Positions 1 through 64,000 of a stretch of DNA of 64,000 nt are shown piece after piece (position 1 is the first letter of the stretch; every line of letters begins with the position of its first letter). Position numbers and translations under genes: made by a program. The notes beneath the pieces are model-generated. The model ran no database searches. It worked only from the letters and a program-made list of their open reading frames with translations, and had not been told where the DNA came from. This stretch comes from Zingiber officinale (taxonomy: Eukaryota; Streptophyta; Magnoliopsida; Zingiberales; Zingiberaceae): contig NC_056000.1 in assembly GCF_018446385.1 (NCBI RefSeq), positions 76,952,688-77,016,687 of the forward strand, read 5' to 3'.

Positions 1-420
1 CCGGACGGAAGAACCGTTCGGCGAACGTCGCGGTCGGCCGAGCGGGACATCTGCTCAGCTAATCATACGGCGGCCCCGGTGCTATCTGGACGAACGGGAG
101 AACCTCGATAGTCATGGTTCCCGCTCGACCGAGACGAAAACTGCTCAATCCTTGTCCCTTGCTGTTAAGCCGTGCTAGTCACCCGCCGGACATCGGGAGC
201 TCGGACTCGAGATGAGCCGAGCTAAGGTGATGACTGTTGACTTTTACCTTGACGGTTGACTTTGACGTCACACGTGGCCTAAGACCCTCTGTCGGACGGG
301 GGTCATATCTTACTGTCGGATCATCTATGATTCTCACCTTGGTCGGCGCCACCGAACGTTCTCCTTGAAATTCAAACATCTCAGTGCCCGATCGAGCAGT
401 AAGTACTTAAGAGGTGTTAT
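1..420. repeat. GC-rich repeat-like edge sequence, no gene recognised
   Basis: This stretch is much more GC- and CpG-rich than the flanking gene tail and contains phrases such as GGCCGAGCGGGA and GGTCGGCGCCACC that resemble the composition of the Tat element LTRs in this window. A 66-codon minus-strand frame at 179-379 shows no recognisable domain. It is cut by the window edge. The best guess is the end of a degraded LTR or other repeat lying just downstream of the minus-strand host gene. That is inference from composition only. Confidence 0.3.
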
Positions 421-628
421 ATATAGAAATATTTGAAAAAAAATGAAGAAGAGGAAGAAGAAAAGAACCTTCTTTTATTTTACTAGTAATTACTGTATTA
501 ACTAATTTTAACTACTTAGAATCTGCTGCTTAATTACGTGAAGTTAACCGTTAATCGATCAATATTGTTAATGATCGAGCTTGGACAAAAATTACAGAGA
601 AGGTGCGAAAAGAAAGTTCAAACTTGTC
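421..628 (-). other. AT-rich 3' flank and presumed 3' UTR of the A_thal_3526 gene
   Basis: This AT-rich sequence lies directly after the stop codon (629-631) of the minus-strand host gene and before the GC-rich edge block. It has no coding character. It is presumed to hold the 3' UTR and polyadenylation region. No poly(A) site can be fixed from the sequence alone. Confidence 0.4.
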
Positions 629-3600
629 CTAAGATTTCTCTTCATCTGATTGGTGTGAGCAGAGTCCATTCGCAACATCAGCTAAGTATTCTTCGACTGA
701 AAAAGAAACACAAATACTCGAGGAGGATCATTAAACACTCGCAAAGAGTTATTAATCTTTGCAGCGCATAAAGTGAAGAAATTTTGGGAAAGGTGATGAA
801 GTTAATTACCTATATCTTCCTGTTCTGGGGAGCCCAGCAAGATGTCTGAATCCGATGGCAAGAACGGAGAACCATCATAGTCTCCTAGATCTCCAAGATC
901 TTGTATGGACCAAACCAGTTATTGTGTTAATGAACATTTAGTAAAGGATCATTTGTGAAAAGAACTATCCAGTAAGCACTTGTGATACTCGTGCTGGTTT
1001 CAATTGTTTGCAGTCAATTGCATGACTCTTTATCTTTGATTGAACTATTAATATATCCTTCTCCTATACTTTTATAATTGCATTAACCAGAGTTTTCTTT
1101 GGTCTCTCGCACAGGACACCTTCAATTCTAATTGATCTTCTAAACTATAGGTGTTGATGATTGATGAACAATTTCAACTTCTATTACTAATCAGTAGTCC
1201 CTCCGGTTTTTAGGGTATAATCCTCATCTCTTTGGCATTGATCTAGCATCACCATAAGAATAATTATTTCTAAGTTACAATTTTTTGTAGCGTATATATG
1301 CCTCAGTTAGCAAGCAAACAAGAATATGGACATTGTGTTCTAGGATTTCATTTGTGTTTGCTTCCTACTGAGATAATGCTGTTCATCCGTCATGCCTAGC
1401 AAATCAACGATCAATTTTTTTGCCAAAGATATAATCATATATCTGAAAGTCTAAGAGCAAAATCACCTGCTATATTTGTCAAGTCCATGGTCAATTCAGA
1501 CAGACTGAAATTCCAAAACTGTCCTAACGATCGCATTATATCTCTTGACTGCTCCACACCATCTGAACTTAGTTGCAGTCCTGCATTTGGCACATCAGAT
1601 AGAAAGGTTGAATCGAGTGCTGAGGCATTTATGCCTGTTCCAGATTTCTCAGGAGTGAAAGGAAAATGAGCGCTTGATGTTGCTGGTGCAGGGCTCATAG
1701 CCATCTCAGACATGGAAGAAATGGCATAACTTGGAGGGGTCGCATGAGCCACTTCAGCTGTGCCACTGCTAATCATAAATGATTAAATAGACAATGTTTC
1801 ATCAAACAAAGAACAAGCAAAAGGATGAATTGAATTTAAACACGATGTTCTGATTAATGTCAGTTAAACTACTACAGAGAAAGATAAGCTGGAAATCATA
1901 GAAGTGTGTTCATAACAAGTCTCATTCTGGATCAACCAGGAAAAAAAAAGTCTTTCACAGACAGAACGTCTCCCTACATTGTATAAAAAAATGATAGAGA
2001 CTGATCCTGTCCGAAGACGCGAAGCTGAAAAGTCAAAGAGGTAACAGTTTCGCTGACAGGATGAAGACTCGCTCCTTTCTATAAAACAAAAACCAAAATC
2101 AGGGAAGGGATCCCTAGCGTTGGCCCTCCGACGTTCAAGTCAAAAACAGAAAAAGAAGAGAGTAAAAGTATTAGGGACAAAAATCTATCTTGTTTTTTTT
2201 TGTAGCTGACATACTCTTTTATACCTTTCTCGGCGACCCTCCATCTTTCCAAATTTAATGATATTAATTGCCAACGGAAGACATCTTTATCTTGACTGTT
2301 TCTTATTTAATGATAGATGAAGTGTTCTCTTTTATCTTCTCCTTCCCCTATTAATTATCTTGAGCCGGACGGGTGGCCCGCTCGGTTCGGGCTTCTGGCC
2401 CGCTCAACTTGCTCTTTTGCCGCCCTGGTTAACCAGTCACTGGTTCACTCAAATGGCCGACCGGACAATGATCCTTCCGATTGGCCCGTCCCGCTCAACT
2501 TGCTCTCTTGCCGCTCTGGTTTGACCAGTCACTGGTTCACTCAGATGGTTGACCGGACAATGATCCTTTTGATCGGCCGATGAACCACTTCCCGCTCAAG
2601 CGCGACCGAGCCTTAAGCCCTGGCGTGGACTGCCTTGACTTTAACCTATCACGTGACAATTGATCCCCCTTATCGCTGCATCATAAGTCTTCCCCTTCAA
2701 GTTTAGTCGAAAGAGACTGCAAGTCAGACTGACTAGACAGTTGATGTCTTAATACCAAATCAACCTATGCGCTGAGACACCCCTGAACCAACGCCACTCG
2801 ACTTTACTTTGCCTTGGCTGATCAGGAAGATTGTGTGCCAATCGGGAGGATGGTCAGCAATACTTCTCAAAATTTTTGACCTTCATGGTATCCCTTCAAG
2901 CGGGCGTGATTTTGGCTGACGTCATTTGAATTTCTCGAAATCCGCATAAATCCTCAAAAATTATGGCTAAGTATGCGACCATACCTTTTTAATTAAGGGC
3001 TTTAAATGCGGCCTTTTGACTGAAGGACATATGTCCTATATTATCGTCGCATGCCTGATGTGACGGACGAACATCCACCTGACGTGACGTGTACCATTTT
3101 CAAATTTAGCGGTTGTATTTGTTTCTAGGTTTGTGCATCCTAGATCGGACGGTTGTCGTCGATCGGCCGCAAGCTTTATAAGTCTCGCGTGTGTCGTCGT
3201 CGTCTACTTCGCCCTTTTGTCTTTAGATTTTGCTGTTGCGGGCTCTTCTCCAATGAATTTGTCGTTGCGCTCTCTTCTCCGGTGATCTTTCCTCTTTCTC
3301 ATAAGCCTTCCTTTTCATTCGGCTCATTTGGTTGTTTCTTAGCGTCCTCTCTCTTTTTCGATCGAACTTGTTGTGTTCTTGTCAATCTTTTGTGTCTGAT
3401 GGCAAGTTCCTCTCAACTTCCTGTCTCTGTTCCTGGCCTCTGGTACACCTCCGTCGAATCTAGATTCGACGGGGGTGATGTAGAAAGCCTAAACTCTGCA
3501 TATGAAATTCCTCCGGACTATGAAATTGTCCTTCCTTCTTCATTCGATCGACCCCATGAGCCATCTCCAGGCTTTGTATGTTTCTTTAGGGACCAATTTA

Positions 3601-6600
3601 TCGTTGGTCTACTGTTCCCTGTCCACCCCTTCTTCTTTGCAGTTTGCAAAAACTTTCATATTTCTCTCCATCAGCTAGTGCCCTACTCTTTTCGGTTGTT
3701 GTGTGGTGTTGTAGTCCTTTTTCGTCTGCACGACATTCCTCTATCCGCTCGGCTCTTCCACTACTTCTATTATTCAAAACTGTCCGAGCCAGGGACTTTC
3801 CTATTCCAAGACCGAGTGGGCTTGGTCTTTTTCGATAAGATGTCATCCTCCAATAAACATCGGAAGGATAATACTATTTTTTTTTGTCAAATTCCCCGAT
3901 CGGCCTGATTTTCCTACCGGCTGGAAGCTAGAGGTTGTGAATCCACCGTCGCTCGGTAGGTACAAGGGTCGATTATACTACCTTCAAGCTGGTCAAAAAT
4001 ATGATATCCACAAGTTACTACTGAAGGGCATCCTCTACGTATTTGGCTTGAGTCTGATCTACACAAGGCTTCCGTTCAGCCTAGGTATGCTCCTTCTTAG
4101 TCTAACTTTTGAATCTAACTGATTTCTCTTTTTCTTTTGTAGCTCAACTTATGTTGCGCGCACGCCTGGCTGGAAAATCCAAACTCGCGGATGCAGAGAT
4201 CAATGCTGTAGCCGTGGCTAAGTTGGAGAGCCACGGTTTGCAGCCGGTCGTCTCTCATGAGGATCCGCTCGGAGAGAGCATATGAGCCCCAGGCCAAGGG
4301 AGCGATGGAGTGGCCAGTCATACAGTTGGTGGTGAAGCGAATGTCGCAGTGAATCCCCTGCCAGAGCATCTTCCGGTAATTCCAATCGCCGAGGCCTCGA
4401 AATCGGCTTCTTCTAGAGAGTCGTTGATAAGCCCAAAGAGGCGCCGCGTGGAGATTGTCGCCCGACCTACTACCTCCGCGACACAAACTCCAACCAGGAC
4501 CAGTCCACGTCTTTCATCAGAGAGGGGTAAGACCTCCACCCCCTGCGCCCGAGCAAGCGACGACCATCCCACATACTTCGCTTTCATCCGATCGGACGTC
4601 GTCTTTATCCGGACTGCCGCAAGAGATAATCTGTGCGCCGTCGGTCGCTTTCATACCACCTCCACTGCCTAAGACTCGGAAGTTCAGCATCCGACCGGCG
4701 TCAACCTCTAGGTCAGTTGCCAGAGCAACCTCAGCCCCGTCTGCCCCAAGTCGCCAGTGCCACATAACGACGGTCATTCATCTGCCCACAGACGAGTGGC
4801 GTGATTTTGACAATGCTAAATCTCGAGGCTCGAAGCACCAAATAATCATCCAGAGACCGCTAGCACAGATATGGGTCGACACCCGAGCCCGTGCGATGGT
4901 CATGCCTCTAGGACGCTTGCCGACAGTCATATCCAGATGTTCACTGGGTTAAGTATTTTACAAGTTACTTTTTGTCACCACTCGATCCTTAAAAATTTAT
5001 CATTTCCTCACAGTATTGGGTAGAGAGTCAGGCCATATGCCAAAAGCTAGCATTTTTGGAGTAAGAAGTCAAGCAGTTGTGAGCCCCGAGCGGCCAATCA
5101 TCTGCTTCCCAAACGCAGCTAGAGCAGATGAATGCTAAAATGGCTCAACTAAGAGTTGATCTGAATAAGAGCTCCGAGTAACTGGAGGCGGAGAAGAGCA
5201 AAGGCGCCGAGCAGGCTGATCAATTGGCTCGGCTTGTTAAACAGGTCAGCTCCTTCGAGTCCAAACTCAATTTGGCCAACACTAAAAAGCTCCGATCCAT
5301 CGAGGACTTAGAGATCAAAAATAAAGAATCCTGGGTGTTGACCCAGAACCTAAAGGAGGTGGAGGCTTCATTGAAGGCCGAGCAGGATAGATTATCAGCC
5401 GACCAGACCGCAGCGAAGACTAAACTCGCTAAAAAAGATGAAGAGCTGGCCAAGTTGAACGAAGAGCTGAAAGCTTCTCGAGCGGCCTTAGAGACTTGTC
5501 AGGGAGCCAAGTCGAGCAGGTTCGACCTCATGAAGCAGGCTTACATCCGCTCAGATGCTTTTAATGACAAGGTCTCTAATCGGGCATTTTGTCTATTCGA
5601 CCTTGCTATCGACAGGAGATCAACTGAAGGAAGGCGTCTACCTCCCCACCGCTTTGACAAGCAAGATCATTAACCGGGACAAACTGATTGAGTTGCTGCC
5701 CGATGATATTTTAGATTATTTTGAGTGAACCTGCTCATGTGTGTTTTACTTTTGTATTTTTTGAAGTGTCAATGAATGATAGTCTATCTAACGAACCATT
5801 ATTTTTCTTTGTCTCTTTCTGGTCGTTCGACATTTTTGACTTGTATTTAGATCAGATGTTGTGCAAACCGAAGTGTGGCCTCGTGTTCTTCCGATCTGTT
5901 TTCTAAGACGATCGACCTTTTCCGATTTTAAGATCGACACTCGACCATTTTCATGGCGTAGACGTGGGTTTAAGGTCGTCACTCGACTGTCGGTGAAGAC
6001 ATGGGTTTAAGGTCGCCGTTGGACCATTGATGAAGACATGGGTTTAAGGTCGTTGCTCGACCGTTGATGAAGACATGGGTTTAAGGTCGTCGCTCGACCG
6101 TTGGTGAAAACATGGGTTTAAGGTCGTCGCTCGACTGTTGGTGAAGACATGGGTTTAAAGTCGCCGCTCGATTGTTGGTGAAGACATGAGTTTAAGGTTG
6201 CCGCTCGATCGTTGGTGAAGACATGAGTTTAAGGTCGCCACTCGACGGTTGGTGAAAACATGGGTTTAAAGTCTACGCTCGACCGTTGGTGAAGACATGA
6301 GTTTAAGGTCGTCGCTCGACTGTTGGTGAAGACATGAGTTTAAGGTTGTCACTCGACCATTGATAAGGACATAGGTTTAAGGTCGCCGCTCGACCGTCGG
6401 TGAAGACATGGGTTTATAGTCATCACTTGACTTATAAGTCTGGAATGCTTGCGATTTTATTCATATTTGTCCTGCATTAAGAAGATATACACGCACATAC
6501 AGGTAAATATAATCATTCACACCTCTTACCTGGCCCTATAGGGTTGGAGGTGGTTCGCACTCCATGGTCGCTCGAGCTATCTTCCGTCTTCGTCTTCCAA

Positions 6601-9600
6601 ATAATATGCTCCTGAGCGGAGTTTCTGCATGACCTTATAGAGTCCCACCCATGGAGCTTTGAGTTTGGTGACGTCGCTGATCAGCTTTATCTTCTTCCAC
6701 ACTAGATCGCCGACCTAGAAGGACCGCGGGATAACCCTCTTGTTGTAGTTATGTTTCATCCGCTGCCGGTATGCCATCAACCGAATGGCAGCCTTGTCCT
6801 GTGCTTCGTCGACCAAGTCTAGCTCCATCAGTCTCTGCTCGCAGTTCTCCTCATCATAGCGCCGCACCCTATCGGACTCCACTCCGACTTCCACTGGGAC
6901 TAGTACTTCACCGCCATACACCAAATGGAATGGCGTCATGCCGGTCGCTTCCTTTGGGGTCATGCGCAGGGCCTATAAGACGCTAGGGAGTTCGTTGACC
7001 CAGTTGCCTCCTGCGTGGTCGAGCCAAGCTCTCAATCCTTTGAGAATCTCCCGATTGGTGACTTCCGCTTGGCCGTTGCTTTGGGGGTAAGCCATCGAGG
7101 TGAAGGCCTGCTGGATACCATAGCCTTCGCATCATTCCTTGAGCCTTCGATCGGTGAATTGCCTCCTCTTGTCTGAGACAAGCCATCGGGGGATGCTGAA
7201 CCATCATAAGATATTTTGCCAGACGAACTTGATGCCTATCTGTTCACTTATTTTTGCCAATGGTTCAACTTCCACCCATTTTGAGAAGTAGTCCACAGCG
7301 ACGAGCAGGAACCTCCGCTGACTGATTGCCATGGGAAATAGTCTCACAATGTCCATGCCCCATTGGTCGAATGGGCAAGACACTGTGGATGTTTTCATCT
7401 CTTCAGTTGGTCGATGTGGGATGTTATGATACCTTTAGCAGGACAGACATGTGGCTACTGTCTGAGCGGCATCCTTTTGGAGAGTTGACCAAAAATATCC
7501 GGCCAGGAGAATCTTTTGAGCCAGCGAACAACCACCTGGATGGCTTCCGCAGGAGCCTTGGTGCACATCTTGTAGGATATACTCTGCATCCTCTGGTCCT
7601 ATGCACTTAAGTAAAGGTCTGGAGAAGGCTCTTTAATACAGCTGATCTTCGACCAAAGTAAACCGTCTGACCCTCTTCTTTAATAGTCGTGCTACCTTTC
7701 AGTCGACCGACGTGATACCCGATCGGAGGAATTCGATCAGTGGCGTTCTCCAGTTGCTCGAGCAGACCACTCCCTCCATCCGGTCGATGTGTGCAACCAG
7801 CGAGACTTGTTCAATTAGCTGGCTGATCACGATGGATGATAATGAACTAGCTAACTTAGCCAGCTCATCTGCCGCTTGATTGTCCGATCAGGGGATCTTC
7901 TATATAGTAACTTCTTGAAAATTTGCCTTTGACTTCTCAAAGGCTTCTGCATATAACTTGAGTCGGGAGCTGCTAATTTCGAATGTCCCTGATAGCTGTT
8001 GGGCGGCCAACTGAGAATCTGAGTGAATGAAGACTTTTGTGGCCCCGACATACCGCGCTGCCTGTAAGCCAGCTATCAAGACTTCATACTCAACTTCATT
8101 GTTGGTGGCCCGATAATCCAGTCGAATGGAAAGTTGCATCCAGTCTTCTTGTGGTGAAATTGTTGAAACCCCAAGGTTGTTTTGATGTGATCAACAAGTT
8201 AAGTTAGGTCCTGTAGTGTTTTAACCTTGTGTCTAAGTGTACAAGAACTTAGGAGCATAGGGAGTTGAGCAAAAGACGCAGCTAGCGAGAAGGGCGGCAT
8301 GGGAGAAAGCCGACGGGCTCAGTGCGTCAGAGAGACGAGGTATTACAGAATAGTACGCGAGTGGATGAGAAGGAAGCACACGACATTTTCGAGGGACGAG
8401 AAGTCAGAGCGGAAGGTTGCTTGAGAAGGCCAAAATTGAGTTCGGATGAGCCTTATTTCGGTTGGCTGAAATCACCCAAGTAAGTGGAGCTTGAGCGGAA
8501 GACCCGGACCGAGACGAGCAGCACCGGAGCAGAGGGCCCGGACCCATTCCGGGCGCCCGAAGCGATTCCGGGCGCCCAGAACTTGATTTTGACCAGATCG
8601 CAATCAAATGTGATCCGTTGCGAAGGGGATAAAATTTTATCCCCTCCTAGACGCTTGGAACCCTTCCAGGCGCCTCGACCAAGGCTATAAATACAGCCTT
8701 AGTTCAGAAGTTTTTGAACAGAACAAGAATTAGCAATACAACACTTGTGAACTTCCTTTTCTAGTTTAGCTACTCTTTTTGCACTTTCACTGCTGTAAGA
8801 GGCTTCTCCGCCTGAAAGAGATCTTTTTAGTGTGTGGTTCATTCATTGGATTAACAACCTCCCCGGTTGTAACCAAATCAAGTCTGTAAGCCTCTTCTCT
8901 TAGTTTATTGCTTTCTTTATTTAATTTTATGCAAGTGTTTAAGTTACAAGTTTGAGAAGGGTATTTTTGTTTTTGTGTTTGTGTTTGTTTAGGGCTATTC
9001 AACCCCCCCTTCTAGCCGACCAACGCGGTCCAACAAGTGGTATCAGAGCCAGGACGCTTCAGGAGGACTAACCGCCGATCGAAGTAAAGACGATGGCCGG
9101 ACTAAGCAAATACCCGTCAAAATTCGAAGGGGAGTTTGCTAGCTGGAAAAAGCTAATGCAGGTATTTTTCAAAACGGATTTTGATTTACTTTTGATAATA
9201 GAGTTCGGTTTTACAGCATCGGAAGGGAAAGAAAAATATCGGTGGAGAAAAAAGGAGCAGGCCAACTACGTGGCAAATGACAAAGCAGAATTCCATCTGT
9301 TGAGCGTCCTTCTGCCACAAGAAGTCAACCGGATCAGCAACTACGACTTAGCAAAGGAATTGTGGGAAAAGTTCCTTGAGCTACATGAAGGGGCGTTCGA
9401 AGCCAAGCTCGCAAGACGGAATTTACTTCGCAACCAGCTCACCAACCTGAGACTTGAAGAAGATGAAACAGTTGCGCATCTGCACTCGAGAATTAAGAAG
9501 CTTATCACCGAACTCTCGAATCTCGGAGAAAAGGTAAGTAGCAGAGATTCACTAAGGTACACACTCAATTCATTTCCTAGAAATACTAAATGGGCATCAC

Positions 9601-12600
9601 TAGTAGATGCTTTTTATATATCTAAGGACTTAGAAACTATTTCCTTTGAAGAATTAGTTTCCACATTTGAAGTGCATGAATCGAGATGTGCAGGTACGAA
9701 GGAGACGAAGCACAACGTCGCCCTCAAAGCATTGAGAGACGAACCTGAGTCAGAGTCTTCTCTCGACGATGATGAATTGGTAATGATGGTAAAGCGCTTT
9801 AAGAAATTATGTAATTCAAGAAAACTAACCATCCGCAGGGTAGAAAGAAAAGGAAGATCAGATGCTACCACTGGAACGAAAAAGAGCACGTCAAAGACAA
9901 CTGCCCCAAGCTAAAGAACAAGGACAAGGATAAAGAAAAGAAGTCTGTCCAAACAAAAAGGTTCAAGACACTAAAAGCGATGTGGGATGATACGTCGTCC
10001 GAATCGGAAATCGAGGCCTTCTCCGAACTTGCACTAATGGCAAGTCATCAAGACGAGGACTACGATTCAAGCTCGTCCGAAATGAGCATCGAGAGCATCG
10101 ATGAAGGGGGAGTTACGTCAGAAGAAAGCAACAGTTCAAGGGAAGCCACGGATAATGAGGTCGACAAGGTAAGTTAGGTACGATCTCTTCCTCCCGATAA
10201 ATTATTTATGTTTGTTAAATTATTAACTAATGATTGTTGTAAGTTAGAAAAAGAGATTAAAAATTTAAAAATAATTCTAGCTAAATCTTGCCCATTAAAA
10301 GAATTAGATAAATTAAAATTCGAAAATAATGATTTTAAAATATAAGTAGATAACTTTAAAAATCATGCATGTTCACATAATACAAAGTTTAGAAAATACA
10401 ACAATATAAATTGGTATTTTAGATATCACAAGGGATAAATCAAGAAAATTTCAAAAAAGTATGTACCTAAGAAATTCTTAATTAATCCAGTTGGTTGGAA
10501 CCTATATTGGGTTCTAAAGTCTTGTTTAATCTAAACTCTAAATTAGACTTAACGCTTTCAGCGAAAAGATTAAACGTTAAATTTCTTTATGAGGTTTTGT
10601 CTAAGAAAGTGGTTGTTGCTCCAATAACCAAGAAGGCCTATTGCCTCGTCATTGTCTGAAAGTCAAAATATTGAAATAAAATATTTAATTAACTTACTGA
10701 TAAAACATTAAAATTGAAATTAAATAATACTTTAAAAAGTTTTTCAAACATTTCTTTTAAAATTACTTAAAAGTCTTTTTAACCGTAGAATTTTTAACTT
10801 AAGAAAATTTTCTTGCATTAATTTTTTTTTTTTTTGCTTAGAAAAGTTCTCAAAAATATTTTAATTTTTTTTAGCTAAAAGTTATTGCAAATTTTTGATG
10901 ATATTAATAATTTTCAAATTTTTATAAAGTTTTTTATAACCCTTAGATTTTTCTTGGAACCCCATTTTTTATGTGATTAAAGGGGGAGAAGGAAAATGTT
11001 AAGTCTAGGGGGAGGTAGATCATTTTTTAAATTATTTTTTGCACTTTATTGCAATATTATGTGTTTTACTTTTATGCCTATTTACCCTAGCTTAATTTAG
11101 GTTGCTCACATCAAAAGGGGGGAGATTGTTGGAACCCCAAGATTGTTTTGATGTGATCAACAAGTTAAGTTAGGTCCTGTGGTGTTTTAACCTTGTGTCT
11201 AAATGTGCAGGAGCTTAGGAGCACAGGGAGTCGAGCAAAAGACGCAGCTAGCGAGAAGGGCGGTACGAGAAAGAGCCGACGGACTTGGTGCGTCTGAGGG
11301 ACGAGGTGTTGCGGAAGAGTACGCGGGTGGACGAGAAGGAAACGCGCGACATTTCTGAGAGGCGAGAAGCTGGAGCGAATGGTTGCTCGAGAAGGCTGAA
11401 ATTGGGTTCGAGTGAATCTTATTTCAGTTGGCTGAAATCACCCAAGCGAGTGGAGCCGGAGCGGAAGACCCGGACCGAGGCGAGTAACATCGGAGCAGAG
11501 GGCCTGGACCAAAAGTCAACTATGTTGACTTTAGTGGTCCGGGCGCACAGAGTGATTCCGGGCGCCCAGAACTTGATTTTGAATGGATCGCGGTCAAATG
11601 CGATCCGTTGCGAAGGGGATAAAATTGTATCCCCTCCCAGGCACCTGTAACCCTTTCAAGCGCCTCAACCAAGGCTGTAAATACAACCTTGGTCTAGAAG
11701 ATTTTGAACAGAACAAGAATTAGCAATGCAACACTTGTGAGCTTCCTTTTCTAGTTTAGCTTCTCTTTTTGCGCTTTCACTGTTGTAAGAGGCTTCTCCG
11801 CCCGAAGGAGATCGTTTTAGTGTGTGATTCATTCCTTCGATTAACAACCTCCCCGGTTGTAACCAAGTCAAGTCTGTGAACCTCTTCTTTTAGTTTATAT
11901 CTTTCTTTATTTAATTTTATACAAGTGTTTAATTTATAAGTTTGAGAAGGGTATTTTGTGTTTGTGTTTGTTTAGGGCTATTCAACCCCCCTTCTAGTCG
12001 GTCAACGCGGTCCAACAGAAATAAGCAGAATGTCGACCCCGTTGCCTTGTCGAGTGGATGGACCATCGACATATATTCTCCAAGTTATTGTCGGCTCGGC
12101 ATTCTAGACCTCTATAACAAAATTAGCCAAGGTATGAGCTTTGATCGCCGTTCGAGGTTGATATTGGATATCAAACTCACTTAGTTCGGTTGTCTATTTG
12201 ATTAGTCGCCCAGACGTTTCTGGGTTGAGGAGGACTTTTCCCAGGGTACTTTTGGTCATGACAATGATTGGGTGAGCAAGAAAGTATAGACGGAGTCTCC
12301 GAGCGGCAAGCACCAGAGCATAAGCTAACTTTTCCATACCAGTGTAGCGAGATTCATCATCTTTTAATATATGGCTTAAAAAATACATAGGTCGTTCATG
12401 GCCATTCTGCTTGACCAATGCTGATCCGACCGCATGCTCGGTGGATAAAAAATAGATCCAAAGAGGCTCTCCGATGTTCGGCTTAGCTAGCACAGGTAAG
12501 GAATTAAGATACTCCGTGAGTTCTTCCAAAGCCCGATCGCATTCTGCATCCCATTGGAATCTTGTAACTCGGCGCAGTACTTTGAAGAATGGTAGACTCC

Positions 12601-15600
12601 GATCGAATGTTTTAGAGATGAACCTTGAAAGTGCGGTGATCCATCCGATCAACCATTGGGCCTCCTTCAAATTGTGAGGCGGAGGCATGTCTTGCAGGGC
12701 TTTTATCTTACTCGGATTTGCCTCGATCCCTCGCTCGATCACGATATACCCGAGAAAACGATTGTTCCTTGTGCCGAATAGGCACTTGCTGGGATTCAGC
12801 TTTATTCCATAGGTTCTCAAAGTTTGGAATGTCTCCTCGACGTCTGCACAGAGGCCGGTCACTCAGAGGGATTTTATTAGTATGTCATCGACATAGACCT
12901 CCATGTTTCGGCCGATCTACCTACGGAACACTTTATTCATTAGCCTTTGGTAGGTTGCTCCGATGTTCTTCAGTCAGAACGGCATGATGTTGTAGCAATA
13001 GGTTCTGTCGACCATGATGAAACTAACCTTTTCTTGATCTTCTCGGACGAGCGACACTTGGTGGTAGCCTTGGTATGCATCGAGCATACATATTAATTCG
13101 TAGCCCGCTGTGTAGTCCACCATTTGGTCTATCTGAGGCAACAAATAGAAGTCCTTTGGGCATACCTTATTTAAGTCACAGAAGTCGATGTAGACCCGTC
13201 ATTTATTGCTTGATTTAGAGACTAATACTAAGTTAGCGAGCCAACTCGGGAATTGGACTTCCCGTATATGGCCGACCTCCAGTAATTTTTCTATCTCCGT
13301 CTGGATGATCAAATTCTGCTCCGGGCTGAAGTCTCTCATCTTCTGTTTAATCGGCCAGGAGTCCGGTCGGACATGTAGCTTGTGCTGAGGCACGCTCGAA
13401 GAAATGCGAGACAATTCGTGCATCACCAAGCGAGCACGTAATAGTTTCGTCTGAGGTAGGCGACTAACTCTGCTTTTTTCTCGCTCTTTAGATCGGGGGC
13501 GATAAAGGTTGTTGTCTCCGATCGGTTTGGATGGATCTGGACCTCCTCCTTCTCATCGTAGATTAGAGCAGGAGGCTTCTCCATGATAGCGCTCACCTCC
13601 AAGTGCGGTGTCTTCTGGGCGGTTCATGCTTCCGTTCTGACCATCTCGACGTAGCAACGTTGAGCAGCCAATTGATCGCCTCTGACCTCACCCACCTCGT
13701 CCCCTACCGGGAACTTGATCTTCTGGCAGAAAGTGGATACCACCGCTCGGAACTCATTCAGCGTCAGGTGGCCCAGAATGACGTTGTAGGCTGACGGCGC
13801 ATCCACCATGATGAAATTTATCGTCCATGTTCTCTTCAACGGCTCGTCCCCGAGCGAGACGGCCAAACGCAGTTGGCCGATCGGCAACACTTGGTTGTCA
13901 GTGAACCCGTAGAGTGGAGTCGTCATGGGCAGTAAATTGCTATGGTCGATTTGTAGTTGATCGAACACTTTCTTGAATATAATGTTCACCGAGCTTCCTG
14001 TGTCAACAAAGGTACGGTCAATAACATAATTAGCTATTACCGCTCAGATAATCAGGGCGCCATCAAGGGGGATCTCTACCCCCTCCATATCCTTCGGGCT
14101 GAAGCTGATCTCAGGTCCTTTGGCCTTCTCCTTGCTGCAACCGACCGCGTGAATTTCAATCCGCCGAGCGTGCAACTTTCTTGCTCGATTGGAATCACCA
14201 CAGGTCGGCCCCCCGACGATCATTCCTATTTCACCTCGAGTGGCGTTGCTCCTATTTTCTTCCTCTCGAGCTGAGGGTCGTCTCTGTTCGGCCTGCTCCC
14301 GAACAAGACTTGGATTCTTCCGTTGTTGAAATTGATTGCGGCGTAGTTCAACCTCTATCCTTTTGCCTTCCCTTCGCCCAACTGATCGACGCCTATATTT
14401 CCAATCGGACGATGGTGACTGATGATACTGCCTTCTTGGGGTTGGTCTGTTAGCAGGTAGCAGTCCCGGATATTATGAGTCATCGACTGATGGAAAGAGT
14501 AAAATATCGGCGTCCATATTTTGCCCCTAGAGGCTTTTGGGAGTCCGGCCCCAATGTGCTGCATGACATGCATCCTAGGCTCGTGTTGTGATCGAGTTCC
14601 TCCGGATCGGGGTCCTATAGGAAGCTAATGGTTGTTCAGTTGACGTCGCTCGGACGCCACCGCTGGTTCGGTGGGTGCCTCTTTTTTCCTGATTGCTTGG
14701 GCTTCTTCGGCATTGATGTATTCATTGTCCCTTTTTTATAGATGGCCAAAGTTCTTTGGTGGCTTCCGGATGAGTGACCGGAAGAATTCTCCTTCAGCGA
14801 GCCCCTGAGTGAAAGTGTTTACCAATACATCCGAGGAGATAGCCAGGATGTCGATCGCCACCTGACTGAAGCCTTGGATATATGCCCTTAAGGTCTCTCG
14901 GGGCCTTGCTTCAGTGAGAATAAATTTACGCTTGTCTTCTGGTGGCGGCGACTGCTAGCAAAGTGATGGAAGAAGACCGCTCGGAAGTCTTTGAAGCCGT
15001 GGATCGAGTCGCTCGGTAAACGTTTGAACTAGCATTGTGTTGATCCAGATAACATGGTAAGGAAGACTCGGCATTTTACCCCATCTGTGTATTGTATTGG
15101 TGCAGCGTGGCGACGTTGTCAAATTTGGCCAGGTGGTCGTCGGGGTCGGTCGCCCCATTATATTCGCCAATTGTCAATGAGGTGTAGTGGTTTGGCAGAG
15201 GGCCATTTAGAATCCCCTCTGAAAACTGTTGATTGACCCGTTCGGGCGAGTCGTCCTCCCTGGGTTTTCTTTTTCTTGTGTTTCGAACGGGTGCCTCATC
15301 AGAGAATGATCCCCGATCTTTATCCACGCAACCCCTCTCAGCTGGAGCCCATAACAGGGCTGCACATTAGGGGCTTCCCTATAGGTGCCAATCGACATCT
15401 TGCTCAGTTCTCGAGCGGAGTGTTGTTCAGCTGACCACCCCACTATTGAGGCTGTAGGTTCTTGCACTTGACGATCAGCCAACTCTTGTTGTTGTTGCTC
15501 TACTATCTTTGCCGCCCAGGCTTATATTAGCGTGTCGAGCTCGTCTTGCATCAGCGTTACCGTCGTGAATCGTCCAGCGTTTTCCATCTTCTCGTTCGGA

Positions 15601-18600
15601 TGCAGGCTACGTTCTCATAGACGGTGCCAAAATGATCCTGTCCGAAGGTGCGAAGCTAGAAAGCCGGGGAGGTGGTAGTTCCTCTGATGGGATGAAGACC
15701 TCGCTCCTTTCTGCAAAACAAAAACCAAAACCAGGGAAGGGGTCCCTGGCGTTAGCCCTCCGACACTCAAGTAATAAACAGAAAAAAAAGAGAGTGAAAG
15801 TATTAGGGACAAAGATCTATCTTGCCTTTCTTTGTACCTGGCAAACCCTTTTATACCTTTCTCGGTGACCCTCCATCTTTCCTGATTTAATGATATTAAT
15901 TGCCAACGGAAGACATCTTTATCTTGGCTGCTTCTTATTTAATGATAGATGGAGTGTTTTCTTTTGTCTTCTCCTTCCCCTATTAATTATCTCGAGTCGG
16001 ACGAGTGGCCCGCTCGGTTCGGGCTTCTGGCCCACTCAACTTGCTCTTTTGCCGCCCTGGTTTACTAGTCACTGGTTCACTCAGATGGCCGACCGGACAA
16101 TGATCCTTTTGATCGGCCCATCTGGTTCGGACTTCTGGTCCGCTCAACTTGCTAACTTGCTCTTTTGCCGCCCTGGTTAACCAGTCACTGGTTCACTCAG
16201 ATGGTCGACCGGACAATGATCCTTCCGATCGGCCCGTCCGGCTTAAGCTTCTGGCTCGCTCAACTTGCTCTCTTACCACCTTGGTTGACCAGTCACTGGT
16301 TCACTCAAATGGTCGACCGGACAATGATCCTTCCGATCGGCCGATAAACCGCTTCCCGCTTGAGCACGACCAAGTTTTAAGCTCTGGTGTAGACCATCTT
16401 AACTTTAACCTATTATATGGCAATTTATCCATACTAGATAGATTCTTTTTATCATCGCATCATAGATAAACCAGAAAAAGAAAAGGGGGGCGATCCAGAT
16501 CTTCCTATGCGAAAAGGAAAACAATATCTCACTATTTTAAAATATTCATAGGGAAAAATAATTTCTTACCTGGTCCCAGAATTGATGTGACTGGGATGAA
16601 AAGTTCCAGGTGCAGGAATAACATTGACTGTATGGCAGCTGGAGATTCCACAAGCCATTGCGTCATGGGGCTGACCTGTAACTGGCATTGGCATTGGGTG
16701 CTGAGGAAGAATAGGATATCCCATGGGCAAATTGACTGCGCTGCAAATGTGATAATTAAGCTTTGTGTTCTACAAAAGCAATATGGCAGACGGAAAGAAA
16801 GAGCAACTCATCTTAGTCTTATTATTTGGGGAAAGCAACAAAAATCATATCCTTCTATTGAATTCTATCCAAAGCTATACGAACATACCAACGAGTGTTC
16901 TATTTGATCTTCCTCTTAACCTCTTATTCATTCAGCTTGTCTAACTATAAATTCTATCCATCATCTTCAAACATATTGTTTACACCATTATAACTTATTT
17001 CCTTTTATTTTATCATATTGTGGAGCAACCCTCATGTTCCTAGATAGTAGTGTTTTTTATTTTATTTTAGATATGTTTCATTACTGCTACTACCCACCAT
17101 AAAGTCCATCAGATTATAACACAACCTTATAAATTTTTCCTTATCTCTCTATCTATATCTTTAATATTTCTTTATTGTTGAATAATAAATCTTAGTCGAC
17201 CATTAGTCATTTACAGACCATGCATATATCCTTCCTGGAAAGAGAAAAGAATAAGCATCCATATGATCTTGATCTGTGTGGAGTGAAAAAGACATACTAG
17301 ATCTGACTTCTAACATCAATAAAAGACTTGTTTTTGATAATAGATATCTAAAACTCTTGTAAATTTTTCGGAATTTATTTATTTTAACATTTCTCATAGC
17401 AATTTTTCCTTATTATCCAAACTACATTTTAGTTATGCTTAACTTATATCTTTGGCTCATAATGTTTCTCCATTCTTCTATCTTTGAATTTAATCTATTT
17501 ACGCACTATCAATTGGAGCATTATCGCAATGAGAGTTCAAAGGAATCAATCAAATAAATTACCTGGCATAGGGTGAATCGCATTTTGAATAGGAGCCAAT
17601 GGAATCTTAGACTGGACAGGATACTTCATCAGATGGTACTGGTGCTTGAGCAAATGATTGAACAGAATGATTTGCTTCTTCAATTTTAGTCTTATATAAT
17701 AGGCTCTGAAAAATTCCGAGTTTTCTTCTTCCAATTTCTTCCATACTGACAAAACATAAAGTAAATAATAAGATATCATTAGTAGTCTACGATCAAGGCA
17801 TATGGTTATGAGTATTATTATTCACAACCCAAGAATTACAAATTGGTTATATCAATTTATAACAAATTTTAAGATTTTAGGTTTAAAATGCATACCTAGA
17901 GTTGTGAAACTAGGTTCTATCCTAGCTCGATTAGACAATATGCGAACTACCTCCCCTCTGTTCATATACAGTTGTAGACATCGTTCAATCAAGTTTTGCA
18001 CCTGAAAAAGAAGTGAATGAGATAGGAAATAAGCCATGAACAACCAATGACTGTGTTCATGCTATCTTTGCAGAATGTTCTTAATTGATAAAACTAAATA
18101 ATAGAACCAGCAACGAGCTGCCTCACCAGTTCAATGTCATCACGACGAACCTTGCTAGTGTTACTGCTTGCATTGGAAACTGAAGCAGAATCTTCTATAG
18201 GAGCTTCAACAAGTGGAGCATGTTGATAGTCACCTAGTAAATCATGCGCAGCTTCAGGCGATGGCTGTCCTTCTCCATGATGGCGATCCTGCAGAAAATT
18301 CCCTTGAGAAATTTCTAAAGATAAAAATAAGCTAAAATGACAAGGTATCCTCAGGGATACAATCTGAAAGAGATCTTATTCCATTATGGTCTTATCCTTC
18401 TCTTTCACCTGCCATATTGTAATCCGGAGCATTCCACTTTTAACATGTTCATGCGATAAACTTAATTTATTTCTACAGAAATGATTATTGTTTTGTTGGG
18501 CAGAGGTGTTGCTATTGCGGTCATCCGTTCATATGAAAACAAATACTAAATGAAAGTGAAACTATTTGTTAGTGAGATTTTGTTAAGATTAGAAATGACA

Positions 18601-18625
18601 AAGTTTTCACCTGCGAAGCCTGCAT
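629..18625 (-). CDS. Plant-specific A_thal_3526 (TIGR01589) domain protein, 8 coding exons, complete
   Basis: Coding exons on the minus strand: 18611-18625, 18127-18288, 17896-18001, 17563-17745, 16570-16735, 1467-1768, 810-899 and 629-696. Every intron is GT-AG, and the exon lengths sum to 1092 bp, in frame, for 363 aa. The start (MQASQ) was chosen because it splices in phase to the next exon and lies just after an acceptor-bounded leader exon. Residues about 60-127 form the plant domain: VQNLIERCLQLYM, then WKKLEEENSEFFRAYYIRLK. A Met/Pro-rich linker follows (MACGISSCH motif near residue 186), then an FPFTP motif, WNFSLSELT near residue 298, and the conserved tail GSPFLPSDSDILL (321-333), ending SDEEKS. 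Known family members are of uncharacterised function; the domain looks helical and charged. I infer an intracellular, possibly regulatory role but cannot assign one. The fifth coding intron (1769-16569) holds a 14.5-kb nested retroelement. All exons are open, so the gene looks functional if that intron is spliced. Confidence 0.92.
2002..2683 (-). repeat. 3' LTR of the Tat element
   Basis: Homologous over its length to 15633-16462; on the minus strand it begins TGATGCAGC and ends GGACAGGATCA. It contains two copies of a unit around ACCAGTCACTGGTTCACTCA, whereas the other LTR has three, which explains its shorter length (682 versus 830 bp). Confidence 0.82.
3153..5712 (+). pseudogene. Antisense additional ORF (aORF) of the Tat element, PF04195-like plus coiled coil
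   Basis: The plus strand, opposite to gag-pol, encodes a region matching the 'putative gypsy type transposon' family (PF04195 as I recall it). The block at about 3560-3900 has the pattern of a hydrophobic VHPFFFAV stretch, then RLLCGVVVLFRL, LFHYFYY and SSNKH. Downstream, 5224-5560 encodes a Lys/Glu/Leu-rich coiled coil. Tat elements are known to carry such an extra ORF in antisense between pol and the 3' LTR, and its role is unknown. This copy is a broken fossil, interrupted in several places. Confidence 0.7.
5964..6444. repeat. Tandem array of a 37-bp unit, 13 copies, inside the Tat element
   Basis: The phrase GGGTTTAAGGTCG recurs with an exact 37-bp period from 5964 to the last start at 6408, giving 13 units with no length slippage. 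Units differ by point changes (for example TCGACCGTTGGTGAAGACAT versus TCGATTGTTGGTGAAGACAT), and the last unit is degenerate. It lies between the antisense ORF and the integrase end of pol. Confidence 0.92.
6560..7660 (-). pseudogene. Tat integrase region, broken
   Basis: Minus-strand frames show integrase features: a core segment with FDQWGMDIV and VAVDYFSKWVE-like motifs (about 7250-7390), a TPKEATGMTPFHLVYGGE-like segment (about 6890-6960), and an upstream zinc-binding part near 7430-7600. These are standard Ty3/Gypsy integrase landmarks. The region has several breaks and no product is expected. Confidence 0.82.
7661..8155 (-). pseudogene. Second RNase H (aRNH-type) region of the Tat element, interrupted by nested element A
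   Basis: The minus-strand frame at 7900-8139 reads TNNEVEYEVLIAGLQAAR and IHSDSQLAAQQ, the hallmark of the extra RNase H domain found in Tat elements. The nested Copia element begins at 8161 after a 5-bp target duplication, so the domain is split and resumes at about 12023. Confidence 0.75.
8161..9035 (+). repeat. 5' LTR of element A
   Basis: 875 bp, TGTTGAAACC to CCAACA. Near its 3' end is the motif GGCTATTCA followed by a C-run and TTCTAG (8992-9015), shared with elements B, W and Z. A TATA-like ATAAATACAG sits near 8687-8696. Confidence 0.9.
9038..9049 (+). other. Primer-binding site of element A
   Basis: TGGTATCAGAGC starts two bases after the 5' LTR and is complementary to the 3' end of plant initiator tRNA-Met, the usual Copia primer. 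Confidence 0.88.
9093..10540 (+). pseudogene. Gag-like region of element A (UBN2 type), broken
   Basis: The first open frame (9093-9914) has the Copia gag look: FEGEFASWKKLMQVFF, then LWEKFLELHEG and LARRNLLRNQL. Further on (9980-10177) is a Ser/Asp/Glu-rich acidic segment starting MWDDTSSESEIEAF. The related copy B (41482-42051) shows a zinc-knuckle-like CYHYNEEGYVKDNC between these parts. Coding similarity fades after about 10540. No pol follows. It has a small number of breaks. Confidence 0.75.
11127..12017 (+). repeat. 3' LTR of element A
   Basis: 891 bp, TGTTGGAACC to CCAACA, homologous to 8161-9035 along its whole length, with the same C-run motif at about 11976-11997. Confidence 0.9.
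12023..13560 (-). pseudogene. Tat reverse transcriptase and first RNase H region, broken
   Basis: The minus-strand frame at 12194-12862 contains the RT thumb (LNPSKCLFG, FLGYIV) and the RNase H segment (ERPMYFLSHIL, KLAYALVLAARRLR). The frame at 13199-13429 contains the start of RT (LLEVGHIREVQFPSWLANLVLV). The region is broken several times. Confidence 0.83.
13561..15560 (-). pseudogene. Tat gag and protease region, broken
   Basis: Gag starts near 15482 on the minus strand. Frames at 15076-15327 (GEYNGATDPDDHLAKF, a Tat gag landmark) and 14955-15170 follow, and the 13624-13989 segment contains DAPSAYNVILGHLTLNEFRAV, typical of the protease-to-RT junction. The region has multiple breaks and no intact product. 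Confidence 0.78.
15633..16462 (-). repeat. 5' LTR of the Tat element
   Basis: Partner of the LTR at 2002-2683. It is longer because an internal unit of about 110 bp (CAACTTGCTCTTTTGCCGCC followed by the CACTGGTTCACTCA phrase) is present three times. The sequence just inside (15616-15632) is the Tat-type primer-binding region on the minus strand. Confidence 0.82.
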
Positions 18626-18746
18626 TTCAGCTCAGCCTGAGCATGATAATGAAGCTTAACTCATGTGACTTACAAGGACTGAAGGATAGACCGAGATTTG
18701 TTACTGCCCTGGAGATTCAGTACTAATCATGCTCTGTAGCTACTGC
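18611..18746 (-). other. Leader exon of the A_thal_3526 gene with upstream AUGs
   Basis: On the minus strand an acceptor (TTGCTTCACAG, ending at 18747) opens an exon that runs to the donor at 18610 and includes the chosen start codon at 18623-18625. Short upstream AUGs are present, one followed directly by a stop (about 18722). This suggests a spliced 5' UTR whose small upstream frames could damp translation. The first leader exon probably lies further up, near 19.9-20.1 kb, but I could not fix it. Confidence 0.5.
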
Positions 18747-20100
18747 CTGTGAAGCAATATGAATAAGATCTCAGTAAGGCTGCTGAAAATAGATGACGCA
18801 GGAAGGTAAAAGGACATCGATCCTATCTGCTGCCAACATAAAAAGCAAATCAAATTTACGAAAAGATGTTAAACATAAATGTCATACCGTTCACATCCAA
18901 AATCAGTTGCAAAGACTCTTGTCATAGTGAACTCCCAAAAAAAAAAGTCAAGAAAACCAGCTTAACACAAGAAATTTTTGCTACAGACAAGTCTTGAAAT
19001 TTTTTTATGAATTATGACATTATCACATGACGACAAACTAAAGTTTGTACCAAGATTACTGTAGGAAATTACAAATCCAGAAGGATGATGATGCAGTAAC
19101 AGGAAATTACAAAGATAACACCTTTAAATCAGCTACTTAATCAGGTGTTATTATCCCTGAAAAGCATGTGGTTTACAAACATGAAACATTTGGCTATCGA
19201 TGTCTCCATTATCTCCTAAAAGTCTTCCCCTTGAAAAGAATTATGAGAGCAATATACGACCATACAATTATTCCCAATAACAATTGCGTGTTAAAAACAA
19301 TAGGTCGACAAGCACAATGAAGGACAATTTCAGCTCCAGAATACACTGTCAAGCAACGATTACTTCTTCTTTTTCTTTTTTTTTTTCAGTTCTGTACTGT
19401 GCACACGATACTGGTAACTGAGCTCCAAAGTGCATGCAAATTGCAAGAAATAAATTTAAAACAAATAATTTACATCTCAGGCATCAATGAACAGCGTAAC
19501 TATACAACCAACAAAAAGATGAATCTTCAACTACATATAAGATTTTTTTTGCTGCCTTCTAACAGTTCCTAATCGAAAATCATAAAAGGAGCGCCTTGAG
19601 CTCCCATCCAGCTAAAACATGGTACTAAAGTTGACAGTACGAAGCGAGAGGTGGGAAGAAAACAAGGGATTCGAACACACTACACCATCCGAAATATGTA
19701 GGAAACGCGACGTTTCATCGAATGGTTTTCAGCTATATGCGATGGGGGAAAAAGCATAAAATAATAATTTCCGATTTGCAGCTCAAGAACGCATATTGGA
19801 AACACAGCAATGGAGGAAACTGACCATTAAACAAAACGGTTGAGGAAAGAAGATGAGAAATGGGGGGGAAAATTAAGAGTTTATGGTGCTCGATCTCCTC
19901 TCTCCCCAACCAACCACGGAGGCAGAATGGTAAAGCGGCGGATAGAAAGCTCCCAGTTATACCACTTGGGCAACGACATAGATTTCCTTACGATGACAGG
20001 TTTACCTTGGACGACCATGCAACGCTGTCGTGGGGACATGAGCACGGGGAAGGTCCAATAAACCATCTCAGATTTCATGATTTCATGGCGGACTGATGTT
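18747..20100 (-). promoter_or_regulatory. Probable 5' leader intron, first exon and promoter zone of the A_thal_3526 gene
   Basis: No coding exon is visible here. The 18.75-19.8 kb part is AT-rich and intron-like. At about 19880-20090, read on the minus strand, the sequence becomes GC-balanced with CT/GA-rich runs typical of a plant 5' UTR, and a GTAAAC donor-like site sits near 20007. The overlapping frames on both strands at 19840-20114 look like chance open frames in that leader. Promoter position is inferred, not shown. Confidence 0.3.
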
Positions 20101-23063
20101 TGAGCCTGTTTCAAATTGATTTTTCATTCAGTCGAATAGGAGAACAGGGATATAAATGAACTATTAATGACCACAAATTATTTTTTTTCCAAGTAAATGG
20201 AAACTTGTGTTCTACTGGAGTTATGAAGGGTATGATTCTTATAGGACCAACATCAAATCAAAAAATGAGACTACAAATAGAGACTAGATGACTAGTCGGG
20301 ATTAAAATTAATCTCAATTAAATGAGAAAAACTAATAGTTACTTTCAAGGAACTCACTCAACCACCACGTTATCATTAAGTCACTTTTCAAACTCTGAGA
20401 AGCCTTTTAAAACTCTAAACTAAGTACACCACATAAAAAAACTGAACTAAGTGGATATCAAGTTTAAGGAGTGATATGGACGATCTTTGAGTTGGGGTCA
20501 ACGTAGAGATGTGGTGCTTCTTGGACAAACATATGAGGCTGCCAAGCACTTAGCTTTCTGAATAGGATGTTTTTCCTGGTTGGACTCGATGTAGTAATCT
20601 ATCCTTTTGCAATTTACTGTATGTTTGGATCTTAGAAATGTGTTGAATACAGCAATACCACAGAAAAAGGATTGGATATAACTGTATCTCCTCCGTGCGG
20701 TAGAAGGTATGTTGATGCCTGATCTTTAAACTATGCAAGATACCATGATATGTCATGAAATAAACTAAATTCTGTTCCGTGTGTCCTGGAACAGTCTGTC
20801 CATGTCTCTCTCAGCACAAAATAGGGTAATATGAATCTCGTGAGATGTCTTAAGTATCTGTAAAACAATAACTCCTAGTAGCAATCAGTTAGTGATCCAG
20901 TTTTTACAGATGTTGCAGGAAGATGGCTACCGCTACATATCTATCGCACAAAGGAAGTCGAGGAGAACTATCAGATATTGAATATCCTATAAGAAACCAT
21001 TTTAAAGTTAATTGGCGCATGGTCTTCGGTTCTGAATTGAGAAATTTATAGAATCTGTGTAAGAAAGGTTCAATATTGCGTCTTATCTTAATAACTGAAA
21101 ACTTGCAACACTACTGTTCTTCTGACTCCTTTATACCGCTAACGAAAAATTCAAACTTGGGAAGCGAAACATCACCAACGTTGTTAAAGTAGAGATCCTC
21201 CTTAATCTATCTCCCTCTTGAGCTGATGAAATGGACGAGTTCTTTGGTGGCCAACATGTGGCTGTCCGATCCAGAGCTCAAAGGACATGAATGAACTATT
21301 AAGTTTCTTGTGACAGACAACTCTCTGATGGATGACACTACTGAAGGCGAACACATGGACCTGGTGAAACAACCCTCATTAACACGGTAGATCGTAGTCC
21401 GGATTTCGATTGGACCACATGAAAATGGAAACAAATCGACAATAAATATATAAATAATGGTAAAGAAAGAACCTGCGCCAGCACTGACGTGACTTGTCAG
21501 GGTTAGACGAGCAATAGTTCCAAGTGCAAAGCCTGTTTGATTCTGCGAAACCTGCCAGCATCAAGAAGCGAACAAAGATTAAGTTGATTGCGCCAATCTG
21601 CTAAACCGTTGATGGGGAAGGGGAACGAAAGGCCAAAACCTGATATGGGGAAATTAAGCAGGAGGATAGTTTAATTTACATTAGAAATTCAATAAAATTA
21701 TTCACTTTCACTTCGGCAATTCTGATGTCTCTGAATCTATAAAAGCGCATAAAAACCATACTACTTTGTCCCCACACAAGATTCCGAGTTTTAATGGGAG
21801 AAAAACAAAAACTCAGCTAATCATCTTTATTCCATAAATCAGAGAATGTGAAATGAAGTAGAGTGGGAGTAGTGCCCATGTTACTTGACAGAGTTTAAAG
21901 ATATGGGGACAAAGTGGGAATCAAAAGCTAAAGAAGAAGAATCCAACACTTGCATAATTGGTGACGCCATTACTATACCATGCCAAAAGTAATGAGTTCA
22001 GAATCCTACAGATCCAACATGAATCTTTTTTCATTTATAGACCTGATCGAGCATATAAACTTTGAGTTCGAGTTCTAACTCGAGTTTTGTGTTGAGCATG
22101 CGACTGTATAATGACCCAGACCCGCTTAGCGGTCCAAGTGACCCCAAAAGGAAGGTCGCAAGTAGATGGTGCTTTTTAGAGCCTGCGTTTGGAAGCACCG
22201 TTTGCTCAGCATGTGAAGGGTTGGTTTCAGTGGAGCACTGCTTTGGAGGTGGCATTATTAGTTCACGAGCTCTTTGTCATGGCATGCGTTAGTGTTTTCT
22301 TGTGACAGATATTTTGGCCGCCGGCTATAAACTTTGTAGTCTGACGGCCATGTTGCAGCTTTCAGCATTAGACATGAAACCTCCAGTTTGCTGAGTTATC
22401 ACCATTCGCCGACGTTGGTTGTATGTCTATTTATGGATGCCAGGGCAACCAATAATTCTCAGTGCAGTTAACGCAGAGTTATCTCCAATCAACTTGAGAA
22501 TAGCAGAGAACATAGTAGACACTAGCTCATCTCAGCCATGCAGAATGATTCATCTTCATGATGAACCTTTTCTCTGCTCTGCCAGTGCCACTAAACAACA
22601 CAAGGTTTCATAATTGCTCGATTGTTATTTCTTAACTAGGTGGTACCATAGAATTCAAAAGATGAATAAAGTAACAGTGGAAAGAAAAAGGAGATTCCTA
22701 CGAAGTCTGAGGGACAATAGATTAATATCTAAATCATTCTTTTAAGTGGTGGTAAATACCTTTTCTGCTGCTGTTGGAGGCCACATATAATATAGCACCG
22801 CCAGAGACATTGCGTTGCTTGCTTCGGAGCTTTCTGCTCGGAATCAATAACGTCTCTCTTCTGCTCGGATTCTTTCTCTTGGAGCCTCAAATATTGGCAC
22901 GTAAAAAGCTCACCTTGGAGCCCTCTTCTTGGACGCCTCTGTTTCCAGTCATCATTGCTTTGTAGTGTTTTGGCCTCAAAGCTCTTGACTCTAGCTCCTT
23001 TGTAAATCTTCAAGCTCAAAACTACACTTCTTTTTTATTCGACCACCTCTCGGAAACTATTCT
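20101..23063. other. Intergenic region between the A_thal_3526 gene and the polygalacturonase gene
   Basis: About 3 kb of mixed-composition DNA separates the divergent genes. I see no exon chain, RNA gene or LTR. Short frames at 21207-21564 and 22031-22292 on either strand show no recognisable domain. The right end (about 22.7-23.06 kb) should contain the polygalacturonase promoter. Confidence 0.4.
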
Positions 23064-23098
23064 TGGAGTATATCTATATATATATATATATATAAAAA
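23064..23098. repeat. (TA)n run directly upstream of the polygalacturonase start codon
   Basis: TATCTATATATAT and further TA pairs run up to a TATAAAAAG next to the ATG at 23100. It resembles a TATA box, but it ends only two bases before the start codon, so it is either a microsatellite in the 5' UTR or the promoter of transcripts starting downstream of this ATG. Confidence 0.6.
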
Positions 23099-23099
23099 G

Positions 23100-25018
23100 A
23101 TGGTTCCTTTCCAAGTGTGGATTGGAGTGGCGCTGCTCCCTCTCCTGCTTCAATGCAGCTTGGCGGTGACAGAGGCGTCGTGCGCCGATGTGGTGCCTCT
23201 GAAGTTGCGGCGGGAGGTGATATCGATCACCGACTTTGGGGCGGTGGGGGATGGGAAGACGCTTAATACTTGGCCCTTCAAGAAGGCTATTTACAGGATT
23301 CAGCACATGAGGAAGAGGGGCGGGACGCTGCTCTACATCCCTCCTGGTGTTTGGCTCACAGGAAGCTTCAGCTTAACCAGTCATATGACTCTTTACTTAG
23401 CCCGAGGTGCGGTCATCAAGTCCACACAGGTGATGCTCCTCGTAACATTTTAAGCTAATGCCCCCAATTAAGCAATTCAACAAAGTTTTCCAGAGATGTC
23501 AACTTGCTTACATGCAAGTTGAAAAAAAAAAAGCAGGAAAATGCACAAAGTACAGATTGAACTAGTGTTGAGAGTGTAACACCTTAAACAAACTACCACA
23601 ACAATCATTATGCCAGAAAGAAAGGTTAAAGAACTCTTTACATGTGCAGGATACAAGGAATTGGCCTTTGGTAGATCCTCTGCCATCATACGGAAGAGGG
23701 AGGGAGCTCCCTGGCAAGAGATACATGAGCTTTATTCAAGGAGATGGCATTAGTGATGTGATCATAACAGGTAAACTGCAACCAAGTTCCCCTAGCTATG
23801 TTGTTTGATATGCTATAATAGTTTGTGGGATCTGCCTAATGATCCTCATATTTGCCTTTCTTTAAACAGGCGAGAATGGAACCATTGATGGTCAAGGTGA
23901 AGTTTGGTGGAATATGTGGAGAAAGGGATCTCTGCACCACACAAGGCCAAACCTCCTAGAGTTCAAGAATTCTAGAGATATTTTAATTTCCAACACAGTC
24001 TTTCAAAATTCTCCATTTTGGAGTATCCATCCTGTTTATTGCAGGTGACTCCAAATCTTTCCCTTTTCTTTTTAACCTTTCAATTTTTGCATTGAGAAAA
24101 AGAGGATTCACACATGTTTCTAACTCTGTATTATTTGTGCAGCAATGTGGTGATAAAATACGTGACAGTGTTGGCTCCATATGACTCTCCTAATACCGAT
24201 GGCATAGATCCAGGTAACCTTCTTCCTGATGATACTTCATGGTATTTATTTTGCTCTTTTGCTCTTCATTATATTGGAATTTCTATACCTAGCACTCGTA
24301 GGAATTTCCTTTAGTTTCTTATCAGATCTATGACAGTTCGAGGCCTCACTAGTAAGACTTCAATTTTCAAAAAAACTTAGATTCCAGCTCAAATGTCTGC
24401 ATTGAGGATGCCCACATCGCAACAGGAGATGATTTGGTGGCCATAAAGAGTGGCTGGGACGAATATGGAATTGCTTATGGTCGTCCGAGCTCAGGCATCA
24501 CAATCCGAAGGCTCACCGGATCTTCTCCTTTCTCTGGGATTGCAATAGGGAGTGAGACCTCAGGTGGGGTGCATAATATCTTGGTGGAGAACATAAACCT
24601 CTATAACACTGGATTTGGGATCCATATAAAGACTAATGTTGGAAGGGGAGGATACATAAGGAATGTGACTGTGATAAATGTAAGCATGAATAAGGTCCGC
24701 CAGGCCATCAGAATTGCCGGAGATGTCGGTGACCACCCTGATGAGTACTTCAACCGGCATGCAGTCCCGACGGTCGATGGAGTGACCATCAAGAATGTGT
24801 TGGGAGTGGATATACAGCAGCCTGGATCGATAGAAGGCATTAGGAGCTCACCCTTCACTCGGGTATGCCTCTGCAATGTCAAACTTTGGGGTGTGCGGCC
24901 ACACACTGAGTCATGGAGGTGCACCGACGTAAGTGGAGCAGCACTTGGTGTTCAGCCATGGCCATGCTCGGAGCTCACTGACACAGTTACTGCAGGGTTT
25001 TGCTCAAGTGCTTTCTGA
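23100..25018 (+). CDS. GH28 polygalacturonase-like (pectinase) protein, secreted, 5 exons, complete
   Basis: Exons 23100-23429, 23650-23770, 23870-24044, 24143-24213 and 24381-25018 join in phase (1335 bp, 444 aa) with GT-AG introns. A signal peptide (about residues 1-29, hydrophobic VALLPLLL) sends it to the wall. ITDFGAVGDGKTLNT (43-57) opens the right-handed beta-helix fold. The GH28 aspartates are present in NTDGID (226-231) and GDD (248-250, within GDDLVAIKSG), and the substrate-binding Lys is in IHIKT (313-317). The usual GHG histidine motif is replaced by GSETSGG (289-295), which is the pattern of a plant clade of 'probable polygalacturonases' as I recall it, so classic endo-hydrolase activity is uncertain. 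Expected role: trimming homogalacturonan in the cell wall. No neighbour shares its pathway. The length is normal for the family. Confidence 0.94.
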
Positions 25019-25746
25019 ATGTGTTGATTCTTTAGTTTTTCTCGTACGACATTTTGATGGTTTCTCCTGAGTTCGCATGTATGAACTAGCTCAAAATAGT
25101 ACCCATGACCCATGGATGATTTAGTTTGATTACCTCTTTTTTTTTCTCTTAGTTCATACACACACACATCATATCCTACCTACTTATGTCACAAGAATTC
25201 AATAAGAAAGCAATATGCTAAAATATATTTCTATACGTAGCTATTTTCTCAAATTCAAGACTGTTGTATTCTGATAAACAGTGTAAAATCAGTCTGATTA
25301 ACCTGAACACATGGATTATACCTTCAGCTGAATTAATCTACCAAAGCTTTGAGAGAGAAAAGGTAAGAACAATCCTACTTGAAGCAGCAGCAGCAACAAG
25401 TCAAATAAGATGAAAACACTTAATCAGACAGCATAAGAAAAGATTTCTACAACTACAACCACATCATATAGAGAACAAAAATGATCCAAGGCGTATACTG
25501 CTCATAAACCTCAGCAAATGGACCAAAAAATAACATTTAATATCATATTTTAGAACATGAAGGGCATAAAATTGACAGAAATATGCTGATTATATTATAG
25601 TAGAAATTATTTATTGTGAGAAGTATGCAACATCGAGGATACACATGATACCAATACATACAACAGCAGAGTTACCTGATACACATAGTGTAGAAGAGCA
25701 TACATAAATATATATGTTGCCGGAATACGTCAAATTGGTTGGAAAT
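25019..25746. other. Intergenic region, 3' flanks of two convergent genes
   Basis: AT-rich, noncoding. It carries the 3' UTR of the polygalacturonase gene from the left (an AATAAG hexamer near 25200 is a possible poly(A) signal) and the 3' UTR of the minus-strand secreted protein from the right. Nothing else was recognised. Confidence 0.45.
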
Positions 25747-26355
25747 TTAGATCCACAAGCCCCAGAACCACTTCAACCATCCACCCTTTTCCTTCTTCCT
25801 CTTCCTGAGTTCCTTCTTCCGCATCTCAAACCCCTCGTCGTCAGAATCGGAATCGGAATCGGAATCGGAATCCGAATCCGAATCCTCGTCCTCCGTCCTC
25901 TTCTTCTTCTTGTGCTCCTTCTTCCTGATACGCCAGCCGCCGTCCTCCTCCTCCTTATTCACCATGTCCCTCTTGACCTCCTCGGGGACTACCACATCCG
26001 TCGCGGAGTTGGAGAAGGAGCTCCATTCACCGTGTTTAGGCGCAGAGATCATGTCGTCTCCGCCCCGTAATCGGTGGCCGTGGTGGCAGTGAGGGCGGTG
26101 GCGGCGGTGGCGGTGCAAGGGGCGGACAAGGGAAAGCTCAACGTGGGCGAAACCATCGACCAGGGCTGGTGGGTCTACCTTCGTCTTATCCACCACGGGG
26201 ATGAGAAGTTCCGTCGTTTCGGCATCCTTCGGGGCGCCGAGGGGTAGGGCAACGGCGGTGCTCTCGTCGTCGGCGTTGTTGGGGAGGCGAGCAGCGGCGG
26301 AGAACAGGAGGAGGGAGATGACGGAGAGGATGACGGCGAGATTGGCGGAGGCCAT
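25747..26355 (-). CDS. Small secreted charged protein, paralogue 1 (GGW-KWFWGLW tail)
   Basis: Single exon, 202 aa, minus strand. A signal peptide (about 1-22, VISLLLFSAAARL) is followed by an acidic stretch, then a His/Arg-rich block (about residues 74-96, LVRPLHRHRRHR, HCHHGHR) and GDDMI. The C-terminal third is Lys/Glu/Asp-rich with a run of Ser-Asp repeats (about 160-174), then basic KKELRKRKKEK and the end GGWLKWFWGLWI. I do not recognise a named family; plants do have secreted His/Arg-rich proteins with a GDDMI-like motif, and this may be related. It pairs with the gene at 27711-28514, which shares the signal-peptide end, the Arg/His block and the tail. Possible roles (metal binding through His, membrane-active aromatic tail, processed peptide) are guesses. 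Confidence 0.8.
   Translation of the reverse strand: MASANLAVILSVISLLLFSAAARLPNNADDESTAVALPLGAPKDAETTELLIPVVDKTKVDPPALVDGFAHVELSLVRPLHRHRRHRPHCHHGHRLRGGDDMISAPKHGEWSSFSNSATDVVVPEEVKRDMVNKEEEDGGWRIRKKEHKKKKRTEDEDSDSDSDSDSDSDSDDEGFEMRKKELRKRKKEKGGWLKWFWGLWI
25838..25884. repeat. In-frame GGAATC microsatellite encoding Ser-Asp repeats
   Basis: The plus strand shows consecutive GGAATC/CGAATC hexamers; on the coding strand they give alternating Asp and Ser codons. The paralogue has a shorter Ser-Asp run at about 27822-27850. Being in frame, hexamer slippage would change the length of the acidic tract without breaking the gene. Confidence 0.85.
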
Positions 26356-27710
26356 GATGGCGATCTGATACCTATTCTGGAAGCGTTGGGGTCAAACGAC
26401 TATACGTAGACGGAGAAGGCAGCGAAGTGAAAGCAGTTGCTTGCAATTTTGCACAAAACCTCCTTCGAGCATTTTGCCAAAACACCCTTCATCGTTTGAG
26501 CAAGACGGTTTGCAAAAATAATTTACCGTCATTAATATAACATGATTAGGTGATTTCTAATTGTCAAGGGTTTTTTCAGCAACATTAATCGTCACCTTAG
26601 CGATGAGATGTCACCTCCTCTAAAAAGATAAAATTACAAAAGTCATTTGCCCTAATATCCTTTACATGTGAAGGGTGTTCATATGAATTATAAAACTACT
26701 GAAAATACAGCTATCTAACAACTTAACATAGTGGTTTTGGTTAAATTGTGGCGTAGTGTAGATAATGAATGCATGATATTTTTAATGTAATAGTCAAGGA
26801 TAATTTAATTGATTATACAAGACTTCCTTCGTATTCATAGGATCGGTATTTAATATCATTAAAGGACGTAGCGGGATTTTTATTTTTTTGGTTAAATTGT
26901 GGCAGAGGGATTTGACCAAGGTTTGGTTGCCTAAGCATTAAGTAATTCTATAAATAAAATACTCCATGCTAATTAAACTATCCTTCTTTCCAATAATATT
27001 CATCTTATTCTCGGATTTGTGGAGGATGACTCTCCAAAGTCACAAGGTCAGATCAGTTGATTTGATTTCGTGCGTAATTTGTTTATCTTTATTTTATTTT
27101 ATTTCGTGAGCTACTAATTATTTTAATGATTTTTTATGGATGCATAATTAGTGGGTGGTGTCATCAATGAGATAATCCAAGTTCCAGTCACTTGTAATTG
27201 TAAACGGATTAGGCCCATTAATCACGGTTAATCTGGCACACCAGAACCGGGCCTGATTAATCTTACAGTTTATTAATCCAGTACTGAATAGAAGATTTCT
27301 TTTCCTCAAGGGCAAGTTCGTAATTAATCTTTGTTCTACCACCCTCTAATTAATTAGTCATCTTCTGAATGTTAGATAAAAAAAATAATTAACTGATTAG
27401 GTAACTTTAAATCTGGAATGACTGGCCAGCTTCATAAAAATTTTTCGTTGACCATGTATGTAAATCGGGAAAGTGCCAACATAATCACCTTTTACCATAG
27501 CATTTATATCTAAGTAATCAGAGAAGATAACTGCGAAGATGCAATTGCACAGTACTAACACATGAAGGTAGAACATCTGTAAGAACATGAGATCGACATA
27601 AACATGCTGAGAACAAACACACAGTGTCAATGGCACACATAATGCAAACAGAGACAAGTGATCGTAGTCCATAATTAAACAGAGACGAACAGAATGGATT
27701 GAGTGGAGAT
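26356..27710. other. Intergenic region between the two secreted paralogues
   Basis: AT-rich, with no long coding frame of recognisable type. The left end should hold the promoter of paralogue 1 and the right end the 3' UTR of paralogue 2. Short frames at 27148-27342 and 27397-27744 lack domains. No transposon termini were identified. Confidence 0.4.
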
Positions 27711-28514
27711 TTAGTCCCACAAGCCCCAGAACCACTTCCACCACCCACCCTTCTTCTCCTTCTTCCTCTTTCTCTTCTTCATCTCCTTCTCCATCTCCAT
27801 CTCCATCTCCATCTCGTCGTCGGAATCTGAATCCGAATCCGAATCCTGCTGATCCTTCTTTTTCTTCGGCTCCTTCTTCTTTCTTCCACCGTCTTCTCTG
27901 TCCTTATTCGATTCCGGCAGTATGATTTTTGTCGGAGTGGTTTTGACCTCTTTGAATTTCTGTGCTCTGCTTTCCTTCGTAGCATCCTGATCCCCTTCCA
28001 CAGCATCTCGATTCACCATCTCTTCGTGCACCGCCACCTCTGTCGTCGAGGTCACTGTCACCGTGTGCTTCACTGCCTCCTCTGTCGAATCTCCCACCTC
28101 CTCGCCGAGATTACGGGAAGAGGTCACGTCATCTCCGAAGGTTAATGGCACGACGTCCACGCCTCGAAAGCGGTGGCGGTGGCGGCGCGGGTGACAGGGG
28201 CGGAAGAGATGGAGGTCTTCGAAACTGTGTTCCGGCAGGGAAACTGACGTATCCTTCTCCTTTTCCTTCTTGCCCGACGGGAGAGAAGACTCTGTCTCGT
28301 TCTCCTTGTTACCCACCGGCCGGAGGACCAGCGCTGCCGTCTCGTTGGGCTCCGTCCCCGCCTCCTGCTTCTCTGGTGGCTGGAGGAGGGCGAGAGCTGA
28401 CGTATCCAGTGCGTCCCTGGAGACGACCATGTTATCGTCTACAGTGTTAGGGAATCGGGCGGCGTCGGAGAAGAGAAACAGGAGAGAGATGACGGCAATC
28501 TTGACGATGGCCAT
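27711..28514 (-). CDS. Small secreted charged protein, paralogue 2 (GGW-KWFWGLW tail)
   Basis: Single exon, 267 aa. The Met at 28512-28514 is preferred over an in-frame Met 14 codons upstream because it aligns with the paralogue's start and opens directly into a signal peptide (MAIVKIAVISLLFLFSDAAR). There follow an acidic, Thr/Glu-rich region, an Arg/His block (LFRPCHPRRHRHRFRG, about residues 102-117), a GDD motif, a Val/Thr-rich segment, Lys-rich KKKEPKKKKD, Ser-Asp repeats, a Met-Glu repeat (about 242-249) and the tail KKGGWWKWFWGLWD. Architecture and order match paralogue 1, so this is a tandem duplicate about 65 aa longer in the middle. Function unknown. A 101-codon frame on the opposite strand is a shadow. 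Confidence 0.8.
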   Translation of the reverse strand: MAIVKIAVISLLFLFSDAARFPNTVDDNMVVSRDALDTSALALLQPPEKQEAGTEPNETAALVLRPVGNKENETESSLPSGKKEKEKDTSVSLPEHSFEDLHLFRPCHPRRHRHRFRGVDVVPLTFGDDVTSSRNLGEEVGDSTEEAVKHTVTVTSTTEVAVHEEMVNRDAVEGDQDATKESRAQKFKEVKTTPTKIILPESNKDREDGGRKKKEPKKKKDQQDSDSDSDSDDEMEMEMEMEKEMKKRKRKKEKKGGWWKWFWGLWD

Positions 28515-30309
28515 GGTGGCGAATTGGTGATGGATTACAAATATGCAGAGGAGCAAATATAATAGCCAGCTAAGAGAAGAGCGAAAGCCAAGGCACCAAC
28601 GTATTATTTTTTTTTTGAAAAAAAATAAGGAATTGCTCTACTAATTAATTTTCAATATTAATATAGCAACAAATTGTTAGAAAACAATAAGAGAAAACAC
28701 TAAAAAAAATAATTAAAAATAAAAAAAATATTTTATTGATTAGGCGTTTACTTTAGCTTCCGTCCTCTACGCCTGCTCCAGAACATGCCTCGTGCAGGTC
28801 GAGCCTATCCGTAGTCATGTGGGTTGAACCAGTCGGGTCATCGATTTTAAAGTAAAATAAAGAAAATGCAAATGGAAAGCAATTATTATTTTCAGTTTGT
28901 TAAAAATAATAAATTCAGTGGTAATGAGTAGTCGCTATTTTCTAGTACCCAACAACAACCTTGTACTTTTTTAATTGTGGAGGGTGAGGCATTTATATGG
29001 GGCCGGTCGATCCTCTTCAAAATTAATTGAGCTAAACTAGATAATTGATGTTAATTAAAATAAATAAATAAATAATAAATAAATCAAGGAGTATATTCAA
29101 ATTTATAAGGCGTTTGTTTGTTTTAAAAACTTATTTCTTTGTCTATGATTTATATATACACTTGAAAAAAATTTTATTGATAAATATAATTCATAAGTTT
29201 TATTCAACGAATATTAATGAATTACATATAAGATAAATATAATTGTTTAATTTAATGAATTATTTAAATGAACACCAACTTGCTTATGAAATTTTTGTTA
29301 ATTAAAGGACCCAATTAAGTATTTACCCCGTAAAAATTGAAAAAGCCTAACGGCCCAATAGGCTTCTAACTTCCCTGTGTAAGTAGAAAGCCCATATGTA
29401 TTTTACCCTTAACTCCTCCGCCGGCCCTATCGATCCCTACCCTTCCTCAGCCGGATCGGAGATCGGACGCCACCCGGAGCCAGCACGGTCGGCAATGTAC
29501 TTTATCTTATTGCGATGTCTTCCTGTTGGTCATCTCGTGCTCAGTTTCCTGCCCAAATCGCGTGGTTCCGACGCCGCCATCCATCCCTGCTTCCGGCCCG
29601 GTATACAAATTTCTTAAATATACTCAATAGTTTAATCTTTTAGTCGGAATCACACTCTACACACCGTCTGCTCACTGATATTGTTTCTTTCATTTGCTTT
29701 GGTGAGCTTCAGTTTTTAAGGAGAGTGGCTGTAAGAGTGGGCTGATGATTGATGACGACGGATCAATCAATACTTGCTTCGAAAGATCATTCCTCTTTTA
29801 TTTATATTATTTTTCCACTCAGTCCTTGAAGGGATAACAGTTTGTTGGAAGTGGCTAACAACACGTTGATAAGGGCAGTATTTCGGATCTTCCGAGTCGT
29901 CGGCTTTCATTTTATTCCATAACCTCGTTACCCTTATGTAGCCTTAGCTTCCATAATCTTATAGTGACTCAATGATGAAATTTGACAGTTAATTTGCTAC
30001 TATCTATTGGAAAATTGAATGTTTGCATGCAATCTCTAGCTTTAGTCCAAATTATGGAAGCCTGCTATGAGTAAGACTATGGACCCATCTATTTTCTTCT
30101 TTGCAACTTGCGACGCAGCATTGCTTTCTGATACCCACTATGAGACCCTAAAACTGCTTGCACACCTTATGCAACCCACCATAGTGAGGGCACCATGACT
30201 GTAGTCATTCACCTTCTAGTGTTTTTTTGCACGTCTCCTGCTCCATTTCAAACTCACAAATCACATTTTCGCACAACTACAAGTTCATATGGTCCATTGT
30301 TCCTCAAAT

Positions 30310-30375
30310 CTGTATCAAAAGAAAGGTGATATAATGATTGCTCTGTATCAAAAGAAAGGTGATATAATGATTGCT
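30310..30375. repeat. Perfect 33-bp tandem duplication
   Basis: A 33-bp unit beginning CTGTATCAAAAGAAAGG occurs twice head to tail (30310-30342 and 30343-30375) with no mismatch, so the duplication is recent. Confidence 0.95.
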
Positions 30376-30719
30376 TGCAGTCTTCTTATTATAAAGCTTT
30401 GTTGATACTAAATCATGCTAGACTTTTTGGAGACTCACAAATTAAGAAAATTCTTCTATTCAAACTAAGGCACAGAGTTCACCAAGATTTAGAACCCATC
30501 CCATTGCATACATTAGCTTACCAGATTAATCAATTTTGTGGTCTTTCTCTTTCACTACAGAAATCAAGCTCTTGGTTCTTCTCGGCCACAGTCACTGCTT
30601 CAGCTGATCTATGGGTGACGGCTTGAGAACACATTTTGTATCAGAGGGTGAAATGAAACATTTACTATAAGAAACTGAGTACCTGCTGCTCAGTCATCAA
30701 CACTGAGAATCCATCCACA

Positions 30720-30791
30720 ATGGCCAGAGAAGATTTCTTCTTGAAGGTGTCAGGTTGGAGGAGCTCCGCTAGCAACTGGTTTATTGCTCAG
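30720..30791 (+). other. Possible short coding exon or gene remnant
   Basis: ATG at 30720 opens 24 codons (MAREDFFLKVSGW at the start, NWFIAQ at the end) that stop exactly at a CAG|GTAAGT consensus donor. No family was recognised and no partner exon was found, so this may be chance. Confidence 0.2.
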
Positions 30792-31575
30792 GTAAGTATC
30801 AAACTTCCGCATGCCTTCCTTTGATCTCAAGTTAAATAAGTCAATAAAATATAGGGAGCAAAAAAGAAAACAAAAAAAAGTAGAGGCTTGATAAAGACAA
30901 ACCGATCTGTATGTAGATGCTCATACTGAGGATTGAAGTTCATGATGACAAAGCAAAGCTCAGGTTTCTGATCTCCCATTCCCTCCGAGGTACCCATGTT
31001 CCTTGATATGCATAGATTATATATATTTTTAGGTATTATTTGATGCATATCTATTTATATTTCATCAATATAATCTATGTTTATGGTACCTTATTTTATT
31101 ATAGTGTCATACTTTTACTCCTTTTGATCAGAGGTTTGCTCTTTGCTTATTTTTATAGACATAACGCATTGGAGTGAAAATGGATCAAAGATGCTCATTG
31201 AAGCAAACATAGAGAAAATTAGCAATCTGGCCGTGCCCTAGAGGCATGGTCGAGTGTCTCCCACAGCAACGCACATGGGCAGGTCGTGCCCTGAGACACT
31301 ATCATGCCCCTCCACAAAGTTCCACACGGCTCTTATCAGAGCCAGGCTCCGATTTCGGATTTTTATGTTATGGAGTTTGTGAGCGTATCTGAGTATTTTC
31401 GGATTGTACGGATTTCTATCGATTTTTCGATTCGGAATTCCGAGGTATATTTTGACAAGGTTTTATTTGGGGGACTAAGCAGTGACAGGACATCTCCAGA
31501 CGACAAATAGGTAAATTAGGTAATTTTATAGTTCTCATACTTGTAGTGATATCTGGGTAACATTGTTTAACAGAT

Positions 31576-33150
31576 ATGACACATATATGTATTCCAGTAC
31601 CGAGACGTGACCGACCACGTAAGAGGGCGATAGATTCTCCGGAGACAGAGTCTCCAGAGAGATCTGCTGGGGTCGAGTCTGTCCGTCAGGGACAGACTCC
31701 TCAGGGTATTGTGAGCGCGTCAGGTTATCAGACCCTGACGGTTCCGACTTCAAAGGTACCTATCTCAACAGTACCAACAGTGGTACTATCGTCGGCATAT
31801 CCGACGCCACCCCCATCAGCAGTATCTGCGGTATACCCGACACCCCCTCTAGCCGTGTCTGCTATTGCGTACTCGGTACCACAAATACCTGTGCCGACTA
31901 CTACATACTCTACACCCGTACCAGCAGTACCACCCATAGGACCAGCTCCAGTGGTTCCGTCAGTTCCTGCAGCCGTCCCTACTCATCACACTGATATAGT
32001 TGCGGCACGAGCTCGAATCCCAGCTTTGGCAGAGTCGATGAAGAGTCGATTCACTCTATTTCGTGGAGAGACCGATCCGAGTGTAGCCCAGTCCTGGATA
32101 GAGACTATGGAGCGAACCTTCTTCTACATGACTTGCTTTGAGTGGGAGAAAGCAGAGCTGATTGTTTTCTATTTACTAGATGAGGTTGATATCTGGTGGG
32201 ATGTGCAGCGCTCCATCCTAGGCGAGCATAACATTACTTGGGCGAGATTCAGAGAGGCTTTTGAGAGCCGGTACCTTTTACAGGCATATCAAACGACTCG
32301 CCGACAGGATTTTCTGAACCTTCGGCAGAACAATTGCACCGTGACAGAGTACAATGCTAAGTTTAATCGGTTGGTCAGGTTTTGTCCAGAATTAGTTGCT
32401 GAGGACAGATCCCGCATGCTTCAATTTATCCTGGGACTGGATGGACATCTGCAAGTAAAACTTGCCGGTTTTGGGAGTTCATCCTATTTAGAGACGTTGG
32501 ACAGAGCCCTCATGATTGAGTTAGCTTAGCAGAGAGCGTTTCCGGATAGGAAAAGGAAGCAGCCGGATCAGATATCAGGATAGATCCAGCTGTTACAGGC
32601 AACCGGACAGTAGCAGAGTGGTCGCAGTCGGCCAGTTCAGGGTACTTCTGGGGCTTCTGGGCAGCCTCAGAAGTCAGGGCGTTCTTCATCAGGACGTTCC
32701 CGATCTTCTCAGCAGAACCGAAAACAGCTTGCCAGCGACACTCACTGCACTAGATGTGGGTCTAGAGACCACGTCACCTCAGTCTACGGCCTGAGACAGT
32801 CAGTTTGCTATTACTGCAAACATTCTGGGCACTGAGCCGAGATTGTTCGCTGAAGGCTCAGCGTATGGCTTCCGGAGTTGTTGTTCATGAGGGACAACAC
32901 AATCAGTCAGGGACTCGGCGAGGAGGGCAGAGAGCCCAATCTTCGCATAGTCAGCAGAGGACATCTCCCCCTGCAGCAGCTGCATATGACATGCATGGAC
33001 AGGAGCACTCCAATGCCCTCATAGTACCACAGAGTTCAGTTGTGGGACCTCAGTATCAGCCGCAACCTCAACCCCTAGTCCAGTATCTGCAGCCCCAGGC
33101 ACTGGTCCAATACCAATCATAGCCCCAGCCGTTGGTCTAGTATCAGTCGC
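31576..33150 (+). pseudogene. Tekay gag region
   Basis: The frame at 31576-32529 has a Pro/Thr/Val-rich N terminus, then the Gypsy gag core (FRGETDPSVAQSWIETMER, FESRYLLQAYQTTRR, YNAKFNRLVRFCPE). A knuckle-like region lies near 32740-32830 and a Gln/Pro-rich spacer follows. Broken in more than one place. Confidence 0.83.
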
Positions 33151-33212
33151 AGCCTATATATTCGTCTCTGGCTCAGTACCCGGTACTGTCACAATGGCAG
33201 GCTCAGACTCAG

Positions 33213-33765
33213 GTGGCGCAGCCTTTGGCAGCACTACCACCTCCACCACCGCCAGAGATCGGACGTATTCACGCGATTACCAGAGAGGATGCACAGCGGG
33301 TCAACGGATCTATTTTTCGTGGTATGGTTTTACTTTATGCATTCGCTGATATGCTGATTGATACTGGTATCTCGTATTCTTTTATTTCCTGTGCCTTTAT
33401 GAGGGACATAGGTAGACTACCGACTCTTATACCGCAGCGACTGACCGTCTCTCTACCGTTCGGTGATGCTTTGGACGTCACCTAGGAGGTCAAAGGTTGC
33501 TCGTTAGACTTTGGCAACCAGATACTTATGGTAGATCTTTTAGTACTGAAAATGGTCGACTTTAATATTATTGTTGGCATGGATTGTTTATCAGCATATC
33601 ATGCCACTGTTGATTGTCAGACGAGGGTGGTCACATTCCGGCCTCCGAACCAACCCTTGTGGGATTTCACTGCATCAGAGACGATGACATATCGACCATT
33701 TCGGCGATTCAGGATCAGAAGCTGCTGTCACATGGCTGTTAGAGTTTTCTATTATCTTTGATTCA
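33213..33765 (+). pseudogene. Tekay protease region
   Basis: Contains MLIDTGISYSFIS, the aspartic protease motif (D-T-G with the S-x-S-F-I pattern), and downstream NIIVGMDCLSAYHATVDC, the usual end of the plant Gypsy protease domain. Confidence 0.8.
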
Positions 33766-35290
33766 TACTGAAGACGACAGTAGTTCTCAACTCTCCGACG
33801 TTCCGGTAGTCCGAGAGTATCCGGATGTATTTCCAGATGAGCTACCAAGCTTGCCTCCCAGAAGGCAAGTGGAGTTTGCTATTGAGCTGATTCCGGGGAC
33901 CGCGCCAACATCGAAAGCTCTATATCGTATGGCGTTGAAAGAGTTGGACGAACTAAAGGTCCAACTTCAGGAGTTATTGGACAAGGGATTTATTCGTCTG
34001 TGTTTCTCCGTGGGGTTCTCCGGTATTATTTGTCAAGAAAAAGGATGGTACTCTGAGGTTGTGCATAAATTATAGACAGCTGAATGCAGTGACCGTCAGA
34101 AATAAGTATCCCTTACCACGGTTCGAGGATTTGTTTGATCAGCTCAAAGATACATCAGTATATTCTAAGATTGATCTGCGGTCTGGATATCATCAGCTGA
34201 GAGTTAAAGAATCTGATATTCAGAAGACAACATTCCGTACCAGATACAGATACTATGAATTCTTGGTAATGCCATTTGAGCTTATCAATGCTCTAACGGT
34301 GTTTTTGGATTTGATGAATCGCATCTTTTTGGAGTATCTAGATCAGTTCGTTGTCGTCTTTATCGATGATATTTTGATCTACTCGCGTTCCGAGGAGGAG
34401 CATGCACAGCATCTTCGCATAGTCTTGGAGACTTTTCGACGACATCGTCTATACGCGAAGTTCAGCAAGTGTGCATTCTAGCTATCTTCAGTCGGTTTCC
34501 TGGGACACGTGGTCTCTAGATGAGGTATTTTCGTAGACTCTCAGAAGATCGAGGTTGTTACCAGCTGGGAGTAGTCGAAATCAGTTCAAGAGATCCGTAG
34601 TTTTCTAGGATTGGTTGAATATTACAGATGGTTCGTCAAGGGTTTCTCGCGTATCGCTATGCTGGTGACACGTCTAACTAGGAAAGACGTGAAGTTCACG
34701 TGGTCTGAGGCCTGCAAGACCAGCTTCCAGAAGCTGAAGCGGAGATTAGTGTCGGCTCCGGTTTTGGTTTTACCCTTCGGAGAGGATGGATTTGTGCTCT
34801 ACACCGACACATTTCTTCAGGGTTTGGGTGCTGTTATGATGCAGCACGGTAGAGTAGTCTCCTATGCTTCTCGGCAGCTGAAGGAGCATGAGAAGAACTA
34901 CTCAGTACATGATCTAGAGTTAGCCGTCATCATCTTTGCTTTGAAGATTTGCCGACATCATCTGTACGACATTACCTTTGAGATTCTCACTAATCATAAG
35001 AGTCTCAAATATATTTTCATCTATAAGGAACTTAATCTCCGACAAAGGAGATGGATGAAGTTCCTGAAGGATTACAATTGTATCATTAGCTACCATCCGA
35101 GGAAAGCTAATGTGGTTACTGATGCACTCAGCAGGAAGTCCAAAGGGACTTTGGCTTGCCATCGGTCGTCAGTCACAGACTTGATTCAGGGGTTTTCAGA
35201 GTTAGGCCTTAAGGAGCAGGGACAGACAGAGCAGGGTATGTTGATTACCATGGTTGCTCAGTCATCGATCAGGACGAGGATCCGATAGGC
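33766..35290 (+). pseudogene. Tekay reverse transcriptase and RNase H region
   Basis: RT landmarks at 34059-34481: [32 protein letters not shown] and [13 protein letters not shown] (the catalytic DD pair). RNase H follows at about 34760-35140 with [16 protein letters not shown] and [17 protein letters not shown]. Broken in several places. Confidence 0.88.
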
Positions 35291-35379
35291 CCAGGCCGGT
35301 GATCAACACTTACAGTTCATTGACAGTCAGATAGCTTCCGGGCAGGAGACCGAGTTCACACGAGATGAGGAGGGTATTA

Positions 35380-36690
35380 TATATTTCCAAGGCAGGTTAT
35401 GCGTACCTCCATCTCACTCGGTCAGGGAGGAGTTACTTCAGGAGGTTCATCGCTCCCGATTTGCTATCCACCAAGGCGGAACCTGCATGTATCGAGATTT
35501 GAGACGTTCCTACTGGTGGAACGGCATGAAGAAAGATATTGCGGAATTCATAGTTAGATGTCTTGTCTGTCTGCAGGTGAAGGCTGAGCACTAGAGACCT
35601 GTTGGATTACTTCAGCGGATTCCTATTCCTGAGTGAAAATGTGAACACATTACCATGGATTTTGTGGTGGGTTTGCCTAGGACACGACGAGGCCATGACG
35701 CGATTTGGGTAATCGTTGATCGATTAACCAAATCCGCGCACTTCTTAGCGATCCGGAAGACTGATTCCCTGGATCGATTGACAGATCTGTATTGTCGAGA
35801 GATCATCAGATTGCATGGTGTCCCATTGAGTATTATTTTGAATAGAGACCCACGGTTCACGTCCCGGTTCTAGCAAAGTTTGCAGCAGGTCTTGGACACT
35901 CAGCTCCATTTCAGTACAGCTTTCCATCCGTAGATAGATGGATAGTCAGAGCGGACCATTCAGACTTTAGAGGACTTGCTGATGTCTTGTGTTTTGGATT
36001 TCGGAAACAGCTGGGAGGACTATTTGCCATTGGTAGAGTTCGCCTACAACAATAGCTTTCATTTGACTATTCAGATGGCACCGTTTGAAGCGTTGTATGG
36101 TAGGCCTTGTCGGACATCCACCCTCTGGGATGAGGTTGGGGAGGCTCAGTTGTTGGGATCTCATAATGCTCAGCAGGAGGCAGAGTTGATCGTACTATCA
36201 GACGGAGGATGTTATAGGCGCAGGACTGTCAGAAGAGTTATGCTGATCGGAGACCGAGACCCCTGGAGTTCTCTACTGGTGATTATATTTTTCTGCAAGT
36301 TTCACCCACGAAGGGGGTGAAGAGATTTGGCCTCCGAGGTAAGCTAGCTCCACGATATATTAGCCCTTTTCAGATCTTAGAGAGGATTGGAGCAATAGTT
36401 TATCGCCTGTCGCTACCACCGGCTCTGGCAGGCGTGCACGACGTATTTCATGTATCTATGCTGAGGAGATATGTAGCTGACCCAGCACATGTATTGTCCG
36501 ATATCCCAGTTCCCCTTCAGCCTGACGTTACCTACGAGGAGGTTCCGATATGGATTCTGGACCAGAAAGAGCGTCAGCTGCGGAACAAGACTATCCGACT
36601 GGTTAAAGTCGGATGACAATATCATTCGGATGAAGAGGCTATCTGGGAGCTCGAGGATACGATCCGAGCTCGATACCCCCATCTTTTCAC
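35380..36690 (+). pseudogene. Tekay integrase and chromodomain region
   Basis: Integrase pieces include an HH-CC-like segment near 35440-35600, [20 protein letters not shown] (35655 on) and VEFAYNNSFHLTIQMAPFE (about 36030-36090). A chromodomain-type end follows (HVSMLRRYV, about 36450, then an acidic and aromatic segment near 36630-36690), typical of Tekay. Broken in several places. Confidence 0.83.
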
Positions 36691-36804
36691 TTGAGGTATG
36701 TGGATTAATTTATCATTCAACATTTATACTCTTTATCTGTTGTTGGTACCTGCTGATGGTAGATAACGAAATTTGGGGATTAAATTTTTATTAGTGGGGG
36801 TGAA

Positions 36805-38080
36805 TGTAAAATATCGAAAAAGATGAATAACTATATGAGAATTTTTTGAAATTTTTAGAAATTTTTTGGAAATTTTTCGGAGGTCGTATAGTGTGGGTTA
36901 CGAGGATAATTATGGGGCCACGAAAAGCCTATTTAGGCTATCCCATTTTAATGAGGAAAAGTTGATTTTTTTATTTTATTTTTATTTTTCTTTTTCCTCT
37001 CTTTCCCTCGTTTCCTTTTCCCGACCCACGCCCCGTGCCCCCGCTCCATTTCCGTTTCTCCTTCTCTTCCCCCAAACGACGTGCCGCCGTCGCCCTTCCC
37101 CGCGCTGTTTCTCCTTCCTCGGGTATAAGGCAGTGGCCAAGGAAGCCTCAAGCCGATTCCTCTCCTCGCGTGCCTTAGCCTACGCTGTCTCCCCTCCCGA
37201 TTTTATCTCCTCTCAGGCTCTAGCAGTACCAGCCGATCACCGGCCACCGGGGGCTTGAGCTCTTTCATCTTTATCACCGAGCGCCTCCCCTCTACCCACT
37301 CGGTCTCACCATTGTGTGTGAGATGACTAACTGACGTCAGAGGTGACCAAGACATGTCATTGACATCATACGCATTGATGCATTTATTGCTTGTGTTTGC
37401 TGCATATTGGATGTATGTGTTTGATTGACATGCATACAGGATTATGATACTCTTAGGTCTAACGACCTTGTTTTTCTTATATCCAGATTCTGGTTAGTAT
37501 AGATACTCCTTTACCTTATAGTTTTTCATATGATATTTATTCAGGAGACTGCACGCATATTTATTACTGCTGATTATTATTTTACTATGCATGTTAACTT
37601 GGTATCCGCTGAGGAGTTGACTCACTCCGTTGATATTACCATTACAGGTTGATGCTGTCAGAAGGTTTCAGTCGCTAGTCCCCACTTTGCGTCGCGATGG
37701 TTTTCTAAGTTTTGGACTTATGATTTCATGTTATGTATTTACATATATACTTATGATGTTGGATTGTACTCGAAGATTTTATCGACTTCTAGTCTACTGC
37801 ATTTATTTTTCCGCTGCGTTGTTTTTCTCTGTAGTGTTTTGCGTTTTCCGTTGTGTAGTGGAGTAGGTGGTTTTCAAATATAAACTGCGTGGTTGTGTCA
37901 GTCAGAGGTTGAGATTATATAAACTACGTGGTTGTTTAGTTATTTTATTGTTATTGTTCCGGCCGTGTTGGCCGAGGTATATGTGGTCCTGAGGGCAGTG
38001 TAGTGATGGTTCATATTGTCACCCGTAAAGGAGAGATATTGTCAAAATTTCTTCTGGCAGGGACTACCTGGGGCGTGTTA
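36805..38080 (+). repeat. 3' LTR of the Tekay element
   Basis: Starts TGTAAAATATCG right after the polypurine tract and runs to about GGGGCGTGTTA. It contains a typical Tekay LTR phrase (GAGTTGACTCACTCC near 37612-37626). A C/T-rich stretch at 36990-37200 gives chance open frames. The right boundary is approximate. Confidence 0.7.
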
Positions 38081-40950
38081 TCTCTATCGTGCCTCGAGTG
38101 ACTATATCTCTACAAGTAGATAACCACATGACCCGACTATGCCCATAGGCACGACCGTGTCAAACTTCCAGTAAGGAGCACGACCGTGTCGTGCCTAGAG
38201 GTACGACCATGCCTCCCTATTCTAGAGAAAAATATGACTTGGTTGTGCCCCTAAGGCATAATCGTGCCGTCCCCATTCGTCGTCTGCACGATCGTACGTG
38301 CTAAGGGTAGGGGCTCATGCCCCCCTGCTATAAAAGAACTTCCTTTTTTTACCTATCCTTGGTTTGGGAGCTCCACTCTCTTCCTTTGGGAAAAGTTTTC
38401 CCTTCTAGGAGAAATCTTAGAGCCTCCATCTTCATCGATCCGCACCATCAGTCTACTTCCGGAGCAAGGGAGCACCTCTAAAGATGTTGGGTTTCAAGGA
38501 TAAGCACTTTCTTCTCTCTATTTTCATATATTGAATTGTAGTTTGCTATTTTCCTCATTCTTTTGTTGTATTCTCTTGTAATAAAGTATATTATTCTATT
38601 TTTAGGATGTAGGGAGTAATTATGATGTGTTATTGATGCATGAATTATATATTTGCTTATTTCCTTATTCAATGAAATGTTTATGACTTGTTCTATGTGT
38701 GTTATGCTTTTTTTTTTTTTGTGTTTGACAAAATGTGTATGTGGTAAATGCATGTAGATGTGAGGGATTTGTCTTTAAGTTAAGGTTGACTGAATTAGAT
38801 AATCGAGGATTCTTAGTGGCAGAGGATACCCATTTAACTAGACATTGTGTCCTTATTGACAAAGGACATTGATATTACCCCACTTTTTGGAGGCCTTGAT
38901 ATAAGGACCAATCCTTTGCTAGAGAGGTTAATTAGAGTTTTAAGAGGTTTTCCCAAATTAATGTTAGGAAGTGACTTGTGTAATCTAGCGATTGTATGAT
39001 TGGAGTGACTTGTGACAGAGTATCTTTTTAATAAGATTTTCTAAGTTACCCCTTCTACTTAATATCATTAATCTATCATTAGGAAGTACATTAGATAATT
39101 CTAGCGATTGTATGATCAGAGGCCCTAGGATATCCCTTTAATCGGACTTTCTAGAATTACTTATTTACTTAATAACATTAGAACGAATGTTAACTCTGCG
39201 GTGTGACCTGTGCGGGGTTGTGCCGAACTTTAATTAGAATCCCTACACGAGTGTAAGCATGAAGTCAAGTAGATGAACAATTCATAAGGAAATTAACTAA
39301 CATTATAGTGAAATTGAAACTCTAGAATCTTCCCCCAAAACCAACTTCTCTCTTCAATCTCTTTATTTCTCTCTCTTGCTCTCTCAACTCCCTCTACCTC
39401 TCTCTCTCAACCTTAGTTCTTAAAGCTTGCAACTAACCTTCGATTATTTAGATAATTTATTATGCGAAATCAACTAGTGCTTAGTCAATAGTCCTTGTGG
39501 GATCGATATTTTTATTAGTTGACGACAACAGTGCGCTTGCAACTTTACATCAAGTTTTTGACACTATTATTGGAAATTATTTTTTTATTAACATTAGTTG
39601 ATTAACATATGAATTACTTTTAGACACTTTTCTTTTGTTTTTAATTCTGTAATTTTTTTATTTTTAATTATACATTTTTTCTCTTGTTTTTAATTATACA
39701 TTTTGATTTTTTTCTTATATATTTTTTAAGATACCATGAGCACTACCATGAGAGATAGACCTTTAGAAGAATTTTTCACACCCATTTATGTAAGATTCAG
39801 ATCTCCTATTGTGGCACATTCGATAAAAGTTGACAACTTTCAACTTGACTCATATTTGATTATCATGATATGAAGTCACAAATTTGGAGGAGAAATTTCA
39901 AAAAATCCTTATATTCAATTGGAGATATTTTTAAAGTATTGCAATATGGTGAACTGTGAAGGAGTCTTTGCAAATGCTATTCGATTGTTAGCATTCTCTT
40001 TTAGTATTAAAGATAAAGTAAGAATTTGGTTGTACTCTCTTCCAAGTTGAGATCAATTGGAGCAACTGTTTATGAATTACTTTTTTTCTCCCAATATAAC
40101 AACATACACGAGGAATAAAATCCAAGGCTTTGCTTAGGAAGATGGGGAATTAATATATGAAGCATGCAATATATTTAAGGATTATTTAAGATAGTGTTTT
40201 CATCATGGCTTAGATAAATGGTGACAATGCACATATTCTATATTGGAATTACATTTTCGAGTAAGAGATTTTTGGATTCAACTGCAGGAGGTTCTTTGAA
40301 GAACAAAAATTTGGATGAAGCGTACAATTTAATTAATCAAGTAACATTGAACCTCTATGAAAATTTGAATACATCTTCCCCAAATATCAAAGAAGCACAA
40401 GCCATAAATGCAAGTGTGGATATTGAACAAAATCTTTTGCAATTGTCTAAGAATTTTGAAATTCAAGAAGAAATCATCATAAAGTCATAGAACAAGGGGT
40501 TCAAACAGTTAGAGGGTAAGATAGACAGATTGACTTCACAATGCCTCCCTCCCACCCAACTAAGGTCTAGTGCACATTATAATGATATCAAGTTGAGCAG
40601 TGGTATGTATATCGACGAACTTCAGGAGAAAGATGGATACGAATATGAGGAAAGGAATACAAGAGAATCACAAAAACTCACCTCCATCACTCTAGTTATG
40701 GTCAATAGGCCACCAATACCATTCCCTTGACAGCTAATACAATCAAGACAAGCAATTTGAACCTCCGTCACTTAGTCAAAAGGGAACTGTAGATAGGAAT
40801 CAGAAATCCATTCTAATGCCGCAATAGAATATTTTTCTACCACCAATCCTATTCCCATAAAGGCAATTGACAATTATGAGTGAAGATGAATTTAACAAAT
40901 TCTGTGATGATAATTTAGTTGCATTTAAATTTGTTGATGTAAGTCAAGAT
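38081..40950 (+). mobile_element. Athila/Tat-like Ty3/Gypsy LTR and gag remnant, broken
   Basis: An LTR-like leader (38081 to about 39560) carries a TATA box (CTATAAAAGA, 38328-38337), repeated CACGACCGTG phrases and a GGGATCGATATTTTTATTAG segment like those before Athila primer sites. Gag-like coding starts at 39736 (MRDRPLEEFF), with DKVRIWLYSLP near 40012-40045 and the GGSLKNKNLDEAYNLI motif near 40285-40335. Pol is not found. Several breaks; right end cut near 40950-41050. Confidence 0.6.
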
Positions 40951-41050
40951 AATAAATTTTCTGATAAAGTTAGTCAATTGCAAATTTGTAAGAATACTCA
41001 ATGATGAAGATTTTTTTATTAGAATGATCAATTTGAAATGTCTGATGAAT

Positions 41051-41220
41051 AGAGCCGTCAATTTGGGTTGGGCCCGTTGGGTTAGCCCGCCCCGCCAAAT
41101 AATTTAAGCGGGTTGGGTTGGAATTTTATCAACCCAAGCCCGCCACGGCCCAACCCGCCTAGGCACGCGACCCGCGCGGGTTGGCCCGCGATGGGCTTGG
41201 GTTGGCCCGCGGGTTGAGAA
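41051..41220. mobile_element. hAT-like DNA transposon terminal fragment
   Basis: AGAGCCGTCAATTTGGGTTGGGCC followed by GGGTTGGCCCGC-type runs matches, as I recall it, the terminal region of many plant non-autonomous hAT elements. Only one end is visible, without a partner inverted repeat or an 8-bp target duplication, so this is a fragment at the junction between the Athila-like remnant and copy B. Confidence 0.5.
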
Positions 41221-41481
41221 ACACATGTAAACTAAGTTTTTTGCCAATTTATTATCTTTCGAATTGGGGAAGACGAGACAGTTGTGCATCTGTACTCGAA
41301 GATTAAGGAAATCATCACCGAACTTTCGAATCTCGGAGAGATGGTAAGTAACTGAGATTCGCTAAGGTACGCACTAAATTCTTTTCCTAGAAATTCAAAA
41401 TGAGCGTCAATAGTAGATGCATTTTATATTTCAAAAGACTTAGAAAAAATTACATTAGAAGAATTATTTTCTACATTTGAA

Positions 41482-42330
41482 GTGCATGAGTCAAGATGTG
41501 TAGGTACGAAGGAGCCCAAGCACAGCGTTGTCTTCAAAGCATCGAGAGACGAACCTGAGTCAGAGTCTTCTCTCGACGACAAAGAAATGGTTATGATGGT
41601 AAGATGTTTTAAGAAATTATGTAAGTCTAGAATGACTAACCATCCGCAGGGTAGAAAGAAAAGGACGATCCACTGCTACCACTACAACGAAGAAGGGTAC
41701 GTCAAGGACAACTGCCTCAAGCTAAAGAACAAGGACAAGGACAAATGTAAGAAGCCTGTCCAAAAGCGGAAGGTCTTAAAGGCAATGTGGGATGATACGT
41801 CGTCCGAACCGGAAGTCGAGGCCTTCTCCAGACTTGCACTAATGGCAAGTCATCAAGACGATGACTGCAAGTCAAGCTCTTCCAAAATGAGTATCGAAAG
41901 CATCGATGAAGGGGGAGCCACGTCGGAAGATAGCATTAGTTCAGGGGGAGAAACGGACAACGAGATTGACAAGGTAAGTCAGGTACGATCTCTTCCTCCC
42001 GATAAACTCTTTAAGTTTGTTAAATTGTTAACTAAAGACTCTGTAAGTTAGAAAAGGAAATTAAAAATTTAAAATTAATTCTAGCTAAGTCTTGTCCATT
42101 AGAAGAGCTAGACAAATTAAAATTAGAAAATAATAATTTGAAAATGCAAATACATAGTTTAAAAAATCATGCATGTTCAAATAAAACATATTTTAGAAAA
42201 TACAACAATTTAAATTGGTATTTTTGATATCATAAGGGACAGATTAGAAATATTTCAAAGAAATATGTCCTTAAGAAATTCCTAGTTAATCTAGTAGGCT
42301 GGAACTTATATTGGGTTCCTAAGTCATGCT
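41482..42330 (+). pseudogene. Gag C-terminal region of element B
   Basis: The frame at 41482-42051 includes a knuckle-like CYHYNEEGYVKDNC (two Cys, one more Cys, with the usual His replaced by Tyr), a Lys-rich stretch and the acidic MWDDTSSEPEVEAF segment shared with element A. Confidence 0.75.
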
Positions 42331-43079
42331 TAACCTAAATTTTAAATCAGATTTAGCACTCTCAGCGAGAAAATTAAACAGTGAGTTTCTTTATGAGGCT
42401 TTGTTTAAGGAAGTGGTTGTTGCTCCAATAACCAAGAAGGCCTATGCCTCGCCACGACCTGGAAGCCAAAATATTGAAATAAAATATTTAATTAACTTTC
42501 TGATAAAAAATTAAGGTGAAAATTTAATAATGCTTTAAAAAGTCTTTTAAATATTTTTTTAAAATTTTCAAAAAATATTTTTTTCACTTAAATTTTTTTT
42601 TTTGCGTAAAACTTTTACTTAAAAGTTAAAAGTTCTTCTGAAATTAGAAATTCCTACTTAAACTTTTACTTAGAAAATTTTTAAAAATATCTTTGTAAAA
42701 TTTCCTAAGTTAGAATTTTTTTTAAAAAAAATTCTCTTACTTAAAGCTTTACTTAGAAAATTTTCTTACTTGGAGTTTTTACTTAGAAAATTTTCTTACT
42801 TAAAATTTTAACTTAGGACATTTTTTTTTCGTTGAAAATTATTGTAAAATTTTTCAAAGTTTCAAATTTTTCCCTTAGAGTTTTTCTTTGAACCGCATTT
42901 TTTTATGTGATCAAAGGGGGAGAAGGAAAAGTATAAGTCTAGGGGGAGGTAGACCAACTAAAATTCTATCTTTTTCTATCTTTTTGCACTTAATTGCAAA
43001 ATTAGTTAGTTTATCTTTATGTCTATTCATCCTAGCTTAACTTGGATTGCTCACATCAAAAAGGGGGGAGGGGGGAGAT

Positions 43080-44071
43080 TATTGGAACCCCAAGGTTGTT
43101 TTGGTGTGATCAACAAGTTAAGTTAGGTTCTGTCGGTTTTTAACCTTGTGTCTAAGTGTGCAGGAGCTTAGGAGCACAGGTAGTCGAGCGGAAGAAGCAG
43201 CTAGCGAGAAGGACGACACGCGGTGCGTCCGAGAGACAAGTAGCTGCGGAAGAGTACATTGGCGGACGAGAAGGAAGCGTGCGGTGGTTCCAAGGGACGA
43301 GAAGCCGGAGCGGAAGACTGCTCGGGGAGGAAGAGACGTAGCTAGCGAGAAGGTCGGTATGGGGTGCGACCGAGGGACGAAGATTGCGGATGAGTATGCT
43401 GGCGAACGAGAAGGAAACACATGACGATTCCGAGGGATGAGAAGCCGAAGCAGAAGCTTGCTCGAGAAGATCGGAAGTTGGGTTTGGGTGAGTCCTATTT
43501 CAGATGGCCGAGATCACCTAAGCGAGCGGAGCCGGAGCAGAAGACCCGGACCGAGGCGAATAGAGCCAGAGCAGAAGACCCGGGCTGAAAAAGTCAACGA
43601 GGTTGACTTTCCCACCTGGGGTGCCCGGACGAAAGTATATCCAGATCTCGGTCAAACCGAGATCTGTGCGTTGGGGATAAAGTTTTATCCCCCCCAGGGC
43701 ATCAAAAACAATTCGAGGTGCCCCCGACCAAGGCTATAAATACAGCCTTGGTTCAGAAGCTTTATATCAACTCAACCAATTCATTTCCAGCACTTGTACG
43801 CTTCATTTCTTGATTAGCTTCTCTATTTTTGTGCTTCATCGTTGTAAGAAGCTTCTCCGCCTGAAGGATATACTAGTGCTATTTCTTCCTTGGATTAACA
43901 ACCTCCCCGGTTGTAACCAAGTAAATCTCTGTGTGCCTCTTCTTTTCTTTTAGTTTATTGCTTATTTATTTTATATGCAAGTGTTAGTTTGAGAAGTCCG
44001 AGAAGGGTTGTCTCTTATTTTTTTTACAGGCTATTCAACCCCCCTTCTAGCCGGCCGCCAACGGTCCAACA
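43080..44071 (+). repeat. 3' LTR of element B
   Basis: Matches the A LTRs at both ends (TATTGGAACCCCAAGG at the start, GGTCCAACA at the end) but is about 100 bp longer because an internal segment around GCTAGCGAGAAGG is duplicated (43196 and 43340). It carries the C-run motif at 44029-44050. Confidence 0.87.
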
Positions 44072-45310
44072 ACTTGCACTTGAGTTGCAATGAGATCTTT
44101 ATTGACATATCTATATATATGTAAAGAATCATATGAAGTCTCATAATAGGTCATTTTAATGAACTAGTTGTCATAACTAGCATCCTCAGTTATCTCTCGA
44201 TATCCCAATGTCTCTGGTCAATGAGGAACGGTTGCTTGGATAAATCAAAGAGTATAACACGTGCTAATCTCACATAATCGATGATGTTCGAACTCATCAA
44301 TTCAATGACTATAGATTATTTCAATACATTCATAATTGCACATGCAGAGATACTCACTAGTTGTGATCCAATCGCAAGTTCTCTCATTCTATAAATCATA
44401 TTGCGGACATTCAGTAAATGAGTTTAAGATCCAATCATACACATAGAGAATGTACACTTAAATAAGGAATTTCTATTTATCCAATAAATAGTACATACCA
44501 TAAGATGATTACTTTAGGACATCTGTCAAATATAATATACTCTCATTTGGTCTAATGTCAATCGTCATGATATCCAATATCACCAGCCTTTACATGACTC
44601 TCAAACTTATTTTGAGGAAGAGGTTTTGTCAAAGGATTCGGTAGGTTTCTTTCTGTGGAAAATTTTCAATTTGCATTTCATTCTACTTATGATCTCCCTG
44701 ATCATTTGATAACGATAAAGCACATATTTCGATTGTTGATGAGACCAGAGTTCTTTGTTCAGGCCAATGACTTCATTGTTGTCGTAGTAAACTGGTATTG
44801 CTTTAACAATACTCAAAACCTCATCAAAGTTCAGTGAAGAACTTCACGATCTAAACCACTTCCATAACTGCTTTAAAAGATATAGTGTATCTTATCTTGG
44901 TGGTAGAATCTGCAATGACTTCTTGCCTGGAACCTTTCCAACTTATTGCGCATCCATTTAAGGTGAATATGTATCCATCCTGGGACTTGAAATCATCCTT
45001 ATCCATCTGGAAATTGATATTAGTATATCCATGTATAATCATATCAACCCCTCCATGTACCAAAAACGAATCCTTAGTACTCAAGGCTTGCCTTGACAAT
45101 CGCCCAATGATCCATGTTTGTATCTAATTGATATCTGTTCGTTACACTCAGAGCGTATGATATATCGAGTCACATACATAACATACAAGATTGATCCTAT
45201 AGCTGATGCATATAAGATCTAAATCATGTGAAAGCCTCTCATCTTGTATGCTCGGGCACATATGCTTTGAAAGGTCGATCCCATGCCTCATGGGAAGATA
45301 ACCTTTATTC
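44072..45310 (-). pseudogene. Copia pol (RT to RNase H) fragment
   Basis: Minus-strand frames read KGYLPMRHGIDLSKH and DERLSHDL (RT end, about 45220-45310), NINFQMDKDDFKSQDGYIF (about 44990-45040) and IPVYYDNNEVIGLNKE through HMIREI-like and IFHRKKPTES segments (44620-44800), the usual Copia RT/RNase H order. No LTRs of its own are visible. It is wedged between the 3' LTR of B and the LTR of W and has several breaks. Confidence 0.82.
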
Positions 45311-46388
45311 TGGAACCTTGACACCGCTAGAGGGGGGATGAATAGCGTCTCACCTAAATCGTCACTTCCTACACTTGTTAGTATACAATGGAAAATAAAA
45401 TACAAATACTAACAATAAAAAGTAAACCTAACACGTTAATTTAACGTGGTTCGGAGATAAAGCTCCTACTCCACGACTGCCCGTAAGGTGGACGATCCTG
45501 ATCCGTCGGTGGATGATTCCCCGGAGAACTTCTGACTAGCTCATGTATCTCCTTGCGGGTGGAGAAACCTCGCCACAACCTCGTACAAGCACGCTAGATC
45601 ACTTGGGCACTTGGAGACTCTAATTAGGGTTAACCACTATTAATTTCGTCAACCTTAACCAAGCTTCCAATGCTTGGTTATATAGGCCACAAGTTAGAAA
45701 ACCCCGCCTACCAGTCGTCTGCCAAAACTAGCAATCGACTGCCCTCTATGGAAATTCGACCGTTACATCCCAATGGCTCAATACCAGTCGACTGCTAAAA
45801 CATGCAGTCGACTGCTCCACACTAACCGAACAAACAGAACCATTCTGTTCGCACCCAGTCGACTGCGCGGTTGACTGTACTAGTCGACTGCTAAAACATG
45901 CAGTCGACTGCTACAGTACTGCTACAGTAACACTATAGTACTGCTATAGTAAAACCCTAGAGTCTAAGATTTGACCCCCGAGTACATTCGCTCAGCACTC
46001 ATCCTTGCTCGACCAACCTAAACCTAGCCTTCTAGCCTCCTCCATCAGCCGTGCGTCTCTCGGATGCCTCCCCATCCTTCACGTCTTGCCTTCTGGAGCT
46101 TCCATCAGCCTTGTCATTGTTGTCGGATCTTCCTTTGCCAAGAGGTCATGCCTCCGGGACTTCATCCATTGCCAAGTCACACTTGGGCTTACGTTGCCAA
46201 GACTACATGCTTGGACTTACACCGCCAAGACTCATCCATGGACTTTCCTCCTTTGTCAATATCACACTTGGACTTTCCTTGTTGTACCTGTATCCTACAC
46301 ACTCATAATGCATATCAAATACAACAATAATCCTAACTTAAACCTTTGCCTAAACATCAAAACCTAGGGTCACTAGATTGCTCCAACA
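45311..46388 (-). repeat. 3' LTR of element W
   Basis: Homologous to 49154-49971 where the latter is present. It contains CAGTCGACTG palindromes at about 45784-45815 and 45857-45914 and many TACAGTA-type short repeats (about 45910-45950). The outer end lacks the expected final bases where it meets the Copia pol fragment. Confidence 0.83.
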
Positions 46389-47588
46389 ATCTCCTTCTTT
46401 TTTTATGTTTGGCAATTCGTTTAAGTTAGGGAAATAATATAGCAATAATCATGCAAATAAACATGCAATTTACAAATGCATAAAACATGAAACCTAATCC
46501 TAGGCTCCCCCTTCACCTAAGCTCCCTCTTGAGCTAGGATTTCTTGCAAAGGTAAACTTCTCCCCCTTTGCTAATAATCGCTCCCCCTTCACCTAAGCTC
46601 CCCCTTGAGCTAGGATTTCTTTCAAAGGTGTGTAGGTTTCCCACTTAAACCAAAATTTCTCCCCCTTTGCCATATATCAAAAAGATCTCCAACAATATCC
46701 CAATTATTGGACTTTTTGACCTTTAATGACCATAAACATCATGTATTAATCCCTCATAAGATTACATACATGTTCACCACTCTTTTTGTCATTTTATAAT
46801 GCTAAAAAAAATTTTCAAACCATATCAGTCGACTGCTATAAGTCCAGTCGACTGCCATCGTCAAAATGAGCTTACAAAGACATTCTGTGCTCATGAACAG
46901 TGTTACCAGTCGACTGGTATAAACCCCAGTCGACTGTCATCGTCAAAATGAGCTTACAGAGGTCTTCTGTGCTTAAAATTACTATTATCAGTCGACTGGT
47001 AACTGTACCAGTCGACTGGTACTCTATGTTGGCAAAAATTAGTCTTTTTGACTCACTTTCAGAAATGTGCCAAAAATTCCACAGACCTCCAAAAAGTCTC
47101 AAATTTTTTAGAGAGGTCTATTTTATCCATGTCTACTTAGAAAAAATATATATAAAAATATATTTATCACAAATCCCAAGATTGACATAAAATTTAAAAC
47201 TAGATAAATGGTTCAATTGAACCTTGACCTAAAGTCCTAGTTTTGGCTTCCTCTTGATGTATCTGCCTAGACTAAACCATAAGACATCCCTAGCATTGGT
47301 TTATATGACATCTATACATCAAAAACTAATTTTCATGTAATATGACCCCAATGTCATATTTTCATGCATGAAACTTAACCCAATTGTGTCAACCAACTAC
47401 AATAGAGACTCAAATCCATCTCTAATCCCTTTGACACATCTTGGTTCACTTGAGATCATTTACCATATGTCCCAAAGACTCTTTGAGCTCCCCCTTGAGC
47501 TCTTAATCTTAACCACCTCCCTAGGTGACTCATTTATTATGGCTAGGCCACTTCGGTGCACCTCGGGTGACACTTGGCCTACAAAACT
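46389..47588 (-). other. Noncoding internal region of element W with CAGTCGACTG pairs
   Basis: Lies between gag and the 3' LTR, where autonomous Copia elements carry the rest of pol. It has no coding signature. Three pairs of CAGTCGACTG lie at about 46827-46855, 46909-46938 and 46989-47018. Near the LTR there are two copies of CTAAGCTCCC..TTGAGCTAGGATTTCTT (46518 and 46588). Confidence 0.75.
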
Positions 47589-49088
47589 CTACTTCTTAAC
47601 CTTAGACACCTTGTCTTCCGTTAGTTTCTTCTTGTACTTCACCTTGGACATCTCATCCTTGCCATAATTATATGCTACCCTAGCATATTCCTTTTTATTA
47701 GCCTTGGATAACTTTTCCTTGTCCTTGGTCACTCCTCCCTTACCAATATCATGTGCCACCTTAGCACTTGACCTCTTTTTGGTCTTGGAAGGATTCAATT
47801 TGACATTTTTGGATTTTTGACCACCCAAATACATGTCAATTCCTTTAGGTCCAATAATAAACCTCTCTAGGACTTTCTCCATTTCCTCAAGCTTTGTCTT
47901 CAAGGCTTGATTTTCCAATTCTAGTGTTCTAACCCTAAAGTCAACATGTCCACCTTGGACATCCCTAGACCTACCTATCTTCCTAGGCATATATCTCCCT
48001 TTCTTGGGATTAATGCTTAGGTTTTCAACTACTTTCCTTCCCTTTGGCAAAGTGGTTTGGGTCTTATTAGGTCTACTCTTACTAGATTTAGCATGAATAG
48101 GTCTCCTAGGGTTATCTCCTACATTAACCCTATTCCTATCATTATATCTAAATCCATGATTATGCTTGGGTAAATAATAAAAATTATTTCTAAAATGCAT
48201 GGAAGAATTTAAATTTGAACATGAATTCAAATTAGGGTTTACCTCTCTTACCCTTGAAACTCTCTTTTTCTCCCACTTCTTCAAGTGCCCCAATTTCTTG
48301 AGCTCTCCTCTCCTTGGGCACTTTGTGTGATAGTGTCCCCACTCACTACATGTGAAACACCTAATGTGCTTATTCTCTTTCCTACAACTCACATGAGTTA
48401 AATCAACCTTGTTGAGTTTTGACTTTACCTTCCTTACCTTTTGGAGCATTTGACACCTACTCTTATAATGTCCCATCTTACCACACTCAAAGCATTTGAT
48501 GTGGTCCTTTGTGTTCTTCTTGGTAGTTGAGGTGGAGGGTTGAGCTTCCAAGATCTCCTCTTCCTTGGATTGCTCTTCTTCCTCTTCACTTGAAGATATG
48601 GACGGTTCCACTTCTTCCTCGCTTGAAGATGTGGATGATACCTCCTCATCTTCCTTCTCCTCCTCGGATGTTGAACACGTGTCAACATCCGATTGGTCCT
48701 TCTCCTCTTGGACCAATGAGCCCTTCTCCTTGGGCTCCTCCTCTTCTTGGATTTGTGTAGGACTCTCATGAAGCGCAATTATCTTTTTCCAAAGGTCACT
48801 TGCATTCTCGTATTCACCTACATTCAATATCGTATTAGGAGGTAAAAAATTAATTAAAATTCTAGTTACCTCCTTGTCCATCTCCGATTGCTCCTTGGTC
48901 CAATATCGATGTCGGAGACGCTTTCCCTTCTTGTCCGTTGGAGCTTTAAACGGTTCCTCTAACGCAATCCATTGGTTCCAAACCATTTGGAACCACATCT
49001 CCATGCGCTTCCTCCAATAGTCGAAGTCTTCGCGCTCGTATGGAGGTGGAATTCGGATGTCCCATCCGAGAGGTCCCTCCGACTCCAT
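47589..49088 (-). CDS. Gag-like polyprotein of element W, uninterrupted frame, two CCHC zinc knuckles
   Basis: 499 aa on the minus strand. Residues about 1-110 are a capsid-like N domain (PPYEREDFDYW, then FLPPNTILNVGEYENASDLW). Next is a very acidic Glu/Ser linker (about 113-185), then knuckle 1 CFECGKMGHYKSRC (about 199-212) and knuckle 2 CFTCSEWGHYHTKC (about 244-257). A long basic, Asn/Arg/Lys-rich C-terminal half with a short coiled coil (TLELENQALKTKLEEMEKVL) ends at the stop. It is the only gene of the element, so it may form particles that depend on another element's pol. That is inference. Confidence 0.82.
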   Translation of the reverse strand: MESEGPLGWDIRIPPPYEREDFDYWRKRMEMWFQMVWNQWIALEEPFKAPTDKKGKRLRHRYWTKEQSEMDKEVTRILINFLPPNTILNVGEYENASDLWKKIIALHESPTQIQEEEEPKEKGSLVQEEKDQSDVDTCSTSEEEKEDEEVSSTSSSEEEVEPSISSSEEEEEQSKEEEILEAQPSTSTTKKNTKDHIKCFECGKMGHYKSRCQMLQKVRKVKSKLNKVDLTHVSCRKENKHIRCFTCSEWGHYHTKCPRRGELKKLGHLKKWEKKRVSRVREVNPNLNSCSNLNSSMHFRNNFYYLPKHNHGFRYNDRNRVNVGDNPRRPIHAKSSKSRPNKTQTTLPKGRKVVENLSINPKKGRYMPRKIGRSRDVQGGHVDFRVRTLELENQALKTKLEEMEKVLERFIIGPKGIDMYLGGQKSKNVKLNPSKTKKRSSAKVAHDIGKGGVTKDKEKLSKANKKEYARVAYNYGKDEMSKVKYKKKLTEDKVSKVKK

Positions 49089-49139
49089 CTTCTTCCTCTA
49101 GCTGCTCTCTTGGCGATTAGTCCAACAAGAGCTCACCTA

Positions 49140-49151
49140 GCTCTGATACCA
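49140..49151 (-). other. Primer-binding site of element W
   Basis: Minus-strand TGGTATCAGAGC, two bases inside the 5' LTR boundary, complementary to initiator tRNA-Met. Confidence 0.87.
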
Positions 49152-49153
49152 CT

Positions 49154-49971
49154 TGTTGGAACCTTGACACCGCTAGAGGGGGGGGGGGGGTGAATAGCGT
49201 CTCACCCAAATCGTCACTTCCTACACTTGTTAGTATGCAGCGGAAAACAAAATACAAATACTAACAATAAAAAGCAAATCTAACATGTTAATTTAATGTG
49301 GTTCGGAGATAAAGCTCCTACTCCACGGCTGTTCATAAAGTGGACGATCCCGATCCGTCGATGGGTGATTCCCCGGAGAACTTCCGGCTAGCTCACATAG
49401 CTCCTTGTGGGTGGAGAAACCTAGCCACAACCTCGTACAAGCACGCTAGATTACTTGGGCACTTGGAGACTCTAATTAAGGTTAACCACCACTAATTTCG
49501 TAAACCTTAACCAAGCTTCCAATGCTTGGTTATATAGGCCACAAGTTAGGAAACCCCACCTACCAGTCGACTGCCAAAACTAGCAGTCGACTGCTCTCTG
49601 TGGAAATATCGACCTTTACATCCCAACGGCTCGATACCAGTCGACTGCTAAAACATGCAGTCGACTGCTCCACATTGACCGAACGAATAGAACCATTTTG
49701 TTCGCACCCAGTCGACTGTGCGGTTGACTGTATCAGTCGACTGCTAAAACATGCAGTCGACTGCTACAGTACTACTACAGTAACGCTACAGTACTGCTAC
49801 AGTAATGCTACAATATTGCTACAGCAAAACCTTAGAGTCTAGGATTTGACCCCCGAGTACATTCACTCAGCACTCATCCTCGCTCGAACAACCTAGACCT
49901 AGCCTTCTAGCCTCCTCCATCAGCCTTGCGTCCCTCAGATGTCTCCCCATCCTTCATGTCTTGTCTTCTGG
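49154..49971 (-). repeat. 5' LTR of element W, first part, interrupted by X
   Basis: Matches 45311 to about 46093 of the other LTR and stops at CTTCTGG, where element X begins. A G-run (49178-49190) replaces the shorter one of the 3' LTR. The remaining part should lie to the right of the window. Confidence 0.83.
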
Positions 49972-51947
49972 TGTTGGTTAGTCCTAGGAAGATCGTACCG
50001 ATTTCACTGTACAAAAAATTTATACAAGTGTCGAACCTTTCCTAATAACCTATTGTATTCTTTAGAAGTTAAATTAGGAATCGGAAACAGAACTTAACAT
50101 TATTGATTCCAAATTTAACTTATTTGTTCTTAATGATTTAGACTTGGATCGCAAGCGAAACTTAACACTATTGATCCAAATCCACCTATGTTATAAATTC
50201 AATTAAATATTAATTTCTAAAATTAGCTTTCAGGACTACATGGCGAGGCACATGACCTTCTTGGGTATGGGAGCATCTACCACCGCCTAGACAAAGCCTT
50301 TTAAGGAAAGCTAATATTTAATTTCCTTATATAACTCTAGGTTTAACCAAAAAGAACAATCGAATAACAAATTCAAAAAGCAAAGAAAAACACAAACTCG
50401 AATTACAATTCGAAAAACTAGAATCTAATGCCTCTTGTATTTGGAATTCTTACAAAGAAAAAATAACTAACATGATGCGGAAAACAATTGATAATTATAC
50501 CTTTTCTTTGTATGCTAATAACCTCGAGATCTTCTGCCATATTCCTCGCATTGCCTTGGACGTCGTGTGGACGACGATCCTCCAAGATGAACACCACCCA
50601 AAGCCTTCTTCCTCCTCCTCTAAAATCTGACCACCACCACCACTAAGGAAAAGAGAGCAAGGGGAAAGGAGAGGGAGAGAGGGCCGACCACAAGTGGATC
50701 ACCAACAAGAGAATAAGAATTGATATCTCATGAGGCCTCCCCTCTCCTTCTTTTATATCACTTGCCCAAGGAAAATAAGGAAAGACTTTTACAAAAAATT
50801 AAAATCTTCCTCTTGTTTTTTCTTTTCCCTTTTTCTTTTTCCTTTTCTTTCCTCTTGATTGATTCAATCATCAATCATGGATTGATTGGTTTGATTGGCC
50901 GACCCCTTGCTTGGGCACCAAGCAAGGGTGGTCGGACCTAAGAGGAAAGGAAAAAATATCTTTGTAAAAATTTTACAAGCAAAGAAGGAATGCTCTTATA
51001 AAATTTTACAAGCTCTCTTTTAATTTCCTAAAGTAGATGTTTAAAAAGGAAAGTTTTAAAAATTAAAACCAAGTTTTAAAATTTAAAACATCTCTTCTAA
51101 AATTTCCTTTTTTTAACATGGTTACAAAAAAAGAAAGTTTTAAATTTAAAACTCTCTTTTAAAAAACCATGAGGATGGTTAAATAAGGAAAGTTTTAAAA
51201 CTTTTAAAACCTCTTTTAAACCATGTGTCCTAATTCAAATAAGGAAAGTTTTATAAATTTAAAATCTCTCTTTTATAACTTGTAGATTTCTACAAATAGA
51301 AGATTTTAAAAATTCAAAACACCCCTCCTAATTTGAAATATAGTGGTCGACCCCTACTTTGCTTGAGCACCAAGCATAGGGCCGACCCTCTTGAGGAGAT
51401 GGTGGCCGGCCCTTGGCTTGGTCACCAAGCCTTGGGCCGGCCCCCTCTTGGACACCAATATGGGCTTTATATGGATGGATTTGAGGCTTTTAATGAGGCT
51501 ACGACAGGGACCTAAAGGAGAAATTAATTTTGGCCTTCCGATGAGCTTGAGTATCTCGTGTTCGCCCCGAACACACAACTTAAGTTCATCAATAATAACT
51601 CATTCCACTAGAGAGTTATTATTGCACTACAGTACCAATCCCAAATTACATTATGAGCTCCTTCTTATCATGAGTGTGTTAGTCTCCCTGTGTTTAATGT
51701 ATCGAATGCTCATTAATTGAATGAGTTACTGACAACTCATTTAATTAATATCTATCTCCGAGAGTAGTACCACACAACTTTATCATCATTTCAGACTAAG
51801 TCCACCTGTAGGGTTTAACATGACAATCCTTATGAGCTCCTCTTGGGGACATTCTCAACCTAAATAACTAGGACACAGTTTCCTTCTATAAACAACAACA
51901 CATACTATAAGTAATATCATTTTCCAACTTATCGGGCCTGTTGATTT
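49972..51947 (-). repeat. Element X: long Copia LTR of the Y family, interrupted by Z
   Basis: Starts TGTTGGTTAGTC and is collinear with the Y LTR (58322-60728), including the CACTGTACAAAAA motif near its start, the GGCGAGGCACATG phrase and the TTCCAACTTATCGGG phrase near its end. It stops at TTGATTT where Z begins, so about the last 450 bp and anything beyond are off-window. It contains hairpin-prone phrases such as CCTTGCTTGGGCACCAAGCAAGG. Whether it is a solo LTR cannot be told here. Confidence 0.8.
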
Positions 51948-52479
51948 TGTTAGGACCGAAAGTGAGCTAGAGGGGGAGGGGGTGAACAGCTCGTCGCGCT
52001 TCTCGTGTGCTTGACGTTGCTTGTTTCTTCAAGAGATGTGCAGCGGAATATAAAGAAACAAAAACAAACACGCTAACACTTGGATTTTACTTGGTATCCA
52101 CATTCAAAGAAGGTGACTAATCCAAGGATCCACGCACACACACACACCTCCACTATGAAACACTCCTTTTCGGTAACTACCAAAGGCGGAGAAGCCCTAC
52201 AAGACTCTCAATACAAGAAGAAAGGAAAGGGAAACAAAATACAAGCGCAAAGCTTACAATGAGTACAGAAAACCCTAACCCTAGCTTCTCTTCTTGGCTT
52301 TGATCCGCCTCTTGACTTGGAAAACCTCCAAGATCCTTCAAGAACTAGCGATCTGAGCTTTTAGAGCGCTGTGGAGGAGCTGGCGACAGATCTGAGATGA
52401 AAACCGTGAAGTCTGCCGCAGCCATCCCACGCCTGCAGCTCAAATACGACGCAACGGTCGGATCCCGATCAATTCGAAA

Positions 52480-52750
52480 GCTCCCAATCGATCGGGGATG
52501 CTTTGGATCAATCCACGGATCGACTCAGAGCACCTCTGTGCTCTGGGAAAATGCCTGGATCGATCCACGGATCGATCCAGCGCTTATCGCGTGAACCAGC
52601 AGCGTCCCAATCGATCGGCTAATCGATTGGCTGCATCGATCCCGATCGATCCACTGATCGATTGGGACCTCTGGATCGATCCACTGATCGATCCAAAGGC
52701 TTTCTGTTCGCTTGGAAAAGCCTGGATCGATCCACTGATCGATCCAGCTC
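52480..52750. repeat. ATCGAT-centred palindrome cluster in the Z LTR
   Basis: Near-repeats of GGATCGATCC paired with TGATCGATCC or CGGATCGATCC occur at about 52510, 52556-52580, 52610-52630, 52640-52665, 52672-52697 and 52724-52748. Paired ATCGAT cores are typically 12 bp apart, start to start. Both strands read nearly alike. Confidence 0.88.
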
Positions 52751-53082
52751 TTGGTTTTTGCCCAAAACCAAGTCCCAAGCCTCTCAAACCAACATTCGGT
52801 CAACCTTGACTGTTGGTATATCATGCCTAGCATCTGGTCACTTCCTTGACCTGCCAGGACTCCCCACCAAGTGTCCGGTCAATCCCTTGACCCACATGGA
52901 CTTTTCTCTTCGTGCTAAGTATCCGGTCACTCCCTTGACCTACTTGGATTTCCACCAGATGTCTGGTCAATCTTGACCGATCTGGATTTCCTCATGCCAA
53001 GTATCCAGTCAATCCCTTGACCTACTTGGACTTCCCAACACCAGATGTCCGATCATCCTTGATCCATCTAGATTTTCCCTGT

Positions 53083-53490
53083 GCCTGGTTTCACTCACCA
53101 AGTCTTCCAATCTGCCTAGCTTCACTCACTAGGACTTCTCTTCTGTCTGGCTTCACTCACCAGGTCTTTCACCTAGCTTCACTCACTTGGATTTTCACCT
53201 GGCTTCACTCACCAGGATTTTCTTCTGCCTGGCTTCACTCACCAGGACTTTCTTCTGCCTGGCTTCACTCACTAGGACTTTCAATCTGTCTAGCTTCACT
53301 CACTAGGACTTCTCTTCTGCCTGGTTTCACTCACCAGGTCTTTCACCTAGCTTCACTCACTAGGTCTTTCACCTAGCTTCACTCACTAGGATTTTCACCT
53401 AGCTTCACTCACCAGGATTTTCTTCTGCCTGGCTTCACTCACCAGGACTTTCACCTGGCTTCACTCACCAGGATTTTCTTCTACCTAACA
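53083..53490. repeat. Tandem array of TTCACTCACCAGGA units in the Z LTR
   Basis: About 14 copies of a 26-30 bp unit built on CTGGCTTCACTCACCAGGA with short variable spacers (CTTTCTTCTGC, TTTTCAC and similar). The long plus-strand open frame here is a by-product of the repeat. CTGG...CCAG at the unit edges makes each unit a small imperfect hairpin. Confidence 0.88.
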
Positions 53491-53658
53491 TCTCAGTTAG
53501 GACTTCCCAGTCAAGTATCCGGTCATCCTTGACCTACTTGACTCTTCTTCAATCAACCTTGTATTGTCAAACATCGAAACCCAAACCAAGACTCAAGCTT
53601 GGTCAACCAGGTCAACCTTGACCTGAAGGATGTTGCACCAACAATCTCCCCCTTTTTG

Positions 53659-56003
53659 ATGTTTGACAATACCAACACTATCACTTACAATACCACATAT
53701 AAGTTAGGCTAATCCCATAGCCTAAACTTTCTTCATGCCACTAGGTAATGAATACATAAGTTAAGCCCTTCATTTTCCCCCTAAGAGGGCAAACTCCCTC
53801 TAGGTAATGAAAGCCTAACTTACTCCCTTAAATTCTCCCCCTATTGGCACACATCAAACCATGCCCCATTTTTGGGCACACATCAACAACTTCACTTGTT
53901 GAAAACTCTCCCCCCGAAGAGTTGCTCATCATTGTTCACAACTTCACTCGTTGTGATCAACACGATAATGAAGGTCCCATACCCTTCATTATCCTTAACC
54001 CTACATTCTCCCCCAATGTAGGCAAATGCTCATCCTTGAGCATTATCCACTTGAAACCACTTGAACAATGAGAATATCCACTCCCCATTAAAGTTCAACC
54101 GCTCAACCTTGAGCATGTTCTTAACGGAAGGTTAACCACCTTCCAAGGTTCATGAAAAATAATTTTCATGTCTTTAAAGAGTCCCTCCCCCTAAAGACAT
54201 GGTGGTAACTTATGTCATTGCACCAACAATGACTTGGAATCCCTAATAATTTAGGAAACCCAATTTTAGAAGTTTTGAGGTTCAAATATTCAAAATTTGA
54301 AACAAACCTCAACCTAAACTTCAACTTAGCCTTCCTTAACCAATCCATCCTTGTTTTCCACACGAAAACACCCTTTTTATGTATACAAATGTATTTTCAG
54401 GGGTTTGGAATGGTTACCTAGACTAAAATAGGTTCAAAAATGCTGAAATCAGACATTCCCAGCCAAAATCAACATCTTCGATCGATTGGAGTTGTGTTCC
54501 AATCGATTGAACCCTGCTGAATCGATCCACTGATCGATTCAGTCTTCTTGGATCGATCGGCTGATCGATCCAGCGAGCTTCTGCTCGTGAAAAATGCCTT
54601 CTTAATCGATCGGCTGATCGATTGAGGCACTCCAATCGATCCACTGAACGATTGAAGGCCTGAAATTGCTGAAATTCAATTTCAGCCAATTTCAGAAACC
54701 CCTAGAAAATTCTACAAAATTTCAAAAATCGTAAAAATTTGTGTAGACATTATTTAGGGTATAATTTATCATGGAAAAATAGTTTTCTATGAAAATACAT
54801 CATATTTTCAAAGATTGATACAAACTTGAGAACTTGCAAAAACTTTAGTGTTTTCTTTAAGTTTGTGTCTAACTATTCAATAGTGATTACTATCAAAAGA
54901 TAGCTTTCACCAAGGTTTTCCAAAATTATTTTAAAAACATTTTCAAAACCTATATCCCACCATATTCCTTAGGCTTAATGCACATTACTTGTACATTAGC
55001 TTTCTCAATGATGGGAAAACACATAACTATATGTTTTGATGAACTTAAAACTCAAAAGAATGCACTAAATCAACATCTTAAGTTTTGTTCATCACCCTAA
55101 CATCTCACTTGTATCTAATGTGCACTAAAACACATACAAGTCATCTTATTGGTCTTTGTGAGATATAAAGTTTGGTTTTGCCCTAATCTAGGGATCATGC
55201 ATATCTATCTAGGCATTTTGTGGATATTGAACATCCACTTAGGATGTTACTTGTTAATACCACTTGTTGACAACACTTGTTGATAAATGTCATTTGTCCT
55301 TACTTTTAAGGAATTAAACTTAATGCATGATTATGTTATGACATACATCAAAAAAAGGAAATAATTTTTAAAAGAAAATATCTTATAACTACATGATGTA
55401 TGAATGTCATGACATGGTATTTTTGGTTTTTTCATAATAAAACATGAATGCAAAAATAGACATGATGTCATGGCATATGATGGGCAAACAATCATGACAA
55501 GGTTTAGCATAATAAAATATACCTAGATTACCTATCTAAGTATCCTTAACCACTTAGCTAACTCAAAATATACCACTAGTTTTAGCTTAAAACGTTAAAC
55601 CTAGATTGCCCTAAATGCTTCAAAGAAATGTCAAAACCTAAATTGACATTTCTATTTCTCTTGATTTGTTTATGCCATTTAAAAATTAAGTATATCCTCA
55701 AATGTTGGCATATTTCATTTTTCCTCAAGAGTAATCACATAAATCAAGGCCCGGATTGCCTTAAATGTCTAAGAGAATACCAAAATCCCAACTTGGTATT
55801 TCTCTAGATTTTCCTATTTATGCCATTTTAAGATAAAATCAATTTTTCCACCATTAGGCCCATTTTACTCTTTCAAGGAGTAAATAATAATTCCATTTCA
55901 TTTTCAAAGGTTAACAAAAACCTTGAAAATGCTCCTTGAGTGTCAATTTCCTCAAAGTTGGGTTAACTACCCTTCTAATCGGAGTTGACACTCTCTAACA
56001 CAT
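53659..56003 (-). other. Noncoding internal region of element Z
   Basis: No pol domains. An ATCGAT palindrome cluster recurs at about 54475-54655, like the one in the LTR. The rest is AT-rich with runs such as TTGAGCAT and repeated ACTTGTTGA phrases. Equivalent in position to 46389-47588 of W. Confidence 0.7.
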
Positions 56004-57776
56004 CTATGGGGTAGAGAAGATGCTCCTAGGAACCCAACACCTATTGGTGCTCCTTGGATGCTCTAGGTACTCACTAGGGATAACTTCCCTAGATACCTTC
56101 CTAGTGACCTTGTTGGGCTTCTTAGAAGCCTTGATCACATTTTCTAGGTCAACTCTAGGGATAGCCTCCCTTGTGACCTTGTTGGTGACTTTCTTAGACT
56201 TCTTAGAAGTCTTAATCACTTTGGTTGCAAAGATACTTCTAGGGATATCTTTCCTTGTATCCTTGACTTGACCTCTAGACTTAGGGCTTGTTCCATAACT
56301 ATATGGAACTCTGTGATAACTAGGCACATCCCTTTTAGCTTTGGGTTTGTATCCCAAACCTCTATGGCCATTGGATGACTTTTGTACCCCTAAACCTAGG
56401 TTATGCTCATTTTGCCCTAATAAGATATTTTCCAATCGTTTTAGGGTCTTTTCTAATTTATCAAGTCTTGACCTCAAGACTTGATTTTCCCTCACTAAGT
56501 CCTTAGTATTTGATTTTTCATTTGATCTATGAGCATTTTTATTCTTGGGCTTGTATCTATTTTCCTTAGTGTTCTTGCCCAAATGTCTATCTACCTTCCT
56601 AACCTTAGGTTGGGTAGTCTTGGCATGTAGGGCCACATGCTTTTCCTTAATTCCCTCATGCTTTCTATTCTTATGGTAAATTGCATTAAAATGATAAAAA
56701 TTAGAACTATCATGCTTTTTACCATAACGTAAAGGGGTAGGCTCAATAAATGTTACTTTCTTCTTTACCTTGGAGGCTCCCCCTTGACTAATGCCTCGTT
56801 GAGCCTTGACCATCTTCTTCCCCTTGGGGCATTGACTTCGGTAATGCCCTTTTTGTTGACACAAGAAGCACACAATGTGCTCCTTGCTCTTCTTTGTCCC
56901 GGGGATGGTCTCCTTGGGCTTCTCTTTGCCCTTTTGTGTCACTTGACCCTTCTTTTTGGCCAAGTTGAGACACTTGCTCTTGTAGTGCCCACTTTCCCTA
57001 CACTCAAAACATATTATATGATTTTTATTTTTAATTGAAACATTTATACCTTCTTGTGTAGGGATGACACTTGCTCCTCCATTTGATATTTCTTGAATTT
57101 TGGAGGTGGCACCATCTTCTTCTTCTTCACTTGACCCAGATGTGGAGGCCTCTTCTTGCTCCGGGTTCATTGATCTACACTCCCCCTCAATCCTAGAGGT
57201 GGAGGCTTCATCATCTTGTACATGGAACAAGGAGTATGCTCCCTCCTTGTTCTCTTCATTGCACTCCCTTGAAGATGAAGCTTCTTCTTGGACTTCTTCT
57301 TTGGAGGTTGAGCATCTCTCAACCTCGGAGTCCTCCTCTTGGTCTTGCTCCAAAGAGTCACCCTCTCTGGATTCTTCTTGCTCTTATACAGTGGAGGGGA
57401 TCTCTTCATGAAGCTTGGCCAATTTACTCCATAATTCCTTTGCATCTTCAAATTCTCCAATTTTGCAAAGGATGGTGCTTGGCAATAAATTGACCAAAAG
57501 CTTGGTCACTTTGTCATTGGCCTCGCACCTTTGGACTTGCTCTTGGCTCCACTTGCTCCTCTTGAGAACTATGCCCTTTGAGTTTGTTGGAGTCTTGAAG
57601 CCTTCCATAAGGGCAAACCATTGCTCTATCTCCATCATAAGAAAGTTTTCGATTCTTGATTTCCAAGAATCGAAGCTCGTGGAAGTGTATGGTGGAGCCA
57701 CCCTCGTGTCGAATCCGAGCTCATCTCGGAATTCCATTGTAGAAGTTGAGCTTTTGAATTTCTTTGACTTTGACAA
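56004..57776 (-). pseudogene. Gag-like region of element Z, two zinc knuckles, about one break
   Basis: The N-terminal frame (57384-57776) has APPYTSTSFDSW, QWFALMEGFKTPTNSKG and IGEFEDAKELWSKLAKLHEE, a distant match to the N domain of W gag. The longer frame (56004-57353) has an acidic Ser/Glu linker, knuckles CFECRESGHYKSKC and CFLCQQKGHYRSQC, then a Lys/Asn-rich basic tail. Architecture is the same as W. Confidence 0.82.
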
Positions 57777-57856
57777 TTTTGCTTCAACTTCTTCACTCTC
57801 TAGCTCTTCTTGTTATGCTTGACCCTTCCGGCGATGATTCCGGTGAAGAGCAACCT

Positions 57857-57868
57857 GCTCTGATACCA
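57857..57868 (-). other. Primer-binding site of element Z
   Basis: Minus-strand TGGTATCAGAGC just inside the 5' LTR (which begins at 57871); initiator tRNA-Met type. Confidence 0.87.
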
Positions 57869-57870
57869 CT

Positions 57871-58321
57871 TGTTAGGACCGAAAGTGACCTAGAGGGGGG
57901 GGGGAGGTGAATAGCTCGTCGCGCTTCTCGTGTGCTTCACGTTGCTTGTTTCTTCAAGAGATGTGCAGCGGAATATAAAGAAACAAAAACAAAAACGCTA
58001 ACACTTGGATTTTACTTGGTATCCACCTTCAAAGAAGGTGACTAATCCAAGGATCCACGCACACACACACACCTCCACTATGAAACACTCCTTTTCGGTA
58101 ACTACCGAAGGCGAAAAATCCCTACAAGACTCTCAATACAAGAAGAAAGGAAAGGAAAACAAAATACAAGCGCAAAGCTTACAATGAGTACAGAAAACCC
58201 TAACCCTAACTTCTCTTCTTGGCTTTGATCTGCCTCTTGACTTGGAAAACCTCCAAGATCCTTCAAGAACTGGCGATCTGAGCTTTTAGAGCGCTGTGGA
58301 GGAGCTGGCGAGAGATCTGAG
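57871..58321 (-). repeat. 5' LTR of element Z, first 451 bp, interrupted by Y
   Basis: Nearly identical to 51948-52396 and stops at GATCTGAG, where element Y begins. By eye the two differ at only a few percent of positions, apart from the G-run length, so Z is the youngest-looking LTR pair in the window. Confidence 0.88.
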
Positions 58322-60728
58322 TGTTGGTTGCTACTCGGAAAACCTAGAGGTTCCACTGTACAAAAATTTTGTACAAAGGTCTGAACCTTTTTCCTAGCTA
58401 CCATGTGTTCTTTTAAATTAAATTTTGGATCGCCTGCGGAACTTAACACGTTTGATCCAAAACTTAATTTATTTGTTCTTTTAGGTTTTAACTTGGATCT
58501 CCTGCGGAACTTAACACGTTCGACCCAAGTCTCCTTAAATTATTTATTCCATTAAATACTAATTTCCATAAAAGGTTCCCAGTACTGACGTGGCGAGGCA
58601 CATGGCCTTCTTGGATATGGGAGCAACTACCACCGACTAGACAAAACCTTTAATAGAAAGCTAATATTTAATTTCCTAAAATAACTTTAGGTTAACCAAA
58701 GAGAACAATCAAATCACAAGGAAAAGAAAGAAAACAAAAGAACACAACATCGAAAAACATATTCGAAATACTAGATCATAAGCCTCTTGTATTTGGTATT
58801 ATTTCCATAAATAACTAGCATGATGCGGAAATAAAATTTACTAATTATACCTTGTAGAAAAACCTCTTGATCTTCTACCGTATTCCTCTTCTAACCTCGG
58901 ACGTTGTGTGGGCAACGATCTACCAAGATGAGAAACCACCAACCACCTTCTTCTCCTCCAAGCAAGGTTCGGCCACAAAGGAAGAACTTTACCAAAGAAG
59001 AAAATCAAAATACTAACCAAGCTCCAAGAGATGCTAACTTTCTCTCATTCTTCTTCTTCTTCTCCAAGTAGTATCCGGCCACCACAAGAACTCCAAGAGA
59101 GATGAAGTATTCGGCCACCACAAGAGGAAGAGAGGGAGAGGGTAATGGTCGGCCACAACACCAAGGAAAAAGGGAGAGAAAACAATAGAGGTTTTTTCAT
59201 GAAGGCACCCTCACCCCTTCTTTTATATTCCTTGGCCTAGGCAAATTAGGAAATTTAATTACAATAAATTTTTCTTAATTTCCTTGACTTGATTTAATTG
59301 AGAGAAATAAAATAAAATTTCCCAAATCAATTTCAAGTGGTCGGCCACATCATTGGAAAACAAAAGAGGACAAGTTTTAATCAACAATTAAAACTTCCTA
59401 ATTTGTTTCCAAAAATTTTAAAAAATAAAATTTCTCTTTAAAATCTCTTCATGGTTAATAAAAGGAAATATCTATAATTTTAATTTTATTAACATATGAA
59501 TAATTTTAAAGAGAAAATAAAACATCTCTCCAATCTACAAATAAGGAAAGAGATCTAATCTCTTTCTTTAATCTTTTGTAAATCTTTTACAAGAGAGATA
59601 TTTTAATTCTAATTCTCTTTAAATTATATCTTCCACATTATAATAAAAATTAAAATTAAATTTCTTTTTTAATTTATTTTGGCCGGCCCTACTAGCTTGG
59701 GTTCAAGCTAGGGCCGGCCACCCAATATTATACCTAGGCCGGCCCTAGCTTGTTCCCAAGCTAGCTTGGCCGGCCCCTATTGGGTATAGAAGGTGAGTAT
59801 AGGTGGGTATAGAACTCTATAAATAAGAGGCTACGATAGGGACCGAGAGGAGGAATTGGTTTTGGTCTCCCGATAAAATTAAGCATCCCGTGTTCGCCCC
59901 GAACACACAACTTAATTTTATCAATGATAATTCATTCCACTAGAGAACTATCATTGAACTACCGCACCAATCCCAAATTACATTTTTGGGCTCCTTCTTA
60001 TTATGAGTGTGTTAGTCTCCCTGTGTTTAAGATATCGAATGTCCACTAATTAAGTGAGTTACTGACAACTCATTTAATTAATATCTAAGTCCAAGAGTAG
60101 TACCACTCAACCTTATTGTCATGTCGGACTAAGTCCACTGCAGGGTTTAACATGACAATCTTTATGAGCTCCTCTTGAGGACATTATCAACCTAGTATCT
60201 CTAGGACACAGTTTCCTTCTATAATCAACAACACACACTATAAGTGATACCATTTTCCAACTTATCGGGTTTATTGATTCAACGAACTAAATCTCACCCA
60301 TTGATAAATTAAAGAAATAAATATCAAATATATGTGCTTGTTATTATATTAGGATTAAGAGCACACACTTCCATAATAACTGAGGTCTTTGTTCCTTTAT
60401 AAAGTCAGTATAAAAGAAACGACCTCAAATGGTCCTACTCAATACACTCTGAGTGTACTAGTGTAATTATATAGTCAAGATAAACTAATACCTAATTACA
60501 CTACGACCTTCTAATGGTTTGTTCCTTTTCCATTTTGGTCGTGAGCTACTGTTTATAATTTATAAGGTACTGATAACATCATCTTCTGTATGTGACACCA
60601 CATACTATGTTATCTACAATATAAATTAAATGAACAACTACAAACAAATGTAGACAATTAGACCAAATGTGATTCTTTATTCATAATAAATGTTTACAAA
60701 GCTTAGGCTTTCAGTATACATTCCAACA
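58322..60728 (-). repeat. 3' LTR of element Y
   Basis: 2407 bp, plus-strand ends TGTTGGTTGC and TTCCAACA, followed by a purine tract on the minus strand (AAGTGGGAGAT). It contains a cluster of GGCCGGCC-type palindromes and AGCTTGGG/CCCAAGCT inverted phrases at about 59682-59790. Confidence 0.87.
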
Positions 60729-60734
60729 ATCTCC

Positions 60735-61990
60735 CACTTATACTAATGACTAAGCTGCCATATCTTCTTCCATACATCTGATTCTCATTCCCTCCACATG
60801 CCGATCAAAAGCTTTCGCCGGAAGGGCCTTAGTGAAAGGATCTACCAGGTTATCCGCTGATGCAATCTTGGTGATGACAACTTCTCCTCGCTTCACAATA
60901 TCTCGTATCAGGTGATACTTGCGCTCTATATGTTTACTTGCCTTATGAGCTCGTGGTTCCTTCGAGTTTGCAACTGCACCACTATTATCACAATAAATTG
61001 TGATGATTTTGGGCAAACCAGGAATCACATCTAAGTCCATTAGAAAGCTCCTGAGCCATCAGCTTCTTTCTTTGGCTGTCACATATTCAGCTTCCATGGT
61101 TGAGTCCAAACGCATTTCCGCTTAACACTCCTCCATGAAATGGCTCCACCTCTAAAGTAAACACATAGCCCGATGTAGACTTCATCATGTTATCCCTATC
61201 GATTGGAAATCAATCCGTGTAACCCGGGAGCGGATCGTCTGCTTGGTAAACTAGCATATAATCTCTAGTCCTTCTCGTGTACTTCAATATATGCTTTACC
61301 GATGTCCTTGTCGAGTTACTCGATATCTGCGACCATGCCCGAAAGCGGATATCGGTCTCGTATAGCATTACATACATTAGGCTTCCTACGGTTGAAGCAT
61401 AAGGAACTGCTTTCATGTCCTCTATCTTTTTGATGTCTTTGGAGACATCTCTTTAGATAGAGCTACTCCATGTCTAAAGGTAAGAAACCTTTCTTGGAAT
61501 CCTGCATGCTAAAACGAGCAAGGATTGTATCTATATATGAAGCTTGGGATAGACACAACATTCTTTTCTTACGATCCCTTATAACTTTGATCCCAAGAAT
61601 GTGTGCACATTCTCCTAAGTCCTTCATATCAAATTGTTTGGACAACCATACCCTTACGTCTGATAATACCTTGACATTGTTGCCAATTAACAAAATATCA
61701 TCTACGTATAGTACAAGAAATACCACCACGTTCCCGTTACACTTCTTATATACACAAGACTCATCAGGACTTTGAATAAATCCATATGACTGGATTACTT
61801 CATTAAACCGGATGTTTCAAGACCTTGAAGCTTGCTTCAGTCCATAAATGGACCGATTGAGCTTGCACACTAGATGCTCTTTGCCTTTTCAATGAACCCT
61901 TCGGTTGCTTCATATGGATGTTCTCTTCAAGACTTCCATTAAGGAAAGTGTCTTGACATCCATTTGCCAAATCTCATAATCCATATGAGC
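60735..61990 (-). pseudogene. Copia RT and RNase H region of element Y
   Basis: RNase H landmarks at 60750-61040: IYCDNSGAVANSKEPRAHK, KHIERKYHLIRDIV, ADNLVDPFTKALP. RT landmarks at 61463-61729: LYVDDILLIGNN (catalytic DD) and WLSKQFDMKDLGE; also SLMYVMLYETDIRF (61340-61390). Broken in several places. Confidence 0.87.
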
Positions 61991-62349
61991 GTGATGGATA
62001 AGAGTATCCGGATAGACTTAAGCATGGCTCTGGTGAAAAGGTCTCCTCATAATCGATTCCCTCTTTTGAGTGTACCCTTTTGCAACAAGCCTAGCTTTGA
62101 AGGTTTCTACCTTCCGTCTATCCCTCTTTTCCTTTTGTAGATCCACTTGCATCCAACGGCTTTTACACCATCGGTGGTTCTACAAGCTCCCAAACCTTAT
62201 TAGAGTACATGGACTCTATTTGAATTCATTGCCTTTTGCCAAGATCGCATCTATATCTTGGAGTGCTTCGTCATATGACCAGGGATCAGGTTTTCCGGGA
62301 TCAAGTCCGAAGACTCTCCCAAAACATGAATCTTCTACTCATGACCCTC

Positions 62350-63460
62350 CCACTACGACGAGGCCACCGTCCGTGGTTGTGTATCATGTGTGACACGTGT
62401 TGCGGTCTCTTGTGGTACTTCATCTTGTCGTGCTGAAGTAGACATGTCCTCTCTAAGTTCTTCTAAAACAACTTTACTACTAGGCTTGTGATCCATTATA
62501 TAGTATTCTTCTAAAAACTGGGCATTGGTGCTAACAATGACCTTCTGGTCTTTAGGACTATAAAATAAACCACCTTTCGTTCCTTTGGGATATCCTACAA
62601 ACACGTGAACTTCTGTACGAGATTCTAACTTATCAAGATCTGGTTTCAGCACATGTGACTACCCCAATCCGAATATGTCTTAGACTGAGTTTTCGCCCAT
62701 TCCACAATTCTATGGGAGTAGAAGAAACCGATTTAGAAGGTACTAAGTTCGGAACATACACTGCGTTTCCAGAGCATATCCCTAAAACGAATTTGGTAAT
62801 TCTGAATAACTCATCATCGATCTAACCTTTTCATAAGAGTCTTATTCCGACACACCATCAGGAAGCGTGCGGTGGTTTCGAGGGACAAGAATCCGGAGTG
62901 GAAAACTGCTCGAGGAGCAAGAGGCGCAGCTAGTCGTAGTGTCTTGATACTTTTACCTAGTCGTTTCTCCACATCAGCCTTGTATTCTTTGAACTTATCA
63001 AAGCACTCAGACTTGCGGCGCATTAGGTAAATGTATCCATATCTTGAATAATCGTCTATGAAAGAGACAAAATATTCAAAACCTCCTCTTGCCTGGACAG
63101 ACATAGGACCACACAAATCAGAGTGAACCAACTCTAACACTTCTTTGGCTCTATACCCCTTGGCCTTGAACGGCCTCTTGGTCATTTTACCTTCCAAGCA
63201 GGATTCACAAGTTGGAAAATTTTTCAACTCTAATGAACCCAAAAGTCCATCGGCTATAAGCCTCTGAATCCTACTTAAGTTAATATGACCAAGCCTTAGA
63301 TGCCAAAGATATGCTTGGTTCATTTCCGAAGGTTCTTTTCTCTTATTAGAATTAGAAGATGAGTTATAAATTTCCATGTTTTGCTTTGTGGAAGAAATTG
63401 GATTTAAAGTATATAAATTGCCAACTAATGCACCAGAACAGATAATCACTTTATTTCTTT
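62350..63460 (-). pseudogene. Copia integrase region of element Y, carrying a foreign fragment
   Basis: The frame at 62814-63449 has the HH-CC zinc part (LWHLRLGHINLSRIQRL, CESCLEGKM) and the catalytic core start (ELVHSDLCGPM, FVSFIDDYSRYGYIYLM). The C-terminal integrase part lies at 62353-62652 (EVHVFVGYPKGTKGGLFYSP). The 62861-62933 stretch does not belong to integrase. Confidence 0.83.
62861..62933. repeat. 73-bp fragment of the A/B-family LTR embedded in element Y
   Basis: GGAAGCGTGCGGTGGTT through GCAGCTAG aligns by eye over its full length with 43273-43345 of the element B LTR, with roughly ten to twelve mismatches and no large gaps. It begins and ends abruptly inside Y integrase sequence. 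It carries neither LTR end, so it is not a normal insertion. Confidence 0.82.
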
Positions 63461-63699
63461 TAATAACTACATCGTTACTAAAAGAAACTGAATATCCATC
63501 TATAAACAGTTAAGAAACTGAAATTAAATTCTTTCTAAAACTGGGTACATAAAGACAATTTCTTAAAACCAAATTCCTATTTCTACTAAAAGATAAGTAG
63601 ACGTCTCCCACTTGCCACCTTAGTAGCATTGCCCATGAGACGGTAATTTCTCCTTCAGATAGTCAGGGTTTCAGAACCCCTTTGTTTTGGTTCCTACGA

Positions 63700-64000
63700 G
63701 GACAGCCCGCCTTACTGCTTACGGATGAAGCACTTGCCCTTCGGCTTCTTCATTCCGACTTTAAATCCCGTACTAGATTTATTCACTTTCTTTGCTGAAC
63801 CAGCTTGTTTCTTCTTCTTCTTTCCTTTCGGTTTAGAAGTAGAACCATTTTCAGCATAGTGAATTTGAGCATTGTGACGAAATAATCCTTCTGCTGCTTG
63901 AAGTTCTGTCAGTAGTTTCGCTAATGAATAAACCCTCATATTATAGTTCAGGTGAAACTGCTCAAAACTTCTAGGTAGCGTTTGGAGGATCATATCGATC
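63700..64000 (-). pseudogene. Copia gag fragment of element Y at the window edge
   Basis: The frame at 63712-63993 reads ILQTLPRSFEQFHLNYNM and LLTELQAAEGLF, then a Lys-rich stretch, typical of Copia gag (UBN2) leading to its basic knuckle region. Cut by the window end, so its start is not seen. Confidence 0.8.

Follow-up and report, generated by a model that had tools for sequence, protein, structure and literature searches.

Several Arabidopsis genes, among them IBM1, RPP7 (with COPIA-R7) and other targets of IBM2, EDM2 and EDM3, are experimentally based cases of genes that live with internal heterochromatin. The ginger gene described here resembles these targets in having transposable element or heterochromatic sequence within the gene and a possible choice of proximal poly(A) site, and differs from them in that its proximal poly(A) use and IBM2/EDM2 dependence are conjectural. 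In rice, heterochromatic introns regulated by OsIBM2 are described as longer and faster evolving than other introns, and as enriched near promoters (PMC7145194). Our locus shares with those rice genes a long, element-filled intron within an apparently working gene; it differs in that methylation is read from mutations, that the fifth coding intron is the one affected, and that the comparison is made between the haplotypes of a single plant (PMC7145194).

Two further bodies of work bear on the components of this locus. The A_thal_3526 proteins BPG4/PEL/RPGE/DGP are short: 78-102 aa in rice, and 95 aa for Arabidopsis BPG4 (PMC10774444, PMC12696372). Retrotransposons of the Tat clade (Ogre and Retand) are described as having an additional RNase H (aRH), placed after the usual one and ahead of integrase, and a Transposase_28 eORF is reported there in 23% of Retand elements (PMC6317226).

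Here we describe a window of 64,000 nucleotides representing the C15 haplotype of the phased ginger (Zingiber officinale) assembly, whose partner haplotype is C16. We consider it probable that one Tat insertion in a functional gene, later host to a nested element and methylated, is read through and spliced out to yield a full-length protein.

Sequences compared

Genome searches listed five copies of the gene: C15, its C16 allele, and related copies on C11, C12 and C17. Regions not shared or not cleanly alignable were left out of the allele comparison, namely 5901-6440 (tandem array), the inner element, 13105-13109, 19867-20947, 26683-27164 and everything past 41260. The control was an intergenic gypsy stretch present on both haplotypes (31178-38300; gag and RNase H matches), with limits set by eye at the rise in divergence, so that its overall divergence is partly picked; the level of transversions played no part in that choice. 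The Tat family sample comprised 30 copies cut out of 40 scored (9844 first-look candidates), and the family tree, covering 849 bp of these 30 copies, is unrooted.

Table 1. Features of the gene and of the elements in its fifth coding intron (window positions)
Feature	Positions	Strand	Remarks
Coding exon 8	629-696	-	with stop codon
Coding exon 7	810-899	-	GSPFLPSDSDILL
Coding exon 6	1467-1768	-	start 1765 if the acceptor common to all five copies is used
Intron 5	1769-16569	-	14.8 kb; holds nested retroelements
Tat/Retand-like LTR retrotransposon	2002-16462	-	decayed; sense with gene; same junctions on C16
Tat 3' LTR	2002-2683	-	
Extra ORF, Transposase_28-like	3144-3905	+	PF04195 E 1e-4, 22.9 bits, below cut-off 26.2
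Tandem array within Tat	5960-6416		37-bp unit, 12.4 copies
Weak integrase core fragment	7207-7434	-	rve E 7.4e-4, 20.2 bits, below cut-off 32.6
Tat second RNase H (aRH-like)	7903-8190	-	RVT_3 E 2.1e-9, above cut-off
Inner gag-only copia-type element	8161-12017	+	LTRs 8161-9035 and 11127-12017; antisense to gene
Inner-element gag ORF	9072-9911	+	Retrotran_gag_2 (PF14223) E 2e-17
Tat reverse transcriptase end and RNase H	12197-12862	-	RT_RNaseH_2 E 2.7e-16, RT_RNaseH E 1.6e-11
Tat 5' LTR	15633-16462	-	reached first by gene transcription
Coding exon 5	16570-16735	-	directly precedes the long intron
Coding exon 4	17563-17745	-	remainder of A_thal_3526 domain
Coding exon 3	17896-18001	-	start of A_thal_3526 domain
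Coding exon 2	18127-18288	-	exon joining in frame
Coding exon 1	18611-18625	-	MQASQ; ATG and GT donor in all five copies

An intact gene around a long intron

The gene, of the A_thal_3526 (PF09713) family, lies on the minus strand and comprises eight coding exons in phase, with a coding region (629-18625) wider than the span of 1467-16735 assigned by the first-pass annotation, which covers exons 5 and 6 and the intron between them. Joined, the C15 frame has no internal stop, specifies 363 aa (362 with the acceptor common to all five copies) and ends ...GSPFLPSDSDILLGSPEQEDIVEEYLADVANGLCSHQSDEEKS; PF09713 matches residues 60-111 (E 1.2e-25, 89.9 bits; cut-off 27.8). Frame and splice sites of the eight exons are kept in all five listed genomic copies, and the gene structure is therefore not due to chance; the earlier proposal of a gene intact across nested retroelements, in phase to its conserved tail, is thus upheld. 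The A_thal_3526 domain links the ginger protein to BPG4/PEL/RPGE/DGP, but unlike those short proteins it carries a long C-terminal part (PMC10774444, PMC12696372). A coding sequence of 1086-1089 bases in all five copies sets it apart from PEL/BPG4 microproteins, which have little beyond the domain.

Intron 5 has the donor GTAAGAAA and, as acceptor, either TTAG, found only in C15 and C16 among the five copies, or, three bases deeper into the exon, a conserved CAG. The intron measures ~11.0 kb in C16, and 410, 409 and 357 bp in C11, C12 and C17, respectively; these three introns align too poorly with intron 5 for the empty insertion site to be placed to the base, and so establish no more than a short intron in those copies. 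If intron 5 is retained, translation meets an in-frame stop at the donor, and the resulting protein of 211 aa still includes the A_thal_3526 domain.

A Tat element interrupted by a copia-type element

The claim that intron 5 holds a Tat element with another element inside it is confirmed by LTRs, domains, a target duplication and an uninterrupted site in C16. The outer element is bounded by an imperfect target repeat, TAGAT on the right (16463-16467) and TAGAG on the left (1995-1999), the latter followed by an extra AC. Its domains run on the minus strand in the order expected of the Tat clade, RNase H, RVT_3 and rve, the rve match being below the Pfam cut-off. The last bases of the second RNase H lie at the left border of the inner element. 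With aRH between RNase H and integrase, the element resembles Ogre and Retand; an extra ORF on the opposite strand, weakly like Transposase_28 and below cut-off, may be a further likeness to Retand. It differs from reference Tat/Retand elements in being decayed, interrupted by another element and broken into many short polyprotein frames, and its placement in Retand is provisional (PMC6317226).

The inner element is flanked by a perfect 5-bp target duplication (GAAAT, 8156-8160 and 12018-12022) and is missing from C16. Both retroelements had been described as lying in sense with the gene; this holds for the outer Tat, but the inner element has the plus-strand orientation, as its gag, what we take to be a primer-binding-like site just past 9035 and a purine tract ahead of 11127 indicate. 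Two LTRs and a copia-type gag fit a non-autonomous element of TR-GAG type. The 2.1 kb between its LTRs, with ~0.95 kb past the gag frames, are too short for a whole pol; this interval holds four ORFs of at least 90 aa (two of which entered the domain search), and the post-gag ~0.95 kb holds six of at least 35 aa.

Probable transcription through the intron and selection on the exons below it

Read-through splicing of intron 5 appears likely. The main competitor, which we regard as unlikely though the best placed of the alternatives, is that intron 5 acts as a partial terminator: much transcription would end in Tat, exons 6-8 would be weakly used, and the C11/C12 and C17 copies, which are intact, would supply full-length function. 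The domain-bearing product of intron retention fits this reading, as do the allelic differences, at one synonymous to five nonsynonymous in exons 6-8 vs five to four in exons 1-5. This is the pattern that relaxed selection below intron 5 would give, but it falls short of significance (Fisher P 0.21 when set against the C15-C11 ratio and 0.29 against exons 1-5), and both alleles have kept the splice sites, the frame and the conserved tail downstream of the intron. Nor is sense AATAAA enriched: the earlier expectation of premature polyadenylation near 15.6-16.5 kb found no canonical signal, with none in the first-read LTR and nine over the full length of the intron (shuffled sequence gave 7.4 on average and 16 at most), nothing above chance. 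Poly(A) signals in plants are loose.

Between the C15 and C16 alleles no indel occurs in 1092 aligned coding bases, vs 14 events in 2680 non-coding bases within the gene and next to it (5.7 coding indels expected, Poisson P 0.003). For exons 6-8 alone 2.4 are expected (P 0.09), and their intact frame, taken by itself, is weak evidence. Whole-gene allelic dN/dS is 0.48 (6 synonymous, 10 nonsynonymous) vs 0.19 (5.5 and 3.5) in the C11/C12 control.

One insertion, two deeply diverged copies

The same two Tat junctions, including the odd left one, occur on C15 and C16, and across 664 LTR columns 20 site patterns favour one shared insertion vs three and three for the other groupings. Seven of the 20 are polarised by the majority of 21 other family copies, five as derived in the 3' LTRs and two in the 5' LTRs; three of the seven are clear-cut, with all 21 others in agreement. 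The common junctions and these patterns rule out that C15 and C16 gained the element separately.

Between haplotypes, Tat differs at 1170 of 9919 sites (11.8%; 977 transitions, 193 transversions), host DNA at 378 of 23602 (1.6%), the rest of intron 5 outside Tat at 4 of 339 (1.2%), and the gypsy stretch, within its limits set by eye, at 393 of 7093. Transitions in Tat affect 313 of 1315 CG, 266 of 1065 CHG and 398 of 2813 CHH sites; beside it (323-2001 and 16463-18640) they affect 5 of 122, 3 of 244 and 28 of 994, respectively. The share at CG and CHG sites, 24-25% in Tat vs 1-4% beside it, drops at the element edges, and the excess is, by its mutational signature, a methylation-type footprint that ends there. 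It thus lends apparent support to the earlier suggestion of intronic heterochromatin, whose predicted limits it follows, and the spectrum would fit heterochromatin of the IBM2/EDM2 type. From it we infer present methylation.

Methylation leaves the excess of transversions unaccounted for; in Tat (193/9919) these are ~2.7x those of host DNA (173/23602; P 2e-20) and exceed those of the gypsy stretch (53/7093; P 3e-11). Heterochromatin alone is unsupported as their cause, because the intergenic gypsy stretch, on both haplotypes, is at host level (P 0.87). Faster mutation of the intronic Tat is likewise unsupported by the family tree (849 bp, 30 copies), in which lengths summed by hand from the base are ~0.08 and ~0.09 for the C15 and C16 copies vs ~0.08-0.15 for those other copies that were summed. 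Our best guess is that Tat is a non-recombining block with a genealogy older than its surroundings.

An alternative that concerns the element and not the gene, and that we hold to be improbable, is that Tat is of partly different origin on the two haplotypes, one having been overwritten after insertion by ectopic conversion or LTR recombination. The depth of the divergence is what speaks for it: the two copies stand 11.7-12.1% apart, much as unrelated members do (closest others 12.0-12.7%, among 30 copies), while host edges in intron 5 are at 1.2%; over 849 bp the C15 copy is slightly nearer L030 on C10 (12.0%) than its C16 counterpart (12.1%); and the pair has few rare states in common (13 of 3624 sites, which ranks it 13th among 379 pairs; 1.4-2.0% in close pairs on partner chromosomes). 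Against this, the LTR patterns (20:3:3, with the polarised five and two) favour common descent of both LTRs, the C15 and C16 copies are each other's best match by alignment score, and divergence is even and not in tracts (blocks at 86-89% identity), save for a lower 5' LTR (8.2% vs 12.1%, P 7e-4). Six 'normal' allelic pairs of the family, picked for closeness and partner-looking contigs, differ by 2.0, 6.5, 6.5, 6.6, 7.3 and 7.4%, a seventh close pair (0.2%, unplaced contig) having been excluded; a deep pair, L048/L050 (C6/C5; 12.2-12.6%, with 2.9 kb beside it at 89.3%), may be allelic too.

Discussion

The ginger locus is a clear example of an already known kind of event, probably a heterochromatic intron. 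Its structure, the shared insertion, the intact frame and splice sites in both alleles and the mutation spectrum ending at the Tat edges are directly observed. In the reading we favour, a single Retand-type Tat would have inserted in sense into a short fifth coding intron in an ancestor of both haplotypes, and a non-autonomous copia-type element would later have entered it antisense on one of them. Tat would probably be kept as densely methylated intronic heterochromatin; transcription, which we infer to cross it at present, would be followed by removal of the whole 11-15 kb at the original splice sites, and full-length protein would still be made, probably aided by IBM2/EDM2-type machinery.

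The first-pass annotation had named an intact copy elsewhere, with this one unexpressed, as grounds for doubt; such copies do exist (the C16 allele and the related C11, C12 and C17 copies), and loss of the C15 copy could therefore be buffered. That the locus is a dying, unexpressed duplicate, intact-looking because its loss is recent, seems very unlikely: the three related copies and the higher allelic dN/dS would suit it, but neither haplotype has frame or splice damage, coding indels are in deficit, and host sequence adjoining Tat has no excess of CG/CHG transitions. More speculative still, and scarcely probable, is a heterochromatin-gated switch in which a stop inside Tat would give the 211-aa product, bearing the GLK-binding domain (as in BPG4) without the tail and somewhat PEL/BPG4-like, and read-through the 362-363-aa protein, the haplotypes (~4 kb of intron, 12% within Tat) being natural allelic variants, maintained as a block that does not recombine and whose age exceeds that of the gene sequence on either side.

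The locus makes it possible to examine, between phased alleles in one plant, how a host gene copes with a large retrotransposon in an intron. With a shared insertion, a nested element on one haplotype and exon markers on both sides, allele-specific full-length RNA can therefore show what every additional 4 kb costs. The odd feature is that Tat differs between haplotypes far more than the surrounding gene; the depth of this divergence seems out of keeping with the sequence around it and would mislead LTR dating. For genomes that lack a methylome, divergence between two haplotypes could, we suggest, be read as a footprint of methylation.

The gene and its copies

The first-pass annotation described an intact eight-exon gene around a retroelement-filled intron, and this stands: the reading frame of the A_thal_3526 (PF09713) gene runs without a stop, its introns are GT-AG and the C-terminal tail GSPFLPSDSDILL is present. 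The joined protein of 363 amino acids (362 if the conserved exon 6 acceptor is used) has A_thal_3526 as its sole Pfam domain (residues 60-111, E 1.2e-25). Three exon-sized DNA queries of the 3.09-Gb assembly (211 contigs) agreed on the five places listed, on C15 (the contig bearing the window, 76952688-77016687), C16, C11, C12 and C17; no C18 partner of the C17 copy was among the matches listed. All five listed copies join eight exons without internal stop into coding sequences of 1086-1089 bases with GT-AG introns, the tail being identical in four and singly changed in C17. They share the exon 6 acceptor CAG before 1765; an additional acceptor, TTAG, three bases upstream, occurs only in the C15 and C16 alleles. 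The resulting NAGCAG double acceptor accompanies both long introns, its upstream AG being missing from the three related copies (ATTGGCAG). Measured to the conserved acceptor, intron 5 spans 14.8 kb on C15, ~11.0 kb on C16, and 410, 409 and 357 bp on C11, C12 and C17.

Features of the locus (window coordinates)
Feature	Position	Strand	Remarks
Host gene, coding exons	18625 to 629	minus	eight exons
Intron 5	1769-16569	minus	
Double acceptor	1766-1771	minus	NAGCAG
Outer (Tat) element	2002-16462	minus	
Outer element LTRs	2002-2683; 15633-16462		
Inner element	8161-12017	plus	between RNase H and second RNase H of outer element
Polygalacturonase-like ORF	24356-25015		glycosyl hydrolase family 28, PF00295, E 6.3e-19
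Intergenic gypsy stretch	31178-38300		
Probable repeat block	41261-64000		zinc-knuckle and GAG-pre-integrase ORFs

Because close sequence copies pair on neighbouring contig numbers (C1/C2, C5/C6, C7/C8, C9/C10, C11/C12, C15/C16), as phased partners would, we infer that C15 and C16 are both haplotypes of one chromosome; the ginger assembly is described as haplotype-resolved, with 3.1 Gb and 11 pairs (PMC8342452). The terminal part of the window (41261-64000) yields only short alignments of at least 300 bp, at 81-83% identity, with the C16 stretch (to 65009299), and is probably a repeat block specific to one haplotype. Past the 3' end of the gene a further haplotype-specific segment measures ~0.8-0.9 kb on C15 vs ~0.14 kb on C16 (cut-out L027 ~9455-10000 plus window 1-322 vs cut-out L016 ~883-1018).

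Nested elements and a shared, old insertion

On the minus strand the outer element has matches to RT-RNase H, to a further RNase H and, weakly, to an integrase fragment. With its second RNase H between RNase H and integrase, it has the domain order reported for angiosperm Ogre and Retand groups (PMC6317226); a Retand affiliation is suggested by an ORF on the opposite strand that is weakly similar to Transposase_28. The earlier placement of the retroelements on the strand of the gene holds for this outer element; the inner one carries its gag on the plus strand, antisense to the gene. On C16 the target of the inner element is unbroken, with a single GAAAT.

Both junctions of the outer element are equal on C15 and C16, and an imperfect repeat flanks it on each (TAGAT at right; TAGAG plus two extra bases at left). 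When the four LTRs are aligned (664 columns free of gaps), 20 sites unite the 5' LTRs against the 3' LTRs, three group by haplotype and three cross. Polarised by the majority of 21 other copies, seven of the 20 (three unanimous) comprise five derived in the 3' LTRs and two in the 5' LTRs, the other 13 having too few outgroup letters. From these common junctions and site patterns, the insertion predates the divergence of the C15 and C16 copies. K2P between the LTRs of one element is 0.149 (C15) and 0.146 (C16) for the outer element and 0.139 for the inner; allelic K2P is 0.088 for 5' LTRs and 0.141 for 3' LTRs. At the published rate of 1.3e-8 (PMC8342452) the outer element would be ~5.7 million years old, a nominal age, since it changes far faster than host DNA.

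A mutation footprint bounded by the element

Allelic identity in 500-column blocks is 0.978-0.986 at 323-2001, falls to 0.856-0.894 from 2002 to ~15600, reaches 0.910 and 0.920 in the final two Tat blocks and returns to 0.982-0.992 at 16463-18381; remaining host blocks lie at 0.944-0.998. The Tat pair (window 2002-16462 and C16:64945207-64955839) differs at 11.8% of 9919 sites (977 transitions, 193 transversions), host DNA by 205 and 173 in 23602 sites, and the gypsy stretch by 340 and 53 in 7093. Inside Tat (four rows summed), transitions affect 23.8% of sites in CG, 25.0% in CHG and 14.1% in CHH context; beside it the values are 4.1%, 1.2% and 2.8%. Deamination of methylated cytosines in these three plant sequence contexts would be expected to leave such a pattern, which ends at the element. 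The raised divergence agrees with the faster evolution reported for heterochromatic introns in rice (PMC7145194).

A probably deep genealogy within the intron

Transversions fit this methylation footprint poorly: they stand at ~2.7x the host level in Tat (P 2e-20), whereas those of the nearby gypsy stretch are at host level (P 0.87). We sampled 30 copies of the Tat family, cut out of 40 scored (9844 first-look candidates). Six close partner-contig pairs differ by 2.0-7.4% vs 12.1% for the intron pair (2.8-6.6% vs 11.7% over up to 3.8 kb), an excess of "twice the normal" that may be overstated because comparison pairs were chosen by closeness. Rare states in common number 13 in 3624 sites for the intron pair, and 34-61 in 2230-3598 sites for close partner pairs. 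As the branches of both intron copies are no longer than those of other copies in the tree, their mutation rate does not seem to exceed that of their family. They seem rather to have parted early, soon after insertion, while the common ancestor of the host flanks on both sides is much younger. Divergence of the 5' LTRs is intermediate (8.2% vs 12.1% elsewhere in Tat; P 7e-4), as if the younger genealogy reached slightly into the element on that side.

The simplest account, we think, is that Tat does not recombine and has retained an ancient genealogy of its own, with recombination continuing in the surrounding gene. The main rival is overwriting by another family copy. In the tree the intron copies are weak sisters (support 0.75), and a further family member, L030, equals the C16 allele in its closeness to the C15 element. 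Another Tat pair on partner contigs (L048, C6:109.17 Mb; L050, C5:134.05 Mb) is 12% apart, with 89% identity over 2.9 kb beside it (L058/L059), and is possibly a second deep pair in a deeply diverged haplotype stretch. The deep genealogy is the one unexplained feature of the locus.

Use of the exons beyond the intron

Frame and splice sites are intact on both haplotypes, and allelic indels are absent from 1092 coding bases, with 14 such events across the 2680 bases of non-coding sequence (P 0.003; P 0.09 for exons 6-8 alone), which together argue for continued use of the exons beyond intron 5. Allelic differences in exons 6-8, one synonymous and five nonsynonymous (five and four in exons 1-5), would count against it, non-significantly in both contrasts tested (P 0.21 and 0.29). 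With one further nonsynonymous difference in the junction codon, the whole gene has six and 10, compared with 5.5 and 3.5 between the alleles on C11 and C12. Judged from related copies, exons 6-8 have plainly been under long-term constraint (dN/dS 0.25 for C15-C11, 0.38 for C15-C17), most of that time probably preceding the insertion. Retention of intron 5 would introduce a stop at the donor and leave a predicted 211-residue product with a complete A_thal_3526 domain, and the donors of the other four copies imply the same stop.

In BPG4, a protein reported to reduce the activity of GLKs, this domain is the part that binds GLK1, at its C-terminal box (PMC10774444); the ginger protein (362-363 residues) is long beside rice PEL proteins of 78-102 residues, termed microproteins (PMC12696372). 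Since those alleles in ginger that differ most in expression are reported to sit nearer TEs (PMC8342452), an allelic expression effect here would not be surprising. The original observation is real, mostly well read and ordinary in kind: TE-filled heterochromatic introns are common in plants, occurring in more than 10% of rice genes (PMC7145194), and reliance of such genes on IBM2-type factors is reported in Arabidopsis and rice. The locus is a useful phased test case for genes with a TE-filled intron.
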